64,000 bases of DNA. Origin: an uncultured Lacinutrix sp. (GTDB lineage: Bacteria; Bacteroidota; Bacteroidia; Flavobacteriales; Flavobacteriaceae). Location: contig NZ_CANMRQ010000001.1 of assembly GCF_947500325.1 (NCBI RefSeq), forward strand, positions 126,001 to 190,000, written 5' to 3'. Within the stretch, counting starts at the first letter, position 1; each line of letters begins with the position of its first letter. The translations under genes were made by a program, and so were the position numbers. Below the pieces are notes generated by a model. The model did not search any database, was not told the origin of the DNA, and worked only from the letters and a program-made list of their open reading frames with translations. Below, piece by piece: positions 1-64,000 of the stretch.

Positions 1-1
1 T

Positions 2-1165
2 TACTATAGAAAACATAACGACAAGCCACGAACTGTCTCTTATGAAAATGATTTTTTAGAAACTTTAATTTTTGAAGCTAAAGCTATTAACGCGAGTGAC
101 ATACATATAGAAATTTATGAAGAAGACGTTAGAGTAAGATTGAGAATTGATGGGCAATTAATTGAAAAAAACCATATAAAAAAAGATTCTTATTTAGAAT
201 TAATTAATCAAATAAAAATTAAATCCAACCTAGATATTACAGAAAAAAGACTTCCTCAAGATGGTAGAATAGAATATGATGATTTTGATATAAGAGTTTC
301 TATTTTACCAACTCATCATGGAGAAAAAGTAGTTATGAGAATTTTAGGTCGAGATGCATCGCACTTAGACATTAATCAACTTGGTTTAGAAAAAGAAGAT
401 GCTATATTGTATCTAGAAGCAGTAAAAAAAACAAATGGTATTGTTTTAATTAGTGGGCCTACTGGTTCTGGTAAAACAACAACTTTATACGGTACTTTAA
501 AATATCTAAACGATATTAAACGAAATATTGTTACTGTAGAAGATCCAATAGAATATACGTTAAAAGGGATAAATCAAGTACAATTAAAAGAAGGTATTGG
601 CTTAACCTTTTCTGCCGCATTACGCTCTTTCTTAAGGCAAGATCCAGATATTATTATGTTAGGTGAAATTAGAGATGCAGAAACAGCCCAAATGGCTATA
701 AGAGCATCGTTAACTGGCCATTTAGTATTATCTACAATACACACCAATTCTGCAATAGGAACAATCTCAAGATTAGTAGACATGGGTGTCCCTCCTTTTT
801 TAATTGCTGAAACAATAAATGTATCTGTAGCACAACGATTAGTAAGAACTCTTTGTAAATCTTGTAAAACAGAAGCTAATTTTAATTATGAAGATTTACC
901 ACAATCTTTTACGACATCTCATAACATAAAAACACATCAAGTTGCAGCAGGTTGTGAAGAGTGCTATTATACAGGTTATAAAGGAAGAAGAGCTATTTAT
1001 GAAGTACTTCCTGTAAATAAAAGTGTTATAGAATCAATTAAAAACAACACTATAGAACAATCTAATTTTATTGAAGGTAAAAAATTATCTGACAAAGCAT
1101 TTAATTTATTAATTAAAGGTGAAACGTCTTTAGATGAAATTTACCCAATACTTATTAATTCTTAA
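2..1165 (+). CDS. GspE/PulE/PilB-type secretion or pilus assembly ATPase, 5'-truncated by the window
   Basis: This is the hexameric cytoplasmic ATPase that powers type II secretion or type IV pilus-like machines. The frame is open from base 2 to the stop, so the gene starts left of the window; the TTG at 140 is internal. Before it the frame reads the conserved N2 motif ASDIHIE...VRLRIDG. Visible ATPase motifs are Walker A GPTGSGKTTT (about 457-486), the Asp box ITVEDPIEY-like stretch, Walker B-type DPDIIMLGEIRD, the His box LSTIHTN, and a C-terminal zinc-type tetracysteine pattern CKSC...CEEC followed by GYKGRRAIYE. All diagnostic residues are present. The secretin gene starts 6 bp after its stop, so the two are co-transcribed. 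GspE and PilB cannot be separated from sequence alone because the N1 domain lies outside the window. Confidence 0.93.
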   Translation, partial: YYRKHNDKPRTVSYENDFLETLIFEAKAINASDIHIEIYEEDVRVRLRIDGQLIEKNHIKKDSYLELINQIKIKSNLDITEKRLPQDGRIEYDDFDIRVSILPTHHGEKVVMRILGRDASHLDINQLGLEKEDAILYLEAVKKTNGIVLISGPTGSGKTTTLYGTLKYLNDIKRNIVTVEDPIEYTLKGINQVQLKEGIGLTFSAALRSFLRQDPDIIMLGEIRDAETAQMAIRASLTGHLVLSTIHTNSAIGTISRLVDMGVPPFLIAETINVSVAQRLVRTLCKSCKTEANFNYEDLPQSFTTSHNIKTHQVAAGCEECYYTGYKGRRAIYEVLPVNKSVIESIKNNTIEQSNFIEGKKLSDKAFNLLIKGETSLDEIYPILINS

Positions 1166-1171
1166 CAGACT

Positions 1172-3100
1172 ATGAATAAAAAAATAATACTACTACTCCT
1201 TTTTACACTAGTATTTAGTTTTGGGTATTCCCAAACATCTAACACTAGTGCTTTTGAGAGTAAGTTAGAAGCTTTAGCTAAAACTAAAACAGGTTTAAAT
1301 GATGTTGTAAGAATTGATTTGTCTGGATTAACACTTTACGATTTTTTAATTACAATTGCAGAAGAACACAAACTAAATGTAAGTGCAGATGCGACATTAA
1401 ATCAACAAGTTAGCAGTAATTTTTTCGATATAAATGTTAAAGATGTTTTTCTGTTTTTAGTGAAGAAATATAATTTAGAAGCAGATGTTACAAATAGTAT
1501 TATTGTTTTTAATCAAAAAAAGGAAATAGAAAAGGTAGAAAAACCTAAACCTCTTAAAAAAATAGATGTTAGCTATAATAATAAAAACAATTTTTTATCT
1601 ATTAAATTAAAAAACGATTCTCTTCCAAGAGTTGCGCAAGCAATTACAGATGCTTCACAAAAAAACATAATATTATCGCCAGAAGTTAAAGGAGAAAAGG
1701 TGTCTTCTTATATCTTAAACAGGCCATTTAAACAAGTAATAGAAATGATGGCTAAATCTAATGGTTTAGTATTAACCGAAGATGAAAATGACAATTATTA
1801 TTTAGAAAAAGATACTGCTCCCAAACCAGATAAAACATCTAGACCAAAAACGGGATCTAGTAGAAAAAATAGAGGGCAAACATCAAAATATTCTAAAGGA
1901 ACTACTGGAAGTTTTTCTATTGAAACAGATGATCAAGGCTTTTTAAATATTAAAGCATACGAAGCAGATGCTTCAGATATGATTAATGCTGCTTCAGAAA
2001 AATTGAATACAAATTATTTCATGTATAATACTCCAGAAGGCATTAAAACAACATTAGTTGCTAATGGTATTGCGTTTGACGATTTATTGAATCACCTTTT
2101 TAAAGGAGAAAAATATACTTATAAAAAAGAAGAAGGTTTATATCTTATTGGAGAACATACAACCGAAGGCTTAAGAACTACTGAGTTAGTACAATTAGAA
2201 AATAGATCTATAGAATCTGTTCAGGCTTCATTACCAAAATCGGTAATTGAAAACTTAGAAGTTAAAGAGTTTATTGAGTTAAATGGTTTTGTTGTTGCAG
2301 GATCTAAAAATCATATTCTAGAATTTAAAGAATACCTTAGAGAAATAGATCGCGTTGTTCCTGTTATTCAAATTGAGGTTATTATAGTTCAATACCAAAA
2401 AGCCTATGAGGTACAAACGGGCTTAAAAGCAGGAATCGACAATCAACAAAGAACCACTTCTGGAGTACTATTTCCTACAACAGAAGCAGAGCTTAATGCA
2501 ACTTCTGTTAATGGTTTAATTGATGCCTTTAATGGTTTAGGAATTGTAAATTTAGGTAAAGTCGCAGAAAGCTTTTATCTAAACTTAAAACTACTAGAAA
2601 ACAATTCTTTAATTAAATTATCTTCTACACCAAGATTAGTAACGTTAAACGGGCATGAAGCAAATTCTTCTATTGGAGAAACCAGCTATTATTTTGAACA
2701 AAATAATAGCTTACAACCTATAGGTAATAATAATCAAATTTTACAAAGTGGTACTTGGAAAAGTACCGAAGCAAATTTAAGTGTTAACATTACACCTTTC
2801 GTTTCTAAAGACGAAAATGTAACATTAAATATTTCTGTAGAAAAAAGCGCCTTTTTAGGAAGAGCTGGAGAAAATGCGCCTCCTGGAAAATCAACTCAAA
2901 AATTTGAATCTATTGTAAGAGTTAAAAATAATGAAATGGTCTTATTAGGAGGACTAGATGAATTAGAGAATGAAAACTCAGGTACTGGAACACCTTTTTT
3001 CTCAAGAATACCAGTTATTAAATGGTTTTTTAGTAGTAGAACTAAGCGAAAAGAAAAATCCAAACTACATATTTTTATTAAACCTACAGTAACTTACTAA
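1172..3100 (+). CDS. GspD/PilQ-family secretin, outer membrane channel
   Basis: The 642-aa product has a Sec signal peptide (MNKKIILLLLF...GYSQ). It contains several N-domain-like repeats, a Lys/Pro-rich low-complexity linker around residues 210-245, and a C-terminal secretin domain from about residue 400. That domain shows VPVIQIEVIIVQ, the STPRLVTLNGHEA segment, VNITPFVSKDENVTLNI and the closing VKNNEMVLLGGLDE...IPVIKWFF typical of the barrel-forming region. Secretins form the outer membrane pore of type II secretion systems and type IV pili. It sits between the ATPase and the inner membrane assembly genes, and its stop overlaps the next start by one base (TAATG). Whether the machine secretes proteins or extrudes a pilus cannot be decided here. 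Confidence 0.9.
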   Translation: MNKKIILLLLFTLVFSFGYSQTSNTSAFESKLEALAKTKTGLNDVVRIDLSGLTLYDFLITIAEEHKLNVSADATLNQQVSSNFFDINVKDVFLFLVKKYNLEADVTNSIIVFNQKKEIEKVEKPKPLKKIDVSYNNKNNFLSIKLKNDSLPRVAQAITDASQKNIILSPEVKGEKVSSYILNRPFKQVIEMMAKSNGLVLTEDENDNYYLEKDTAPKPDKTSRPKTGSSRKNRGQTSKYSKGTTGSFSIETDDQGFLNIKAYEADASDMINAASEKLNTNYFMYNTPEGIKTTLVANGIAFDDLLNHLFKGEKYTYKKEEGLYLIGEHTTEGLRTTELVQLENRSIESVQASLPKSVIENLEVKEFIELNGFVVAGSKNHILEFKEYLREIDRVVPVIQIEVIIVQYQKAYEVQTGLKAGIDNQQRTTSGVLFPTTEAELNATSVNGLIDAFNGLGIVNLGKVAESFYLNLKLLENNSLIKLSSTPRLVTLNGHEANSSIGETSYYFEQNNSLQPIGNNNQILQSGTWKSTEANLSVNITPFVSKDENVTLNISVEKSAFLGRAGENAPPGKSTQKFESIVRVKNNEMVLLGGLDELENENSGTGTPFFSRIPVIKWFFSSRTKRKEKSKLHIFIKPTVTY

Positions 3101-4281
3101 TGCTAAATAATGTAAATAACATATTTAAAAGTAAAAACAAGTATTATTTACTTGGTATTTGTGTGGACCAAAATGTAAGTCTATTTCAACTTTTAATAGT
3201 TACATACAATAATGGTGTTTTAGATATTGAAGACCGTTATTTATCAAACAGCTTAGAGTCCCTTTTTAAAGAGAAGTATAAAAAAAAGTACCCTGTAATA
3301 TTATATACTGAAAGCGCAGATGTTGTTAATAAGAAAGTTGTTTATGAAACTGGTTATAGATCTAACATTCTATTCAAAGCTAATTTAGAAGACTTTTATT
3401 TTTATGAGTACACACAGCATAAAGACATCTTTGTTTCTGTTGTAAGAAAAGATTATATCAATCAATTAATAACAGATTTAGAACATTTTAACCTAACAGT
3501 AATACACTTATCTTTTGGCCCATTTGTTTTAGCAAATGTATTTCCAATTCTAACAGAGGAGAAGTCTCTTGCATCTTTTAAACATGTTTTAAATATATCA
3601 AATAAAAGTATTTTAGATTTTTCTAAAACTGAAAATGAAGTTTCATATAAAATAAACGAAGATGCTTTTAATCAAAAAGAACTGCCTTTAATAGCCTCTT
3701 TTTTCGATTTTAAATTCCCTATAGAATCTATTAATTTTGAAAATGATTTTCTGTCTAAAAATAAAGAAGATTACAAATACAAAGTATGGCTTAAAAACTT
3801 TGGGACAGCAGCTATAGTACTTTTATTGCTATCTATTGTTGTTAGTCATAATTTATTAGACACTTACTTAACCAAATTAGGCGAAAAGCAATCGTTGTAT
3901 GTGTTTTCTAACCAAAAAATAGAACAGTTAAATAACCAAAAAGAAGAGCTTAAATTAAAAGAGTCCATATTACAATCTAGTAGCCTTTTTAATAAAAGTT
4001 ACGTTACAAAATACTATGCAGATATAGGAAATTCTACACCTTTGGAAGTAACCTTAAAGACTATAGATTTTTTACCAATAGACAAGAAAATTAGAACCAA
4101 TGAAAAGGTTATCTATTCAAACAAAACAATTGTTATAAATGGAGAAACCAATAATGATAATGCCTTTAATAATTGGATAGAGAAGTTACGAAAAATTAAA
4201 TGGGTTAAGAAAATAGAAATTATAGATTACAAACAAGAGAAAAAAAATAATAACACATTTATATTAAATATTAAATTTTAA
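3100..4281 (+). CDS. GspL/PilM-PilN-like inner membrane assembly protein
   Basis: The 393-aa protein has a soluble N-terminal part of about 230 residues, one transmembrane helix near residues 233-252 (AAIVLLLLSIVVS), a short coiled coil (EQLNNQKEELKLKE) and a C-terminal periplasmic domain ending in strands (VVINGETNN..., KIEIIDY). This is the layout of GspL, equivalent to a fusion of PilM (actin-like, cytoplasmic) with PilN (membrane). Primary sequence similarity is too weak for certainty; the call rests on topology and on the position between a secretin and a GspM/PilO-like gene. Its start shares one base with the secretin stop and its stop shares one base with the next start, so translation is probably coupled. 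Confidence 0.65.
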   Translation: MLNNVNNIFKSKNKYYLLGICVDQNVSLFQLLIVTYNNGVLDIEDRYLSNSLESLFKEKYKKKYPVILYTESADVVNKKVVYETGYRSNILFKANLEDFYFYEYTQHKDIFVSVVRKDYINQLITDLEHFNLTVIHLSFGPFVLANVFPILTEEKSLASFKHVLNISNKSILDFSKTENEVSYKINEDAFNQKELPLIASFFDFKFPIESINFENDFLSKNKEDYKYKVWLKNFGTAAIVLLLLSIVVSHNLLDTYLTKLGEKQSLYVFSNQKIEQLNNQKEELKLKESILQSSSLFNKSYVTKYYADIGNSTPLEVTLKTIDFLPIDKKIRTNEKVIYSNKTIVINGETNNDNAFNNWIEKLRKIKWVKKIEIIDYKQEKKNNNTFILNIKF

Positions 4282-4802
4282 TGTTTAACAATTTAACATA
4301 CAAACAAAAGTTTATTGCTGCATTAGCCTTGTTCTTGCTTTTGGTAATGGCATCCTATAAAAAAACATTTAAACATGTAATAGAGGCCAAAAAAGAACTA
4401 GCAAATGTAGAATCTAAGTTGTTAAATTCTGAAAATATACATAGTGAGTTATATGCTATAAAAAACGACATTCGTGTATTAGACAACATTATTGGCGGTC
4501 ATACAGATAATCCAGAAGATGTTCAGCGAAAGTTATTAAATTTCATAGCTAACATAGATATTAATATTGTTGAAATAGGAGATGTTCACGAATTTCAAGA
4601 CGACAAATATTTAATCTATACAAACCAAATAGAATTAGAAGGCAGTTACAACGATTTAATTAATGCACTTTATACCATTGAAAAAGATTTTAAAGATTCA
4701 AGAGTAGCCAGTGTAAAAATATATTCTAAAAAAGATTATAGAACCAATACAAATAAATTGTATTTAAAATTAATACTACAAAATTATGCAGGAAAGAAAT
4801 AA
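4281..4802 (+). CDS. GspM/PilO-like inner membrane protein
   Basis: The 173-aa protein has an N-terminal membrane helix (FIAALALFLLLVMAS), then a coiled-coil region (AKKELANVESKLLNSENIHSEL) and a small alpha/beta domain containing ELEGSYNDLINALYTIE and VASVKIYSK. The motif of a strand, 'G.Y..l...ly.iE', and a following strand is typical of PilO/GspM ferredoxin-like domains that pair with PilN/GspL. It overlaps the neighbours on both sides, by 1 bp upstream and 17 bp downstream, which supports a single assembly operon. The assignment is by layout and context rather than by strong sequence identity. Confidence 0.65.
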   Translation: MFNNLTYKQKFIAALALFLLLVMASYKKTFKHVIEAKKELANVESKLLNSENIHSELYAIKNDIRVLDNIIGGHTDNPEDVQRKLLNFIANIDINIVEIGDVHEFQDDKYLIYTNQIELEGSYNDLINALYTIEKDFKDSRVASVKIYSKKDYRTNTNKLYLKLILQNYAGKK

Positions 4803-5745
4803 AATAACAGCAATACTATTACTTGTCATTTTTGCAATATTTTCATGCGATGATGTCTTAGAAGAAGACATTACAGATGATGTAATACAAATAACAAATC
4901 CATTAAACGGAAGTGTAATTGTTGGTAATACTGTTGGTTTTTCATGGCAAGCTGTTGATGGCGCAGATAATTATAGAATTCAAATACTTGAAAATTCTCA
5001 AACCACAATCTTAGACTCTTTAATTTCATCAACAACATTTAACTATGTACTTAATGAAGGAAGCTACCAATGGAGAGTTAAAGGAGAGAACTTTGCTTAT
5101 CAAACAGCTTATTCTTTTCCAGCAAGTTTTGATGTAGAAGTTTCTGAAGATTTAACGACCCAAACAGTAGTCTTACAAACACCATCTGCTAATTTATATA
5201 CAAATACTAATACATTTATTTTTACATGGGACAATTTACCATCGGCCAATAGTTATACTATAGAAATTCTTAAAAACATCAGTGGATTACAAACTGTATT
5301 CCAAGAATCTGGAATAACCAATAACACGATTACTGTAGATGCTACAGTTTTTAGTGATGATGCAGAATATGTATGGCGCGTAAAAGCCGTAAACGCTACT
5401 TCGCAAACAAATACTGTAGAACGCGCTTTCTTTATAGATCGAGTAACTCCTAACCAACCAACATTAGTAACGCCTTTAGATTTTGAAACAGCAACTATAG
5501 GTACTGTAACTTTTAACTGGCTTAATGGTACAGACTCAGGTAACGTTCAATCACAAATAACCAACACTTTTGAAATCGCTTCAGATTTAAATTTTAACAC
5601 TACCATATATTCTACTAGCACAACAAACAACTCATCACAATTTGAGTTTACTGCAATAGGAACTTATTATTGGCGTGTAAAAGCTACAGATTTAGCAACT
5701 AATAGCAGTGAATATAGCATTGTTAGAACTATTGAAATTCAATAA
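4786..5745 (+). CDS. lipoprotein with three fibronectin type III-like repeats
   Basis: The 319-aa product starts inside the previous gene and carries a lipoprotein signal ending IFAIFSC|DD, with acidic residues after the Cys. Three repeats of roughly 90 residues follow, each closing with a WRVKA-type strand: YQWRVKGEN, YVWRVKAVN and YYWRVKATD. Such FN3-like folds are common in surface-exposed Bacteroidota lipoproteins and mediate binding. Because it sits inside the secretin operon it may be an accessory such as a pilotin-like or periplasmic scaffold component, but this is inferred only from position. It has no catalytic motif that I recognise. Confidence 0.7.
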   Translation: MQERNKITAILLLVIFAIFSCDDVLEEDITDDVIQITNPLNGSVIVGNTVGFSWQAVDGADNYRIQILENSQTTILDSLISSTTFNYVLNEGSYQWRVKGENFAYQTAYSFPASFDVEVSEDLTTQTVVLQTPSANLYTNTNTFIFTWDNLPSANSYTIEILKNISGLQTVFQESGITNNTITVDATVFSDDAEYVWRVKAVNATSQTNTVERAFFIDRVTPNQPTLVTPLDFETATIGTVTFNWLNGTDSGNVQSQITNTFEIASDLNFNTTIYSTSTTNNSSQFEFTAIGTYYWRVKATDLATNSSEYSIVRTIEIQ

Positions 5746-5747
5746 AA

Positions 5748-6230
5748 GTGAATAAAAAAACTATAAATAGCATATTAATTATTCTTCTACTCTTAATTTG
5801 GGGTAGTGTTATTTATAAATACTTTGGTAAGACTAGTACTCTTGTTACAGAACAAGTAGTTAATAGTAACCATTTAAAACCAAACTTAAATTATAATATA
5901 GATAAAGATACATTTAAACTAAGTTTAGAACCTAGAGATCCTTTTAAAGCTTCAAAAAATAAAAAAACTATTGTAAATGCCTCTAATTCTAAGAAAAGAC
6001 AGCCTATTAATAAAACAAAAAAGGCAAATGTTCCATGGCCTATAATAGAATATTACGGCTTTGTAAAAGGAAAACAGAACAGCACAAAAAAAGTATTGCT
6101 AAAAATTAATAGTAAACTATATAGAAAGCGAGAGAAAGAAACTATAGAAGCATTAACGATAAGAAAAGCGTATAGTGACTCAATACTAATAAGTTATAAT
6201 AAAGAACACAAAACCTTTAAAAGAAAATAA
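5748..6230 (+). CDS. GspC/PilP-like periplasmic coupling protein
   Basis: The 160-aa protein begins at GTG, two bases after the previous stop. It has one N-terminal membrane helix (INSILIILLLLIWGSVIY), a Lys-rich linker with the motif RDPFKA, and a small C-terminal domain (IIEYYGFVKGK...KVLLKINSKLY...ETIEALTIRKAYSDSILISYNKEHKTFKR). The strand order and the closing pattern resemble the homology region of GspC and the PilP beta-sandwich, which link the inner membrane complex to the secretin N0 domain. The similarity is structural in style and not strong in sequence. It overlaps the next start by one base. Confidence 0.55.
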   Translation: MNKKTINSILIILLLLIWGSVIYKYFGKTSTLVTEQVVNSNHLKPNLNYNIDKDTFKLSLEPRDPFKASKNKKTIVNASNSKKRQPINKTKKANVPWPIIEYYGFVKGKQNSTKKVLLKINSKLYRKREKETIEALTIRKAYSDSILISYNKEHKTFKRK

Positions 6231-6739
6231 TGAATACGTTTAAAGTACTAACAATTATAAACTCGCTAATAACACTTAGCTTATTAGTTGTTGCAATACT
6301 CTATTATTTAAACTCTAAGGAAGAAAAAACAGAAACATTTGTTTATGTAGATAACACTATCCTTTTTAATGAGTTTAATATGACTAAAGATATTAGGACT
6401 ATTGAAGACAATAAAATAAAGGCTATAAAAATTACTATGGATAGTATTTATAACTTATATAAAGACTTAAATAAAACAACAAAAAAAGCTAAGGCACTAG
6501 AATTAGAGTTAAATTCTAAAAATCAAACTTTAAAGCTAATACAAGACAACTATACTAATAATCTTAGTCAAAAAGTTTGGAGTAGACTAAATACTTATGT
6601 TAGCCAATATGCTAAAGAAAATAATTTCAAAATTCTTTTTGGCACAAGTGGTAATGGTAATATAATGTATGCAAGAGAAGAAATAAATATAACCTCAAGT
6701 ATTTTAACTTTTTGCAACAAAAAATACGAAGGAAATTAA
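6230..6739 (+). CDS. OmpH/Skp-like membrane-anchored periplasmic protein
   Basis: The 169-aa product has an N-terminal membrane anchor (LITLSLLVVAILYYL), then FVYVDNTILFNEFNMTKDI, a long alpha-helical coiled coil (residues about 50-115), and NFKILFGTSGNGNIMYAREEINIT. This order, a first strand with V-D-N-x-x-L-F-x-x-F, then a hairpin of helices, then a strand ending NI-Y-A...-NIT, is the OmpH/Skp fold. Skp proteins are periplasmic chaperones for outer membrane proteins; this one is tethered rather than soluble. It is the last gene of the secretin operon and could chaperone a substrate of the machine. A 203-bp gap with a palindrome follows. Confidence 0.65.
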   Translation: MNTFKVLTIINSLITLSLLVVAILYYLNSKEEKTETFVYVDNTILFNEFNMTKDIRTIEDNKIKAIKITMDSIYNLYKDLNKTTKKAKALELELNSKNQTLKLIQDNYTNNLSQKVWSRLNTYVSQYAKENNFKILFGTSGNGNIMYAREEINITSSILTFCNKKYEGN

Positions 6740-6816
6740 TTTTTTCACTCTCAAATTAAAAAACATAAATAAATAACTAATAAACAGAGTATTACGAATT
6801 TAAAAAAAGTTAAACT

Positions 6817-6846
6817 ACATGTCTATATTTATAAATATAGACATGT
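6817..6846. repeat. perfect 30-bp palindrome between the secretin operon and the RHS operon
   Basis: The left half ACATGTCTATATTTA is followed directly by its exact reverse complement, with no spacer. It lies 78 bp after the OmpH-like stop and about 30 bp before a promoter box. It could be a terminator-like hairpin (a short T run follows on the plus strand and a longer one on the minus strand) or a dimeric regulator site. The lack of a loop and the position next to the promoter leave both open. Confidence 0.75.
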
Positions 6847-6874
6847 TTTAATAGTTAAGTTTAGTTAATTTATC

Positions 6875-6882
6875 TACTTTTG
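6875..6882 (+). promoter_or_regulatory. Bacteroidota -7 promoter box TACTTTTG
   Basis: TACTTTTG matches the TAnnTTTG consensus for the Bacteroidota primary sigma factor and lies 60 bp before the GTG start of the next gene. I do not see a convincing TTG -33 element at the usual distance, so the promoter may be weak or activated. It would drive the lipoprotein and RHS genes downstream. Confidence 0.45.
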
Positions 6883-6942
6883 ACTTAGAAAATATTAAAT
6901 ACAATTTTCATTCGCTATTATTAATATACAGTCTCAAAATTT

Positions 6943-7521
6943 GTGAACAAAACCGTCAAAAATCTATTTCTATTATTCTTAGCGTCTCTTTTATTCTCGT
7001 GTAATAATACTAACACTGTTGAAGATTATAAAGCTTTTAATATACAACAACAGGGTTGGAAATCTAAACGTATTAATCAATTTATTGGAGACATAAATTA
7101 TACTGCAACAGAAGTTCCTTTAAAATACTATTTATATAAAAATTTAGGTAAGAATTCTCAAAAAATAGATTCTATTTATACAGCAAATCAAAAAGAGCGC
7201 GTTATAGAAATAGAGTTTCAACATGTAGATAAAAAAGATCTTTTATTGCAAGATTTTACTAATAAAAATTATGAAGAATCTGTAAAATATATGGCTTTTA
7301 CCATAGTAAAAGATTTTACGGTAGTAACATCTTCTAATGATACCATAAAATGCTCAGGTATAAATTTTGAACGTAATTTTAAAATAGCCCCATTTAAAAG
7401 AGCATTATTATATTTTAATAACATTAACCCAGACGATACCATAAAATTAATATACCAAGATCAATTGTTTGGTAATGGTATTATAAAATTCAACTTTAAA
7501 GAAATACCATTAAAATTATAA
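6943..7521 (+). CDS. lipoprotein of unknown function
   Basis: The 192-aa product begins at GTG and has a clear lipoprotein signal ending LLFSC|NN. The mature part has alternating beta strands (YNLYKN-type, VIEIEFQHVDKKDLLL, YMAFTIVKDFTVVTSSNDTIKCSG, RALLYFNN, TIKLIYQDQLFGNGIIKFNF), so it is probably a beta-sandwich. I do not recognise a family. It is the first gene after the promoter box and lies 7 bp before a secreted repeat protein, so it probably belongs to the RHS operon and may help export or anchor the products downstream. Confidence 0.6.
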   Translation: MNKTVKNLFLLFLASLLFSCNNTNTVEDYKAFNIQQQGWKSKRINQFIGDINYTATEVPLKYYLYKNLGKNSQKIDSIYTANQKERVIEIEFQHVDKKDLLLQDFTNKNYEESVKYMAFTIVKDFTVVTSSNDTIKCSGINFERNFKIAPFKRALLYFNNINPDDTIKLIYQDQLFGNGIIKFNFKEIPLKL

Positions 7522-7528
7522 ATTAATT

Positions 7529-9289
7529 ATGAAAAATTGCATTCTACTTATCTTCTTATTCTTTGTTAGTGTACAACTTTATGCACAAAATCTTTTTCCT
7601 GATAATGGAAATGTTTTAATAAAAGGAAGTTATATTCAAATTGAAAGACCAAATACTTCGGGAGGCTGGGCACGAGGCACATTCTTTTACCAATATAATA
7701 ATCTAACTACTCGCCTTGGCGGCTACGGTTTAAATGGGATGGGAGCTAACCCGTCTTTTTTGTATTTAGCGCATGGTCATTCTCCATGGTCATCAGGTTT
7801 AGGTTTATATATAAAACCAGATGGTAAAACAGGTATTGGTACAAATGTACCTGATGCGAAATTAGCAGTCAATGGCATAGTTTCTATAGGAGAACCAACT
7901 ATTGGTAGTCGCTTTAAGATCTGGGCAGGTGGATCTGGTAATACTAACCATATGAGAATAGGTACCGATTATGCTCATACTGGAGATGCTGTTGTAGAGT
8001 TATATCAATATTATACTGGAGGCAGTGAACAAAAACCTGGTAAACTTATTGTAAATGGTAATCTTGGGGTAGGTACTGCTACACCTGTTGCGAAACTAGA
8101 CGTTAATGGTAATATTAGAGCTCAGGAAAGTATTGGTTTTGGTCAAACTGGAATGAGAATGAATGGGACAGACACTATAGAAATAGGTAATTTAGAAGAG
8201 GAAGATATTTATACCGCTATTAAAGGTTATGGAGAAACAGAAATATTATTACATGATGAAATAATATCTTTTAATGCAAATGCATCAAACGAAGTAATGA
8301 GGATGATTTATGGCAACGTTGGTATAGGTATTACAGATCCTGTAGCTACAAGTGAAAGTGTTTCTCAAAAAACACGTTTACACGTAAAAGCAGATAACGC
8401 TACTGGAGATGTAGAAGTTGCAAGGTTTCAAGGTGGAAATGATGCAGATAATACAGCAGCTGTAGTTAGAATTAATCATTCTAATGATAGAGGGTTATAC
8501 TTAAAAGGAGGTAGGCGAATAGGAGATCAATCATATGCAGAATTAGGAATAATAGGAACTTCTGGTAATCTAGAATCTTCTTCAATTGCTTTTAACGATA
8601 TTGGTAATGTTGGTATAGGTACTACAACACCTTCGGAAAAATTAGAAGTTAATGGAAATGTAATGGCAAATGAGTACTTCAAGTTTTCAGGTAATGAATC
8701 TGGAATAAAAACTGGAAATGATCAATCTGTTTTTGTTGGTGACATTGGCGATAATGATGTAACAACATATATTGTTGGATTTGGATCTGGTACCAATGCT
8801 TCATCAGTAATAGAAGTTGGAGATTCTGAAATTTCCTTTAAAAATGGTCAAAACCAGATTATGCATATAAATGACATAAACGTTGGTATAGGAACTACAG
8901 CACCAGACGAAAAATTAACTGTTAAAGGTAAAATACACACAGAAGAAGTAAGAGTAGATTTAAATGTTCCTGGACCAGATTATGTTTTCGAGAAATATTT
9001 TAATGGGGCTTCTTCATTAAACCCAAGCTATAATATGCCAACACTTAAAGAGGTTGAGGCTTTTACTAAAGCAAACAACCACTTACCAGAAGTACCTTCT
9101 TCTCAAGAAATGCAAGAAAACGGTGTAGAGTTAAAAGCAATGAATTTAAAATTACTTCAAAAAATAGAAGAGCTTACATTATATACCATAGAGCAACAAA
9201 AAGAGTTAGACGCTCAAAAAGAAAAAAATACTGCTTTAGAAAGTAGATTAGAAAAAATAGAAGCTTTTATAAAAAGCGCTAAAAACTAA
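7529..9289 (+). CDS. secreted tail-fibre-like repeat protein with C-terminal coiled coil
   Basis: The 586-aa protein has a signal peptide (MKNCILLIFLFFVSVQLYAQ) and at least five copies of a repeat of the form NVGIGTTTPSEKLEVNGNV (near nt 7823, 8063, 8318, 8606 and 8882). These are the short beta-helix repeats of phage tail-fibre-like and Bacteroidota surface proteins. The C-terminus has the common flavobacterial module PDYVFEKYF...LKEVEAFTKANNHLPEVPS...GVELKAMNLKLLQKIEELTLYTIEQQKEL, ending in a trimer-type coiled coil. It probably forms a fibre at the cell surface. Its position just upstream of the giant RHS genes suggests it may be delivered or displayed with them. No intramolecular chaperone active site is obvious. 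Confidence 0.75.
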   Translation: MKNCILLIFLFFVSVQLYAQNLFPDNGNVLIKGSYIQIERPNTSGGWARGTFFYQYNNLTTRLGGYGLNGMGANPSFLYLAHGHSPWSSGLGLYIKPDGKTGIGTNVPDAKLAVNGIVSIGEPTIGSRFKIWAGGSGNTNHMRIGTDYAHTGDAVVELYQYYTGGSEQKPGKLIVNGNLGVGTATPVAKLDVNGNIRAQESIGFGQTGMRMNGTDTIEIGNLEEEDIYTAIKGYGETEILLHDEIISFNANASNEVMRMIYGNVGIGITDPVATSESVSQKTRLHVKADNATGDVEVARFQGGNDADNTAAVVRINHSNDRGLYLKGGRRIGDQSYAELGIIGTSGNLESSSIAFNDIGNVGIGTTTPSEKLEVNGNVMANEYFKFSGNESGIKTGNDQSVFVGDIGDNDVTTYIVGFGSGTNASSVIEVGDSEISFKNGQNQIMHINDINVGIGTTAPDEKLTVKGKIHTEEVRVDLNVPGPDYVFEKYFNGASSLNPSYNMPTLKEVEAFTKANNHLPEVPSSQEMQENGVELKAMNLKLLQKIEELTLYTIEQQKELDAQKEKNTALESRLEKIEAFIKSAKN

Positions 9290-9332
9290 AACGGTTAATC
9301 TTTCTGTATTCTCCATCACAAATTCCTTCTAA

Positions 9333-12300
9333 ATGAAAAATATTAGAACTAGTAAAGTTTCAAAAGTGATTGCATGCTATTTAGCTTTGCAATTAATATT
9401 AACTACCATACAACCCTTTAGTTTACATGCCTTAACTAGTGGGCCATCGCAGCCAGAGTTTAACTCTTTTACACCTATTGGTACTAGTGATATGGTTAAT
9501 TTATCGTCTGGAGACTTTAACTATAACATCCCTATTATGGATGTTGGTGGTTACCCATTAAACTTAGCCTACGATTCAGGTATTACTATGGATCAAGAAG
9601 CCTCATGGGTTGGTTTAGGGTGGAATTTAAACGTAGGGCAAATTAATAGACAAGTTCGTGGTATTCCAGATGATTTTAATGGAGATAAAATGTCTTACGA
9701 AAATAATATTAAGGACAATAAAACAGTAGGGGCAACTGTACAATTTCATCCAGCTGCTATAGGTTTTGATTTTGGAAGTGCTCTAAGTCTTAGTTCTGGT
9801 TTTGGTGTAGATTATAATAACTATACTGGTTGGTCATACTCTTCAACCAATGGTGCTAGCTTTAAAATTTCAGACAATATCACCGTTGGTATGAACATGA
9901 GTAACTCAAGTACTAATGGCGCTACCATATCTCCTAGTTTAAGCTTAGCTTCTAATAAATTTGGAGACGATAAATATAGCCTAGGAGGATCAATAGGAAC
10001 TAGCTTTAATTCTAGACAAGGTTTAACATCTCTTACTATTTCACCGTCTTTAAACAAATCTTTTGAAAAAGGTGGTACTAAAAAAGATAAAACAAAAGTA
10101 ACAGGAGAGGTTAATCAATCTTATGGAGGATTAGGAACAGGAACAAAATCATTTGGAACCACATCTTTCACACCAACAAAAAGAAGTGCTTATGTAAACA
10201 GAAACTCTGCCGCTAATGCTGCAATAGGATTTGAAATTTTTGGAGGAGAAGGACAAGGAGAAGTTTATATATATGGTTCAGAGCAAGCCATGGCAAACGA
10301 AGAAAGATATAAACAGGAAAAAGCTTTTGGTTTTAATTTTACTGATAATGCATCAAAACACGATATTTTAGATTTTAATAGAGAGAATGATAGGATTATT
10401 AGCAAACATATTAATGCGCTTCCAGTAACTAATTATACCTATGATTTATATTCTATAAATGGTCAAGGCATATCTGGTATGTACCAACCTTATAGAAGCC
10501 AAGTAGGTTATGTATACGATAAACATGTAAAAGACATTAGTAAAGACAATCACTTAGGTATCGAAATTGGTCCAGGTGGCTATGTACATATAGGTATTGA
10601 GTTTAAATCTTCGCCATCTAATTCTTCTACAGGTTTATGGGAAGATGGAAATAATGCAAGAACAAATTTTATTCAAAGTAATAATAACAATGTAGATTAT
10701 GAGAAAGTTTACTACAAATCAATTGGAGAACTTAATGTAGATAATGAAATTAATTTATTATCTAATGTTCTAGGAGGAGAAGAACCTATAAAATTAGGGC
10801 TTACAGGTAGTAATCTTAATAAAAAGACTATTGCAGACAAATACTACTTTGGTACTAATGAGGCTTTAAACACAGGGCAAAACTTCCCTTCTAATAATAA
10901 AATTAATAGAACAAAACGATTACTTAGAAATCAAACTATAAAAACAGTTTCTAAAAAAGAGTCTGATATTTTCTATAAAAATTATGATAATGCTCCTAAA
11001 GTTTATAATGATGCAAAAGACCACCATAATGTAGAAACTAGAATTCTTCAACCAGATGGTAGTACTTATGTTTTTGGACAGCCCGTTTATAACACTAAAA
11101 AGCAAGAAGTTACTTTTAATGCTTCAGGAAGAAATTATATAAATAATGGCAATATTGATAGCTCAAGCGAATTAATAAATTACTATGGCTCAGATAATTC
11201 GTCTAATAATGGCAGAGGTCAAGATAATTATTTTAATAGAGTAACAACGCCTGCTTACGTACATACTTATCTAATTTCAGAAGTTTTATCTTCAGATTAT
11301 CAAGACCTTACCGGCAATGGACCATCAGACGATGACCTTGGTGCTTATACTAAATTTCATTATGATGACGCTGTAAATTATAATTGGAGAGTACCATTTC
11401 AAGCTAACTCTGCAACATCTAATAAAGGATTAAATTCTTTAGAGAATGACGATATGGGTAATTACATCTATGGAGAAAAAGAACAAATCTATATTAATAA
11501 AATAGAAACAAAAACACATGTAGCTGTTTTTAATTTAACTGATAGAAATGATGGTTACGGTGTTATTGGCCATAATGGAGGATTATCTCAAGACTCTAAA
11601 ATGAAAAAAATAAATACGATTTCATTATATAGTAAACCAGAGTATGAAAAATACCAAACAGAATTAGAAGATAACGATCCAGATAATGACCCAACCATAA
11701 ATCAACTATCTCCTATTAAAGTCGCTCATTTTGAATACGATTATTCATTATGTAAAAATGTCCCTAATAATGATCCAAATGATGATGACTTAGATTTTAA
11801 CGAAGATGATTTTGATGGCGATTTGGGAGGAAAACTAACACTCAAAAGTATTTATTTTACCTATAGAAATTCTAATATGGGTAAGTATACACCGTATATC
11901 TTTAACTATTCAGATCACAACCCAAACTATCATATAAAAGGATACGATATGTGGGGTAATTATAAAGATCCATCACAAACAGGTTTAAACTTTGGTGACG
12001 AACCTACAACATCAGAGTTTCCTTATGTAGACCAAAGCGATAGAGTTGCACAAGACATTAACGCTTCTGCTTGGACTATGAATTCTATAAACTTACCCTC
12101 TGGAGGGAAAATACAATTAGATTACGAAGCAGACGATTATGCATGGGTTCAAAATAAGCAAACCATGCAAATGTTTAAAGTAAGAGGTGTTGGATACCAT
12201 GGCAATCCATTAGACCCTAACGATAGTATATTAACTAACGATTTGCTTTATAATGGAGACATAGCTGCAAATTATCTTTATGTAGAGTTACCTGGAAAGT

Positions 12301-15300
12301 TTGAAGAGTACACCAATGGTACTTTTACTACTGGAGAACAGTTCCAAGAAAAATACCTCTCGAATATTAAAAACAAACCTATCTTTTTTAAGTTTCTATT
12401 AAATATGGTAGTCAGTGATATTCAAAAATCTGATTTTGTCTCTGGGTATTGCAAAATAGACACAGAATTACTGTCTAATAGTAAAGTATTTTCAAATAAC
12501 AGTAAGGTGTATGCTTCAATTCCTATAAAAAAAGTACATCTAAACAAAAGCGAGTATGATTCAAGTGGTGAAAACCCAATGTCTAAAGCAGGTTGGTATT
12601 ATGGAAGGCAACACATAAATAGAATTGTTTATGGTCAAGAAGAAGAAGAAAATTTTGATGTCTTAGAACTTGCCGAAATAATTGTTAATCAAATTGGTGC
12701 TATGTTCTCTTTATTTCAAGGACCAAATAGAGAATTAAGGAATAACTATTGTGCTCAAAAATTTAGTAACTCTAAGTCATGGGTAAGACTACAATGCCCA
12801 GATAGTTTAAAAATTGGTGGAGGCGCTAGAGTTTCTAAAATACAAATGTTTGATAAATGGGACGAAATGACGGGTAATACAGGTAGTGACAGCAATCTAT
12901 ATGCCATGTCTTACGGTCAAGAATACGATTACACATTAGATGGAGAAAATACCACAAGTGGTGTCGCTGCATATGAGCCTTTTGGTGGTAATGAAAATCC
13001 TTTTATAGAGCCTTTTTACGACGATGTTAATAGCGATAAAATATTAGCGCCAGAAGAACAAAACTATATAGAAAAACCTTTTGGAGCTTCATTTTTTCCT
13101 TCTCCAACGGTAACTTATAGTAAAGTGACTGTTTCTAACTTAAAAAGAGGTGCTTATAATAATTTAGAAATAGGCAAAAACGGAACAGGAAAAGTTGTTA
13201 ACGAATTTTATACCACAAAAAACTTCCCTACCATTACTAAACACACCGTTTTAGGAGACCCAAATGAGGTTAATTATCCTTCTACAGGAGTATCTATAAT
13301 ACAGTCTATGTTTGGTTTAAATTTTGTGACTAAAAAGCGTTTATCTATGTCGCAAGGGTTTACAGTAATAACCAATGATATGAATGGTAAACCTAAATCT
13401 CAAAAAGTATATAGCGAATCTGCAACGAGTTCAGACCCTGCTATTTCTGGAGTAGATTATATCTATAACGAGAATGGTAATGGAGAACTTATAAATGAGG
13501 TTAATACCATAAACGAAAATGGAGAAGTAGAAACAAATACTATTGGCGTGGACTACAGTGTTGTCAATGATTTTAGGCAATCTAAAAGCACCTCTACAAC
13601 CTATGGTGGCGATATTAATTTAGCTGTGGTTCCCGTTCTAGGTTTCCCAGTTCCTCTTGCAAGCGGCACGCCTCAATTTGCGTTGCATGATAATGAGTTA
13701 CGTACGGCTAGTACCACAAAAGTAATACACAAAACAAGCTTTTTAGTAGAGAAAAAAGCATTCGATTTAGGTGCAGAAGTATCAACAGTAAATAAAGCTT
13801 GGGATGCCGAAACTGGTCAAGTAATATTAACAGAAACCTCTAATGAGTATAATGATAAATATTATAACCTAAGTTATCCAGCCTATTGGGGATACAAAGG
13901 TATGGGTAGTGCCTCAAAGAATATTAACCTAAGATCTCTGGTCTCTCAAAGTGGTTCTAATCCAAATAAATACATACTTGATAATGGCATAAATGCTTCA
14001 CTGTTTTTACATGATGGAGATGAAGTTGTAATTAATGATGATTATAGCGATACAAATAATGATGGTAACAATAAAGGCTGGGTTACAGAAGTAGATAATA
14101 ATACCTTTAGTATTATTAATAAATCTGGAATTTATATTACAGGAGTTAATGAAATTAAAGTGATACGTTCTGGTTATAAAAATTTACAATCGGGTACTAT
14201 GGCTAGCATTACATTAATGAACAATCCTATTGAAAGCACTGCAGGTAATTTACAAGATATTACAGCAACATCTTTACAAGCTTCAACATGGGATGCCCAA
14301 CGAATTGTAAATGCTTCTGCCGTTAAATATGACGATTTGTGGGCTGCAGAATGTGACTGCGATTTACCAAAAATCGAACAATACGATGGTAATGGTAATC
14401 CTATTTTTGATTATTTATCTGGAAAAGGGTTTAATCCTTACCTCTATAATATTAAAGGTAATTGGAGAGCTAAAGAATCTTATGCGTATTTAACAGGCAG
14501 GTATAATGGTGATAATGAATATAACCCAAGAAACTCAGGGTTCTTTAAAAATTTTGATGCCTTTTACAAACCAGATGGTACAGGTAATTGGCCTATAAGT
14601 TCTACTAAATGGACTTCTGCTTCTCAAGTAACTAAATATAGTGCCTATGGTGCAGAATTAGAAAATAAAGATGCACTTAATAGATACTCGGCTGCACAAT
14701 ACGATTATAACAATAAATTTCCTGTAGCAGTAGCTTCAAATTCTCAATATAAAGAAATGGGGTATAATGGTTTTGAAGGAGATATAAATTTAAACAGATC
14801 TTGTTTAATAAGTATTTTTTCTGGCCCACCAACTAACCCATATGGTTCAGTATATAATGATTCTCATTTTCAGTTTAATGGTAGCTTACCAAGTGGGTTT
14901 AACTCTTCAGTAGGAACACATGTCTCTAATGATGAAGCGCATACAGGTAATTTTAGTTTAAAACTAACTCCAAAAAACAATAACCCAGATGATGGGAGTC
15001 ATGATAGCTATCTACATAAAATAATCTCTTATAATAATTATGAAACTTCGTTTAGCCCAGAATTTGGTGAAAAATATTTCTTCAGTGCTTGGGTAAAAGT
15101 TAATGATACCCAAAACTCACAACCTTTAACTTATGAAGATGTATATGCGAAAGTTCAGCTTGTTAATAGCTCGGGAGTTGTTATTATTTCTTCATCATTT
15201 TTACCTAAAGGAGATATTATTGGTGGTTGGCAACGTATTACTGGCGTTATAGATATCCCTAATAATTCTTCAACTATATCTATTGGTTTAATTAACGATA

Positions 15301-15536
15301 ATATAGATAAAACAGCTTATGTAGACGATGTAAGAATGCATCCATATAATAGTAGTATGAAGTCTTTTGTTTACGATCAAGAAAATTATAGGCTAATGGC
15401 AGAGTTAGATGATAATAACTATGCTACATTCTACGAATACGATAACGAAGGCGGTTTGGTTAGAGTTAAAAAAGAAACCGAAAAAGGGATTATGACTATT
15501 CAAGAAACGAGGTCTGGTAATAAAATAAGCAACTAG
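9333..15536 (+). CDS. giant secreted RHS-associated protein (Bacteroidota SpvB/RHS-like shell component)
   Basis: The 2067-aa product has an unusual, long signal-type N-terminus (VIACYLALQLILTTIQPFSL). It then carries the family hallmark PSQPEFNSFTPIGTSDMVNLSSGDFNYNIPIMDVGGYPL with ASWVGLGWNLNVGQINRQVRGIPDDF. A carbohydrate-binding-like beta-sandwich lies near residues 1840-1990 (HTGNFSLKLTP...YFFSAWVKV...RITGVIDIPNNSSTISIGLI...AYVDDVRMHP). The C-terminus reads ATFYEYDNEGGLVRVKKETEKG, a YD-repeat-like strand pair. Proteins of this kind usually sit directly upstream of RHS toxins in flavobacteria and may form part of the same shell. It has no variable toxin tip. The biochemical role is unproven. 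A small gene starts 4 bp downstream. Confidence 0.75.
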   Translation: MKNIRTSKVSKVIACYLALQLILTTIQPFSLHALTSGPSQPEFNSFTPIGTSDMVNLSSGDFNYNIPIMDVGGYPLNLAYDSGITMDQEASWVGLGWNLNVGQINRQVRGIPDDFNGDKMSYENNIKDNKTVGATVQFHPAAIGFDFGSALSLSSGFGVDYNNYTGWSYSSTNGASFKISDNITVGMNMSNSSTNGATISPSLSLASNKFGDDKYSLGGSIGTSFNSRQGLTSLTISPSLNKSFEKGGTKKDKTKVTGEVNQSYGGLGTGTKSFGTTSFTPTKRSAYVNRNSAANAAIGFEIFGGEGQGEVYIYGSEQAMANEERYKQEKAFGFNFTDNASKHDILDFNRENDRIISKHINALPVTNYTYDLYSINGQGISGMYQPYRSQVGYVYDKHVKDISKDNHLGIEIGPGGYVHIGIEFKSSPSNSSTGLWEDGNNARTNFIQSNNNNVDYEKVYYKSIGELNVDNEINLLSNVLGGEEPIKLGLTGSNLNKKTIADKYYFGTNEALNTGQNFPSNNKINRTKRLLRNQTIKTVSKKESDIFYKNYDNAPKVYNDAKDHHNVETRILQPDGSTYVFGQPVYNTKKQEVTFNASGRNYINNGNIDSSSELINYYGSDNSSNNGRGQDNYFNRVTTPAYVHTYLISEVLSSDYQDLTGNGPSDDDLGAYTKFHYDDAVNYNWRVPFQANSATSNKGLNSLENDDMGNYIYGEKEQIYINKIETKTHVAVFNLTDRNDGYGVIGHNGGLSQDSKMKKINTISLYSKPEYEKYQTELEDNDPDNDPTINQLSPIKVAHFEYDYSLCKNVPNNDPNDDDLDFNEDDFDGDLGGKLTLKSIYFTYRNSNMGKYTPYIFNYSDHNPNYHIKGYDMWGNYKDPSQTGLNFGDEPTTSEFPYVDQSDRVAQDINASAWTMNSINLPSGGKIQLDYEADDYAWVQNKQTMQMFKVRGVGYHGNPLDPNDSILTNDLLYNGDIAANYLYVELPGKFEEYTNGTFTTGEQFQEKYLSNIKNKPIFFKFLLNMVVSDIQKSDFVSGYCKIDTELLSNSKVFSNNSKVYASIPIKKVHLNKSEYDSSGENPMSKAGWYYGRQHINRIVYGQEEEENFDVLELAEIIVNQIGAMFSLFQGPNRELRNNYCAQKFSNSKSWVRLQCPDSLKIGGGARVSKIQMFDKWDEMTGNTGSDSNLYAMSYGQEYDYTLDGENTTSGVAAYEPFGGNENPFIEPFYDDVNSDKILAPEEQNYIEKPFGASFFPSPTVTYSKVTVSNLKRGAYNNLEIGKNGTGKVVNEFYTTKNFPTITKHTVLGDPNEVNYPSTGVSIIQSMFGLNFVTKKRLSMSQGFTVITNDMNGKPKSQKVYSESATSSDPAISGVDYIYNENGNGELINEVNTINENGEVETNTIGVDYSVVNDFRQSKSTSTTYGGDINLAVVPVLGFPVPLASGTPQFALHDNELRTASTTKVIHKTSFLVEKKAFDLGAEVSTVNKAWDAETGQVILTETSNEYNDKYYNLSYPAYWGYKGMGSASKNINLRSLVSQSGSNPNKYILDNGINASLFLHDGDEVVINDDYSDTNNDGNNKGWVTEVDNNTFSIINKSGIYITGVNEIKVIRSGYKNLQSGTMASITLMNNPIESTAGNLQDITATSLQASTWDAQRIVNASAVKYDDLWAAECDCDLPKIEQYDGNGNPIFDYLSGKGFNPYLYNIKGNWRAKESYAYLTGRYNGDNEYNPRNSGFFKNFDAFYKPDGTGNWPISSTKWTSASQVTKYSAYGAELENKDALNRYSAAQYDYNNKFPVAVASNSQYKEMGYNGFEGDINLNRSCLISIFSGPPTNPYGSVYNDSHFQFNGSLPSGFNSSVGTHVSNDEAHTGNFSLKLTPKNNNPDDGSHDSYLHKIISYNNYETSFSPEFGEKYFFSAWVKVNDTQNSQPLTYEDVYAKVQLVNSSGVVIISSSFLPKGDIIGGWQRITGVIDIPNNSSTISIGLINDNIDKTAYVDDVRMHPYNSSMKSFVYDQENYRLMAELDDNNYATFYEYDNEGGLVRVKKETEKGIMTIQETRSGNKISN

Positions 15537-15540
15537 ATTT

Positions 15541-16239
15541 ATGAGATATATTATAATACTATTAGTCTTTCTCTGCAACATAAACACTATAGTTGCGCAA
15601 GACTTTCAAGATATAATAGATAAGGTGACTAATAAATATGAAAACACCAAATCGTACGAATCTAAAGTAAAATATACATTATACGAAGACAGTATTTCTA
15701 AAGTTGTTAAAGATCAATTATATGGTAAATTGTATAAAGACGAAGATAATTACCATTTAAAAATAAAAACGTCTGAAATAGTGAAGGCTAAAGATTTTTA
15801 TCTAAAAATAAGCCATTCAGAAAAAATGCTTCAGTATTCTAAAACAAATAAAGGGGTAGAAAACAATACTGACCAAACACCTTTTATAACATTAATTGAT
15901 CAATTTGAAGATAAACAAATAAAGGATAAAGGTGAATTATGGGAATTAGTTTTCACTAAAAAGAAGAAAGCTTCACCATACAATAAAATCATTATTCATA
16001 TTTCTAAAAAAGGATATAACGTAGTAAAACAAGTCTATTATTTAAGTGCTTCTTATGAGAAGAAATACGACTCTAATGCTACAAATACTAAAAAAGAAAG
16101 ATTAGAAATAATAGAAGTCTCTTTTAAAGAAAACCCTAAAAGAGATAATAGCGTTTTCAACCTAAGTAAATACCTCATAAATAAAGATAATAAATACACT
16201 TTATCAAGCTATTTAGAAGGTTATAAAATAATATTTTAA
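15541..16239 (+). CDS. small secreted protein, LolA-like fold suspected
   Basis: The 232-aa protein has a signal peptide (MRYIIILLVFLCNINTIVAQ), followed by DFQDIIDKVTNKYENTKSYESKVKYTLYED, which resembles the opening helix and first strand of LolA/LolB-like lipoprotein carriers (an amphipathic helix then long antiparallel strands). Further strands include KLYKDEDNYHLKIKTSE and YNKIIIHISKKGYNVVKQVYYL. There is no lipobox. It is wedged between the two giant RHS-type genes, 4 bp after one and 24 bp before the other, so it is likely a dedicated chaperone or carrier for them. The fold assignment is tentative. Confidence 0.5.
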   Translation: MRYIIILLVFLCNINTIVAQDFQDIIDKVTNKYENTKSYESKVKYTLYEDSISKVVKDQLYGKLYKDEDNYHLKIKTSEIVKAKDFYLKISHSEKMLQYSKTNKGVENNTDQTPFITLIDQFEDKQIKDKGELWELVFTKKKKASPYNKIIIHISKKGYNVVKQVYYLSASYEKKYDSNATNTKKERLEIIEVSFKENPKRDNSVFNLSKYLINKDNKYTLSSYLEGYKIIF

Positions 16240-16263
16240 TATATCATTATTAAAAGTAAAACT

Positions 16264-19200
16264 ATGATTAAGCAAACCATAAAACTTTTTATTGCAACAT
16301 GTTGCTGTTTCTTTTTAAGTCTAAAAATTAGCGCCCAAACAGAAGTAGCAAATGCGTCTTTAACACCATCAGAAATGATTATTGGTGCTACTAGCGAAAT
16401 AATGAGCCCAAATGCTACATTACCAAACAGTATTGTAGAAAATCCTACTATAAATATTTCTTTAGAAATTTTAGACGATGTCGTAATAACTCCTTCTATA
16501 TGGTTTACATATGAAACCAAAATTAGAATAGATCTAATAAATGTAACATCTGGGCAAATTGATGATACTTTATATAGAAATTTTAAAATTGAATATAGCC
16601 CATTTGGTGATATAGGTAATTATGTAGATTTAGATTTAAAACAAATTAAAGGCCATCAAAAAGTAGCAATCCGTATAGATGAAATTTTAGTAACTAATAA
16701 GGAGAATGGCAACAGTTTAGGAGTTACAAATCCTGGGAATGTTATATTAAAATTAGAATATACAGCTAATAGATATAAAGCATTATCAAACACGCTTCCT
16801 GTACTTAATCATGAATATATTAAGTTTAATGGAGTCAATGAAGTAGTAACTAATGCTCAAGAAGCAGAACAATTAAATATTTCTTGGCTACCTATTGATG
16901 GCGCTATTAAATACCAATTAGAATGGTCATGGATTGACAGTTTTTCAGGATCAGGAAGTACTATACTATTACAACCGCAAAATGTTCCATTAAAACCTAA
17001 AACTTTCGAGAGAAATAGTGCCAGAGTTACTATTAAAAATAATGCTTTTAAAATTCCTTTAGTATATGCCAATGGTTTTTTAGTATACAGGGTAAGAGCT
17101 ATAGGTAATAGATACAATGATTATAATAACGACAATGATTTTTCTAAAGTATCAAAATACTTTTATGGTCAGTGGACAGATGGCTATAATGAAACAACAG
17201 TATCACAATGGAACTACGCCGTAACATCTCAACATCAAGGTAATAAAAACTGGCAATTTCAAGCTTCTTTCGCCGAAGAAGGAAAGAAAAAAGAAGTGGT
17301 TAGTTATTTTGATGGTACGTTAAGAAATAGGCAAACTGTTACTAAAATAAATACAGATGGTTACTCTATAGTTGGAGAAGTAATCTATGATAACCAAGGT
17401 AGACCTGCTATAGAAGTTTTACCAACTCCAGATATTAATAGTGCTTTAGATTATAAAAAGGATTTTAATTTAAATACTCAAAACAAAACCTATTCGCATT
17501 ACGATTTCGATTGGTCAGATCCTAATGCTTTAGTTTGCGAAACTGGAGTAACGCTATCTGGTATGTCTAAAACTAAAGGCGCTAGTTTGTATTATTCTGG
17601 GGAAAACACGCCTTTTGTAACGACAGAAAAAGATAAATACATCCCAGATGCTAATAATTATCCTTTTTCTCAAATACAATACACAGATGATAATACAGGA
17701 AGAATAAAAAGAAAATCTGGTGTAGGATTAACGCATCAAATTGGTAGTGGTCATGAAATGAAATATTATTATGGAACACCAAATCAAAACGAACTTAATA
17801 GACTTTTTGGTTACAAAGTAGGTTATAATAAATTTTATAAAAAAAATACTGTAATAGATCCAAATAAACAAGTAAGTGTAAGTTATCTCGATCCGCAAGG
17901 TAGAACAATTGCTACTGCATTATCTGGTAATAAACCTGCTAATATTGATCCTTTAGAAGAACATAATACAGGAAATCACAATCCAATTACTGTAGATTTA
18001 TTAAACAAAAGTAACCTTGATGACCCAGATACCAATAATGATAACAACTTAAAATTCTCTACAGGCCACTTTGGTAGTTTTCAAGATGGTTTACAATACT
18101 CTGGTAATCGATTTGTAAATAAAAGTGATGCTGTTTTTAGTTTTAATTATAAAGCAGAGTTAGACATATTAGAAAAAGAATGCGGTACTATAGAGTCAAC
18201 AGAATCTTTAGTTTATCCTTTTGTTTACGATTTAAATATAAACTTAACTAATGAGTGTGGTGATCCTGTAGCAATATCAGAATTAGAAACAACAACACAA
18301 TTACCATTAATAGATGGACAGCCAGCAACTACAGATAATCAATTAACAAGTTTTACTACACAATTAGGAACAATTACTAATACAGCAGGCAGTATTCAAA
18401 CTTTAGAGTTTACTACAAATTCTGGAGCTTTAAGTATTGGTAATTATACTATAAACAAAACTATTACAATTAATGAAGAGGCTCTAAATACATATGTAGA
18501 AAGCTATATGAATAGCGCTTGTATTTTACCTCTTGACTATTTTAATTTAAACTTAATTGATAATGATTGTGTTTTAAGTCCTGAAGATTGTGAAAGCTTT
18601 TTAAATAATACTAATTATTATGATGTAAGCGATAATGATAATGACACCAATACAGAATTTGATGATCAAGAAAGTTATGCTGCATACAAAATAGGTCTAA
18701 TTCAAACAGATTTAGCGACTAATGGATACCCTGCATTAACTCCAGCAGAAATTGAAGCTTATACTGGAGCCTATATAGAGTTGTATATTGCTAAAAGAGA
18801 AACCTGTGCAGACTTAAATGCCTTAGATGAGAATCCAGATGCACCAGGAGAATATACCTTTACAATAGACTGTTACATCACGAACTTGAGATTACTCCAA
18901 GATTTTGCTCCAGGAGAGCAATATGCTGTTTTTCAAGATGAAGATGAAAACATTGGTTTAGACCCGTTTAGTATTTATGTAGAAGATGTTAATAATTCTT
19001 TTTTAACCAATGCTTCTGGTTTAACAACACCTATCTGGAAAAACCCAAAAAGTTTATACGATAATGGTATCGACTTTTATTTAACAGATGCAGGCGAAGA
19101 AATCGATTTTATAGAAGTGACACCTTTATATGATGATAATGGTGATTTTGCTCTTGACGATGCTGGCGAATTTACGTTTAACATTCCTATTGATGACCTT

Positions 19201-22200
19201 AGCTTTAATCAAAATATAACTTACAATGGTATTACCTATAACATAAAGTATTTAGATGGTAATGGAAACCCTAATGTAAACGAAAATGGTGTTCTAAAAG
19301 TATTACCTAATCACGTTACTAATGCTAAAGATTTTAAAGACAATTGGAATCCTAGTTGGGCACAATCTCTTTTATATTATCACCCAGAAATTGGGTATTC
19401 TACTTTCTTTTCAGAAATATGTTCGCAACTAAAGTCAACAGGACTTAACTACCCTGGAGCAGAAAACCTAAGTTCTTCTGCTTACGACGATTTTTTAAAC
19501 CAATTAAATTATACTGTTCAAGCTGGACAAGATGCTATTCAAATTCAAGGCAATATCGCATTAGAAAATTTATTAACCAATACAGATTGGTTAGTGGAAC
19601 ACGATCCATTCTTTAAAAATCTTTATCAAAACATAACTGGTACTAACTTATTAGGTGCTAATGCTAGTTATAGTATTTTTAATGCTAACCCAAATATTGA
19701 TAATTCTCATACTGCCCAAACTATAAGTGTCCCAAACCCTAATGGAGGCACAATGCCAATAACTATAGCTAACGAGCAAGAAGCGCGTTATGAAATAATG
19801 AAATATGCTTTAGAGTATAATGCAGATGGACAAGGCATACCTATATGGCAAATAGCCTATAGAATGGTTATGTGTGGAGACGCTTTATTATTTGATTGTA
19901 CAGTAGATAGTTACCCAAATACTTTAAACGATGTTATAGCAGCTTTATCTCCAGAAGACCTAGAAGAATTTGTTAATAATTATATAGCAATATACCTTAG
20001 TACAAAAAGTAAATTACAATTTGTATTCTCTAATATTTATGCACAACAGTTAAATTTTTATAATGGTTGTATTGAAGATTTAAACAACAACCCATTAACT
20101 GTTTTAAGCTCATATCCTCAAGGGTTTGTAAATATTTTATCTAATTATTATAACTTTAATCAACCCAATCCTGTTGTTCCTGCTGGTGTATGTTATACAG
20201 GAGCAGCTAACCAATTTGAAGGCAAAAAAAGAAGGTTTTTACCTTTCGATGTTGTTTCAGAAGATGATAATACAGATGAAGATGCTTCAGATATTGTAGA
20301 AGACACAGATTTATTATACTGGGAAGCAACTGGTAATTGTCCAAATGCTTTAGATTTAAATCTTTTCATAAATGGGTTGTTTACAGACCAACTTGGTAAT
20401 CTTCCAGATGCTTCAAATCCATATACCAACGCGCAATACCTATTTGCAGATTTATATACTGCTTTAGGAGGTGAAATTATTGAAAATAATGCTACAGAAC
20501 CAATTATGGGTGCTAATGGCATACAAATTTATACAGATAGTAGTACTAATACAGAGTTAATAATTAATGTTGGAGATCAAAACGATTTAGATAGTAATAC
20601 TAATAATGGTGCTACTTGCCCAATTACAATCTACGCAGACCCTAGTAGCACACTTAATTGGAGTAACTACGGCGCTAACTTATGGTATATCACTAATGTG
20701 CAAAACTTAGTTTTTACAGGAGACGATGCTGCTACTGGAGATCAAAAGTTTTCATTTTTAGCAACAGTTAATAATAATGGAGAGACAATAGAGGTCGTCT
20801 TTAATGGTCAATCTTGTGCAAATATTGGTTACTGTGGTACAGATACTACACAAGCGGGAAGTTCAGATTACGACTATATAGATCCTAATGTTGATATTAA
20901 TTTACCAGATGGTGGCGATTGTCTTAATAAAGGTAAAGTAGAAACAGGTATTAAAAATGTTTTTAATGAGTTACATGAAAATAATCTATTATTTTCTAGT
21001 ACACCTACAACTTTAAGCACTTATAATTCATACACATCTAGTTATTTACCAGAGTTTTTTCAAGAAATAAATGCGCCTATTTTATATAAATACGATAATC
21101 AATCTTTTACGTTTTATTACGATCAAGGTGGTTTTGATACAAATATTATTAAAATCCCAACAGGGTTGCTTCCTGCTCTATCTCTTAATTATATACATAG
21201 TGTTTCTATAAATCCAGTAATGGACTCTCTTTTAGGTAATGAAGCTACAGTTGGCTATGCTTATAATAATGGTACTATAACCTATAACCAAAGTAGTTTT
21301 ACTGTTAGTGCTCCAATAAACGTTACTGAAACTAAATCTATTGATTTTAACTGTTGTACAGATTCTGCAGATAGTACAACTGGTTTTATTGCACTATTAA
21401 ATCATTTAATAAGTATAGAACCAAATGTACCTAATGGATATCAACCTCAAGAATTACTAGATTTATTCCCTTTTATAGCTTTAGAAGCTAACAATATAGG
21501 TATTTACGATTTTGAAATTACACAATATGTAACAGGGTTTAATACTTCTGCTCCTGTTTTAAAATTCTCATTTAATGATGATGGTGAATTTGATGTCATG
21601 TTACTTTCTTATCCGGAGTTTACTCAAGAACCAATAAGCATATCGGGTTTAAATTTTGATTCTTCAGCTCAAGATTCTTATCCTATTTGGAATTTAGACT
21701 TACCAGGGTATAATTTTGCTGGAGTAGAATCAGATTATATAAGACTATCTAAAATATTTTACAAGAATATAGATTTTAATGGTTGCGAAGACTGTATTCC
21801 AGTTCCAATTCCTAGTGTAAGTGGTACACAAGCATGGCAAACTTATATAACAACTGTTGGTTTAGATCAAGATAGTAATGGTATTAGTGATACCATTCCT
21901 GGATATGCATTACCAGAATGGTTAACAGAAGCCTATTTTACAGACTTAGGTTTTAAGTATTCTATAGAAGCCTACAATCAATACATTACAGATTTACAAA
22001 TAATTGCTAATGGAGGCATAGACAGTGATTATTTTATTTCTTTAGAGCAATTTGGGACTAATGCATTAGGATTGGGTCACCCGCAAACGTCTGATGCTGT
22101 TACACAGTATGCTAATTATATAAGTATTGTTACCCAAAACAATGTAGAACCGTTAGGATGGTTAGCTTATGTAAGTCAAATATACATGAAAGAAACAGGT

Positions 22201-25200
22201 GTTTGTCCTGGAGCACAAATACAAATAGACTCACCAACTATAGATGATATAGATCCTTGTAACGCGTTTTTGGAAAATATTCAATTATCGTATGCAAACG
22301 ATTTACACCAACAATACTTAGAAAATGTAAGACAAGATTTTATTAATGAGTATTTAAATAAAGCAATGACTACTCTAGTCGAGAATTTAGATTTAAATTA
22401 CGACGATAAAGAGTATCAATACACCTTATACTACTACGACCAAGCAGGTAATTTAATGCAAACGGTTTCTCCAGAAGGTATAGATAGACTTAATACTACA
22501 GCAGATGCTTCTATTAATCCTGCAATTAATCTTGCTAGAGACGAAAATATAGTTTCTGTAGCACCAGTACATAGATTAGAAACACGTTATAAATATAACT
22601 CTCTTAATCAATTAGTATTTCAAAATACGCCAGATGGAGGAGAAACACGATTTGCTTACGATGTTCTTGGTAGAATTGTAGCCTCACAAAATGCAAAACA
22701 GTTAGTAAATAAAAGTTTTAGTTATACAAAATACGATGCCTTAGGTAGAATAATAGAAGCCGGAGAAATGGCCGAAGCTGCTGGTTATTTTATTACAGAT
22801 GAAGGGATATTAATGAAAACAGCTACTATGGCTGCAGAGGTAAATGCAAATAACTACCCAGAAAATATTAGTACTGCCAGAAGTGAAGTTACTAAAACAC
22901 TGTATGACGATATGTTAACAGGTAAAGAAGCTTTATTTGAAAACTATACTTATAACCATAGAAATAGAGTAACAGCAGTATTATATTTTAATAAATACTC
23001 AGATCAAGTAGACCTTTTAAAATACGATAATGCACTCTTCTATAATTACGATGTACATGGTAATGTAAAAGAGTTAGTTACAGATATAGCAAACGAAGAC
23101 TTAATAGATTTAAATCAACGTGTTAAAAAAGTACAGTATGAGTACGATCTAATAAGTGGTAATGTTAACCAAGTTACCTATCAAAAAAATAATAACGATC
23201 AATTTATACACCGTTATAATTATGATGCAGATAATAGAATTACAACCGTTACAACATCTACAGATGGTGTAATTTGGGAACAAGAAGCAGCGTACGATTA
23301 TTATAAACATGGCCCTTTAGCTAGAAGTGTTATTGGAGATAAAAAAGTTCAAGGTTTAGATTATGTATACTCGCTTCAAGGTTGGTTAAAAGGAGTTAAT
23401 GGAGACGTTTTAGACCCAACTAAAGATGTAGGTAAAGATGCTTTTAGTAATACAGTAGCAAGAGATGCTTTTGCCTATACGCTTTCGTATTTTGATAATG
23501 ATTATAATGCATTAGCTCAAGATCCATTTAACGCTAGTACTAATCATTATACAGGTATTAGTGGTTCTCAATTATTTAATGGTAACATAAGAGGTATGAC
23601 TACTGCCCTTTTAGGTAAAGACGAAGTAGCACTAACTATAGCCTATAATAATTATAAGTACGACCAGCTAAACAGAATAAAGGCCATGCAAAGCATGGAA
23701 GGCCCAGCTTCTGGATCTGGTATATCTAAAAGTATAGACCCAATACAATCTAGCTATACTTACGATAAAAACGGAAACTTAGAAAGTTTAAATAGATCGG
23801 CTAGAGGTGAACGTGGTGGCGTCTTGGATATGGATAAATTCACTTACGATTATCAATTAGATGCTAATAATAATAAAGTATCTAACAAACTATTCGCTGT
23901 ACAAGATGATCGCTCTTTAGATCCTAATTTTGCTACAGATATAGATAGTGGGCAATCGTTTGGAAATTATAAATACGACCAAATAGGACAGTTAACAAGC
24001 GACGAACAAGAAGGCATAGAAAATATAGAATGGCGTGTAGATGGTAAAGTAAAACAAATTACAAAAAGTAATGGTTTAACTATAGCTTTCGAGTATGATG
24101 GTTTAGGTAACCGTATTGCAAAACAAACCACTAGTACAAGTAATACAGATTTAAATAAAACCACCTATTATATTAGAGACGCACAGGGTAATGTATTAAG
24201 TGTGTATACTCTAAACGATGCTAGAGATGGAGATAGTACAGCCTCTGTTTTTGAGGTAGACATTGTATTAGAAAGCGATATTATAGATACCATAGAAGGT
24301 ACTACTGCTGCACAAAACAGTATTACAGTTGCTGGCGGTATAAACAGTTATGTTGTAGAAACTAATGGACAACAAGAATTAGTAGCAAGTAACGTTATAG
24401 TTTTAAAACCTGGTTTTACTGCAAAAGCAGGTAATAACGGTTCTACGCTTAGTAATTTTGTTGCTAAAATAGAAGCTGTAGATGCACCATCAGATCTTAC
24501 ATATAAATTATCTGAGCAGCATATATATGGTAGTTCTAGATTAGGTTTACAACAACCAGAAAAAAACCTAATAGCAAATGTAGCAGGTAGACAAGCAGGA
24601 GAAGCTAATACTGTGTCTTACGAGAGAAATGTAGGAGACAAAAGGTACGAGCTTAGTAACCATTTAGGTAATGTTCTAGAAGTTATTACAGATAGAAAAC
24701 TATTATCGCGATCTAGCCTGTTTACTCCAGACGTAGTGGCTTATAATGATTACTATCCGTTTGGTATGCTGCTGCCTAATCGTAATGGTAGCAGTGATTC
24801 TTACCGTTATGGCTTCCAAGGGCAGGAGAAAGATGATGAAGTTAAGGGTGAAGGAAATTCTATTAACTTTAAATTTAGAATGCATGATCCGCGAGTGGGA
24901 AGGTTTTTTGCTACCGATCCATTATCTCCTCAATATCCTTGGTATACACCTTATCAATTTGCTGGTAATAAAGTAATAGCTTGGAGAGAATTAGAAGGGC
25001 TTGAAGAAGACAACGTAAATGACGAAATTGAAGAAAAGGATTCTAATTGGTTTACAAGAGGAATGGCTATTCTTTTTGTTAAGGCATCTCATGCTGGTAA
25101 TGAATTTGAAAAAACTGAACTAGGAGCTACACTTAATTATATTAGAAATGATGGAGAATATGTAAACCCAGATGATTTGTCTGGAGAAGAAAAGCTTATT

Positions 25201-25818
25201 AATGGGTTGACTGGGTTTGGAAATATGGTTGAAGCTACAACACTTCCATTAGCACCATTAGCAGCTACCCGCAATGGTGCAGGATTTTTAAAATCAAAAT
25301 ATAAAAAAGAGAAACCTTCTTTAAGACCTGTTAATAATAAGGTGGTTGATAATCTAGCAACATCTAAAGTAAAAGTAAAAGTAAAATTGCCTAAAATTGA
25401 GGTTCCAGAAAAACCTTTAACTCCTCCAGTAAAATTGGTGCCTTCTACAAAAAGAGAAGTAGTTGAAGCGTTTCTAAAAAATGATTTAGGAAAAACTGGA
25501 ATTGAAGCACTAGGTGTTTTAAATACAATTAACTTTAAAAAAGGTGTAAAAAAGGTTATTTTAAATACTGGAGATAGAATATGGAGATTTGTTACTCCTG
25601 GAAGAGAGAACGCTCCAGACCAGCATTTTTTCACTGATGCTTACGGAGCTGACTCTGGTCCTGCAGGTGTTGGACTAACAAGTGGAAATAAAATCTTAAT
25701 TGAATACAAAGTCACCTCTCCAACTACAGTACTACAAACAAAGATTAAAGGAACAAATCAAACTCAATTCATTTCAAAAAACCTAATAGAAAATGCAGAA
25801 GAAGTTGCCAGAGAATAA
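16264..25818 (+). CDS. giant RHS-repeat polymorphic toxin with variable C-terminal tip
   Basis: The 3184-aa protein has a signal peptide (MIKQTIKLFIATCCCFFLSLKISAQ). A DUF6443-type module lies near residues 330-480 (VVSYFDGTLRNRQTVTKIN...YDNQGRPAIEVLPTP). A long Asp/Asn-rich region follows, then classical YD repeats from about residue 2050 (YYYDQAGNLMQTVSPEG, RFAYDVLGRIVAS). The core ends at about residues 2872-2915 with RMHDPRVGRFFATDPL, PWYTPYQFAGN and RELEGLEE. The usual aspartyl self-cleavage motif DxDGL is ELEGL here. The last 270 residues are the non-conserved tip; its end (GDRIWRFVTPG...APDQHFFTD...ILIEYKVTSPTTVLQTKI) looks like a small enzyme domain, perhaps ADP-ribosyltransferase- or TNT-like, but I cannot assign an activity. 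RHS shells encapsulate and deliver such tips to competitors. A putative immunity gene follows 1 bp later. Confidence 0.85.
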   Translation: MIKQTIKLFIATCCCFFLSLKISAQTEVANASLTPSEMIIGATSEIMSPNATLPNSIVENPTINISLEILDDVVITPSIWFTYETKIRIDLINVTSGQIDDTLYRNFKIEYSPFGDIGNYVDLDLKQIKGHQKVAIRIDEILVTNKENGNSLGVTNPGNVILKLEYTANRYKALSNTLPVLNHEYIKFNGVNEVVTNAQEAEQLNISWLPIDGAIKYQLEWSWIDSFSGSGSTILLQPQNVPLKPKTFERNSARVTIKNNAFKIPLVYANGFLVYRVRAIGNRYNDYNNDNDFSKVSKYFYGQWTDGYNETTVSQWNYAVTSQHQGNKNWQFQASFAEEGKKKEVVSYFDGTLRNRQTVTKINTDGYSIVGEVIYDNQGRPAIEVLPTPDINSALDYKKDFNLNTQNKTYSHYDFDWSDPNALVCETGVTLSGMSKTKGASLYYSGENTPFVTTEKDKYIPDANNYPFSQIQYTDDNTGRIKRKSGVGLTHQIGSGHEMKYYYGTPNQNELNRLFGYKVGYNKFYKKNTVIDPNKQVSVSYLDPQGRTIATALSGNKPANIDPLEEHNTGNHNPITVDLLNKSNLDDPDTNNDNNLKFSTGHFGSFQDGLQYSGNRFVNKSDAVFSFNYKAELDILEKECGTIESTESLVYPFVYDLNINLTNECGDPVAISELETTTQLPLIDGQPATTDNQLTSFTTQLGTITNTAGSIQTLEFTTNSGALSIGNYTINKTITINEEALNTYVESYMNSACILPLDYFNLNLIDNDCVLSPEDCESFLNNTNYYDVSDNDNDTNTEFDDQESYAAYKIGLIQTDLATNGYPALTPAEIEAYTGAYIELYIAKRETCADLNALDENPDAPGEYTFTIDCYITNLRLLQDFAPGEQYAVFQDEDENIGLDPFSIYVEDVNNSFLTNASGLTTPIWKNPKSLYDNGIDFYLTDAGEEIDFIEVTPLYDDNGDFALDDAGEFTFNIPIDDLSFNQNITYNGITYNIKYLDGNGNPNVNENGVLKVLPNHVTNAKDFKDNWNPSWAQSLLYYHPEIGYSTFFSEICSQLKSTGLNYPGAENLSSSAYDDFLNQLNYTVQAGQDAIQIQGNIALENLLTNTDWLVEHDPFFKNLYQNITGTNLLGANASYSIFNANPNIDNSHTAQTISVPNPNGGTMPITIANEQEARYEIMKYALEYNADGQGIPIWQIAYRMVMCGDALLFDCTVDSYPNTLNDVIAALSPEDLEEFVNNYIAIYLSTKSKLQFVFSNIYAQQLNFYNGCIEDLNNNPLTVLSSYPQGFVNILSNYYNFNQPNPVVPAGVCYTGAANQFEGKKRRFLPFDVVSEDDNTDEDASDIVEDTDLLYWEATGNCPNALDLNLFINGLFTDQLGNLPDASNPYTNAQYLFADLYTALGGEIIENNATEPIMGANGIQIYTDSSTNTELIINVGDQNDLDSNTNNGATCPITIYADPSSTLNWSNYGANLWYITNVQNLVFTGDDAATGDQKFSFLATVNNNGETIEVVFNGQSCANIGYCGTDTTQAGSSDYDYIDPNVDINLPDGGDCLNKGKVETGIKNVFNELHENNLLFSSTPTTLSTYNSYTSSYLPEFFQEINAPILYKYDNQSFTFYYDQGGFDTNIIKIPTGLLPALSLNYIHSVSINPVMDSLLGNEATVGYAYNNGTITYNQSSFTVSAPINVTETKSIDFNCCTDSADSTTGFIALLNHLISIEPNVPNGYQPQELLDLFPFIALEANNIGIYDFEITQYVTGFNTSAPVLKFSFNDDGEFDVMLLSYPEFTQEPISISGLNFDSSAQDSYPIWNLDLPGYNFAGVESDYIRLSKIFYKNIDFNGCEDCIPVPIPSVSGTQAWQTYITTVGLDQDSNGISDTIPGYALPEWLTEAYFTDLGFKYSIEAYNQYITDLQIIANGGIDSDYFISLEQFGTNALGLGHPQTSDAVTQYANYISIVTQNNVEPLGWLAYVSQIYMKETGVCPGAQIQIDSPTIDDIDPCNAFLENIQLSYANDLHQQYLENVRQDFINEYLNKAMTTLVENLDLNYDDKEYQYTLYYYDQAGNLMQTVSPEGIDRLNTTADASINPAINLARDENIVSVAPVHRLETRYKYNSLNQLVFQNTPDGGETRFAYDVLGRIVASQNAKQLVNKSFSYTKYDALGRIIEAGEMAEAAGYFITDEGILMKTATMAAEVNANNYPENISTARSEVTKTLYDDMLTGKEALFENYTYNHRNRVTAVLYFNKYSDQVDLLKYDNALFYNYDVHGNVKELVTDIANEDLIDLNQRVKKVQYEYDLISGNVNQVTYQKNNNDQFIHRYNYDADNRITTVTTSTDGVIWEQEAAYDYYKHGPLARSVIGDKKVQGLDYVYSLQGWLKGVNGDVLDPTKDVGKDAFSNTVARDAFAYTLSYFDNDYNALAQDPFNASTNHYTGISGSQLFNGNIRGMTTALLGKDEVALTIAYNNYKYDQLNRIKAMQSMEGPASGSGISKSIDPIQSSYTYDKNGNLESLNRSARGERGGVLDMDKFTYDYQLDANNNKVSNKLFAVQDDRSLDPNFATDIDSGQSFGNYKYDQIGQLTSDEQEGIENIEWRVDGKVKQITKSNGLTIAFEYDGLGNRIAKQTTSTSNTDLNKTTYYIRDAQGNVLSVYTLNDARDGDSTASVFEVDIVLESDIIDTIEGTTAAQNSITVAGGINSYVVETNGQQELVASNVIVLKPGFTAKAGNNGSTLSNFVAKIEAVDAPSDLTYKLSEQHIYGSSRLGLQQPEKNLIANVAGRQAGEANTVSYERNVGDKRYELSNHLGNVLEVITDRKLLSRSSLFTPDVVAYNDYYPFGMLLPNRNGSSDSYRYGFQGQEKDDEVKGEGNSINFKFRMHDPRVGRFFATDPLSPQYPWYTPYQFAGNKVIAWRELEGLEEDNVNDEIEEKDSNWFTRGMAILFVKASHAGNEFEKTELGATLNYIRNDGEYVNPDDLSGEEKLINGLTGFGNMVEATTLPLAPLAATRNGAGFLKSKYKKEKPSLRPVNNKVVDNLATSKVKVKVKLPKIEVPEKPLTPPVKLVPSTKREVVEAFLKNDLGKTGIEALGVLNTINFKKGVKKVILNTGDRIWRFVTPGRENAPDQHFFTDAYGADSGPAGVGLTSGNKILIEYKVTSPTTVLQTKIKGTNQTQFISKNLIENAEEVARE
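24748..24770 (+). repeat. left copy of a 23-bp inverted repeat inside the RHS core (DYYPFGML codons)
   Basis: The run starting GATTACTATC and ending TTTGGTATGCT is identical, in inverted orientation, to 29383-29405. It encodes DYYPFGM, a conserved RHS core segment, about 125 residues before the variable tip. On either side the two copies diverge at once, even at synonymous positions (CTGCTGCCT here, CTATTACCT in the other copy). It is a candidate crossover site for exchanging the RHS tip. Confidence 0.8.
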
Positions 25819-25819
25819 T

Positions 25820-26191
25820 ATGAAACTCATAAAAACTATAGATTATATTAAAATCTTACTTTCTAAAAAAATGGAAAATAAAATAGAAGGGATAGATTTG
25901 CTATTATCTCTTCTATTAAATGTAATTGTATTTGAAACCAAAAAGAACGGAGTAATGTCTAATAAAACTGGTGAAGCGCTTATACAAATAACTTCTTTTC
26001 AATCAATTGAATATTATTATCATGGTGGTTATTTAGAATTAGATTCAGAATTAAAAAAACTTGCATATATTCTAAGTGATTACAATGAGAAGCTTAGAAA
26101 AAACGAATTGGATGTAGTTGGAAGTAAACCTGAAAATTGGGCAAATTATTTTGAAGAGCGTATAAGGGTTTTGTTGAATAATTGGGAATAG
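25820..26191 (+). CDS. putative immunity protein for the RHS tip
   Basis: The 123-aa product starts at ATG 25820, one base after the RHS stop. The longer frame from 25793 would overlap the toxin gene and is less likely. It is a small, soluble, helix-rich acidic protein (TIDYIKILLSKKMENKIEGIDLLLSLLLNV, YHGGYLELDSELKKLAYILSDYNEKLRK, NWANYFEERIRVLLNNWE) with no signal peptide, as expected of a cytoplasmic immunity protein. No named family is recognised. The call rests on position directly behind a polymorphic toxin tip, the usual arrangement. REP-A copies begin 10 bp after its stop. Confidence 0.6.
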   Translation: MKLIKTIDYIKILLSKKMENKIEGIDLLLSLLLNVIVFETKKNGVMSNKTGEALIQITSFQSIEYYYHGGYLELDSELKKLAYILSDYNEKLRKNELDVVGSKPENWANYFEERIRVLLNNWE

Positions 26192-26200
26192 AGCCCCCTT

Positions 26201-26227
26201 AGCTAGCGCTCGTCTGTGACGAGTGAC
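26201..26227 (+). repeat. REP-A copy 1
   Basis: This copy begins AGCTAGCGCT and ends GACGAGTGAC. The centre folds as CGCTCGTC / loop TGT / GACGAGTG, an 8-bp stem with one G-T pair. It is preceded by a C-rich run, as most copies are. Confidence 0.9.
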
Positions 26228-26230
26228 CCC

Positions 26231-26257
26231 AGCTAGCGCTCGTCTATGACGAGTGAC
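26231..26257 (+). repeat. REP-A copy 2
   Basis: This lies in direct tandem with copy 1, 3 bp apart. It has one substitution in the loop (TAT instead of TGT), which leaves the stem intact. Confidence 0.9.
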
Positions 26258-26284
26258 TTATAGGAAACCTAAATCAAATTGAGT

Positions 26285-26479
26285 ATGATTCTGGCAAAAA
26301 GAATTTTGGTATTAAGCATAGTTTTATTAGGTTTTAATTGTAACAATCAAAGTGGTTTTTCTTTTAAAAAACTTAATTTTAATACTAATTTATCAAAATT
26401 AGACTTCTCAAATAATGATTTGAGGTATGGGTTAGTTAATAATTGTGAGTTAGATTTCCCAGCTAGCGCTCGTCTGTGA
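26285..26479 (+). pseudogene. short lipoprotein-like ORF cut by REP-A copy 3
   Basis: From ATG 26285 the frame reads a membrane-type leader (MILAKRILVLSIVLLGFNC) and about 40 polar residues. It then runs straight into REP-A at 26461, whose bases supply the last residues and the stop. The ORF therefore looks like the 5' part of a small exported or lipoprotein gene interrupted by the repeat. The lipobox (GFNC) is imperfect. No family is recognised, and it may never have been a functional gene. Confidence 0.4.
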
Positions 26480-26487
26480 CGAGTGAC
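26461..26487 (+). repeat. REP-A copy 3
   Basis: Perfect copy, preceded by CCC. It is followed by GGCATGAGTAAAC, a 13-base extension also found beside copy 7 on the other strand, so the mobile unit is longer than the hairpin alone. Confidence 0.9.
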
Positions 26488-26505
26488 GGCATGAGTAAAC
26501 CCGAT

Positions 26506-26528
26506 AGCGCGGATTTGCAATCCGTGCT
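26506..26528. repeat. REP-B, a second and different REP-like hairpin
   Basis: The stem AGCGCGGATT, loop TGC and AATCCGTGCT form a 10-bp hairpin with one G-T pair. Like REP-A it has a 3-nt loop and begins AGCGC, but the stem sequence differs. It lies 21 bp beyond the 3' end of the RAYT remnant and may be the cognate repeat of that transposase. Confidence 0.55.
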
Positions 26529-26549
26529 CATTATCCTTTATAACAATAA

Positions 26550-26807
26550 CTAGAATACATTCAATACTAAAACAGCTAACTCATTATCTAAACTTGCATA
26601 ATTTCTTGCAGAGCTAAAGATATAATCTTCAGGGTTAGCTACTATTTTATCTTTTACAGGGTTATTATGTATATAGTTTAATTTTTGCTGTATAAATTTA
26701 TTAGAACTACATATTTCTGCATGATAACCATCTTGCCAAACTTTATAGTTTTGTTCTCGTTTTAAATGACTACAAGCCTCTTTAAAATAACCCAACATCC
26801 ATTCTCC
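26550..26807 (-). pseudogene. RAYT (Y1/IS200-like REP transposase) remnant, C-terminal part only
   Basis: The open frame encodes about 85 residues, GEWMLGYFKEACSHL...VWQDGYHAEICSSNKFIQQKLNYIHNNPVKDKIV...YIFSSARNYASLDNE. This is the C-terminal part of a REP-associated tyrosine transposase with the catalytic Tyr in LNYIHNNPV and the SSARNY motif. The N-terminal half, including the His-x-His metal site, is missing, because the frame ends exactly at REP-A copy 4. It shares the family motifs with the intact RAYT at 27334-27891 but clearly differs from it, so it represents a second lineage. It is inactive as a transposase. Confidence 0.8.
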
Positions 26808-26809
26808 CC

Positions 26810-26834
26810 AGCTAGCGCTCGTCTGTGACGAGTG
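26810..26834 (+). repeat. REP-A copy 4, at the break of the RAYT remnant
   Basis: The hairpin is intact but the last bases differ (GAGTG then CCGT). It begins 3 bp after the last readable codon of the truncated transposase, so its arrival or an associated deletion probably removed the 5' half. A GAGTAAAC extension follows, as beside copies 3 and 7. Confidence 0.88.
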
Positions 26835-26873
26835 CCGTATCGAGTAAACAGGGAAATAATAATGAATAAATAG

Positions 26874-26908
26874 AAAAGCTTTTACAGAGATGTAAAGGCT
26901 TTTTTTTT
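26874..26908 (+). terminator. hairpin with T run, part of an extended REP-A unit
   Basis: AAAGCTTTTACA, loop GAGA and TGTAAAGGCTTT form a stem with a bulged base, followed by eight more T residues. The same type of hairpin flanks both ends of the intact RAYT gene. It follows REP-A copy 4, so this looks like a leftover end of a RAYT-type unit and could also terminate transcription rightward. Confidence 0.6.
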
Positions 26909-26944
26909 GCTTTAAGAAACGTGCCTTTTTGGTTTTAAAATCCC

Positions 26945-26971
26945 AGCTAGCGCTCGTCTGTGACGAGTGAC
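26945..26971 (+). repeat. REP-A copy 5
   Basis: Perfect 27-bp copy preceded by CCC. It lies 37 bp before the start of the small membrane protein gene. Confidence 0.9.
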
Positions 26972-27008
26972 TTAATACTATTTACAAACTATTATTTTAT
27001 AAATTAAA

Positions 27009-27251
27009 ATGAGAAGGATAATTTTAGGATATATATTTTACTTGCTTGGAATACTTTTTGGGTTTAGTGTAGTTGGAAATATTTTTAGATTCCTAACAGG
27101 AAGCTTTTCTAAGACTACAATAGGAATAATAGAAGATTTACTTGCAATATTAATAGCAGGGTTTTTAGCCTATATATTTATTAAATATGGAAATAAGTTT
27201 CTTAAGAAAAAACCAGAAGATAACATTAACCAAATAGGAAATAATTCTTAG
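27009..27251 (+). CDS. small two-helix membrane protein between REP-A copies
   Basis: The 80-aa product has two predicted membrane helices (IILGYIFYLLGILFGFSVVG and LLAILIAGFLAYIFIKYG) and a polar Lys/Asn-rich tail. The stop codon TAG is formed by the first bases of REP-A copy 6, so either the gene ended there by chance or it is slightly truncated. It could be a displaced immunity gene, since many RHS loci keep orphan immunity genes, but nothing in its sequence proves this. No family is recognised. Confidence 0.5.
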   Translation: MRRIILGYIFYLLGILFGFSVVGNIFRFLTGSFSKTTIGIIEDLLAILIAGFLAYIFIKYGNKFLKKKPEDNINQIGNNS

Positions 27252-27275
27252 CTAGCGCTCGTCTGTGACGAGTGA
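27250..27275 (+). repeat. REP-A copy 6, left end of the RAYT unit
   Basis: An intact hairpin that departs from the consensus after GAGTGA. It is oriented toward the RAYT gene and mirrors copy 7 on the far side. Confidence 0.9.
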
Positions 27276-27304
27276 ACACAACAGTAGGTAAACAAATTAT
27301 AAAT

Positions 27305-27332
27305 AAAGTCTTTACAGGAATGTAAAGACTTT
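27305..27332 (-). terminator. hairpin directly behind the RAYT stop
   Basis: A perfect 12-bp stem, AAAGTCTTTACA paired with TGTAAAGACTTT, with a four-base loop. It lies one base beyond the RAYT stop codon. It probably terminates the transposase transcript and may also be a structural end of the unit. Confidence 0.7.
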
Positions 27333-27333
27333 A

Positions 27334-27891
27334 TTATGCCAAAAAGCCTGTATTATCTATTTCTAAAACGGTATTATCATCTTGGTAATTTCTTGCACTT
27401 GAATATTTCCAATCTATAACATTGGTTACAAAACCACTTTCTACAGGGTTATTATGAATATAATCTATCTTTTGTTTGATTACTTTTTCGCTCCATAATT
27501 CTATGGGCTTGTTATGATGTTGCCAAAATTGATAAGTAGATATATTACCTTGCTTTTTTCCAGCACGTTTAAACATCCATAATAGCCATTCTTTTCTACT
27601 TTCCTGTGGATTGTTTTCTATAGCCTCTATTACTTTTTTTGAAGTATGCTTTTTAAAATCTCGCAACAACTCCATAGGTTTTTCATTACTAGACCTAAAT
27701 ATAAAATGAATATGGCTTGGCATAAAACAATAACAATACAGCTCCATACTTTTCTCTTTTCTGCAATAATTTACACTTTCTGCCAGCACATCAAGGTACA
27801 CTTGCCTTGTAAATACATCTATCCAATTAACTGTGGCAAAACTTACAAAGTATAAACCTCTCTTATTATGAAACTTATATTTCCTACTCAT
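27334..27891 (-). CDS. REP-associated tyrosine transposase (RAYT, Y1_Tnp/IS200-like)
   Basis: The 185-aa protein starts at ATG 27891 (MSRKYKFHNKRGLYFVSFATVNWIDVFTR), the usual start of this family. A longer in-frame ORF reaching 27975 reads through a hairpin and is not credible. The metal-binding HUH motif is visible in FMPSHIHFIF, and the catalytic tyrosine in KIDYIHNNPVESG, followed by DWKYSSARNYQ. Such enzymes are single-strand, Tyr-dependent nucleases that cut and join REP hairpins and are usually single-copy and domesticated. All motifs are intact, so it may be active. Its cognate repeat is almost certainly REP-A, seven copies of which lie within 1.8 kb. Confidence 0.9.
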   Translation of the reverse strand: MSRKYKFHNKRGLYFVSFATVNWIDVFTRQVYLDVLAESVNYCRKEKSMELYCYCFMPSHIHFIFRSSNEKPMELLRDFKKHTSKKVIEAIENNPQESRKEWLLWMFKRAGKKQGNISTYQFWQHHNKPIELWSEKVIKQKIDYIHNNPVESGFVTNVIDWKYSSARNYQDDNTVLEIDNTGFLA

Positions 27892-27905
27892 ATAACTAAA
27901 ATACA

Positions 27906-27934
27906 AAAAGCTTCTACATTGCTGTAAAAGCTTT
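27906..27934. repeat. hairpin upstream of the RAYT gene
   Basis: AAAGCTTCTACA and TGTAAAAGCTTT form an imperfect stem of the same type as those at 26874-26908 and 27305-27332. It lies between the transposase start and the right REP-A, so it is in the 5' leader of the transposase message and could limit its expression. Confidence 0.55.
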
Positions 27935-27963
27935 CTTTTATTTGTTGTTTGTTTACTCATGCC

Positions 27964-27990
27964 GTCACTCGTCACAGACGAGCGCTAGCT
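27964..27990 (-). repeat. REP-A copy 7, reversed, right end of the RAYT unit
   Basis: Perfect copy on the minus strand, with the C run as GGGGG on the plus strand and the GGCATGAGTAAAC extension pointing toward the transposase gene. Confidence 0.9.
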
Positions 27991-28008
27991 GGGGGCTTTG
28001 TTTTTATT

Positions 28009-28338
28009 TTACTTGATACTATTCATTTCAACCCAAACATCGTTAACTTTTTTATGGCTATTCCTGCAAATTTTAGCCTCAGGAGTTCTAGCCAAAGCAC
28101 CACAAATACTGCATCTATTTATAAATATATCCTGTTGATGTTCTTTTAAAAGTCTATTTATAGTGTCTTGATAAAACTTAATTTTATCCTTTTTCCTCCA
28201 TTTAACTTTTTTGAAAAAAGATTTTTTTTTAGAATCTTCGATAATTGAATTCCAAATATCAACTTCATCTTCTGTCAATAAATTTCCATAATAATTGAAT
28301 AAGTACCTTTTTAGTTCTAAATCATATTCATTACACAT
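28009..28338 (-). CDS. putative immunity protein of the second RHS tip
   Basis: The 109-aa product lies 8 bp downstream of the orphan RHS tip on the same strand. It is helical and charged in its N-terminal half (LELKRYLFNYYGNLLTEDEVDIWNSIIEDSKKK) and ends with a small cysteine-containing module, CSICGALARTPEAKICRNSH, which may bind zinc through C-x2-C and C/H ligands. It has no signal peptide. Position behind a toxin tip is the main argument for an immunity role. No named family is recognised. REP-A copy 7 begins 18 bp after its stop. Confidence 0.55.
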   Translation of the reverse strand: MCNEYDLELKRYLFNYYGNLLTEDEVDIWNSIIEDSKKKSFFKKVKWRKKDKIKFYQDTINRLLKEHQQDIFINRCSICGALARTPEAKICRNSHKKVNDVWVEMNSIK

Positions 28339-28346
28339 AATTATAC

Positions 28347-29387
28347 CTAATCTTTTTTATTGTTCTTATTATGTTGAGAAATACTTATTTCCTCAGTTCT
28401 TATTGTTTTGCCAGTTTCAACGTCAATTTCCATTATCATAGCTCGCTCTCTTTTTGTAGATCCTTCTCCTGTACGCATGAACTCTAAAACTAAAGTTTTT
28501 ACACCTTTTTCTTTGGCTTTTTGAATCATTTCAGATTTAAATAATACAACTTCTCTTCCCATTTTTCCAACTAACCCTTTATCTGACCAAGTGAGAGAAC
28601 CTTTTCTAAACATATATATATCTTTAATTAGCATTGTTGTCTTACTTACAGCCATTTTTGCATTAAACATAACTGACTGCCCAAAAAAGGACTTACTTTT
28701 TATTTCATGACTTATTCTTGAGAAATTTTTCATTCCTCGAACAAATTTCAATAAGTGGGACTTTGGTTGAGCTTTAGAATCAAGATTTCTACTTCTAGGT
28801 GTCCTACGCATATTTCTAGTATTGCCTCTAAAAGCAGCTCCATTTGCAATACCTTGTAAAATTTCACCCTTAACAAAATCATCTTCAAAATCATCATAGG
28901 TTGTATTTAATGCATCAGCCTTATTATCATAAGTTTCTGTGTAGTCTTGTTTAGACATCACACCTTGAAACTCAACTACAACTAAAATTTCTGGTCTGTA
29001 ATGTACTATATGCTTCTCATATTCATTGACTTCAGTGTCAAATGAAAAAGTTTTCCAGTTCCATGTCTTTTCGATGATATCGTTAACTGTTTCGAGTTCT
29101 ATTTTACAATCACCATTCTCATCTAAAGTAAATACATAGTGGTATTCCTCTAACCCGTCTAAATCAATTGCCCAAATAGGCTTATTTCCTGCGAATTGAT
29201 AGGGTGTGTAGTAAGGGAAACCTTTAAACAATGGGTCTGTACTCAAGAATTTGCCAACTCTTGGGTCATAAATTCTAAATCCATAATCTACTTGTAACCC
29301 ACGACCTTTTACTTCATTATCATTCTCCTTACCATTAAAGCCGTATCTATAAGTATCAGAGCTTCCATTACGGTAAGGTAATAGCAT
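28347..29387 (-). CDS. orphan RHS C-terminal tip with alternative toxin domain, probably silent
   Basis: The ORF is 346 residues from an internal Met. In frame it opens only at about 29420, after a TGA stop, so it has no signal peptide, shell or evident promoter. It begins with the end of an RHS core (YYPFGMLLPYRNGSSDTYRYGF, RIYDPRVGKFLSTDPL, YYTPYQFAGN, AIDLDGLEE) with the canonical self-cleavage motif DLDGL. About 260 residues of unrelated tip follow. The tip's C-terminal half (LTWSDKGLVGKMGREVVLFKSEM...KGVKTLVLEFMRTGEGSTKRERAMIMEIDVETGKTI) is a plausible enzyme domain that I cannot assign. The core part resembles the end of the 3184-aa RHS protein, and the ORF reads in the opposite direction. 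It is best read as a stored alternative tip. Confidence 0.8.
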   Translation of the reverse strand: MLLPYRNGSSDTYRYGFNGKENDNEVKGRGLQVDYGFRIYDPRVGKFLSTDPLFKGFPYYTPYQFAGNKPIWAIDLDGLEEYHYVFTLDENGDCKIELETVNDIIEKTWNWKTFSFDTEVNEYEKHIVHYRPEILVVVEFQGVMSKQDYTETYDNKADALNTTYDDFEDDFVKGEILQGIANGAAFRGNTRNMRRTPRSRNLDSKAQPKSHLLKFVRGMKNFSRISHEIKSKSFFGQSVMFNAKMAVSKTTMLIKDIYMFRKGSLTWSDKGLVGKMGREVVLFKSEMIQKAKEKGVKTLVLEFMRTGEGSTKRERAMIMEIDVETGKTIRTEEISISQHNKNNKKD

Positions 29388-29405
29388 ACCAAACGGATAG
29401 TAATC
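29383..29405 (-). repeat. right copy of the 23-bp inverted repeat at the start of the orphan RHS tip
   Basis: Exact reverse complement of 24748-24770. Similarity between orphan tip and RHS core begins at this element and is only faint beyond it, which suggests it was the crossover point that separated the tip from an RHS core. It lies 125 bp from the start of the tyrosine recombinase gene. Confidence 0.8.
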
Positions 29406-29530
29406 AAATACACCGTAATCTCAATACAGTAAGAACGTTCAATACCTAAAGATAAAACAAAAAAAAACAAAAATTAGTCTTTTTAGCCTTATTTTTACAT
29501 TCTAATATTTACTATTTTTAGGAACCTATC

Positions 29531-30565
29531 ATGAAAGTAAAAGACCCTATTATTCCCCTTTTTATTCAGTTTATAAAAGATAGTACTACAGGAAAGCGCT
29601 TAAAAAAAAATGGTGAGCGTATTTCTCCTCAATCTATTAAAAATTACCAGTATGCTTTAAATAATTTGGTTAAGTTTGAAGCAGACACCGGTTTTGAGTT
29701 ACGTATTTGTAATGCTTCGAAATTAAATTCTAGAGAACTCGCTTCAGAAAAAAACTATTGGAAAAAATTCTATAAAAAATTTACAGAGTATTTATATAAA
29801 AATGGCTGTTACGATAATTATGTAGGTGCTAATATTAAGTATATAAGAACCTTTTTTAACTATTTAAAAAATGAAAAAGACTACCCTACAGGCGATTTTC
29901 AGCGTTTATTTTATGTAAGAAAAGAAGAGGTAGATATATTAGTCTTATCACCAGAGCAATTAAAATATTTAATTCACGACCAAGCGTTTTCTAAAAGTTT
30001 AACACCTGCCATGCGCCGTATTAAAGATGTGTTTGTTTTTGGCTGTACTACTGGCTTACGTTTTAGTGATATTTTTAGTTTAACCAACAAGAATTTTGAA
30101 AAGCAAAATAACGACTGGTACTTAAAAATTAAATCTCAAAAAACAAAAACATATAGTTTTATAAAACTGCCAAATTATGCGGTAGATATCTACAAGCAAT
30201 ACAAACCTAAGTCTTCTAGAGTGTCTATATTTGGTACTATTAGCCTTTTTATTTTTAATAGAAGCTTAAAACATATTGGTGAAAAAGCGGGTTTTACTAA
30301 TGCTATTCACATGACGCGTGAACGCCAAGGTAAAACCAAAGCCACAACAAAAAGTACACTGCGTTTTTGCGATAAAATGAGCTCTCACATGATGCGTAGA
30401 ACAGCCATTACTACATTGCTAATTCTTGGTATGCCAGAACATTTAGTACGTAAAATTAGTGGCCACAGTAGTTCTAGTAGCTCGTTTAACCGTTATGTGC
30501 ATTATGCGCAAGTGTATGTTGATAAGGAAATAGATAAGGTGCATAGTAAACTAGAAAACTACTAG
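29531..30565 (+). CDS. tyrosine recombinase / phage-type integrase
   Basis: The 344-aa protein has an N-terminal SAM-like DNA-binding domain (about residues 20-130) and a C-terminal catalytic domain. The first Arg lies in TTGLRFSDIFSL (about residue 177), followed by a beta-hairpin Lys (KSQKTKTYSF). The box-II motif is HMMRRTAITTLLILG (His and Arg, about residue 287), then ISGHSSSSSSFNRYVHYAQ with the second His and the nucleophilic Tyr. All core residues are present. It could integrate an element, resolve dimers or invert DNA. Its position next to the 23-bp repeat and the orphan RHS tip makes a role in tip switching plausible. The C-terminal end overlaps the convergent MORN gene by 4 bp at a shared CTAG. 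It is not XerC/D by length or context. Confidence 0.9.
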   Translation: MKVKDPIIPLFIQFIKDSTTGKRLKKNGERISPQSIKNYQYALNNLVKFEADTGFELRICNASKLNSRELASEKNYWKKFYKKFTEYLYKNGCYDNYVGANIKYIRTFFNYLKNEKDYPTGDFQRLFYVRKEEVDILVLSPEQLKYLIHDQAFSKSLTPAMRRIKDVFVFGCTTGLRFSDIFSLTNKNFEKQNNDWYLKIKSQKTKTYSFIKLPNYAVDIYKQYKPKSSRVSIFGTISLFIFNRSLKHIGEKAGFTNAIHMTRERQGKTKATTKSTLRFCDKMSSHMMRRTAITTLLILGMPEHLVRKISGHSSSSSSFNRYVHYAQVYVDKEIDKVHSKLENY

Positions 30566-31269
30566 TTTTTTGCCTTTGTAGCCTTTTTGTCTTTCTTCTT
30601 AAATAAGCGTTTAAAAAAACCGTCTTTTTTAGGATCCTTCTTTTTAGTGGTTTTAGCCTTTGTGGTTTTGCCTTTTTTAGAGGTTTTTGCTTTAGAGTTC
30701 TCTTTTTTCTTAAACAAGCGCTTAAAAAATCCTTCTTTTTTATCGTTTGTTTCTGGTACTAATACTGCTCCTTTTTTATAAAAAACAGTGTCTTTAGTTT
30801 TAGTATTTACCCAAGAACCAGCTTTTTTGTTGTGCTTAAAATTACCTTTTTCTAAGATATTACCTAAAGAATCGCGAGAGATAAAATCGCCATGCTTTTG
30901 GCCATTTTTCCATTCTTGTCTTTCTTTTAATTGCCCATTTTCGTACCAAGTTTGCCAAACGCCATTTTTAAGACCAAGGTTAAAGTTACCTTGCTCTGCT
31001 AATTGGTTAGATTTATAAAATTTAGTAAAACTAGAATGTAATACATAACCACCAGCACTAGACATAGAATGGTGTACCGCAGCAGATTTGTACCAATAAT
31101 ACATTTTATCGCTATCAAAAGACTTTATCTTTTTTAAACTAACATAACATTCTATATCATGATCGCCATCTCTAATTACTTTTTTTTGCAAATCGTTATT
31201 TACAGAAAAAAGCGTACTTAATAGTACAGTTAAAAAGCTAAAAGATAATAGACTAAACGATTTAAGCAT
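30562..31269 (-). CDS. secreted MORN-repeat (YwqK-type) protein with basic repeated tail
   Basis: I chose ATG 31269, which gives a clean signal peptide (MLKSFSLLSFSFLTVLLSTLFS), over the TTG at 31290. The middle holds MORN-like repeats: GNFNLGLKNGVWQTWYENGQL, RQEWKNGQKHGDFISRD and GNFKHNKKAGSWVN. The tail is highly basic and repeats GFFKRLFKKK twice around Lys/Thr-rich stretches. Proteins of this kind are often labelled YwqK-family antitoxins, but that function is not established for most. Here a signal peptide argues for the periplasm or surface. It ends against the integrase gene in a 4-bp convergent overlap. Confidence 0.7.
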   Translation of the reverse strand: MLKSFSLLSFSFLTVLLSTLFSVNNDLQKKVIRDGDHDIECYVSLKKIKSFDSDKMYYWYKSAAVHHSMSSAGGYVLHSSFTKFYKSNQLAEQGNFNLGLKNGVWQTWYENGQLKERQEWKNGQKHGDFISRDSLGNILEKGNFKHNKKAGSWVNTKTKDTVFYKKGAVLVPETNDKKEGFFKRLFKKKENSKAKTSKKGKTTKAKTTKKKDPKKDGFFKRLFKKKDKKATKAKN

Positions 31270-31378
31270 CTTGATTTTAATTTTCACCAAAGATAATTAA
31301 ATTACTAATCTTGATTTTAAAAGCGTGAAAAACTTTAAAGAAAGTAGTTTATATACAAGTGGTTGTATTATAAAACAA

Positions 31379-31404
31379 AAAACCCTTCAAAAAAGAAGGG
31401 TTTT
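31379..31404 (-). terminator. intrinsic terminator after the tRNA gene
   Basis: A 10-bp stem, AAAACCCTTC paired with GAAGGGTTTT, with a six-base A/T loop and a T run on the minus strand. It lies 6 bp beyond the tRNA 3' end. Confidence 0.8.
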
Positions 31405-31409
31405 AAGTG

Positions 31410-31483
31410 TGGTCCCACTTGGGCTCGAACCAAGGACCACCTGATTATGAGTCAGGTGCTCTAACCAACTGAGCTATGGGACC
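31410..31483 (-). tRNA. tRNA with CAT anticodon, probably tRNA-Met (elongator)
   Basis: On the minus strand the gene starts GGTCCCATAGCTCAGTTGG and ends TGGGACC plus discriminator A, with no encoded CCA. The acceptor stem pairs GGTCCCA with TGGGACC. The anticodon arm is CCTGA-CTCATAA-TCAGG, so the anticodon is CAT. The T arm CTTGG-TTCGAGC-CCAAG is intact. CAT tRNAs can be Met or lysidine-modified Ile2. The G1-C72 acceptor pair and overall shape exclude the initiator, and Met is favoured, but Ile2 is not excluded. Confidence 0.9.
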
Positions 31484-31530
31484 AAAATTGGTGTGCAAAT
31501 CTAATATTATTTTTAAAACTCTACAAGATT

Positions 31531-31947
31531 TTATTTCTTTAAATTACTCTTTATTTCTTGACATAGTTCAATTAAAACACCATTTGATGATTTTGGGTGT
31601 AAAAAAGCAACTAATTTATTGTCTGCTCCTTGTTTTGGTGTTTCGTTTAAAACGATAAAACCTTCTTGTTTTAATCTCTTAATTTCGGCTTCAATATCGT
31701 CTACATCAAAAGCAATATGATGTATGCCTTCTCCCTTTTTTGCTATAAACTTAGCTATTGGGCTATCGTCTTTTGTAGCTTCTAATAACTCTATTTTATT
31801 CTCACCAACTTGAAAAAAAGAAGTATTAACACCTTCACTAGCAACTTCTTCAATTTTATAATGTGGTTCGCCAAAAAGTTTTGCAAACAAATCGTTAGAG
31901 TCTTTTAAACTTTTTACTGCTATGCCTATGTGTTCTATTTTATTCAT
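31531..31947 (-). CDS. mce: methylmalonyl-CoA epimerase
   Basis: The 138-aa vicinal-oxygen-chelate protein begins MNKIEHIGIAVKSLKDSNDLFAKLFG and contains FFQVGENKIELLEATKDDSPIAKF, GIHHIAFDVDDIEAEIKRLKQEG and LHPKSSNGVLIELCQ. The metal ligands expected for the family are visible as His in EHIGIAV, His in IHHIAF and Glu in LIELCQ. The enzyme interconverts (S)- and (R)-methylmalonyl-CoA in propionate metabolism. The length is normal for the family. It is a single-gene unit, convergent with the tRNA. Confidence 0.92.
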   Translation of the reverse strand: MNKIEHIGIAVKSLKDSNDLFAKLFGEPHYKIEEVASEGVNTSFFQVGENKIELLEATKDDSPIAKFIAKKGEGIHHIAFDVDDIEAEIKRLKQEGFIVLNETPKQGADNKLVAFLHPKSSNGVLIELCQEIKSNLKK

Positions 31948-32070
31948 AGTTTATGTTCCGAGAAAGCGGAATTCTTTTTTATTATCACGTTTTATTTATA
32001 AAAACCTTTAAATAAGGTATGTATTTTGCTTTCAAAAATACTACAATAGTATTTATTATTTAAATAAGCG

Positions 32071-32078
32071 TATTTTTG
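32071..32078 (+). promoter_or_regulatory. Bacteroidota -7 box TATTTTTG before rbfA
   Basis: It matches TAnnTTTG and lies 32 bp before the rbfA start codon. No clear -33 TTG is seen at standard distance. Confidence 0.5.
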
Positions 32079-32110
32079 CAATCTATTCTTGCGAAAACGC
32101 AACAAACAAA

Positions 32111-32512
32111 ATGAAAACAGAAGAAAGTCAAAGACAAAAAAAAATAGGATCGGTTTTACAACGTGATCTGGTAGATATATTACAAACTGCTGCTACGCAA
32201 GGCGGTATGCGCGGTGTTATTATTTCGGTAAGTAAAGTATCGGTTACGGTAGATTTATCTGTCGCAAAAGTGTATTTAAGTATTTTTCCTAACGATAAAG
32301 CAAAGGAATTAGTAGAAGGCATAAAGTCTAATCAACCTTTTATTCGCCATGAACTGGCAAAACGTACCAAAAACCAATTGCGCCGTATGCCACAATTGTA
32401 CTTTTTTGTTGACGATTCTTTAGAGCATATTGATAAAATTGAACAGTCTTTAAAAGGAAAAGATAACCCATTAACAGATCCAGACCTTTTAGGGAAACGT
32501 AAAAAATCTTAA
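32111..32512 (+). CDS. rbfA: ribosome-binding factor A
   Basis: The 133-aa protein matches RbfA in length and order of motifs: SQRQKKIGSVLQRDLVDILQ, VSVTVDLSVAKVYLSIFP, RHELAKRTKNQLRRMPQLYFFVDDSLEHIDKIEQSL. RbfA is a KH-fold factor needed for 16S rRNA 5' end processing and 30S maturation. The C-terminal tail is short. A LolC/E-like permease gene starts 4 bp after its stop, a common flavobacterial arrangement, so the two are co-transcribed from the promoter box upstream. Confidence 0.95.
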   Translation: MKTEESQRQKKIGSVLQRDLVDILQTAATQGGMRGVIISVSKVSVTVDLSVAKVYLSIFPNDKAKELVEGIKSNQPFIRHELAKRTKNQLRRMPQLYFFVDDSLEHIDKIEQSLKGKDNPLTDPDLLGKRKKS

Positions 32513-32516
32513 CCGC

Positions 32517-33731
32517 TTGAGTTTTCCTCTATACATTGCAAAACGTTATATACGTTCTAAAAGTAGTAATAATGCTATTAATTTTATTACTTATATAGCA
32601 ATGGTAGGTATTATTTTAGGTTCTGCTTCCCTATTTATTGTACTCTCTGGTTTTTCTGGTTTAAAAGATTTTACTTTAGAATTCACTACTGTTATAGATC
32701 CCGATTTAAGAGCAGAAACTACCGTTGGTAAATCTTTTCTTTTTTCGCCTACTATTGAACAGGAATTAAACGCTATTAATGGTATTGCTTTTTATTCTAA
32801 AATTATAGAAGAACGCGTTATAGGTTCTTTTGATGGTGCTAAACAAGCCTTTTATATTAAAGGTGTTGATGAAAATTATACCAAAGTAAATACTGTAGAT
32901 TCTATTGTTAAATATGGTAGTTGGCTAACCCCAAAAACGAGTCAAGTTGTTGTTGGTTTCGATGTGTCTAGTAATTTAAGTTTAGGCGTTTTAGATTATG
33001 GTAAGCGTTTATATTTAGGCGTACCAAAACCTGGAACAGGACAAGTAAGCAGTGTAGATCAAGCATTTAATCAAGTAGAAGCTGTAAACGTTGGTATTTT
33101 TGCTGTAAATGAAAAACTAGATGCTAGCCATATTTTTTCTTCTATAGAACTAGCGCAAGACTTATTGGCTTATGAGCCCAACCAAATATCTCATATTGAA
33201 TTTAAACTTAAAGAGGATGCCGATGAAGCTACTGTAAAAGCTCAAATTCAAAATGTTTTAGGTAACACTATTACTGTTAAAAATAAAGCGCAACTTAATG
33301 ATGCTTTATATAAAATGCTAAATACAGAGCATCTTGCTGTATACCTTATTTTTACATTGGTATTAATTATTGCCTTTTTTAATGTGGTTGGTTCTCTAAT
33401 TATGATGATGCTTGACAAAAAGAAAAGCTTAAACACATTATTTAATATTGGTGCTACCATAAAAGATATTAGAAAAATATTCTTTCTTCAAGGTGCATTA
33501 ATGAGTATAGTTGGTGGTGTTATTGGCTTATTAGTAAGTACACTCTTAGTGTTATTTCAACTATATGGGCCAGAAAACATGAAGGTGATGATTACTTCTA
33601 CTTTAGCCTATCCTGTGACTTTTCAAATAAAAAATATTTTTATAGTATTTGTTACTATTACCGTATTAGGTATTGTAGCGTCTAAAATAGCCTCTGTTCG
33701 TATTACAAAAAGTATGGTAAAAACGAGTTAA
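32517..33731 (+). CDS. LolC/LolE-like ABC transporter permease (FtsX family)
   Basis: The 404-aa protein starts at TTG, 4 bp after rbfA. The N-terminus MSFPLYIAKRYIRSKSSNNAINFITYIAMVGIILGSASLFIVLSGFSGL is the LolC/E signature, with the first membrane helix and a large periplasmic domain. Three more helices follow in the C-terminal FtsX domain (AVYLIFTLVLIIAFFNVVGSLIMMM, a central helix near residue 325, IFIVFVTITVLGIVAS). LolCDE extracts lipoproteins from the inner membrane. Flavobacteria often use a single protein of this kind, probably as a homodimer, in place of LolC plus LolE. The partner ATPase is not in the window. Confidence 0.88.
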   Translation: MSFPLYIAKRYIRSKSSNNAINFITYIAMVGIILGSASLFIVLSGFSGLKDFTLEFTTVIDPDLRAETTVGKSFLFSPTIEQELNAINGIAFYSKIIEERVIGSFDGAKQAFYIKGVDENYTKVNTVDSIVKYGSWLTPKTSQVVVGFDVSSNLSLGVLDYGKRLYLGVPKPGTGQVSSVDQAFNQVEAVNVGIFAVNEKLDASHIFSSIELAQDLLAYEPNQISHIEFKLKEDADEATVKAQIQNVLGNTITVKNKAQLNDALYKMLNTEHLAVYLIFTLVLIIAFFNVVGSLIMMMLDKKKSLNTLFNIGATIKDIRKIFFLQGALMSIVGGVIGLLVSTLLVLFQLYGPENMKVMITSTLAYPVTFQIKNIFIVFVTITVLGIVASKIASVRITKSMVKTS

Positions 33732-33733
33732 TA

Positions 33734-34729
33734 CTACTCTGTAAATTGGTAATCTCCAAATTTCTCTAACACCTCATCGAAAGCAGCAAATACATCTTGA
33801 GAATGATCACTTGTTACCATTTTCATTCTGTACTCTTTAAAATGAGGAATGCCTTTAAAATAGTTAGTATAATGCCTTCTGGTTTCGAAAACACCAAGAA
33901 TTTCTCCTTTCCAGTCTATAGCCATTTGCAAATGTCTACGTGCAGCTTCTACTCTTTCTGCCAAAGTAATTGGTGCTAAATGCTCCCCTGTTTCAAAAAA
34001 GTGTTTTACTTGTTTAAAAAACCAAGGGTTTCCAATAGTAGCACGGCCAATCATACAACCATCTAACCCATAATCGTCACGCATTTCCATAGCGCGTTCT
34101 GGTGATGTTACATCGCCATTTCCAAATATTGGAATATGCATTCTTGGGTTGTTTTTAACTTGAGCAATAGGTTTCCAATCGGCATCACCTTTATACATTT
34201 GCGCTCTGGTTCTCCCGTGAATAGCAATGGCTTTACAACCTACATCTTGTAATCGCTCTGCAACCTCAACAATTTTTATAGAATCGTGATCCCAACCTAA
34301 ACGGGTTTTAACAGTTACAGGAATATCTGTGCGCTTTACCATTTCGGCAGTGAGTTTCTCCATTAAACAGATATCTTTTAAAATACCTGCTCCAGCTCCT
34401 TTACTTACTACTTTCTTTACTGGGCAACCAAAATTAATATCTATAATATCTGGCTTAGAGGCAGATACTATATCTATAGTTTCTAGCATACTATCCATAT
34501 TAGCTCCAAAAATTTGAATCCCAACTGGACGTTCTTTCTCGTAGATATCTAATTTCATAACACTTTTAGCAGCATTACGAATTAAACCTTCACTAGATAC
34601 AAACTCGGTATACACAACATCTGCTCCTTGTTCTTTGCATAAAGCTCTAAATGGTGGATCGCTCACATCTTCCATTGGTGCTAAAAGCAATGGGAAATCT
34701 GGAAGTTCTATGTTGTCTATTTTTACCAA
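33734..34729 (-). CDS. dusB: tRNA-dihydrouridine synthase
   Basis: The 331-aa FMN enzyme has the Dus signatures LLLAPMEDVSDPPFRALC, the catalytic Cys in DINFGCPVKKVVSKGAGAGIL, VTVKTRLGWD, AIAIHGRTRAQMYKGDADW and IPIFGNGDVTSPERA. It reduces uridine to dihydrouridine in the D loop of tRNA. The length and motifs place it in the DusB group, which is the common one in Bacteroidota. It ends 2 bp from the convergent permease stop. A minus-strand promoter box is seen at 34767-34774. Confidence 0.93.
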   Translation of the reverse strand: MVKIDNIELPDFPLLLAPMEDVSDPPFRALCKEQGADVVYTEFVSSEGLIRNAAKSVMKLDIYEKERPVGIQIFGANMDSMLETIDIVSASKPDIIDINFGCPVKKVVSKGAGAGILKDICLMEKLTAEMVKRTDIPVTVKTRLGWDHDSIKIVEVAERLQDVGCKAIAIHGRTRAQMYKGDADWKPIAQVKNNPRMHIPIFGNGDVTSPERAMEMRDDYGLDGCMIGRATIGNPWFFKQVKHFFETGEHLAPITLAERVEAARRHLQMAIDWKGEILGVFETRRHYTNYFKGIPHFKEYRMKMVTSDHSQDVFAAFDEVLEKFGDYQFTE

Positions 34730-34766
34730 AATGTTCGATTTTGCTGCAAAATTAATGCTTTTTAAA

Positions 34767-34774
34767 CAAACGTA
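34767..34774 (-). promoter_or_regulatory. Bacteroidota -7 box TACGTTTG before dusB
   Basis: On the minus strand TACGTTTG matches TAnnTTTG, 37 bp before the dusB start. No clear -33 element is seen. Confidence 0.45.
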
Positions 34775-34820
34775 CTATTCTCTTAATAATTATTGTATTT
34801 TTAACTCATATATAATTTTT

Positions 34821-35354
34821 ATGGGTATTAAAAGTCACTTCCTTTTATATTTTCTCTTTCTTTTATTTCTACCATTAAACATGGCAAGTCAAAATGAAAA
34901 AATTAAATTAAAAACATACAAAACAAAGAACTATTCTATAAAGTACCCTAAAAGTTGGTACAAGTATAATTGGCATGGTTCTATAAATTTTTCACCTAAA
35001 GAAATTAGAAAAAAAGATATTAATCCATATAATAATCATATTTATATTATTAAGCTTGACCGTGAATTATCAAACTCTAAAACACTTGAAGAAATAGTAG
35101 AATACACTAAAGGGGTTATTGTTTCTCATACAGATAAGGTTAATCATGTTTTAAAAAAATATAAAACAAAAAATGGAATTATGTACTCTTTAGAATTAGC
35201 TTCAGTTTATAGAAACTATAATAAAACAGAAATACATCATTTTTATAAAATAAAAGGTATAGCTTACGATATAATCTTTTCTTTCGATGTTAATTATTAT
35301 AAGCAATATCTAGATGAAGGTATGTCTATTCTCAATTCAATCGAATTTAAATAA
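34821..35354 (+). CDS. small secreted protein, PsbP/DUF1795-like shape
   Basis: I take ATG 34821 as the start because it gives a signal peptide (MGIKSHFLLYFLFLLFLPLNMASQ); the open frame reaching back to 34635 overlaps dusB and is not credible. The mature part reads YKTKNYSIKYPKSWYKYNWHGSINFSPKE...NHIYIIKLDRELS...SLEEIVEYTKG-type and ends HHFYKIKGIAYDIIFSFD...MSILNSIEFK. The 'ySi.yP.sW' opening and a final 'il.Si.f' helix are typical of small PsbP-like/DUF1795 lipocalin-shaped proteins in Bacteroidota. The molecular role is unknown. Confidence 0.65.
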   Translation: MGIKSHFLLYFLFLLFLPLNMASQNEKIKLKTYKTKNYSIKYPKSWYKYNWHGSINFSPKEIRKKDINPYNNHIYIIKLDRELSNSKTLEEIVEYTKGVIVSHTDKVNHVLKKYKTKNGIMYSLELASVYRNYNKTEIHHFYKIKGIAYDIIFSFDVNYYKQYLDEGMSILNSIEFK

Positions 35355-35361
35355 TTATATT

Positions 35362-36105
35362 TTGCAAATCCCTTTTGAACCAACTCTATTTGGTTACAAC
35401 ATAAACATACATCTTGTTTTAGAGTACTTAGCCTTTTTTCTTGCCTTTAGGTATTATGTGTTTTTAAGAAAGCGCTCTAACGATGTCATTTCTGGTAGCA
35501 ATAGATTATCTATTATTTTAGGAGCAGCCATTGGTGCTCTACTTGGTTCTCGTATTATTGGCTTATTAGAAAACCCCTTTGTAGAGTGGTCTCAAGCAAA
35601 CCTTATTAACTTGTTAAACACTAAAACCATAATGGGCGGATTATTTGGAGGATTACTTGGTGTTGAATTAGCAAAAAAACAAATTGGAGAAAAACAATCG
35701 TCTGGCGACTTGTTCGTATTTCCTATTATCTTAGGCATTTTTATTGGCCGTATTGGTTGCTTTTTATTAGGTGTTAAAGAATTTACTTATGGCAGTGAAA
35801 CGACTTCTATTTTTGGAATGAATTTAGGAGATGATGTATTACGACACCCAACTTCTTTGTATGAACTAGTTTTCTTGGTTATTTTGTTTATTAGTCTAAA
35901 ACACATTCAGAAAAACTCTACTTTAAAAAACGGAGCTCTTTTTAAATGGTTTATGATTCTCTATTTTGGTTTTCGCTTTTTTATAGAATTTATAAAACCT
36001 AATGTATTTTACATTTTAGGATTAAGTAGCATTCAAATATTATGTGTAATTTGTTGGCTATACTATTACAAATTCATCTTTCAAAAACTCAATAATGCCA
36101 GTTAG
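35362..36105 (+). CDS. Lgt-like polytopic membrane protein (prolipoprotein diacylglyceryl transferase family)
   Basis: I favour the TTG at 35362 (MQIPFEPTLFGYNINIHLV), just after the previous stop, over the frame start at 35314, which overlaps the preceding gene. The 247-aa product has about seven membrane helices and Lgt-type motifs: GALLGSRIIGLLEN (Arg in a loop), GGLFGGLLGVELA, GIFIGRIGCFLLG, RHPTSLYELVFL and FRFFIEFIKP. In true Lgt the motif is usually GRIGNF; here Asn is Cys. Lgt moves diacylglycerol to lipoprotein Cys. The divergent motif and the 11-bp overlap with a radical SAM gene suggest a specialised lipid-related activity, so I do not call it lgt. Confidence 0.75.
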   Translation: MQIPFEPTLFGYNINIHLVLEYLAFFLAFRYYVFLRKRSNDVISGSNRLSIILGAAIGALLGSRIIGLLENPFVEWSQANLINLLNTKTIMGGLFGGLLGVELAKKQIGEKQSSGDLFVFPIILGIFIGRIGCFLLGVKEFTYGSETTSIFGMNLGDDVLRHPTSLYELVFLVILFISLKHIQKNSTLKNGALFKWFMILYFGFRFFIEFIKPNVFYILGLSSIQILCVICWLYYYKFIFQKLNNAS

Positions 36106-37489
36106 AAAATATACTTATTACGATTTTACTTTAAGTCTTTGCCCAGAATGCTTAAAACGTGTAGATGCTAAAATTGTTTTTGAAAACGATAAGGTATATA
36201 TGCTAAAACGTTGTAACGAACATGGTAATAGTAAAGTCTTAATTGCTGATGATATTGACTATTATAAAAACATTAGAAACTACAATAAACCTAGTGAGAC
36301 ACCATATACGTTTAATACCAAAACCCATTATGGTTGTCCTTACGATTGTGGTTTGTGTCCCGATCATGAGCAGCATTCTTGTTTAACAGTTGTAGAAGTA
36401 ACAGACCGTTGTAATTTAACATGTCCTACTTGTTATGCTGGTTCGTCGCCAACCTATGGAAGGCATCGAACATTAGAAGAGGTTAAGGCCATGTTAGATA
36501 CCATTGTTGCCAATGAAAAAGAACCAGATGTTGTTCAAATTTCTGGTGGTGAACCCACTATTCACCCTCAGTTTTGGGACATTATGGACTATGCAAAAAC
36601 GTTACCTATTCGCCATTTAATGCTAAACACTAATGGGATTAAAATTGCTAAGGATATCGCTTTCGCGGAAAGACTAAAAACTTACGCTCCAGATTTTGAA
36701 GTGTATTTACAATTCGACTCGTTTGAAAACAGTGTATTACGTGAACTACGTGGTGCAGATTTAAACGATATAAGAGTACAGGCAATTGCTAATTTAAATG
36801 CTGTAAACCTCTCAACAACACTAGTTGTAACACTTCAAAAAGGTTTAAACGATCATGAAATAGGAAAAATTATAGATTACGCTTTACAACAAAAATGTGT
36901 TCGTGGTGTAACGCTACAACCAACACAAATTGCTGGGAGATTAGATAATTTTAACCCAGAAACAGACCGTATGACTTTAACCGAAGTACGGCGAAAAATA
37001 ATGGAACAAACTACTGTCTTTAATAGTGATGATCTTATTCCTGTACCTTGTAATCCAGATGCCTTAGTAATGGGTTATGCGCTAAAACTAGATGATGCTG
37101 TTTTTCCATTAACACGTTATATTAACCCAACCGATTTGTTAGACAATAGTAAAAACACGATTATTTACGAGCAAGATGAGCAATTACATGGAAAAATGAT
37201 TGAACTCTTTAGCACTGGAAACTCAGTTGAAGTAGCAGAAGAAAATTTAAAATCTATTATGTGTTGCTTACCCAATATTGATGCTCCTAATTTAGGTTAC
37301 GATAATCTTTTTCGTGTTATTATCATGCAGTTTATAGATGCCTATAATTTTGATGTACGAGCAATTAAAAAATCATGTGTACATATAGTAGATAAAGACA
37401 ATAAAATTATCCCTTTTGAAACTATGAATTTGTTTTATCGTGATGATAAAAAAGAACAGTTAGAAAAACTTAGAAACGAAGTAATATGA
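36095..37489 (+). CDS. radical SAM protein of the Tes/MJ0619 type (COG1964-like)
   Basis: The 464-aa enzyme carries several Fe-S motifs. They are N-terminal CPEC...C, then CPYDCGLCPDHEQHSC, then the radical SAM motif CNLTCPTC (CxxxCxxC) in VEVTDRCNLTCPTCYAGS. SAM-binding elements follow: QISGGEPTIHPQ (GGE motif), LMLNTNGI and YLQFDSF. The CGLCPDHEQH block followed by the radical SAM motif is, from memory, characteristic of archaeal MJ0619-like proteins, which include the tetraether lipid synthase Tes that joins lipid chains through C-C bonds. A bacterial member next to an Lgt-like membrane protein suggests lipid chemistry, but the substrate is not known. The genes overlap by 11 bp. Confidence 0.8.
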   Translation: MPVRKYTYYDFTLSLCPECLKRVDAKIVFENDKVYMLKRCNEHGNSKVLIADDIDYYKNIRNYNKPSETPYTFNTKTHYGCPYDCGLCPDHEQHSCLTVVEVTDRCNLTCPTCYAGSSPTYGRHRTLEEVKAMLDTIVANEKEPDVVQISGGEPTIHPQFWDIMDYAKTLPIRHLMLNTNGIKIAKDIAFAERLKTYAPDFEVYLQFDSFENSVLRELRGADLNDIRVQAIANLNAVNLSTTLVVTLQKGLNDHEIGKIIDYALQQKCVRGVTLQPTQIAGRLDNFNPETDRMTLTEVRRKIMEQTTVFNSDDLIPVPCNPDALVMGYALKLDDAVFPLTRYINPTDLLDNSKNTIIYEQDEQLHGKMIELFSTGNSVEVAEENLKSIMCCLPNIDAPNLGYDNLFRVIIMQFIDAYNFDVRAIKKSCVHIVDKDNKIIPFETMNLFYRDDKKEQLEKLRNEVI

Positions 37490-37518
37490 CACTATTATTT
37501 TTAGAGGGTGGAAATTAC

Positions 37519-37689
37519 ATGGGATTGTTTATACTTATCCTTGTCGTTATGCTTTTACCTGCTATTATTATGACTCTCATAGGTTTTGGACTTAAAAAAT
37601 CTAAACCCAAAACTGCTAAAATATTATTTATAATTTCTGTAACTTACATTATAATTTGCTTAGGTATTTGTGGTAGTATGATGACTTAA
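37519..37689 (+). CDS. small two-helix membrane protein, paralogue 1
   Basis: I take ATG 37519, giving 56 residues (MGLFILILVVMLLPAIIMTL...LFIISVTYIIICLGICGSMMT). The open frame from 37486 overlaps the previous gene, and its apparent 'FLEG' residues are really a purine-rich ribosome binding site (TTAGAGGGTGG) just before this ATG. There are two membrane helices joined by a basic loop (KKSKPKTAK). It is a paralogue of the next gene: both have helix, Lys-rich loop and a helix ending in ICG. Function is unknown. Confidence 0.6.
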   Translation: MGLFILILVVMLLPAIIMTLIGFGLKKSKPKTAKILFIISVTYIIICLGICGSMMT

Positions 37690-37720
37690 ATATTAGAATA
37701 TGGTTTTTTTAGAGGGACAT

Positions 37721-37909
37721 ATGAATCTTGATGGGTTATTTGCCATGATTGCACTTATTATGGTTGGGCCAGCTATTTTACTATTTATTATTGCAGTTGT
37801 TTTAAGATTAAAAGATAAAAATAAAGCGTCGAAAATATCTTGGATACTTGGTGTTGTTTACTTACTTATTAGTTTTGGAATTTGCGGAGCATTGATCGCT
37901 GGCAATTAA
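37721..37909 (+). CDS. small two-helix membrane protein, paralogue 2
   Basis: From ATG 37721 the product is 62 residues (MNLDGLFAMIALIMVGPAILLFII...KISWILGVVYLLISFGICGALIAGN). As in its neighbour, the upstream bases TTTTTAGAGGGAC form the ribosome binding site, so the longer frame from 37700 is not needed. The shared helix-loop-helix layout and the final 'l.fGICGa' mark a tandem duplication. The 3' end overlaps the convergent DUF4345-like gene by 48 bp. Confidence 0.6.
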   Translation: MNLDGLFAMIALIMVGPAILLFIIAVVLRLKDKNKASKISWILGVVYLLISFGICGALIAGN

Positions 37910-38284
37910 TCGTTTTAAAACCCATAAACCATAGCAGCCTAAAAATAATTCTGCTACAGTTCCAAAAACATAACCAAATGTAGGGATACCATCTATTAGA
38001 ATACTAACTATTCTACCAAAGCCTAAACCTAGCATAAAAATAATATTTGTTAGTATTGCTATTTTAAAATATTGAGCTTTTATAATACCCAAAAGCCATA
38101 AAAAAGAAAAACCTAAATACAGTCCCATAATAGCTTTATAAAAATTCTTTTCATCTGTAGTTTCTAAAAACATATCGAAACTTAAATCCGGCCTAAAGCC
38201 ATAAATAAAAGCTACAAGAACGACAATTATTATTGAAATAATTAGGTGTATTTTATTTATAAAGTCGTTTTGAGATTGTATCAT
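37862..38284 (-). CDS. DUF4345-like four-helix membrane protein
   Basis: The 140-aa protein has four membrane helices: IHLIISIIIVVLVAFIYGF, FYKAIMGLYLGFSFLWLLG, KIAILTNIIFMLGLGFGRIVS and FGYVFGTVAELFLGCYGLWVL. The pattern 'kaimGlYlgfs..wl.g', a central 'lGlgfGRi.S', and a final 'ElflG..glw.l' matches DUF4345, a family of unknown function. It overlaps the 3' end of the opposite small membrane gene and is followed by the M28 peptidase gene on the same strand, 8 bp away. Confidence 0.7.
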   Translation of the reverse strand: MIQSQNDFINKIHLIISIIIVVLVAFIYGFRPDLSFDMFLETTDEKNFYKAIMGLYLGFSFLWLLGIIKAQYFKIAILTNIIFMLGLGFGRIVSILIDGIPTFGYVFGTVAELFLGCYGLWVLKRLIASDQCSANSKTNK

Positions 38285-38292
38285 GATTTCAA

Positions 38293-39516
38293 TTAGAAAG
38301 CAACCTTAATCTCAACGACTTCTTCTCCTCTCTTTACAATAACATTAGTAGTATCTCCTTTTTTATAAGATGATAAAGCCTTCATATAAGTCGTCATGTC
38401 TATAACATCAATATTACCCATTTTAACTACAATATCTCCTTTTTGTATACCTGCATTGGTAGCTGGAGTGCCTTCTCGTGTACCATCAATTCTCATGCCT
38501 TTTCCATCAAACAAATAATCTGGAGTAACGCCCAGACCTACCTCAAACTTTGGTACAGAATCACTTTCGTTTTTAGTAGCTCTAAAAGGTAATTTTCCAT
38601 TATTATCAAGGTCTGTTATAATTTCAAAAATATAATTAGAAATGGTTTGCATGCCTTCATAATTTAACTTTTCTATGTCATCGCTTGGCTTATGATAGTC
38701 TTCATGCTGTCCTGTAAAAAAATGCAACACTGGAATATCTGCATTATAAAAACTGGTATGATCACTTGGACCAACGCCCGATTCTTTTTGCACTAATTTA
38801 AACTTAGAATTATTAGAGGTTACAGTTTGTTTTAAAATTGGTGAAGTTCCTACTCCGTATACAGCTAAAGTACTATCTGCTTTTAGTCTTCCTACCATAT
38901 CCATATTAATCATATAATTGGCTTTCTTAGTATCTATAGTTGGGTGTTTTACAAAATAATTAGACCCTAATAATCCCATTTCTTCTCCAGAGAAAGCCAT
39001 AAATAAATAGTTATTATTTATATTCTTAGTTTTTAATTGCTTTGCTAAATTTAATAGTACAGCTACGCCGCTAGCGTTATCATCTGCACCATTATGTATT
39101 GCTGTATTTCCTCTATGTAATGATCCTTCGGCTCCTAAACCTAAGTGGTCGTAATGCGCACCAATAATAATGGTATGCTCTGCTTTATTATCTATAAAAC
39201 CAATAACGTTTGTTCCCGTAATAGTACTATCTCCATCTTTTACAGTGTAGTTAACTTCTTGATGCGGGTCTGTTTTTGGTTTAAAAGAAAAGGTTTGTAA
39301 ATAACCTTGAGTTCCTTTTTCTTGCAACCCTAAATTTTTAAAACGTTCTGCTATATATTTTGCTGCTTTCTGCTCTCCATTACTTCCCGTTTGTCTACCT
39401 TCTAAAGCATCAGACGCTAAAAAAGAAACATCTTCTTTAATAGAAATAGGTTCTTTTTCTTCTAATTTACAAGCTGTTAAAAGCAGCAAAAAAAGAAAAG
39501 CAATTGTGTATTTCAT
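38293..39516 (-). CDS. M28-family lipoprotein aminopeptidase with PDZ domain
   Basis: Starting at ATG 39516 the product of about 407 residues has a lipoprotein signal (MKYTIAFLFLLLLTAC|K). The zinc peptidase domain shows the expected ligands: GAHYDHLG (His, Asp), NGADDNASGVAVL (bridging Asp), FSGEEMGLLGS (catalytic Glu pair), INMDMVGR (Asp) and GPSDHTSFYN (His). The C-terminal 100 residues form a PDZ domain (GVTPDYLFDGKGMRIDG...AGIQKGDIVVKMGNIDV). Such proteins trim peptides at the outer membrane or periplasm. The longer frame from 39549 would add 11 residues before the signal peptide. Confidence 0.9.
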   Translation of the reverse strand: MKYTIAFLFLLLLTACKLEEKEPISIKEDVSFLASDALEGRQTGSNGEQKAAKYIAERFKNLGLQEKGTQGYLQTFSFKPKTDPHQEVNYTVKDGDSTITGTNVIGFIDNKAEHTIIIGAHYDHLGLGAEGSLHRGNTAIHNGADDNASGVAVLLNLAKQLKTKNINNNYLFMAFSGEEMGLLGSNYFVKHPTIDTKKANYMINMDMVGRLKADSTLAVYGVGTSPILKQTVTSNNSKFKLVQKESGVGPSDHTSFYNADIPVLHFFTGQHEDYHKPSDDIEKLNYEGMQTISNYIFEIITDLDNNGKLPFRATKNESDSVPKFEVGLGVTPDYLFDGKGMRIDGTREGTPATNAGIQKGDIVVKMGNIDVIDMTTYMKALSSYKKGDTTNVIVKRGEEVVEIKVAF

Positions 39517-39561
39517 TATAAGAGTATTAATTTTGATAAAATTAGGCATTAAATAGCAGTT

Positions 39562-40674
39562 ATGAAAACACGTATATTAAACATAGTACTTATAGTATTC
39601 GTTTGTTTTTCTTGTAAAAACAATGAGAAAGAAAACGCAAGAAAACCAATATCTATTTCAAAAAAACAAGAGGCAAAAAACTCATTAATTTTTCCTGAAG
39701 AAACCCACTTTAAAAATCTACGTCAAGTAACATTTGGCGGCGATAATGCAGAAGCATATTGGAGTTTTGATGATAAGCAAATTGTTTTTCAGTCTAACAA
39801 TGCAAAATGGAATGTAAGCTGTGACCAAATGTTTTTAATGAATGTTAATGACACATTCGATAGTATAGCGCCGCCAATGATAAGTACTGGTAAAGGAAGA
39901 ACAACTTGTTCTTATTTCTTACCAGATAACAAACATATAATTTATGCTTCTACCCATTTAGGAGATGAGAAATGCCCAGACACACCTTTACGTAAAAACG
40001 GTAAATACATTTGGCCTGTTTATGATACTTTCGACATTTTTGTTGCAGATTTACAAGGTAATATTGTAAAACAACTAACTCACGAAAAAGGTTATGATGC
40101 CGAACCAACGGTATCTCCTAAAGGCGACAAAATAGTATTTACTTCTACAAGAAGTGGCGATTTAGAATTGTATACTATGAATTTAGATGGCAGTGATGTA
40201 AAGCAAATTACAGATGAACTAGGTTATGATGGTGGTGCTTTTTTCTCTCCAGACGGCACAAAAATTATCTTTCGTTCGTCTCGACCAAAAACAGAACAGG
40301 AAATTAAAGACTATAAAGATTTATTAGCTGAAGGATTAGTAGAACCTACAGATATGGAACTTTATATTTGTAATGCAGATGGAAGCGATTTACGCCAATT
40401 AACAGATTTAGGCAATGCAAATTGGAGTCCGTTTTTTCATCCTAGTGGTAAAAAAATATTGTTCTCATCTAACTTTGAAGCAGAACGTGGTTTTCCATTT
40501 AACTTATACTTAATTGATATTGATGGTAAAAATTTAGAGCGTGTAACACATAGTAAAACCTTTGATGCCTTTCCTGTATTTTCTAACGATGGTAAAAAGT
40601 TAGCTTTTTCTTCTAATAGAAATAATGGTGGTGGCCGTGATACTAATTTGTTTATTGCAGAATGGCAAGATTAA
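39562..40674 (+). CDS. TolB-like beta-propeller lipoprotein
   Basis: The 370-aa product has a lipoprotein signal (IVLIVFVCFSC|K). It consists of PD40/WD40-like propeller strands: YWSFDDKQIVFQSN, YDAEPTVSPKGDKIVFTSTRSGDLELYTMNLDGSD, FFSPDGTKIIFRSSRP, PFFHPSGKKILFSSN and FPVFSNDGKKLAFSSNRN. These repeats are typical of TolB-type propellers. The Tol-Pal partners are not nearby, so the protein is probably a stand-alone binding or sensing lipoprotein. It is divergently arranged with the M28 peptidase gene and precedes a GNAT gene by 12 bp. Confidence 0.8.
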   Translation: MKTRILNIVLIVFVCFSCKNNEKENARKPISISKKQEAKNSLIFPEETHFKNLRQVTFGGDNAEAYWSFDDKQIVFQSNNAKWNVSCDQMFLMNVNDTFDSIAPPMISTGKGRTTCSYFLPDNKHIIYASTHLGDEKCPDTPLRKNGKYIWPVYDTFDIFVADLQGNIVKQLTHEKGYDAEPTVSPKGDKIVFTSTRSGDLELYTMNLDGSDVKQITDELGYDGGAFFSPDGTKIIFRSSRPKTEQEIKDYKDLLAEGLVEPTDMELYICNADGSDLRQLTDLGNANWSPFFHPSGKKILFSSNFEAERGFPFNLYLIDIDGKNLERVTHSKTFDAFPVFSNDGKKLAFSSNRNNGGGRDTNLFIAEWQD

Positions 40675-40686
40675 ACTACATCTAAA

Positions 40687-41223
40687 ATGAATCTAAATGT
40701 TAGAGAAATACAAGAAAAGGATATTGACTTATTGGCCGATTATTGGCTAAAGTCTAGTGATGATTTTTTAATAGGCATGGGAGTTGATTTAAGTAAGCTC
40801 CCAAAAAGAGAAGACTTAATAAACATGTTTAGCAGTCAAATAAAGACAAATATAAAAGATAAAAAATCTTATGCTTTAATTTGGGAGCTTGATAGCATAC
40901 AAATAGGCCATTCTAATGTCAATAATATAATATATGGGAAAGAGGCAAATATGCATTTACACTTATGGAAAACTAATACTAGGCAAAAAGGTATTGGTAC
41001 AGAATTAGTTAAAAAATCACTTCCTTTTTACTTTGACAAATTAGAAATCGAAAAATTGATTTGTCAACCATATGCTTTAAATCCTGCTCCTAACAAAACT
41101 TTAAAAAAATTAGGCTTTAAGTTTATCAAAAAGTATAGAACCATTCCTGGTTCTTTAAATTTTGAGCAAGATGTGAATCGTTGGGAACTAACAAAAGAAA
41201 ATTATAAGACTTTATTTTTCTAA
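40687..41223 (+). CDS. GNAT-family N-acetyltransferase
   Basis: The 178-aa protein begins MNLNVREIQEKDIDLLADYWL, a typical GNAT opening. It contains the acetyl-CoA loop in TRQKGIGTELVKKSLPFYF (Q/R-x-x-G-x-G/A) and the final strand-helix NPAPNKTLKKLGFKFIKKY, characteristic of RimJ/RimL-like enzymes. The substrate is not evident. Its 3' end overlaps the convergent outer membrane receptor gene by 12 bp. Confidence 0.82.
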   Translation: MNLNVREIQEKDIDLLADYWLKSSDDFLIGMGVDLSKLPKREDLINMFSSQIKTNIKDKKSYALIWELDSIQIGHSNVNNIIYGKEANMHLHLWKTNTRQKGIGTELVKKSLPFYFDKLEIEKLICQPYALNPAPNKTLKKLGFKFIKKYRTIPGSLNFEQDVNRWELTKENYKTLFF

Positions 41224-43629
41224 ACGTTCTCTTTCATTTAATTGTTTAACACGTTCATTAGTCTTTAAAGTAGTATTACCAAACTTATAGTTAAAGCCAA
41301 GTTTTATGTAGCGATTGTCCAAGTTTATTTGATTTCTATTATTTTGATTTTCTAACTTAAAAGCAACATCAAAATCTTGTGTGTTAAACAAATCAGAAAA
41401 CGTCAAAAACAATGAACCTTTTTTCTTAAATATAGATTTTTTAATAGATAAATTAGTATTTAACAAGCTTTCAGAAGTCCTAAATCCTTGTTGGTTTTTA
41501 CTAATATATGTCATCGCAAAATTTAACTTAAGACTTTTATCTTTTAAAAAAGATAAATTATTACTTAGTACAGAATAATTAGACCATCGATTGTTTCTAA
41601 AAAAATTGTTATCAAAAAAAGAAGCATCTTCTATATTATAAAAAGAGGTTAAAAAATAAATAGACCAATCATCAAAAACATTAAAATACGTAATAAAATC
41701 TAATCCATATTCTTTACTCTTTTCAATATTTACTGGTGAATAGACTAAAATATTATTCTCATTATCTTGAATTGGTAATTCAAAGAATTTATTTTTTGTG
41801 TCTCTATAATAAGCTTCAATAGTATATATTTCAGATATAGTGGTTCCTAATACAAAATGATTTGAAAATGCTGGCTGTAAAGTAGGATTTCCTTTATTAA
41901 CAATATTATCGTTAAAAAAGAAATTAAACGGATTTAAGCTTTGATAGCTTGGTCTATCAATACTTCTTTTATAATTAGCATATAAATTTAATTTTTTAGA
42001 TGCTTGAAAAGTAATATTTACTGTTGGAAATAATTCAAAATAACTTTGAGTACTAATTAGATTGGAGCTAATAGATTCTCCGTCTACATCTGTTTGCTCA
42101 AAACGTAAACCTCCAGAAAGACTTAATTTACCTATGCTATTTTCATAATTAATATAACCAGCAAAAATAGATTCGTCATAATTATACTCATCTGTATTTT
42201 CATTATTTAAAGTTTGTTCATTAGTTGTAGTATTTATATCAAATTGAGTAATATCACTTTCAGTTTTAACATTAGAAAATTTTAATCCTGTGGAAAAAGA
42301 GGCTTTATCACTAAATGATGTATTATAATCTAACTGAGATGTTAGTATATCTGTATTCTGGTTGTTATTTATATTAAAGGCTGTACTAAAATCATCTGCA
42401 TTTTCGAATACATTATATATACTATTCACATTTTGATTTCTCATATAATCATAGTTAGTGAAATGAGCATTTATAGATAGTTTATCATTATTTTTAAAAC
42501 GATGCACAAAATCTAGATCATAAGCTAAATTATACTTTTCATCCTTAGAGCTATTTCGAGAATCTATAGTAAAAGGCAAAAAGAAGGCGTCAAATGTAAC
42601 ATTAGATTTTCCTTTAATCTGATAATCAAAAAAAGGAAGCAAGAATAAATTACTAGATAAACTTAAAGTACTATTATCATCTATTAAATAATCAAAATTT
42701 AATTTAATAGCATGTGTTTTTGATCTTGTATTTCTATTAAATTCTGAATACCAATGCGGATTAAAATCATCTGTATTAAAATACTGTATAGTCTCTTTAT
42801 TCACCCTATTAACCTTACTTTTAGTAAAACTATAATTTAGGTTTATATTAATCTTTTTTGTTTTGTAGAATTGATTCAACCCTATATTATATCTAGGGAA
42901 TACACCTTGAGTATAATTGGTAAAAATATTACCGCGATAACCAGTAATTAAATTCCTGCTCATAACAATATTTATAACGGCACCGCTTTCTGCATCATAT
43001 TTGGCTGGCGGATTAGTAATTACTTCTACTTTTTTAATTGTATTAGCAGGTGAATTCTCTAAAAGCTGAGTGACTTCGCTTGCAGATAAATTAACTTTTC
43101 TATCATTTATATAAACCGTTGGGGTACTATTCTTTACCGTTATATTATTGTCTAAAATTAAAACGCCTGGGGTACTACGTAATACCTCTAGTAAATTACC
43201 TTCACTTAAAGCAGTATTAGCAACGTTAAAAATTAAACGATCAGCTTCTTTTTTTAAGGTTGGCTTTGTGGATGTAATAGTTACTTCTTTTAAAGATTCA
43301 GTATTTTCTTCTAAAACAACATTTACTGTATTAAGATCTCCAGATAGTTTAATTGTTTTAGCAAAATCTTTATAGCCAACAAAAGTCACTTTTAAAGTAT
43401 AGGTTTGGGGTTTTAATTTAAAGAGGTTAAAAGAGCCGTTTTCTAATGAGCTAGTTCCGGTAATAATGCTATTATCTTCAGCTAAAAGTAAAACATTTGC
43501 ATAAGCAACAGGTATATTTTGAAGATCAACTACTGTCCCCGAAATATTAAATTCTTGAGCAAGAATCTCAGAAGGTAATAGAAATAATAGTATGTAAAGA
43601 ATGTACTTCAAATGAGCTATTAATTTCAT
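41212..43629 (-). CDS. outer membrane beta-barrel receptor with CarboxypepD_reg and plug domains
   Basis: The 805-aa product has a signal peptide (LKYILYILLFLLPSEILAQ). A carboxypeptidase-like regulatory domain follows (FNISGTVVDLQNIPVAYANVLLL...YTLKVTFVGYKDF), then a plug (LRSTPGVLILDNNITVKNSTPTVYINDRKV) and a long barrel with many aromatic beta strands, ending KLGFNYKFGNTTLK. It belongs to the TonB-receptor-like group with an OMP_b-brl_3 barrel, which in Bacteroidota often pairs with LytTR regulators. It has a paralogue at 47422-49785. No TonB box is obvious and the ligand is unknown. Confidence 0.85.
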   Translation of the reverse strand: MKLIAHLKYILYILLFLLPSEILAQEFNISGTVVDLQNIPVAYANVLLLAEDNSIITGTSSLENGSFNLFKLKPQTYTLKVTFVGYKDFAKTIKLSGDLNTVNVVLEENTESLKEVTITSTKPTLKKEADRLIFNVANTALSEGNLLEVLRSTPGVLILDNNITVKNSTPTVYINDRKVNLSASEVTQLLENSPANTIKKVEVITNPPAKYDAESGAVINIVMSRNLITGYRGNIFTNYTQGVFPRYNIGLNQFYKTKKININLNYSFTKSKVNRVNKETIQYFNTDDFNPHWYSEFNRNTRSKTHAIKLNFDYLIDDNSTLSLSSNLFLLPFFDYQIKGKSNVTFDAFFLPFTIDSRNSSKDEKYNLAYDLDFVHRFKNNDKLSINAHFTNYDYMRNQNVNSIYNVFENADDFSTAFNINNNQNTDILTSQLDYNTSFSDKASFSTGLKFSNVKTESDITQFDINTTTNEQTLNNENTDEYNYDESIFAGYINYENSIGKLSLSGGLRFEQTDVDGESISSNLISTQSYFELFPTVNITFQASKKLNLYANYKRSIDRPSYQSLNPFNFFFNDNIVNKGNPTLQPAFSNHFVLGTTISEIYTIEAYYRDTKNKFFELPIQDNENNILVYSPVNIEKSKEYGLDFITYFNVFDDWSIYFLTSFYNIEDASFFDNNFFRNNRWSNYSVLSNNLSFLKDKSLKLNFAMTYISKNQQGFRTSESLLNTNLSIKKSIFKKKGSLFLTFSDLFNTQDFDVAFKLENQNNRNQINLDNRYIKLGFNYKFGNTTLKTNERVKQLNERERLEK

Positions 43630-43731
43630 TGCAAGATACCAATAGTTTTTTACTTTTTCTTACGGCTAAAACCGTAAAATTTAAGGTGTTTCTATTGTAA
43701 AGAAAAAAGAAAAAAAGCCCAATAAATGCAT

Positions 43732-43739
43732 TATATTTG
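43732..43739 (+). promoter_or_regulatory. Bacteroidota -7 box TATATTTG before lepA
   Basis: It matches TAnnTTTG and lies 32 bp before the lepA ATG. No -33 TTG lies at the expected spacing. Confidence 0.5.
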
Positions 43740-43771
43740 CACTCTCTTTCTTTTTAAGAGGTTTTTGGATT

Positions 43772-45568
43772 ATGAAGCATATTAGAAATTTTTGCATTAT
43801 TGCACATATTGATCATGGTAAAAGCACATTAGCCGATCGTTTACTCGATTATACTGGAGCTGTAACAGAACGCGAACAACAAGCGCAACTTTTAGATAGT
43901 ATGGATTTAGAACGCGAACGTGGTATTACCATTAAGTCGCACGCCATACAAATGGAATACACCTACGAAGGTCAAGAATATATTTTAAACTTAATTGATA
44001 CGCCTGGTCACGTAGATTTCTCTTACGAAGTTTCAAGGTCTATTGCTGCCTGTGAAGGCGCTTTATTAATTGTAGATGCCGCTCAAAGTATTCAAGCACA
44101 AACTATTTCTAACTTATACTTAGCGTTAGAGAATGATTTAGAAATTATTCCTGTTTTAAATAAAGTAGATTTACCTAGTGCTAACCCTGAAGAAGTAACC
44201 GATGATATTGTTGATCTTTTAGGTTGTGATGCAGAAGAAGTTATTCATGCTAGTGGAAAAACAGGTTTTGGTGTTGATAATATATTAAAAGCTATTATAG
44301 AACGTATTCCTGCTCCAAAAGGAGATCCAGAAGCGCCTTTACAAGCCTTAATTTTCGATTCGGTTTACAATACTTTTAGAGGTATTGAAACCTATTTTAG
44401 AGTCTTTAACGGTGAAATTAAAAAAGGGCAAAAAATTAAATTTGTCGCTACAGATAAAGACTATTTTGCAGATGAAGTTGGCACTTTAAAACTAGAGCAA
44501 GTCGCAAAAAAAAGTGTAAAAACTGGTGATGTTGGTTACTTAATTACTGGTATTAAAACGGCTAAAGAGGTAAAAGTTGGAGATACTATTACTGATTTTG
44601 AAAACCCAACAACAAATATTGTTGAAGGTTTTGAAGATGTAAAACCTATGGTATTTGCTGGTATTTATCCAGTAGATACAGAAGATTACGAAGAACTTAG
44701 AAATTCTATGGAGAAGCTACAATTAAATGATGCTTCTTTAGTTTTTGCCCCAGAAAGTTCTGCTGCATTAGGTTTTGGTTTCCGTTGTGGTTTTCTTGGA
44801 ATGCTTCATATGGAAATTATACAAGAACGTTTAGAGCGAGAGTTTGATATGACTGTGATTACTACAGTACCTAACGTGTCTTACTTTGCTTATACAAATA
44901 AAGAGCCAGATACTCCTTTTGTGGTAAATAACCCAAGTGATTTACCAGAAACAACAACTGTTAATCGTGTTGAAGAACCGTTTATTAAAGCAACAATAAT
45001 TACTAAAGCCGATTTTGTTGGTAACGTAATGAGTTTGTGTATAGAAAAACGAGGGATGATTACTAATCAAACCTATTTAACACCTGAACGTGTTGAGTTA
45101 ACTTTTGATATGCCTTTAGCTGAAATTGTTTTCGATTTTTACGATAGATTAAAAACGGTTTCTAAAGGTTATGCTTCTTTCGATTATTCACCTATTGGTA
45201 TGCGCGTGTCTAAATTAGTTCGATTAGATGTTTTGTTAAATGCACAACCAGTAGATGCGCTTTCGGCATTAATTCATGCAGATAACGCACAGCATATTGG
45301 TAAAAAAATGTGTGAGAAATTAAAAGAGTTAATACCACGCCAACAGTTTGATATTCCTATTCAAGCTGCTATTGGTGCAAAAATTATTTCTCGTGAAACG
45401 GTGAAAGCATTACGTAAAGATGTTACGGCAAAATGTTACGGTGGAGATATTTCTCGTAAAAGAAAATTATTAGAAAAGCAGAAAAAAGGAAAAAAACGTA
45501 TGCGTCAAGTTGGTAATGTAGAAATACCTCAACAAGCATTTATGGCTGTATTGAAATTGAATGATTAA
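43772..45568 (+). CDS. lepA: elongation factor 4 (LepA GTPase)
   Basis: The 598-aa protein begins [26 protein letters not shown] with the G1 loop. It shows [24 protein letters not shown] (G3) and NKVDLPSA (G4), and the LepA-specific C-terminal domain including [21 protein letters not shown] and [13 protein letters not shown]. Length and motifs are standard. EF4 binds ribosomes and helps them under stress or in biogenesis. It is monocistronic, with its own promoter box and a bidirectional terminator downstream. Confidence 0.97.
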
Positions 45569-45588
45569 TACACATATTTAATAATAAT

Positions 45589-45620
45589 AAAAAGGGCTTT
45601 ATATATAGAAGCCCTTTTTT
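45589..45620. terminator. bidirectional intrinsic terminator between lepA and the LytTR gene
   Basis: AAAAAGGGCTT and AAGCCCTTTTTT form a stem with a 9-base A/T loop, with T runs on both strands. It serves the convergent lepA and response regulator genes; the regulator stop lies inside it. Confidence 0.85.
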
Positions 45621-46398
45621 ATTGCTCCAACCACTTTCTAAACTCAGCAGTTGTTGATGAACTTGTCATAACTGTATCTTTTAAACCTTTCATTGTAATC
45701 AATAATCGGTTTTTAAAATGACTTTCTATATTTTCTATACAATCGATGTGTACGACTTCACTTCTATTTATTTTAAAATAACGTTTAGGGTTTAATTGAT
45801 TATATATAGAACTTATATTTTGAGAAATTGTATGCCTTTTGCCTTGGTTATCTGTTGCTATACAAAAATCACCAGAAGCTTCAACAACGCTAATATCTGA
45901 AGCATTTAATAATTGAATACCTTTTGATTTCTTTATAACAAAACGCTTTTTATAACTAGTATTCTCTTCTTTTAAAGCAGATTTTAAGGCATCTATTGTT
46001 GTATGGTTTAATGTATTATAGTCGCCCTGCTGAAACAAGGTTTGGTATTTTTCTATGGCTTTATTAAAATCGGTTTGCGTATACGGTTTTAATATATATG
46101 CAATACCATTTGTATTAAATGCTTGAAACAAATAATCATCATGTGCAGAGCAAAAAATAATAGGTGTATCTATAGAAACACTATTAAATAAATCGAAAGA
46201 AATACCATCTAATAGTTGAATGTCTGACAATATAAAACTATATGTTTTATCATTTAGCAACTGTCTCCCATCTACTATAGAACGTGCCCAATCATGCGTA
46301 ATTCCTTCTGCAAAAAACGCTTGTAAACAACCCATTAGTTTTTGATATGCTGGTATTTCGTCTTCTAAAATTAAAATTTTCACGGTATTAGTTTTCAT
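45619..46398 (-). CDS. LytTR-family response regulator
   Basis: The 259-aa protein has a receiver domain (VKILILEDEIPAYQKL acidic pair; phosphoacceptor Asp in FILSDIQLLDGISF; IIFCSAHDDY; YILKPYTQ with the conserved Lys). The C-terminal LytTR DNA-binding domain reads RFVIKKSKGIQLLNASDISVVEASGDFCIA...YFKINRSEVVHIDCIENIE. It overlaps the sensor kinase gene by 11 bp, so the pair is translationally coupled. It probably controls the outer membrane receptor gene at the head of the same operon. Confidence 0.92.
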   Translation of the reverse strand: MKTNTVKILILEDEIPAYQKLMGCLQAFFAEGITHDWARSIVDGRQLLNDKTYSFILSDIQLLDGISFDLFNSVSIDTPIIFCSAHDDYLFQAFNTNGIAYILKPYTQTDFNKAIEKYQTLFQQGDYNTLNHTTIDALKSALKEENTSYKKRFVIKKSKGIQLLNASDISVVEASGDFCIATDNQGKRHTISQNISSIYNQLNPKRYFKINRSEVVHIDCIENIESHFKNRLLITMKGLKDTVMTSSSTTAEFRKWLEQ

Positions 46399-47401
46399 TA
46401 CTCAATTTAATAATTGGGATTGATATTTTATACTCGGTATTAGTGTTTATAACTTGAACATTCTTATCTATTAGCAATTCATAGCGCGCTTTTAAGTTAT
46501 TTAATCCTGTTCCTAAAGATTCAGAATTAGTACCTAAGTTTGATTTAGAGTTTGTTACTGTTAACCAATCATCCTCAATTAAAATGGTTGTTTTTATTGT
46601 AGTATTATCTAACACTTTATTGTGCTTCACTACATTTTCAAGTAATGTTTGTAGTGCTCCAGTAGGTATAAACTTATCGCTAAGAGTATTATTAGTTATA
46701 ATATTAAAATTATAATCGTTTGTAAAACGTGTTTGTATTAAAAAGATGTAATTTTCTGCAAAATCAACTTCATAAGACAATTCCATTACCTCAGCATCTT
46801 TAGTTTTAATTAAATAACGATAGATTAAAGACAAGCGATTAATATATTCTTTAGCAGTACTAGGATTACTATCAATTAATGCGTCTAAAGTATTTAAGTT
46901 ATTAAACAAAAAATGCGGGTCTATTTGAGAACGCAATAGTTTGAGTTCGTTTTCTTTTTGTTGTTTTTCAATATTAGAATACTGTATTTGCCCTTCATAA
47001 TATTTTTTTGCTAATAATACTCCAAAAGGCAAACCAACAGATTCTGCCATCCTTGAAATATTCATTATAATTAAGTTTAACGTACTAGGGAATTTATGCC
47101 ATGGGTTACTTCCTGACCAAAACCCTAAAGTATAATTTATTCCTCCTAAAATAATCATTGATAAAAGGCTAAAAACAACAAAATGAATGTATTTTTTTTC
47201 TTTAACAATGTAACTAGGTATAAGCCAAAAAATAAATAAGAATATTTGTACTAGAGACACAATTAAATCAGATGGAATATCAACTAAAAACTCAATTAAA
47301 TCATTGTCATTTATAGCATAATCATAGATTTGCATAGCTACAGATATACTATAATAAATAGCTAGTACTATAAAATCTGATTTATTAATTTTTGTGTTCA
47401 T
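46388..47401 (-). CDS. LytS/YehU-type sensor histidine kinase
   Basis: The 337-aa protein has four membrane helices in the first 135 residues (FIVLAIYYSISVAMQI; LIVSLVQIFLFIFWLIPSYIV; FVVFSLLSMIILGGINYTLGF; a last one near residues 105-125). A short coiled coil follows (NIEKQQKENELKLLRSQ). The His_kinase box is SQIDPHFLFNNLNTLDALI, with the phosphorylated His, and the ATPase has TLLENVVKHN and TGLNNLKARYELL. There is no recognisable external sensor domain, so the signal is probably sensed in the membrane. It is co-transcribed with the receptor (20 bp upstream) and the LytTR regulator. Confidence 0.92.
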   Translation of the reverse strand: MNTKINKSDFIVLAIYYSISVAMQIYDYAINDNDLIEFLVDIPSDLIVSLVQIFLFIFWLIPSYIVKEKKYIHFVVFSLLSMIILGGINYTLGFWSGSNPWHKFPSTLNLIIMNISRMAESVGLPFGVLLAKKYYEGQIQYSNIEKQQKENELKLLRSQIDPHFLFNNLNTLDALIDSNPSTAKEYINRLSLIYRYLIKTKDAEVMELSYEVDFAENYIFLIQTRFTNDYNFNIITNNTLSDKFIPTGALQTLLENVVKHNKVLDNTTIKTTILIEDDWLTVTNSKSNLGTNSESLGTGLNNLKARYELLIDKNVQVINTNTEYKISIPIIKLSNEN

Positions 47402-47421
47402 AATTTTATATCACTAATGTA

Positions 47422-49785
47422 TTAATTATTATCATCTATTCTATTCTCTTCTTCTCGAGAAGCATTACTTCTCCCTTTCTTTTTACTAAACTTAGAGCCA
47501 AAACTATAGGTTAAGCGCAGTTGAATATTCTGTCTTGATTGATTACTTTCAATATCTGCAACAATATTATCATAGTTTACAGTTCCAACAAAACCTCTAT
47601 TTAGCATCTTATTAAAACCTAAGTTTACTTTTAATTTTTCGTCAAAGAATTTTTTTCCAAACGAGAAATCTAATCCAGCTAACCAACCAACATCTATTTG
47701 CCCTTCTAATGCTCCTGTTCCATAATGCCCATTAAGTTCTGCATTTATTCCAAACGGTAATTTATAGCTTGCTTGAGTAAACCAAAATAAGCTCCATTTA
47801 TTTAGGTCTAACTCTGGTGTTAATCCTTTAGATTGGAATTGATTATAATTCACTATAAACCCTGTATAACCTTCCACTCCTTTTATAAAACTTAATGGTC
47901 CAAATAATCTAAAGTTCCAATTTTGACGTTCATTTAAATTAATAACAGATCGCTGTATTTGAGCCGTTGTATCATCTTGAGTTATTAACTCAAATAAATC
48001 ATCTTTAGTTTGACTATAACCTACAGTAAAAAAAGGCTGACCGTCGTATGTTAGATTAAATTGATAATTGTTTGTAAATGAAGGCCTCAAATTAGGATTT
48101 CCTTGCTCTGAAGAAAACGGATCATAAAATGTTACAAATGAATTTAATGAATTGTAATTAGGGCGACGAATGCGGTAACTATATGATACACTCGCTCCTA
48201 AGTTATCATTAATTTTTCGGCTTATAGATACACTAGGGAACACCTTAGATATATTACGTTCTCTAGTTTCATTAGTACTTGTAGATGTTCCTTTAGTATC
48301 ACTATTTTCATAACGTAATCCGCCAGAAAAAGACCAATTAGCTTTAGTGTAATTTAATTTAGAATAGACAGCAAAAATATTTTCATCGACTAAAAAACGA
48401 TTACTTTGATTATCTATAAAATCAAAACCTCCTAAAATACTTTGTTCAAAAGTTTGTAAATCGCTATCTGTTTCTACCATTGAATACTTACTCCCAACAC
48501 TAAGCTTAACATCTTCAGAAAAGAATCTAGAATAATCTGCTTTATATGTTTTTATTTCATATTTACCATCTTGAATGTAGCGTTGACTGGTAAAGGGAAT
48601 TGTACCTCCTGGTAGCTCAGAAAGGGTATTAAAATTATCGTTAGTATAATCTACATAATTAAAATCTGCCACAAACTTATGAGCGTCGTTTTTAAATTCG
48701 TAATATGGATTTATATTAAAAACGTTTTGATCTCTATCAAAACTGTTTTGAGATAACAACGTATTAGTTCCTGTATTATCTGAAATATTAGTAGAACTTC
48801 TAGAAACCCTATCTGAGCTAGTGATGTTTCTTCGAACTCCAATACCTATAGAGTGTTCATTTGTTATATAATAATCGACACTTCCACTTAAGTTAATTCG
48901 CTTAGGGTTATATGGAGAAATAGTAGCTTGATTATACGTTTCATTACCAACTGTTCTATTAATAAATAAATCTTCTCTCCATGTAGGACTAGAATAACCA
49001 GCACTTGCTTGCCAATTTAATTTGTTTTTATAACTCGCAATTGAGGCACTTGTACCATATTCAAAACCTTCGTCTTCACCTACCCAACCAACTATATTTC
49101 CATGTGTTCCTAATTGCACATTCTTTTTTAGAATAATATCAATTATTGGCCCTGAACCTTCAGCATCATACTCAGCTCCTGGTTGTTCTACTAATTCCAC
49201 TCTAGCAATATTATCTGCAGGCATATCTCTAAGTAGAGTATCCATGTCCATATAGTCTGTTGTTTTTCCATTAATTAGAATTCTAACATTATTTTGCCCA
49301 GCATAACTAATACCATTATTAGTTACAATAATGCCAGGAACACGTTTCATGACATCTTGTAAATTGGTATTAATCATTTCAGATTTCTCTAGATCTACTA
49401 TTAGTTTTTCTGCAGTTTGCCTTATTACTGGACGTTTACTTTTAATCACTACTTCTCCTAATGATTGAGCTTCTTCCTTTAAAGTGAAATTAAATGTTTT
49501 TGTTTCTTCTTTTAGCTCAAAAATGGCTGTTTTTTCTGTTTTAAAACCCAGTAAAGAGGCTTCTACAATATATTTGCCTTGCTCTAAGTCTTTAAACTCA
49601 TAATTACCACTATCATTACTTATAGTTCCAGTTAAAGGGTTACTATCTCCTTCTTGATAGAGGATAATGTTCGCAAACGGTTGTGGTAGATTATCTTCAT
49701 CTATAATGGTTCCTTTTACATTTTGAGCTAAACTAGATGTTATCACAAAAAAGAAACATAACAGATTAAGTAAATTTGATTTCAT
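47422..49785 (-). CDS. outer membrane beta-barrel receptor, paralogue of the one at 41212-43629
   Basis: The 787-aa protein has a signal peptide (LLNLLCFFFVITSSLAQ) and a CarboxypepD_reg domain (VKGTIIDEDNLPQPFANIIL...YIVEASLLGFKTEK). The plug reads MKRVPGIIVTNNGISYAGQNNVRILINGKTT...VELVEQPGAEYDAEGSGPIIDIILKK, and a barrel follows to the C-terminus (LRLTYSFGSKFSKKKGR). It is first in an operon with a LytS kinase and LytTR regulator, so its expression or activity is probably tied to that pair. The ligand is unknown. Confidence 0.85.
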   Translation of the reverse strand: MKSNLLNLLCFFFVITSSLAQNVKGTIIDEDNLPQPFANIILYQEGDSNPLTGTISNDSGNYEFKDLEQGKYIVEASLLGFKTEKTAIFELKEETKTFNFTLKEEAQSLGEVVIKSKRPVIRQTAEKLIVDLEKSEMINTNLQDVMKRVPGIIVTNNGISYAGQNNVRILINGKTTDYMDMDTLLRDMPADNIARVELVEQPGAEYDAEGSGPIIDIILKKNVQLGTHGNIVGWVGEDEGFEYGTSASIASYKNKLNWQASAGYSSPTWREDLFINRTVGNETYNQATISPYNPKRINLSGSVDYYITNEHSIGIGVRRNITSSDRVSRSSTNISDNTGTNTLLSQNSFDRDQNVFNINPYYEFKNDAHKFVADFNYVDYTNDNFNTLSELPGGTIPFTSQRYIQDGKYEIKTYKADYSRFFSEDVKLSVGSKYSMVETDSDLQTFEQSILGGFDFIDNQSNRFLVDENIFAVYSKLNYTKANWSFSGGLRYENSDTKGTSTSTNETRERNISKVFPSVSISRKINDNLGASVSYSYRIRRPNYNSLNSFVTFYDPFSSEQGNPNLRPSFTNNYQFNLTYDGQPFFTVGYSQTKDDLFELITQDDTTAQIQRSVINLNERQNWNFRLFGPLSFIKGVEGYTGFIVNYNQFQSKGLTPELDLNKWSLFWFTQASYKLPFGINAELNGHYGTGALEGQIDVGWLAGLDFSFGKKFFDEKLKVNLGFNKMLNRGFVGTVNYDNIVADIESNQSRQNIQLRLTYSFGSKFSKKKGRSNASREEENRIDDNN

Positions 49786-49928
49786 AATTGATTCGTTTAA
49801 GATTGATGATATAAATGTATAATCACAATCCTTTTAACAGAAACAGAATCTGACGAATCGGGTTAAAAAAAGGTCGAAATGGTTGTTTTAGTTTTTAAGT
49901 ATTTAGACTAAAAAAGAGAGATGAATAA

Positions 49929-51773
49929 TTAGACTTTTTCTATTAAACTAGTTTTAAAAGGTTTACCAAGGTATACTAAACTCCATTTTTCTTCTACAGT
50001 TTCTATATCTTTATTATGGGAAGAAATTATAGTAATTTCATTTTCAGTATCTTTTAAAAACAAAGGAATAATGTCTACATCATTATTAAAAATTTCAATT
50101 AAGCTTTCGTAATGTGTCTTGTCCTTTAGCTCTATTTCATGAATAGTAGGGAATTTTTCAGTCACTCTTGCTAAGGTATTAAAATCATCTGTATGAGAAA
50201 ACAAGCCTTCTTTAGGGTTATTATTTTCATCTTTCATTTCGTCAATAGAAACCAATCTAAAAGAACCATTTTCTCCAAATTGTTTACTAAATTTATTAAT
50301 AGCGTACTTATTAATATCATTATTACCTGTTAATGCCATTAAATAGCCAACATCGTTTAATTCTATATTGTCTAGTAAAGTGTCTGAATATATATTGGTG
50401 TTAATCGCCTCTAAGCCAATTTCTTCTGCCTTATTAATATTTGTTTGATTACTATCTATTAAAACAACATGCCTTCCGTTAGACTCTAAATAATGCCCAA
50501 TTAATCTTGATACTTTTGAAGCGCCGATAATTAAAATACCATCTGATTTTGTTAAAAACACACCTACCAACTTTGCAAAAAACCTAGCCGTAGTTGCATT
50601 AAGCAATACTGTTCCTAATACAATCATAAAGACTAAAGGTGTAATATATTCTGCGCCAACAACTCCAATTTTAGAGAGCTTTAAACCAAATAAAGAAGCT
50701 ATACCAGCAGCTACTATACCTCGTGGACCAACCCAGCTAATAAATAGTTTTTCTTTTAGTTTTAATGTAGAACCATTTGTACTTAAAAAAACACCTAAGG
50801 GTCTTATTATAAATATAACAGCAGCAAATAGAGCGGCTGTTTTCCATGTGTAAATAAGATATAAATCTGCCATATTTATGTTAGCTGCTAATAAAATAAA
50901 GAGTATAGAAATAAGCAATACACTTAAAGATTCTTTAAAATAAAGTAATTCTTTTAAGTAAGGTGAATTCGTATTTCCTAAAACCATGCCCATAACTACT
51001 ACAGCTAAAAGACCTGATTCGTGAGCAAAACTGTCTGATAAAATAAAAACGCCTAGTACTGCTGCTAAAGCAAAAACATTTAATAAATAATGAGGTACCC
51101 ATTTTTTATTAATAATTAAATTTAATGCATGTGCAAAAGTAAACCCAAAGGTAGAACCAAATAATACAATTTTTCCAAACTCAATAAGCGCCGTTTTTGT
51201 AAATGCTCCACCACCACCAACACTAATAAACTCAAAAACTAATACAGCAACTAATGCTCCTATAGGATCTATTAAAATACCTTCCCACTTTAGTACTGCT
51301 GATATATCTTTTTTTAATGGAATATTTCTTAAAATTGGAGTAATAACAGTTGGTCCTGTAACAATTATTAGCCCTGAAAACAAAAAGGAAATCTCCCAAC
51401 TTAAGTTAAAAATATAATAGGCTGCAACTGCAGCTCCAAAAAAAGTAACTAAAGAACCTAACGAGATAAGTTTTGTTATTACTGGTCCTACATTTTTTAT
51501 CTCACTCATTTTTAATGTTAATCCGCCTTCAAATAAAATAATACTAATGGCTAAAGACACAAAATAGAATAGGCTTTCTCCAGGAAACAATCCTTCTTTT
51601 CCATTCCAAATAGGCTCTATCCATTTAGTACCATCTTCACTCAAAAATTCTGCAGCAATTGGACCTACAAGTAATCCTATTAAAATTAATGGCAAAATAG
51701 CTGGAATTTTAAATTTCCATGCCACCCATTGGGCTAAAATGCCTAAAATAATAATACCTCCTAATGCTAACAT
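49929..51773 (-). CDS. CPA-type cation:proton antiporter with RCK (TrkA-N-like) domain
   Basis: The 614-aa protein has about 12 membrane helices in the first 400 residues. Antiporter signatures are IILFEGGLTL, VTGPTVITPILRNIPLK, LKWEGILIDPIGALVAVLVFEF and SWVGPRGIVAAGIASLFGL. The ion-binding Asp is expected in the ...LIDPIGA segment. The C-terminal part is a regulatory RCK domain (DGILIIGASKVSRLIGHYLESNGRHVVLIDSN...AINTNIYSDTLLDNI). It exports Na+ or K+ in exchange for protons and adjusts to ligand binding. The ion cannot be fixed from sequence. The TrkA-C part is not obvious. Confidence 0.88.
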   Translation of the reverse strand: MLALGGIIILGILAQWVAWKFKIPAILPLILIGLLVGPIAAEFLSEDGTKWIEPIWNGKEGLFPGESLFYFVSLAISIILFEGGLTLKMSEIKNVGPVITKLISLGSLVTFFGAAVAAYYIFNLSWEISFLFSGLIIVTGPTVITPILRNIPLKKDISAVLKWEGILIDPIGALVAVLVFEFISVGGGGAFTKTALIEFGKIVLFGSTFGFTFAHALNLIINKKWVPHYLLNVFALAAVLGVFILSDSFAHESGLLAVVVMGMVLGNTNSPYLKELLYFKESLSVLLISILFILLAANINMADLYLIYTWKTAALFAAVIFIIRPLGVFLSTNGSTLKLKEKLFISWVGPRGIVAAGIASLFGLKLSKIGVVGAEYITPLVFMIVLGTVLLNATTARFFAKLVGVFLTKSDGILIIGASKVSRLIGHYLESNGRHVVLIDSNQTNINKAEEIGLEAINTNIYSDTLLDNIELNDVGYLMALTGNNDINKYAINKFSKQFGENGSFRLVSIDEMKDENNNPKEGLFSHTDDFNTLARVTEKFPTIHEIELKDKTHYESLIEIFNNDVDIIPLFLKDTENEITIISSHNKDIETVEEKWSLVYLGKPFKTSLIEKV

Positions 51774-51863
51774 ATCTATTACTTACTTTGAAAAATTGAG
51801 CCAAAGATAATAAACCTTAATCTCTTCTTCATTAACATTAGAACAACACTTCGATTATTATTT

Positions 51864-52079
51864 TTAAAAATATTGCTTCTTAAAATAAGCTTTACGGTCT
51901 TTTTTATATAATAAAAATTCTACTAGAGTTACTATTATGACACTTATTCCAAACATTGGAAATACAATCCCTAGAATGATTATAATTATTACAATACCAT
52001 AGCCAACTTTAAAAGACGCAGGTACTTTTGGCGTTCCCCAATTTCCTTTTCGTTTACGTTTACGTTTTAAATAAGACAC
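51864..52079 (-). CDS. small basic membrane protein
   Basis: The 71-aa product has a basic N-terminus (MSYLKRKRKRKGNWGTPKVPASFKVGYG), two closely spaced membrane helices (IVIIIIILGIVFPMFG and ISVIIVTLVEFLLY) and a basic tail (KKDRKAYFKKQYF). The charge pattern indicates both ends in the cytoplasm. No family or function is recognised. It is co-oriented with the antiporter gene and separated from it by 90 bp. Confidence 0.5.
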   Translation of the reverse strand: MSYLKRKRKRKGNWGTPKVPASFKVGYGIVIIIIILGIVFPMFGISVIIVTLVEFLLYKKDRKAYFKKQYF

Positions 52080-52203
52080 TAATCCCGCTATACAACAAAT
52101 AATATATAGAGCATGGTAATATACACGAATCGTTTTCCTAATAAATAATTAAAAGAAAAGCATCGCTTAGTATAATGATTTTAAATAATGAACAGTATAA
52201 AAA

Positions 52204-52566
52204 CTAAACTTGTGGTGGTGGATCTAAACACTCTATATAAAGAGATGTATATTGAGAAGAATAAAACCAACTGTTTTTAATTATAACAGTCGAATGGTTT
52301 AATTTATAATCTTTAAAGTAAACAGGAAAAAAAGCTTCAAAAAAAGAAGCTAAATATGATGGTGTTTCATCTTCAGTATTATCTAAAGACAATTGGCTTG
52401 CTAAATGACATTTACCATTACATTTAAGTTCTGGTTTTTCTTTATTCACACAATATGTTTCAATAATATAGTCGATATTAAGCTCAAAATAGGCTACATA
52501 TCCTATATTATAAACAGGTCTAAGAGCAAAACTTAAAAAGAGTATATATGCAAAATACGTTTTCAG
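52204..52566 (-). CDS. small membrane protein with Cys motif; start codon uncertain
   Basis: The GTG at 52449 (MNKEKPELKCNGKCHLASQL) gives a protein lacking the expected N-terminus. In the same frame the reading continues upstream without a stop to about 52602 and encodes LKTYFAYILFLSFALRPVYNIGYVAYFELNIDYIIETYC. This is the membrane segment and Tyr-rich loop expected before VNKEKPELKCNGKCHL in the flavobacterial family I recall. There is no ATG, GTG or TTG at a good position; CTG at 52564-52566 or an ATT a little upstream is the likeliest start. The coordinate given assumes CTG. The Cys pair in CNGKC and an ending PPPQV are visible. Function is unknown. Confidence 0.5.
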   Translation of the reverse strand: MKTYFAYILFLSFALRPVYNIGYVAYFELNIDYIIETYCVNKEKPELKCNGKCHLASQLSLDNTEDETPSYLASFFEAFFPVYFKDYKLNHSTVIIKNSWFYSSQYTSLYIECLDPPPQV

Positions 52567-52690
52567 TACAATTGATACTTTTATAATTTTTGCAATAATA
52601 GGCTATTTCAATAATAGAAAAAGGGTTTTCAATCATAATATATTCATAACACTAATTACTTATTTAAACGATTTTCATATTTTGCAACAT

Positions 52691-53554
52691 ATGAATTTAT
52701 ATCCTATAAACGCTGGTAATTTTAAACTCGATGGAGGCGCCATGTTTGGCGTAGTTCCTAAATCTCTTTGGACAAGAACAAACCCTGCAGATAATAACAA
52801 TATGATTGATATTGCTGCGCGCTGTTTATTAATTGAAGATGGAAATCGCCTTATTTTAATAGATACGGGAATGGGAAATAAACAAAGTGATAAGTTTTAT
52901 GGATACTATCATCTTTGGGGAGATGATACTATTGATAAATCGTTAGCTAAATATGGTTTTCATAGAGACGATATTACAGATGTTTTTATGACCCATTTAC
53001 ATTTTGATCACTGCGGAGGAAGCATACAATACAATAAAGACAAAACGCTTTTAGAACCTGCCTTTAAAAATGCACATTTTTGGAGTAACAAAAAACATTG
53101 GCAATGGGCTACAGAACCTAATCGCCGAGAGGTTGCATCCTTTTTAAAAGAGAACATTCTTCCAATGGAAGATAGTGGTCATTTAAAATTTACTAAACTG
53201 CCTCAAAATGATATTTTAAAAAACGCTGCTCTAGGCTTTGATATTTTTTTTGCAAATGGTCATACAGAGAAACAAATGATACCTATGATAAATTATAAAG
53301 GAAAAACCATTTGTTTTATGGCAGATTTATTGCCTACTGCTGGTCATTTACCAATTCCATTTGTTATGGGTTATGATACTAGGCCATTACTGACTTTAGA
53401 TGAAAAAGAAAAATTCTTGAATTTAGCAGCAGATAATAATTATTACTTATTTTTGGAACATGATGCACATAACGAGCTTATTACTGTGCAACATACCGAA
53501 AAAGGTGTACGTTTAAAAGAAACCTATACCTGTAAAGACATATTTAATTTATAA
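52691..53554 (+). CDS. metallo-beta-lactamase fold hydrolase
   Basis: I prefer ATG 52691 over the TTG at 52682. The product of about 287 residues shows the zinc motif THLHFDHCGG (HxHxDH), LILIDTGMGN, FFANGHTEKQMIP (third-motif His) and LFLEHDAHN. The domain layout resembles quorum-quenching lactonases and related arylesterases of the MBL family. A lactonase role is possible but not proven. The S8 peptidase gene starts 18 bp downstream on the same strand. Confidence 0.85.
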   Translation: MNLYPINAGNFKLDGGAMFGVVPKSLWTRTNPADNNNMIDIAARCLLIEDGNRLILIDTGMGNKQSDKFYGYYHLWGDDTIDKSLAKYGFHRDDITDVFMTHLHFDHCGGSIQYNKDKTLLEPAFKNAHFWSNKKHWQWATEPNRREVASFLKENILPMEDSGHLKFTKLPQNDILKNAALGFDIFFANGHTEKQMIPMINYKGKTICFMADLLPTAGHLPIPFVMGYDTRPLLTLDEKEKFLNLAADNNYYLFLEHDAHNELITVQHTEKGVRLKETYTCKDIFNL

Positions 53555-53572
53555 TAACTAAACATTTACACA

Positions 53573-55186
53573 ATGAAATTAATGAATAAAACACTTTTGT
53601 TTTCAATGTTCTCTGCAGCAGTTTTATCAAGCTGCGGTGGTGGAGCTCCAATTATTTCTACTCCAATTGAAAACATTGATATGACTCCAATAAAAGAAGC
53701 TGATTTAACTGAAGCTGAAGCTCATAATTGGGGACATTTAGATTTAGTAAAAGATACCATTCCTGGAATGAGTGTCGATAAAGCATATGCCGAAATTATA
53801 AAAGAAAAAAAAGGGAAAAAAGTTATTGTAGCTGTTATTGATTCAGGGATTGATATCAAACATGAAGATTTAGACGGAGTGCTTTGGACTAATAAAAAAG
53901 AAATTGCTGGTAACGGAAAAGATGACGATAATAACGGTTATGTAGATGATATACATGGATGGAATTTCCTTGGTGATGCATACGATGAGCAATTAGAATA
54001 TATTCGCTTAGTAGCGAGTGGAGACACTAGCGCTCCAAGATTTGCAGAAGCTAAAGCTAAATACGATGCAGATTATGGACGAGCTACCGCAGGAAAACAA
54101 CAATATGATCAAATTTATCAACAAGTAATAAATGCTAACAAAGTATTAACTGCACACTTTAAAAAAGCCGATTTTACTCCTGCTGAAGTAAATGCAATAG
54201 AAAACCCTAGCGAAGAATTAAAAGGAGCTATTGAAATGGCAAAGCGTTTATATGGTAATGGAGTAACCTCTTTTGCTGAAGCAGAAAAGCAAGTTAAAGG
54301 TGGTGTAGAATATTTTACAAGTCAAGTAAACTATAACTTAAACAAAGATTTTAAAGGAAGAACAACAGGAGACAACCCTGATAACTATGATGATAAACCA
54401 GGTTATGGAAACGGAAACGTAATGCCTGTAAAAAAATCTGAAAGTCATGGTACTCACGTTGCTGGAATTATTGCAGCAGAACGTAATAATGGAAAAGGAG
54501 CAAATGGTGTTGCTAATAATGTAGAAATTATGAGTATACGTGCTGTTCCAAATGGTGATGAATATGATAAAGATGTTGCTAAAGCTATTCGTTATGCTGT
54601 AGATAATGGTGCTAAAATAATTAATGGAAGTTTTGGTAAAAGCTTCTCTCCTCACTCTGATTGGGTAAGAGATGCTATTAAATATGCAAGCGATAATAAT
54701 GTAATTTTTGTACATGCTGCAGGAAACGATAGTAAAGATGTTGATACAGAACCTAATTTCCCAGACGATAATGTAAACTATGTAGAAGTAGGAAACACTT
54801 ATATTAGAGTTGGTGCATTAGCTCCAAAATACGGCACAAATATGGTTGCTGGTTTTTCAAATTATGGAAAGAAAAATGTAGACGTTTTTGCTCCTGGTGC
54901 CAAAGTATATTCTACTACTCCAGAGAACGAATATGATACTAAAGGTGGTACATCTATGGCTGCTCCTGCAGTTGCTGGAGTTGCTGCTTTAGTTTGGTCT
55001 CAATATCCTAAATTAAAAGCATCTCAAGTAAAACAAATAATAATGGATTCTGGTTTAGCTGTTACTACTAAAGTTGCTGTTGGTGGCGATGGAAGTGATA
55101 TAAGACCTTTTGGAGATTTAAGCAAATCTGCAAAAATGGTTAATGCCTATAATGCTTTGGTTATGGCTGCTCAATTATCTAAATAA
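53573..55186 (+). CDS. S8-family (subtilisin-like) lipoprotein serine protease
   Basis: The 537-aa protein has a lipoprotein signal (LLFSMFSAAVLSSC|GGG). The catalytic triad is visible: Asp in VIVAVIDSGIDIKHEDLDG, His in ESHGTHVAGIIAAER and Ser in GGTSMAAPAVAGVAAL. Oxyanion Asn lies in VHAAGNDS. An insertion of about 150 residues between Asp and His (HGWNFLGDAYDEQLEYIRL...) is common in Bacteroidota peptidase S8 lipoproteins. It is anchored at the outer membrane or periplasm and degrades peptides. ATG at 53582 is an alternative start. An intrinsic terminator follows. Confidence 0.92.
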   Translation: MKLMNKTLLFSMFSAAVLSSCGGGAPIISTPIENIDMTPIKEADLTEAEAHNWGHLDLVKDTIPGMSVDKAYAEIIKEKKGKKVIVAVIDSGIDIKHEDLDGVLWTNKKEIAGNGKDDDNNGYVDDIHGWNFLGDAYDEQLEYIRLVASGDTSAPRFAEAKAKYDADYGRATAGKQQYDQIYQQVINANKVLTAHFKKADFTPAEVNAIENPSEELKGAIEMAKRLYGNGVTSFAEAEKQVKGGVEYFTSQVNYNLNKDFKGRTTGDNPDNYDDKPGYGNGNVMPVKKSESHGTHVAGIIAAERNNGKGANGVANNVEIMSIRAVPNGDEYDKDVAKAIRYAVDNGAKIINGSFGKSFSPHSDWVRDAIKYASDNNVIFVHAAGNDSKDVDTEPNFPDDNVNYVEVGNTYIRVGALAPKYGTNMVAGFSNYGKKNVDVFAPGAKVYSTTPENEYDTKGGTSMAAPAVAGVAALVWSQYPKLKASQVKQIIMDSGLAVTTKVAVGGDGSDIRPFGDLSKSAKMVNAYNALVMAAQLSK

Positions 55187-55200
55187 CTATAACAATTTTA

Positions 55201-55232
55201 AAAAGCCTCAGTAAAATTACTGAGGCTTTTTT
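55201..55232 (+). terminator. intrinsic terminator after the S8 protease gene
   Basis: A 10-bp stem, GCCTCAGTAA paired with TTACTGAGGC, a 2-base loop and a six-T run. Confidence 0.88.
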
Positions 55233-55247
55233 ATTTAAATCTAAAAT

Positions 55248-57086
55248 ATGAAAAGGATTTTCTTACTCGGCTTAACTACATCATTATTCTTAATGTCTTG
55301 TGGTTCTACTAAAAGTATTTCAACGACCTCAACAGATTCTCCAACTACTGTTACGGCTACATCTGCTAAATCGACATATTGGCAACAACATGTAGATTAC
55401 AAAATGGAAATCGACATGAATGTAAACAATTATCAATATCAAGGAAAACAAAATTTGGTATACACCAACAACTCTCCAGATGTTTTAGATAAAGTATTTT
55501 ACCATTTATATTTTAATGCTTTTCAACCAGGTAGTGAGATGGATGCTCGCTTAAAAACCATTGCAGATCCAGATCCTAGAATGGTAAAAACTATTGGCAA
55601 TAAAAAAGAAAGTCGAATTAGTAAATTAAAGCCAAACGAAATAGGCTATATTAATGTAACATCACTTAAACAAAATGGGAAATCTGTAAAACATGAAACT
55701 GCAGGAACTATTTTAGAGGTTGTTTTAAATAAACCTATTCAACCAGGGGAAAGTGTAACTTTCGATATGGTTTTCGATGCTCAAGTGCCTGTACAAATTC
55801 GTCGTTCTGGTAGAAATAATGCTGAAGGCGTTGCTCTATCAATGACGCAATGGTATCCTAAATTAGTAGAATACGATTTTGAAGGCTGGCATGCTTACCC
55901 ATATATAGGAAGAGAGTTTCATGGTGTATGGGGAAATTTTGATCTAAAATTAACTATAGATAAAGATTATGTTGTTGGTGGTACTGGATATTTACAAGGT
56001 AATCCAGTGGTAAATGGTAATAAAAAGACATTACACTACAAAGCGCCTAATGTTCATGATTTTACTTGGGCTGCAGACCCACATTATATTCATGATACAC
56101 TTCAAGTTCCTAATGGTCCAATGCTTCATTTTTATTATAAAAAAGACTTACCTGAAGAAAATCTTAAATACTGGAAAGATTTACAACCAAAAACCGTTGA
56201 AATGATGCAATATTTTAGTAAAAACATTGGTAAATACCCTTACAATCAATACTCTGTAATACAAGGTGGAGATGGTGGTATGGAATATGCGATGTGTACT
56301 TTAATTACAGGTAAACGTAAATTTGGAAGTTTAATGGGCGTTACAGCACATGAATTAGCACATACATGGTTTCAATTTTTATTAGCAACCAACGAAGGAA
56401 AACACGAATGGATGGATGAAGGTTTTACTAGCTATATTAGTGATTATGCTATGGATTATATTACAAAAAAGAATGCCGAAAACCCAGCTGAAAGAGCATA
56501 TAGTGGTTATAATTATTTAGCGACATCTGGTAAAGAAAAACCGCAAACAACGCACGCAGATCGTTTTGAAACTAATATGGCATATGGTATTGGCGCATAC
56601 AATAAAGGAGAAGTGTTTTTAGCACAATTAGGATACGTTATTGGACAGGATAATTTAAATAAAACGTTAAAACAATACTTTAATGATTGGGCGTTTAAAC
56701 ATCCAACTCCAAATGATTTTATTCGAGTTGCAGAAAAAGTCTCTGGTTTAGAACTAGATTGGTATTTAACAGACTGGACAATGACTACAAATACTATTGA
56801 TTATGCTGTAAAAAGTATAGATGGAAATAAAGCTACTTTAGAGCGTATAGGCATGATGCCAATGCCTATAGATGCTATAGTTACATACACAGATAATTCA
56901 ACAGAAACTGTTTATATCCCTTTACAAATGATGCGTGGAGAAAAACCAACGTCTGCGACTGTTAAACCGGATTGGGCTTGGGCACATCCAACGTATACGT
57001 TTGAAGCTAAAAAGGCTATAAAAACAATTGAAATAGATCCTAAAGGGTTAATGGCAGACATAGATAAATCAAATAATAAGAAATAG
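55248..57086 (+). CDS. M1-family lipoprotein metallopeptidase
   Basis: The 612-aa product has a lipoprotein signal (GLTTSLFLMSC|GS). The gluzincin site is present as HELAHTWFQFLLATNEGKHE (HEXXH with the third ligand Glu 18 residues later). The aminopeptidase substrate motif GGMEYAM (GxMEN variant) is also present. The N-terminal beta domain contains YQYQGKQNLVYTNNSPDVLDKVFYHLYFNAF. These enzymes are outer membrane or periplasmic aminopeptidases. It is preceded and followed by intrinsic terminators, so it is a single-gene unit. Confidence 0.93.
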   Translation: MKRIFLLGLTTSLFLMSCGSTKSISTTSTDSPTTVTATSAKSTYWQQHVDYKMEIDMNVNNYQYQGKQNLVYTNNSPDVLDKVFYHLYFNAFQPGSEMDARLKTIADPDPRMVKTIGNKKESRISKLKPNEIGYINVTSLKQNGKSVKHETAGTILEVVLNKPIQPGESVTFDMVFDAQVPVQIRRSGRNNAEGVALSMTQWYPKLVEYDFEGWHAYPYIGREFHGVWGNFDLKLTIDKDYVVGGTGYLQGNPVVNGNKKTLHYKAPNVHDFTWAADPHYIHDTLQVPNGPMLHFYYKKDLPEENLKYWKDLQPKTVEMMQYFSKNIGKYPYNQYSVIQGGDGGMEYAMCTLITGKRKFGSLMGVTAHELAHTWFQFLLATNEGKHEWMDEGFTSYISDYAMDYITKKNAENPAERAYSGYNYLATSGKEKPQTTHADRFETNMAYGIGAYNKGEVFLAQLGYVIGQDNLNKTLKQYFNDWAFKHPTPNDFIRVAEKVSGLELDWYLTDWTMTTNTIDYAVKSIDGNKATLERIGMMPMPIDAIVTYTDNSTETVYIPLQMMRGEKPTSATVKPDWAWAHPTYTFEAKKAIKTIEIDPKGLMADIDKSNNKK

Positions 57087-57107
57087 AACACTTTCTTTTT
57101 TTAGAAT

Positions 57108-57138
57108 AAAAAACCTCATCAAATGATGAGGTTTTTTT
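57108..57138 (+). terminator. intrinsic terminator after the M1 peptidase gene
   Basis: CCTCATCA paired with TGATGAGG, flanked by A and T runs, with a two-base loop. Confidence 0.88.
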
Positions 57139-57155
57139 CTATTCTCTATTTTCTT

Positions 57156-57186
57156 TTGGGCGTTACTATACTCTATTCTATCTTTG
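57156..57186 (+). promoter_or_regulatory. gltX promoter, TTG and TATCTTTG boxes 20 bp apart
   Basis: The -33-type TTG at 57156-57158 and the -7 box TATCTTTG at 57179-57186 are separated by 20 bp, the spacing expected for the Bacteroidota primary sigma factor. This is the best promoter in the window. It leaves a leader of about 80 nt before the ATG at 57273. Confidence 0.7.
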
Positions 57187-57194
57187 CAGTCTAG

Positions 57195-57215
57195 ATCCTG
57201 AAACAAGTTCAGGAT
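57195..57215 (+). promoter_or_regulatory. first leader hairpin of gltX
   Basis: ATCCTGAA, loop ACAAG and TTCAGGAT form an 8-bp hairpin 9 bp after the promoter box. It may be regulatory or a dispersed repeat. Confidence 0.5.
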
Positions 57216-57231
57216 GACAATTTATTAAAGT

Positions 57232-57253
57232 GCTTAAACAAAAATGTTTAAGC
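57232..57253 (+). promoter_or_regulatory. second leader hairpin of gltX
   Basis: GCTTAAACA, loop AAAA and TGTTTAAGC form a perfect 9-bp hairpin ending 19 bp before the ATG, close to the ribosome binding site. It could control translation. There is no strong T run, so it is not a typical attenuator. Confidence 0.5.
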
Positions 57254-57272
57254 GTTAATTTTAATTAAAACA

Positions 57273-58781
57273 ATGTCTAAACCTGTTCGCGTGCGTTTTG
57301 CACCAAGTCCTACTGGACCTTTACATATTGGTGGTGTTCGTACCGCTCTTTTTAATTATTTATTTGCTAAAAAGCACAATGGAACTTTTATTCTAAGAAT
57401 AGAAGATACAGATCAAAATCGTTATGTTGAAGGTGCAGAAGACTATATCGTTGAATCTCTAAACTGGTGTAATATTCCTTTTGATGAAGGACCAGGGAAA
57501 AATGAAAAATTTGGACCCTATAGACAAAGTGAACGTAAACATTTGTATAAACAATATGCAGATGAATTAATTGCTAGTGGAAACGCCTATTATGCTTTCG
57601 ATACTGCTGAAGCACTAGATGCTGAAAGAAAACAACATGAAGCAAACAAAGAAACTTTTATCTATAATTGGCATAACCGTTTAAATCTAAATAATTCTTT
57701 ATCGCTTTCTAAAGAAGAAACACAAGCTAAATTAGATAATGGAGACGATTATGTTATTCGTTTTAAATCACCTCAAGACGAAACACTACATCTAAAAGAT
57801 TTAATTCGTGGAGCTATTAAAATAGATACTAATATTTTAGACGATAAAGTGTTATTTAAAAGTGATGGAATGCCAACATATCATTTAGCAAATATTGTTG
57901 ATGATCATTTAATGGAAATCTCTCATGTTATTAGAGGAGAAGAATGGTTACCATCGTTAGCTTTACATATGCAATTATATACAGCTTTTGGATGGGATGC
58001 TCCAGAATTTGCACATTTACCATTAATTTTAAAACCTACTGGAAAAGGAAAATTAAGTAAACGTGATGGGGATAAATTAGGATTTCCTGTATTTCCATTA
58101 GAGTATACGTCTCCTGATGGGGATATTTCTAAAGGGTATAAAGAAGAGGGTTATTTTGCAGATGCTGTTGTTAATTTCTTATCTTTTTTAGGATGGAACC
58201 CAGGTACAGAACAAGAACTATTTAACTTAGACGAATTAATTAGTGCTTTCGATTTAGATCGTGTAAATAAAGCTGGTGCGCGTTTCGATCCAGACAAAAT
58301 AAAGTGGTTTAATCACCATTACATGCAAGAACAAAATAATGATGATTTAGCAACTACTTTTCAAGATAACCATTCAGAGTTAAACGATATAGATGTTAAT
58401 TATATAGCTATGTGTGTTGGTCTAGTAAAAGAAAGAGCAACATTTGTAAGCGACTTTTGGGGTTTAACTAAGTTCTTCTTTATTGCTCCAGAGAACTATG
58501 ATGAAAAAGCATCTAAAAAAGCATTTAAAGACGAGACTAAAGACTTAATGACGAAATTAATTTCTATCGTTTCTAATATTAGTGATTTTGATGTGGAAAC
58601 GCTTCAAAAAGAAATTAAAGGTTGGATAACTGGTAACGATATTGGTTTTGGAAAAGTAATGATGCCATTGCGTCTAGCATTAGTTGGCGCTTTACAAGGA
58701 CCCGACGTTTTTGATATTATGTATATGATTGGTAAAAACGAAACTATTAAACGTCTTGAAAAAGTAATTTCTGTATTATAG
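57273..58781 (+). CDS. gltX: glutamate--tRNA ligase
   Basis: The 502-aa class I synthetase shows the HIGH region as FAPSPTGPLHIGGVRTALFNYLFA and KLSKRDG as the KMSKS-type loop. The Glu-binding and tRNA-binding parts include RIEDTDQNRYVEGAEDYI, HVIRGEEWLPS and FLSFLGWNPG. It charges tRNA-Glu, and in organisms lacking GlnRS also tRNA-Gln. Length is standard. It has a clear promoter with a hairpin-rich leader and a strong terminator. Confidence 0.97.
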   Translation: MSKPVRVRFAPSPTGPLHIGGVRTALFNYLFAKKHNGTFILRIEDTDQNRYVEGAEDYIVESLNWCNIPFDEGPGKNEKFGPYRQSERKHLYKQYADELIASGNAYYAFDTAEALDAERKQHEANKETFIYNWHNRLNLNNSLSLSKEETQAKLDNGDDYVIRFKSPQDETLHLKDLIRGAIKIDTNILDDKVLFKSDGMPTYHLANIVDDHLMEISHVIRGEEWLPSLALHMQLYTAFGWDAPEFAHLPLILKPTGKGKLSKRDGDKLGFPVFPLEYTSPDGDISKGYKEEGYFADAVVNFLSFLGWNPGTEQELFNLDELISAFDLDRVNKAGARFDPDKIKWFNHHYMQEQNNDDLATTFQDNHSELNDIDVNYIAMCVGLVKERATFVSDFWGLTKFFFIAPENYDEKASKKAFKDETKDLMTKLISIVSNISDFDVETLQKEIKGWITGNDIGFGKVMMPLRLALVGALQGPDVFDIMYMIGKNETIKRLEKVISVL

Positions 58782-58801
58782 ATTTAATACTTAATTAAAA
58801 C

Positions 58802-58836
58802 AAAAAAGCGAGCTCTTTAAAGAGCTCGCTTTTTTT
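58802..58836. terminator. perfect palindromic terminator between gltX and the metalloprotease gene
   Basis: GCGAGCTCTTT is joined directly to its reverse complement AAAGAGCTCGC, with A and T runs on the two sides. It serves both convergent genes. Confidence 0.9.
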
Positions 58837-58854
58837 ATATAATCAATCTAAAGT

Positions 58855-60696
58855 TTATTCTTTTATAAACTTTAATACATTATCATAGTTATTAAACTTA
58901 ATAAAGTAAGTTCCAATAGATAATTTAGAAACATCCATTGTATTTGAAGAAGAACTTATCGTTTGGTCTTTTACTTTTTGACCTAACATATTATAAACTT
59001 CAACATCATATTCTGTTGTAATGTTTTTAAATGTGATACTTCCTTTTGTTGGGTTAGGAAATATAGAAATCGATGTTGTATCAAATTCATCTACACTTAA
59101 TACACAAGTATATGCTGGCATATTATAACCTTGAGCAGTAAATCTATCAGTCATTGCTTGTATATCGTCACAAGTATAACCTCCAGCTGTACCCATGTCT
59201 ATAGCTGCTTGTCTTACTGCTATAGCAGCATTTTGTTGATTTGTACTGCTATTTGTCATACCTAAACCTTCTAAAAAAGCTTTATCTGTTTTCTCTCTAC
59301 CAATATCTCCCCATATCTCCATTAAAGTTGTTGCCCACATTTGTCCATCAGTATGTATTTGACCAACTAATCCTCCTGGATATTGAGCTCCATAGGCAGT
59401 AGATCTTCCTGGCCAACATGCATTATGTCCATCCCATCCAAAAACAAAGTTTCTTGCTGCATCTGTATCTGCCCATTGGCCTAAACTTCTTTTATAAGAA
59501 TTTGCCCAATAATCTCCAGAACCTTCACTTAATCCATTAACTTGAGATAGTCCTCCATTGGTAACCCAATCGTGTAATCCATGTCCTAATTCGTGTAAAA
59601 TTACATCTGCATCTTCTCCATCATCTACACAACCTTCTCCAAAAACTAAGTCTCCAGAATAATACGATTGATCTGCACCATTTGCTCCATGTGCATCAAA
59701 ACGAACAACACCTCCATTATTAAGAGACACTAAAGTAATTCCAAGTGTTTCATTTATATAACGGATACTTTTATCTAAATGGTAATAAACATTAACAGCT
59801 TCAAAACCATCTTGTTGTCTATTAAAATTAAATACACTTGAACTTTGAGTAAAAATGCCTTTGTTTGGTCCTTCAATCTCTGCTATTTCTGTGTAAGGTC
59901 CTCTTAATCTATATGTACCTCCATTAAGTTCAATATCTAATAAAGTAACAGAAGTTCTAGCTGCATCTAGAGCAGCATTAGTTGCATCGTTTCCATCTAC
60001 ATACTGCCCACCATAAGCACTTGTTGTTGCTGTTAATGGATCTGTTTCATAAACAAAACCAGTTCCATTAGCCATCATAAAAGAAGAGCTATTGTTTTTA
60101 GATTCTTCAGTTGTTTTATTATTCTTTTTTCCTTTCTTTTTATGATCATTATAATATAACGCAACATCTTTAGAGCTTAATACAGCTCCAGATTGTGCAT
60201 CTACAATAACTTCCCATAAACCTGTTTTGTTATACGCTGTTAATGTAAGACGTCTTACAAGTTCTGTTGCTTCTCTTTTGTTATAAACATACAACTTATT
60301 AGACTTTACAGTAACTTCAGATGAAGGTGCTTCTAAATTAGTAATAGCTATTTCTAAAGCTTCTTGTTCTGTAATATTAGGTATCGTATTAATATTAGCC
60401 ACCGTTTTATCATAAGAACTTTGGTGATATGTTACCTTATTATTGTTAGATACATGAATAGTAACCTCTGCATCGTAAACCTGAACTCCATTTAACATTT
60501 GATAGTAACGAAAAGTGTCTCCAGATAATCCAGATCTGCTAAATAGCATCTCAAAACTATGATTGTCTGCTATTTCTAATGTTCGTTTATTTTGGTTTAA
60601 CCAAGATAAAGCAACAGCTTCTTTATCGCTTTGCGCTATAATAGCTTGAGAAAAGCTAAAACAAAGGATAACCGCTAAAAGTAATTTTTGTTTCAT
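58855..60696 (-). CDS. secreted FTP-domain metalloprotease (M36/M4-like) with T9SS type A sorting domain
   Basis: The 613-aa product has a signal peptide (LLLAVILCFSFSQAIIAQ) and an FTP propeptide (FEMLFSRSGLSGDTFRYYQMLNGVQVYDAEVTIHVS). The catalytic domain has the zinc site VILHELGHGLHDWV (HEXXH) and the third ligand in LSEGSGDYW. The C-terminal 75 residues form a type A sorting domain (ISIFPNPTKGSITFKN...YNMLGQKV...LSIGTYFIKF). The protein is therefore exported by Sec and then across the outer membrane by the type IX secretion system. The order FTP, catalytic domain, CTD is that of fungalysin-like flavobacterial proteases. Confidence 0.92.
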   Translation of the reverse strand: MKQKLLLAVILCFSFSQAIIAQSDKEAVALSWLNQNKRTLEIADNHSFEMLFSRSGLSGDTFRYYQMLNGVQVYDAEVTIHVSNNNKVTYHQSSYDKTVANINTIPNITEQEALEIAITNLEAPSSEVTVKSNKLYVYNKREATELVRRLTLTAYNKTGLWEVIVDAQSGAVLSSKDVALYYNDHKKKGKKNNKTTEESKNNSSSFMMANGTGFVYETDPLTATTSAYGGQYVDGNDATNAALDAARTSVTLLDIELNGGTYRLRGPYTEIAEIEGPNKGIFTQSSSVFNFNRQQDGFEAVNVYYHLDKSIRYINETLGITLVSLNNGGVVRFDAHGANGADQSYYSGDLVFGEGCVDDGEDADVILHELGHGLHDWVTNGGLSQVNGLSEGSGDYWANSYKRSLGQWADTDAARNFVFGWDGHNACWPGRSTAYGAQYPGGLVGQIHTDGQMWATTLMEIWGDIGREKTDKAFLEGLGMTNSSTNQQNAAIAVRQAAIDMGTAGGYTCDDIQAMTDRFTAQGYNMPAYTCVLSVDEFDTTSISIFPNPTKGSITFKNITTEYDVEVYNMLGQKVKDQTISSSSNTMDVSKLSIGTYFIKFNNYDNVLKFIKE

Positions 60697-60805
60697 AATC
60701 TATATTTTAATTAAAATTGGGTTTGTTATAAAATAACAGTTTAATAGATCATTACCCTATTTTTAATTAAAATCATTTTTTTTTAATAAAAAAAACAAGA
60801 ATACT

Positions 60806-61486
60806 TTAAAAAGTGATCATTGCAGTAAAAACTAACATGGATTGGTTTCCTTTAAAAGTTGTTTGGTCTGTACTATTAAATGGTTGGTCGTTTAATTTAT
60901 TTAAAGTATTTAAAAACCCGTAAATGTATTGTGCTTTTAGTTTAAAGCTACTAAAACCTGCTGTAGCTCCTATTGCTCCATTTACATTAAACCTAGAAAT
61001 AGGTCTTATATCATCTGCCGTTACTGTTTCAAAATTATTAATTAAATAATTTTCCTGTGCTTTATCTTTTAACTGTAAATCTGCATTGTATTGAAGCATT
61101 GGGCCCACATCTAAAGTTAAATAGCTTTTAACAACCTTAACGTGTAATAAAAAAGCTAATTGAGCTGTTAATAATTTGTAGTTTATATCTTCTATTGTTC
61201 CTAAAGCCTCTGGCTTACGCCCTTCTACACTAAAATTATTCTCTGCTAATTGCATACCATAACTTATTCCATACCATTTATGAGGTAAAATAACAGAAGC
61301 TGTTAAGCCTCCAGCCCATCCATTACCTTTTTTGGTATTAAAATTATCTGTAACAATATCATATTGTGTTAAACCTCCAGCAATACTAATACCATTTTTT
61401 ATATCATAATGATTACTTTGTGAATAAGAAAATGTAACAAAACCTATAGTTATAGCTACTAATAGTGTGTATTGAATATATTTCAT
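60806..61486 (-). CDS. outer membrane beta-barrel protein, PorT-like size
   Basis: The 226-aa protein has a signal peptide (YTLLVAITIGFVTFSYSQ) and eight or so amphipathic strands (GISIAGGLTQYDIVTD, GWAGGLTASVILPHKWYGISYGMQLAENNFSV, LLTAQLAFLLHVKVVKSYLTLDVGPMLQY, GAIGATAGFSSFKLKAQYIYGF) ending in MLVFTAMITF with a terminal aromatic. This fits an eight-stranded outer membrane barrel of the PF13568 kind. The function is not known. Confidence 0.7.
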   Translation of the reverse strand: MKYIQYTLLVAITIGFVTFSYSQSNHYDIKNGISIAGGLTQYDIVTDNFNTKKGNGWAGGLTASVILPHKWYGISYGMQLAENNFSVEGRKPEALGTIEDINYKLLTAQLAFLLHVKVVKSYLTLDVGPMLQYNADLQLKDKAQENYLINNFETVTADDIRPISRFNVNGAIGATAGFSSFKLKAQYIYGFLNTLNKLNDQPFNSTDQTTFKGNQSMLVFTAMITF

Positions 61487-61562
61487 AATAAATTAAGGGC
61501 TTTAAAAGCAAATATAACTTAATTTAGTAATCATTAATTTTTAACCATTTAAAAAAACTGTT

Positions 61563-62489
61563 ATGGGACAATTTGTTTTTATTCCAATTATCTTTTTCGG
61601 ACTCATTATTTTAATTTCTGCTTTCTTTATTGTTAAGCAACAAACTGCTGCTATTATTGAACGGTTTGGTAAATTTCATAGTATTCGACAATCTGGCTTA
61701 CATCTTAAAATTCCATTAGTAGATCGTATTGCTGGTCGTTTAAGTTTAAAAATTCAACAGTTAGATGTTATTGTTGAAACAAAAACTAAAGATGATGTAT
61801 TTGTACGTTTAAAAATATCTGTACAATACAAAGTAATTAAAGACAAAGTATATGATGCTTTTTATAAGCTAGATTATCCTCATGATCAAATTACATCGTA
61901 TGTATTTGACGTTGTACGTGCTGAAGTACCAAAAATGATTCTAGATGATGTATTTTTAAAGAAAGATGATATTGCGATTGCAGTAAAATCTGAACTTAAT
62001 GATGCTATGATGGAATATGGTTACGATATTATAAAAACCTTAGTAACAGATATTGATCCTGATTCACAAGTAAAAGAAGCAATGAATAGAATTAATGCTT
62101 CTGAACGTGAGAAAATTGCTGCTCAATTTGAAGGAGATGCTGCAAGAATTTTAATTGTAGAAAAAGCTAAAGCAGAGGCAGAAAGTAAACGTTTACAAGG
62201 TCAAGGTATTGCAGATCAACGTCGTGAAATAGCACGTGGTCTTGAAGAATCTGTAGAAGTATTAAACAAAGTTGGTATTAATTCTCAAGAAGCTTCTGCT
62301 CTTATAGTAGTTACTCAACATTATGATACTTTACAATCTATAGGTCAAGAAACTAATAGTAACTTGATTTTATTACCGAATTCTCCTCAAGCTGGTAGTC
62401 AAATGCTTAATGATATGGTAGCTAGCTTTACAGCAAGTAACCAAATTGGTGAAGCAATGAAAAACTCAAGAAAAAAGAAAGAGGAGTAG
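61563..62489 (+). CDS. SPFH/Band 7 (stomatin-like) membrane protein
   Basis: The 308-aa protein has an N-terminal hydrophobic hairpin (FVFIPIIFFGLIILISAFFIVKQQTAAIIERFGKFHS). The SPFH domain follows (SGLHLKIPLVDRIAGRLSLKIQQLDV...TKDDVFVRLKISVQYKV), then a coiled coil with EREKIAAQFEGDAARILIVEKAKAEAESKRLQGQG. It forms rings at the membrane and organises microdomains or controls proteases. Length is normal for the stomatin/HflK type. The next gene starts 2 bp downstream. Confidence 0.92.
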   Translation: MGQFVFIPIIFFGLIILISAFFIVKQQTAAIIERFGKFHSIRQSGLHLKIPLVDRIAGRLSLKIQQLDVIVETKTKDDVFVRLKISVQYKVIKDKVYDAFYKLDYPHDQITSYVFDVVRAEVPKMILDDVFLKKDDIAIAVKSELNDAMMEYGYDIIKTLVTDIDPDSQVKEAMNRINASEREKIAAQFEGDAARILIVEKAKAEAESKRLQGQGIADQRREIARGLEESVEVLNKVGINSQEASALIVVTQHYDTLQSIGQETNSNLILLPNSPQAGSQMLNDMVASFTASNQIGEAMKNSRKKKEE

Positions 62490-62491
62490 TT

Positions 62492-63220
62492 TTGAAACTT
62501 TATAATTCTAATATATTAAAAGGCTTATGCATTGCAATAAGCCTTTTTGCTTTTTCATGTAATTTAGATTCTAAAGAACTCTTTCATGATGATTTTGAAT
62601 CTAAAGACCTAAAAAAAGACTGGAAAACATCTGGAAATGGCATAATTTCTATAGATACTACTAAGGCTTTTTCTGGAAAACAATCAATTAAATTTGTAAG
62701 TGGTGAAGGTTATAAAAACCATGCTTTTATTAATTTAAAGTCTTTGTTTCCTTTAGCTGAAAACCGTTTCCGAGGTAGTTTAAAAATGTATATTGAAAAT
62801 GCTTCTCCAGATGGTATTCATTGGACAATGATACAGGCTTCTGGAAAAGTAAAAGGGGAAGACTATAGTGCCGAAGTAAGATACGGAGGGCAGCACCAAA
62901 AACAATTAATGGCTAATTATGATACTAAGGGCGTAAAAAGTGATTGTTGGCAACATAGTGACGTTAAAATTCCAGAAGGAGAATGGTTTACTATAAATTT
63001 TCTTTTTGATACCAATACTAATGAAATGCAATGTGCTATTAATGGTAAAAAAATTGATAAGCTAGCTGTTACAAATCAAGGAGAAGGTTGCGTAGAAAAT
63101 GATTTGAATAACCTATGGGTTTTTCCAATATTTGATACGTTAAGTTTTGGTTGGGCCGATTACCAAACTGGTGGTGGACAAAGAACACTATGGATTGACG
63201 ATATTATAATTACTCCTTAA
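62492..63220 (+). CDS. lipoprotein with jelly-roll (Cip1/polysaccharide-lyase-like) fold
   Basis: The 242-aa product starts at TTG, 2 bp after the SPFH stop, with GAGGAG as its ribosome binding site. The lipoprotein signal is CIAISLFAFSC|N. The mature part reads DDFESKDLKKDWKTSG...SGKQSIKFVSGEGYKNHAFINL...FRGSLKMYI...IHWTMIQASGK...GEWFTINFLFD...LWIDDIIITP. The 'f.G..sl.fv.geg.k..afi' opening and the final 'lWiDDi.i' strand fit a concanavalin-type jelly roll, as in carbohydrate-binding and Cip1-like proteins. A glycan-binding role is plausible. The 3' end overlaps the convergent gene by 11 bp. Confidence 0.6.
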   Translation: MKLYNSNILKGLCIAISLFAFSCNLDSKELFHDDFESKDLKKDWKTSGNGIISIDTTKAFSGKQSIKFVSGEGYKNHAFINLKSLFPLAENRFRGSLKMYIENASPDGIHWTMIQASGKVKGEDYSAEVRYGGQHQKQLMANYDTKGVKSDCWQHSDVKIPEGEWFTINFLFDTNTNEMQCAINGKKIDKLAVTNQGEGCVENDLNNLWVFPIFDTLSFGWADYQTGGGQRTLWIDDIIITP

Positions 63221-64000
63221 ACGGGTGGCGCTCAACCCATTCTCTTGTTGGGTTTAAGTACTTTACAATAAATTTTAAAACTGTATTTGCAATAAAGTTA
63301 TTGGTGTGCTTCATATAGATATGCATTGTCTTAGGCTTTGCTCCTATAGAGCTTTTAATTTCCATTGCAGTACGCGCATAAACAATTGTTTTATACTTAT
63401 TGTCAATACCAAATTGCGCCATATCGAACAACATATTCAAATAGATTTTATGTTTTTGCTGTAACACTTTATCATAGCCCAGAAAATATGTTTCGAGCAT
63501 ATTATTATTAAGTATTAATGTGTAAAAACCTATCAATTCATTATTTAAAAAATAACCAAATAGCTTTAAATTATCTTGTAAATGTTCTTTTAAATAACTG
63601 AAATGTTTTTCATTTAAAATAAATGAATTTACTCTAGCATTGTCTGATACATTTTTATATAAAGTATACAATTTTGTTTCGTTTAAACGAATAGTTTCCA
63701 AATCTAATTCCCTTTTTACTATGGCTTTGGATTTATTTTTTGCTGAGTTAAAACGCTGCCTGTATTTTTTTGTAAAGGCTTTTTTATAATCTTCAATAGT
63801 ATGCCATTGCTCATGTATATGAAATATCATATTAGGTTGTACCTGTACTTTATATAGATTATGTTTTTTAAAAAAGTCTTGATTATTATGAATAGCATCA
63901 TCTTCAAAATAATCTTTAAAGGCTATTATTCTTATTTTCTTTTTGTATTGTTCTTTTATCTCTTTTTTAAGATCAATAATAGCATCATCTATTACATCTA
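63210..64000 (-). CDS. GNAT/FemAB-like (Acetyltransf_6) protein, 5'-truncated by the window
   Basis: The frame stays open from 63830 to the right edge (...DDAIIDLKKEIKEQYKKKIRIIAFKDYFEDD...), so the gene starts outside. The Met at 63830 is internal. The C-terminal half shows KKYRQRFNSAKNKSKAIVKRELD and ETIRLNETKLYTLYKNVSDNA, then LKLFGYFLNNELIGFYTLILNNNMLETYFLGYD and a final ARTAMEIKSSIGAKPKTMHIYMKH. This is the BioF2-like/Acetyltransf_6 fold used in transfer of acyl or amino-acyl groups, for example in peptidoglycan or lipid modification. The substrate is unknown. Confidence 0.65.
   Translation of the reverse strand, partial: DVIDDAIIDLKKEIKEQYKKKIRIIAFKDYFEDDAIHNNQDFFKKHNLYKVQVQPNMIFHIHEQWHTIEDYKKAFTKKYRQRFNSAKNKSKAIVKRELDLETIRLNETKLYTLYKNVSDNARVNSFILNEKHFSYLKEHLQDNLKLFGYFLNNELIGFYTLILNNNMLETYFLGYDKVLQQKHKIYLNMLFDMAQFGIDNKYKTIVYARTAMEIKSSIGAKPKTMHIYMKHTNNFIANTVLKFIVKYLNPTREWVERHPFKE

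What the first reader, a model, noticed from the sequence alone, without database searches (positions are those of the whole stretch)
24748..29405. Possible invertible RHS toxin-tip switch bounded by a perfect 23-bp inverted repeat
Seen directly: 24748-24770 inside the RHS core and 29383-29405 at the start of the oppositely oriented orphan tip are exact inverted copies over 23 bp, and the flanks diverge at once, even at synonymous sites. Both copies are in the same reading frame (ggt-atg-ct). The interval between them is symmetrical: core, repeat, tip 1, immunity 1, then (reversed) immunity 2, tip 2, repeat. Inversion would fuse tip 2 in frame to the 3184-aa core, deliver its immunity gene behind it, and store tip 1 plus its immunity gene silently. 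RHS tip exchange by recombination is known; a shufflon-like two-state switch of this layout would be new to me. The repeat encodes conserved residues (DYYPFGML), so identity by codon conservation is the main alternative.
Basis: partly seen in the sequence, partly recalled or inferred. Interest (0 to 1): 0.92.

Follow-up and report, generated by a model that had tools for sequence, protein, structure and literature searches.

The report
Recombinase-driven switch between two RHS tips
A bacterium appears to flip a piece of its DNA with its own cutting-and-joining enzyme so that one giant secreted protein can carry either of two different toxin-like ends, and relatives have been sequenced with both versions present at once.

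Summary
The exact inverted match is 24 bp (24747-24770 / 29383-29406). In 36 of 80 public loci encoding relatives of it, two RHS sites lie within 15 kb, always convergent. In 40 pairs compared, TACTATCCNTTYGGN is identical within every pair although three positions vary between loci (shuffled mean 6.6, maximum 17). In 29 control loci from 27 recombinase-less genomes, no convergent pair and no inverted repeat of 17 bp or more touches a site. Both orientations exist in nature: same-genus G006 holds the locus on its 3.8-Mb contig and, inverted, on a 21.8-kb contig (interval: 0 mismatches, 2 gaps); three further assemblies join one tip to both flanks. Likely mechanism: recombinase-driven inversion swapping [Rhs_assc_core + tip + putative immunity gene] cassettes on one RHS core; some relatives carry 3-6 cassettes, like a shufflon. 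Not shown: inversion in the window's own strain, recombinase activity, toxicity of either tip. Ten searches of an open-access library found no invertible RHS tip; two key inversion surveys were not readable.

The parts
16264..24747 (+). RHS core up to the crossover site (2828 aa; signal-peptide-like start, by eye; DUF6443, RHS/YD repeats)
   Evidence: ORF; Pfam PF05593 and PF20041; TIGR01643
24747..24770 (+). core copy of the inverted site (TGATTACTATCCGTTTGGTATGCT)
   Evidence: 24-bp exact inverted match to 29383-29406
24748..25818 (+). tip 1 cassette: Rhs_assc_core (about 85 aa) plus variable C-terminal domain, fused in frame to the core
   Evidence: TIGR03696 E 5e-10 at residues 2-85; no toxin family matched
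25793..26191 (+). putative immunity gene 1 (132 aa from the first ATG; a second ATG at 25820 follows the tip 1 stop)
   Evidence: ORF and position behind tip 1; no family matched
26198..27995 (.). REP/RAYT-type insert between the cassettes (type name recalled): seven copies of a repeat around GCTAGCGCTCGTCTRTGACGAGTG and a Y1 transposase gene (27334-27975, -) with a remnant (26550-26798, -); probably a passenger, not part of the switch
   Evidence: repeats (six direct copies, one inverted); PF01797; remnant
28009..28338 (-). putative immunity gene 2 (109 aa)
   Evidence: ORF 8 nt behind tip 2; no family above cut-off
28347..29405 (-). orphan tip 2 cassette, open in frame through the site; Rhs_assc_core plus a different C-terminal domain
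   Evidence: TIGR03696 E 8e-13 at residues 2-85; open frame
29383..29406 (-). orphan copy of the inverted site
29431..29436 (-). GTTCTT element upstream of the orphan site, at a spacing shared by many relatives; role unknown
   Evidence: sequence; 27 of 57 orphan flanks carry GTTCTT at -35/-34 from TACTATCC
29531..30565 (+). tyrosine recombinase (344 aa), proposed invertase; R177, K204, H286, R289, H312, Y322 present
   Evidence: PF00589 E 7.5e-15; family; invariant residues 75 of 75

Best explanation
The interval 24747-29406 is an invertible segment. A dedicated tyrosine recombinase (29531-30562) recognises the two convergent copies of GATTACTATCC-NTTYGGN-ATG at the start of the Rhs_assc_core coding region and crosses over inside them. 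The inversion replaces tip 1 plus its putative immunity gene by tip 2 plus its putative immunity gene behind the same secreted RHS core, and stores the other cassette, pointing the other way, on an orphan flank without coding sequence upstream. Shown by sequence: the layout, the within-pair identity, the association with the recombinase, and the existence of both isomers in relatives. Inferred: that this recombinase does it, that it is reversible and happens in this strain, that the stored cassette is silent, that the tips are toxins and the small genes are immunity genes.
For: (1) Both isomers in one assembly: G006 (same genus) contig C1 (3.8 Mb) and contig C2 (21,783 bp) hold the same locus in opposite orientation; interval 0 mismatches and 2 gaps in 5872, the two flank pieces next to it 0 mismatches and 1 gap each (4364 and 5668 positions); the crossover lies inside a 44-bp identical block. 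(2) In F. piscinae (G317) both flank contigs overlap the same tip by 127 bp; in F. cupreum (G315) 127 bp and in Seonamhaeicola aphaedonensis (G311) 95 bp of one tip are joined at 100% identity to both a core and an orphan flank. (3) Five more assemblies (G159, a MAG; G310, G316, G320, G322) have contigs that stop or overlap at the site; overlaps of 141, 121, 77 and 77 bp in the first four, longer than the exact repeat. (4) In 40 convergent pairs TACTATCCNTTYGGN is identical within every pair while positions 8, 11 and 14 vary between loci; 0 of 100,000 shuffles reach it; 33 of the 40 show a core and an orphan member, 33 of 33 identical. (5) Control: 29 loci of the 27 site-bearing genomes without the recombinase, same relaxed motif: 9 neighbouring pairs, all on one strand, none convergent, and no inverted repeat of 17 bp or more at a site. 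(6) TACTATCC in 80 of 80 paired sites, but in 18 of 35 homologous sites of recombinase-less genomes, Fisher 5e-11; 1.5e-7 with one site per locus. (7) Recombinase in 8 of 35 site-bearing and 0 of 25 site-negative genomes tested; 6 of the 8 have convergent pairs. (8) Catalytic residues invariant in 75 of 75 intact copies.
Against: No inverted junction is present in the window's own assembly (4 site hits in all), so switching there is unproven. The second locus of this genome (C1:455 kb) has no recombinase beside it and the genome has only one copy, so it needs action in trans. Two of eight recombinase-bearing genomes (G048, G107) showed no convergent pair, and in G206 two further RHS sites (C4, C25) have no partner by the exact motif. 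Of the 80 recombinase loci, 44 gave no convergent pair with the motif used: many are cut by contig ends, some are arrays whose inner copies have diverged sites (L067, L081, L100); 6 of 88 loci examined had no Rhs_assc_core copy in reach. L065, L086 and L100 have core sites without TACTATCC. L063 and L107 are pairs with no long reading frame upstream of either member. Six of 80 recombinase copies are frameshifted or carry stops, two of them (L096, L098) in paired loci. Recombinase activity and toxicity were not tested; no toxin family matched the window tips.
Confidence: 0.87

Rival explanations
1. Inversion happens, but by ordinary homologous recombination (RecA) between the two Rhs_assc_core arms; the recombinase is a neighbour without a role.
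For: The arms share 70-100% of the first 100 nt in all but one of the pairs listed, and 175 nt at 91% in the second own locus, so homologous exchange is possible. Orphan Rhs exchange in Salmonella is proposed to work through long homology (522 bp at 95%; passage read in PMC3967940). The second own locus has no recombinase beside it.
Against: The exact identical block is 18-24 bp in 10 of 40 pairs, the window among them; L118 has only 47 of 100 identical downstream. The left edge is nearly always at the same place (3 or 4 bp upstream of TACTATCC in 30 of 40, 0-8 in all). TACTATCC is fixed in the paired sites but in only half of the sites of recombinase-less genomes, where no convergent pair was found.
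Confidence: 0.08
2. Static duplicate: the orphan is a displaced tip left by past recombination, and the 24-bp identity reflects codon conservation of DYYPFGML.
For: RHS proteins do conserve DYYPFGM here, and orphan tips downstream of rhs genes are known in enterobacteria (PMC3967940 passages).
Against: Between loci the synonymous positions vary, within a pair never (40 of 40). In recombinase-less genomes neighbouring sites lie on one strand only (5 of 5 genomes that have neighbours), and in G134 the three neighbours differ at a synonymous position, although in G265, G141 and G028 the neighbours are identical over the motif. Both isomers occur in nature.
Confidence: 0.04
3. Assembly artefact: alternative junctions come from misassembly of paralogous RHS genes.
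For: RHS genes are paralogous and can break short-read assemblies; contig ends lie within 150 bp of a site on 19 of 49 truncated sides, which paralogy could partly explain. The outer 4.4 kb of G006 C2 has 19 gap openings and 1 mismatch against C1. G311 is an array whose other cassettes are about 90% alike at the start.
Against: The exact repeats (17-49 bp in these loci) are shorter than the overlaps of 77-141 bp at which contigs break, so a single static arrangement should be resolved (inference from how such assemblers work, recalled). In G317, G315 and G311 the shared tip is 100% identical over 95-127 bp, in G006 99.97% over 5.9 kb with both flanks.
Confidence: 0.03

Closest known systems
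Shufflon of plasmid R64 (pilV C-termini, Rci recombinase) (recalled)
   Same: tyrosine recombinase, short inverted sites inside a coding sequence, exchange of C-terminal segments of one protein; the 3-6-copy arrays in relatives look similar
   Different: the target here is an RHS protein with linked putative immunity genes; the site lies at the start of Rhs_assc_core; usually two cassettes; no Rci relationship was tested
Invertible hsdS locus with PsrA in Streptococcus pneumoniae (abstract starts seen in search listings only: PMC11709252, PMC7096588)
   Same: inversion by a tyrosine recombinase varies a specificity-determining protein
   Different: target is DNA methyltransferase specificity, not a secreted toxin-like protein; different phylum
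Orphan Rhs-CT activation in Salmonella Typhimurium LT2 (abstract and passages read: PMC3967940)
   Same: an orphan tip with linked immunity gene becomes fused to the main rhs gene
   Different: there the authors propose homologous recombination over 522 bp between the main and a downstream orphan gene, selected during passage; the words inversion and site-specific do not occur in the text
MafB-CT silent cassettes of Neisseria (passages read: PMC4287609)
   Same: polymorphic toxin with silent C-terminal cassettes each followed by an immunity gene
   Different: no inverted layout and no dedicated recombinase in the passages seen
DNA-inversion phase variation in Bacteroidetes (passages read: PMC5903667, PMC11892184)
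   Same: phase variation by DNA inversion in the same phylum
   Different: the passages name capsule, receptor and other surface genes; the word Rhs does not occur in either text

Membership tests
Tyrosine site-specific recombinase (PF00589) | Pfam domain above gathering score | tested here: met
   55.6 bits against cut-off 27.1
Tyrosine site-specific recombinase (PF00589) | catalytic R, K, H-xx-R, H, Y (residue set recalled) | tested here: met
   R177, K204, H286, R289, H312, Y322 invariant in 75 of 75 intact copies (74 of 80 loci plus the window)
XerC/XerD/XerA equivalogs | NCBIfam curated cut-off | tested here: not met
   34.8-42.1 bits against cut-offs 220-335
RHS polymorphic toxin | RHS/YD repeats, Rhs_assc_core, variable C-terminal tip | tested here: met
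   PF05593 above cut-off, TIGR03696 above cut-off in both tips, tips 1 and 2 without similarity to each other in tblastn
RHS polymorphic toxin | tip is toxic and neutralised by the linked immunity gene | not tested
   no toxin or immunity family matched; needs an experiment
Programmed gene-altering inversion | inverted repeats, one inside the gene and one on a silent partial copy of opposite orientation | tested here: met
   window, second own locus and 33 core/orphan pairs in all; silence of the orphan copy not tested
Programmed gene-altering inversion | both orientations observed in one culture or assembly | tested here: met
   met in relatives G006, G317, G315, G311; not seen in the window's own assembly
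Shufflon (R64 type) | Rci recombinase family | not tested
   no Rci comparison was made
Shufflon (R64 type) | several invertible cassettes at one locus | tested here: not met
   two cassettes in the window; 3-6 Rhs_assc_core copies in 16 of 88 loci

The most novel reading that the evidence does not exclude
Bacteroidota carry a widespread 'RHS shufflon': a clade of dedicated tyrosine recombinases that keeps clonal populations mixed for which toxin tip (two, or up to six stored) their RHS weapon displays, with the crossover site built into the codons for DYYPFG and held fixed at the DNA level. Because the immunity gene moves with the tip, sister cells in opposite states may be able to attack each other.
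Probability: 0.75. Interest if true: 0.92.

Novelty: new variant of a known kind. Interest (0 to 1): 0.86.

Why it matters
RHS toxin tips are known to be exchanged by recombination. A dedicated, reversible switch would make weapon choice a phase-variable trait inside one clone, and raises a testable question: how do sister cells with different tips and different immunity genes avoid killing each other? It also gives a simple search handle (recombinase plus a convergent TACTATCCNTTYGGN pair) and may explain recurrent assembly breaks at RHS loci of Flavobacteriaceae.

Tried and rejected
Codon conservation as the cause of the 23-bp match: rejected. The REP/RAYT repeats of the interval as the driver: rejected, because the window's transposase had no hit in the other loci searched, G006 among them, where both isomers are seen. 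Structure prediction of the two window tips: mean pLDDT 31.5 and 38.6, unusable, so no fold search was run. PDB sequence search of the tips: nothing meaningful for tip 1 (best E 0.1), nothing for tip 2; of the recombinase profile: none at E 0.001. Pfam/NCBIfam: no toxin family for the window tips. The shared upstream flank of two copies in L068 (and L060) was first taken as evidence for both junctions; withdrawn, because several orphans of one array share that flank, and both pairs were dropped from the 42 to leave 40. G048 has one orphan-type flank before two different tips on different contigs; left uninterpreted. G107 has the recombinase 257 bp from a contig start and no site or repeat pair seen in 12 kb. 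In one search immunity gene 1 was translated in the wrong frame, so its row there means nothing.

Papers: Milman et al. 2023 (gene-altering inversions) and Chanin et al. 2024 (intragenic inversions) were not held; what I know of them is recalled. The statement that I found no invertible RHS tip in print rests on ten searches of the open-access library, whose listings were cut at 10-25 papers, and on term look-ups in five papers.

Full report
What was claimed and what is there. It is there; the exact match is 24 bp (24747-24770 / 29383-29406). Upstream the copies diverge at once; downstream the arms remain 79% identical over 103 nt, because both encode Rhs_assc_core (TIGR03696), whose profile starts at residue 2 of the site-encoded segment in both tips. 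The frame statement is right by coordinates. With up to three mismatches the 23-mer occurs four times in the 4.57-Mb genome: the window pair and a second convergent pair 2.3 kb apart at C1:455 kb, identical within itself but different from the window pair at two synonymous positions. That second locus is again an RHS core with tip and an inverted orphan tip (arms 175 nt, 91%).

The missed gene. At 29531-30562, 124 bp beyond the orphan copy, lies a tyrosine recombinase (PF00589, E 7.5e-15). Homologues at 71-85% identity sit inside or next to the same kind of interval in G206, G159, G006 and G071. A scan of one genome per species found 93 relatives and kept the best 80 (48-85% identity), by their titles mostly Flavobacteriaceae, a few Chitinophagaceae and other Bacteroidota. 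Of these 80 loci, 35 had two sites within 15 kb by motif and reading-frame filter, plus L053 recovered by the repeat search: 36 of 80, every one convergent. The recombinase lies inside the interval in 28 of the 35 and just outside in 7, as in the window. The remaining 44 have one site, none, or arrays with diverged inner sites; many are cut by contig ends. Matched stretches without stop or frameshift: 74 of 80; R177, K204, H286, R289, H312 and Y322 are invariant in 75 of 75 intact copies including the window.

The site. I compared 42 convergent pairs: the 36, the window, the second own locus, G006, two of G206, and G071. Two (L060, L068), whose members share a long upstream flank, were dropped. 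In the other 40, TACTATCCNTTYGGN is identical within each pair, while positions 8, 11 and 14 vary between loci; shuffling partners gives a mean of 6.6 identical triplets, maximum 17, 0 of 100,000 reaching 40. In 33 of the 40 one member has a long reading frame upstream (core) and the other does not (orphan), 33 of 33 identical; five others are cut by contig ends, and in L063 and L107 neither member has one. L041 and L049 are the G206:C3 and G159 loci under public names. Identity ends 0-8 bp upstream of TACTATCC (3 or 4 in 30 of 40) and 15 to 60 or more bp downstream; the whole exact block is 18-24 bp in 10 of 40. A region fixed within a pair but free between loci is what a strand-exchange region would show (inference). 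TACTATCC is present in 80 of 80 paired sites but in 18 of 35 homologous sites of recombinase-less genomes (Fisher 5e-11; 1.5e-7 with one per locus), so it seems held at the DNA level. Caveat: the paired sites were found with a motif that allowed other Tyr codons but fixed CC.TTYGG, and inner array copies and three unpaired core sites (L065, L086, L100) do not carry TACTATCC. A second element, GTTCTT, lies at -35/-34 in 27 of 57 orphan flanks and at -18 in 14 of 42 core flanks (four flanks moved to core by hand because they encode the usual residues); it occurs in 2.9% of random 75-mers of the held loci. Its role is unknown.

Association and control. Of 35 genomes with a DYYPFGM site (33 of 299 in the family scan, own genome included, plus G006 and G009 from the genus scan), 8 have the recombinase at E 1e-40; 6 of the 8 have convergent pairs (G000, G006, G071 across the record ends if circular, G159, G206, G168), G048 and G107 none seen. 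None of 25 site-negative genomes that I picked for testing has it. As a control I took 29 loci around sites of the 27 genomes without it and applied the same relaxed motif: 9 neighbouring pairs in 5 genomes, all on one strand, none convergent, and no inverted repeat of 17 bp or more at any site (four of these loci are shorter than 11 kb). Against: in G206 two further sites (C4, C25) have no partner by the exact motif.

Both orientations. In G006 contig C2 (21,783 bp) equals the C1 locus inverted: interval 5872 aligned positions, 0 mismatches, 2 gaps; adjacent flanks 4364 and 5668 positions, 0 mismatches, 1 gap each; the outer end is poorer (1 mismatch, 19 gap openings in 4357). In C1 the core flank reads into tip 1, in C2 into tip 2. 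In G317 the core-flank and the orphan-flank contigs both overlap the same segment end by 127 bp; in G315 (127 bp) and G311 (95 bp; an array with cassettes about 90% alike) the same tip is joined to both flanks. In G316, G320, G310 and G159 (a MAG, so possibly mixed strains) contigs overlap at the site by 77, 77, 121 and 141 bp, longer than the exact repeat, as expected if both junctions were in the reads; in G322 both flank contigs stop after the same 31 nt. Contig ends lie within 150 bp of a site on 19 of 49 truncated sides; part of this could be ordinary RHS paralogy.

Mechanism. The recombinase crosses over within the paired sites, the segment turns, and the core is fused in frame to the other cassette. 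Tips are shared across genomes while their positions differ: the second own locus's fused tip matches a G159 cassette at 60%, and the G006 tip 1 (fused in C1) matches an orphan in G206 at 51%. Sixteen of 88 loci carry 3-6 Rhs_assc_core copies, several as two convergent arrays (L094, L105, L081, L067, L048), which suggests multi-state versions; L059 and L066 have five on one strand. The second own locus has no recombinase of its own, so it would need to be served in trans by the single copy.

What is known. Orphan Rhs activation in Salmonella (PMC3967940, abstract and passages) and silent MafB cassettes (PMC4287609, passages) replace tips, but the passages I saw describe no inversion and no dedicated recombinase. 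Shufflons (recalled) and hsdS inversions (search listings) are the mechanistic parallels. Ten library searches found no invertible RHS tip; two important inversion surveys were not held. I therefore call it a new variant of a known kind.

Limits. No inverted read from the window's strain, no biochemistry, no proof that the tips are toxins. The family and structure searches gave no toxin match for the window tips, and tip structure predictions were unusable.

Noticed in passing
window 26198-27995: Cluster of seven copies of a REP-like repeat with a Y1/IS200-like transposase gene (27334-27975, -) and a remnant (26550-26798, -): a RAYT/REP-type element inside the interval (type name recalled).
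   Followed up: partly
window 140-6739: Type II secretion / type IV pilus-like cluster (T2SSE ATPase, secretin, sub-threshold PilN) upstream of a 2067-aa ORF (9333-15536) and the RHS core; could be its export route.
   Followed up: partly
window 30562-31290; L016 15610-16362; L027 11956-12798: A MORN-repeat gene flanks the orphan side in the window, with look-alikes by eye in G006 and G071, suggesting one ancestral locus.
   Followed up: no
L005 3092-5459: Second RHS locus of the window's genome; both tips carry HExxH-like or HExGH-like motifs by eye (sub-threshold Matrixin and M6 hits for the fused one), and an IS1-like transposase fragment (name recalled) sits beside the orphan site.
   Followed up: partly
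orphan flanks, e.g. window 29431-29436: Conserved GTTCTT element at fixed spacing (-35/-34) upstream of many orphan sites, often followed by a TATTGA-like sequence.
   Followed up: partly
L059, L066: Arrays of five tips all on one strand, with no partner of opposite orientation within the 10 kb held; may be a different mode or cut by the flank limit.
   Followed up: no
G310 contig C34 (41,406 bp; L157, L158): In Hyunsoonleella pacifica one contig carries a core-type flank at one end and an orphan-type flank at the other, both ending exactly at the site, so the core rather than the tips may lie on the turning segment.
   Followed up: no
G265, G141, G028, G134, G211: Genomes without the recombinase carry neighbouring RHS sites as same-strand repeats, identical over the motif in three of them: a deletion- or duplication-prone layout instead of an inverting one.
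   Followed up: partly
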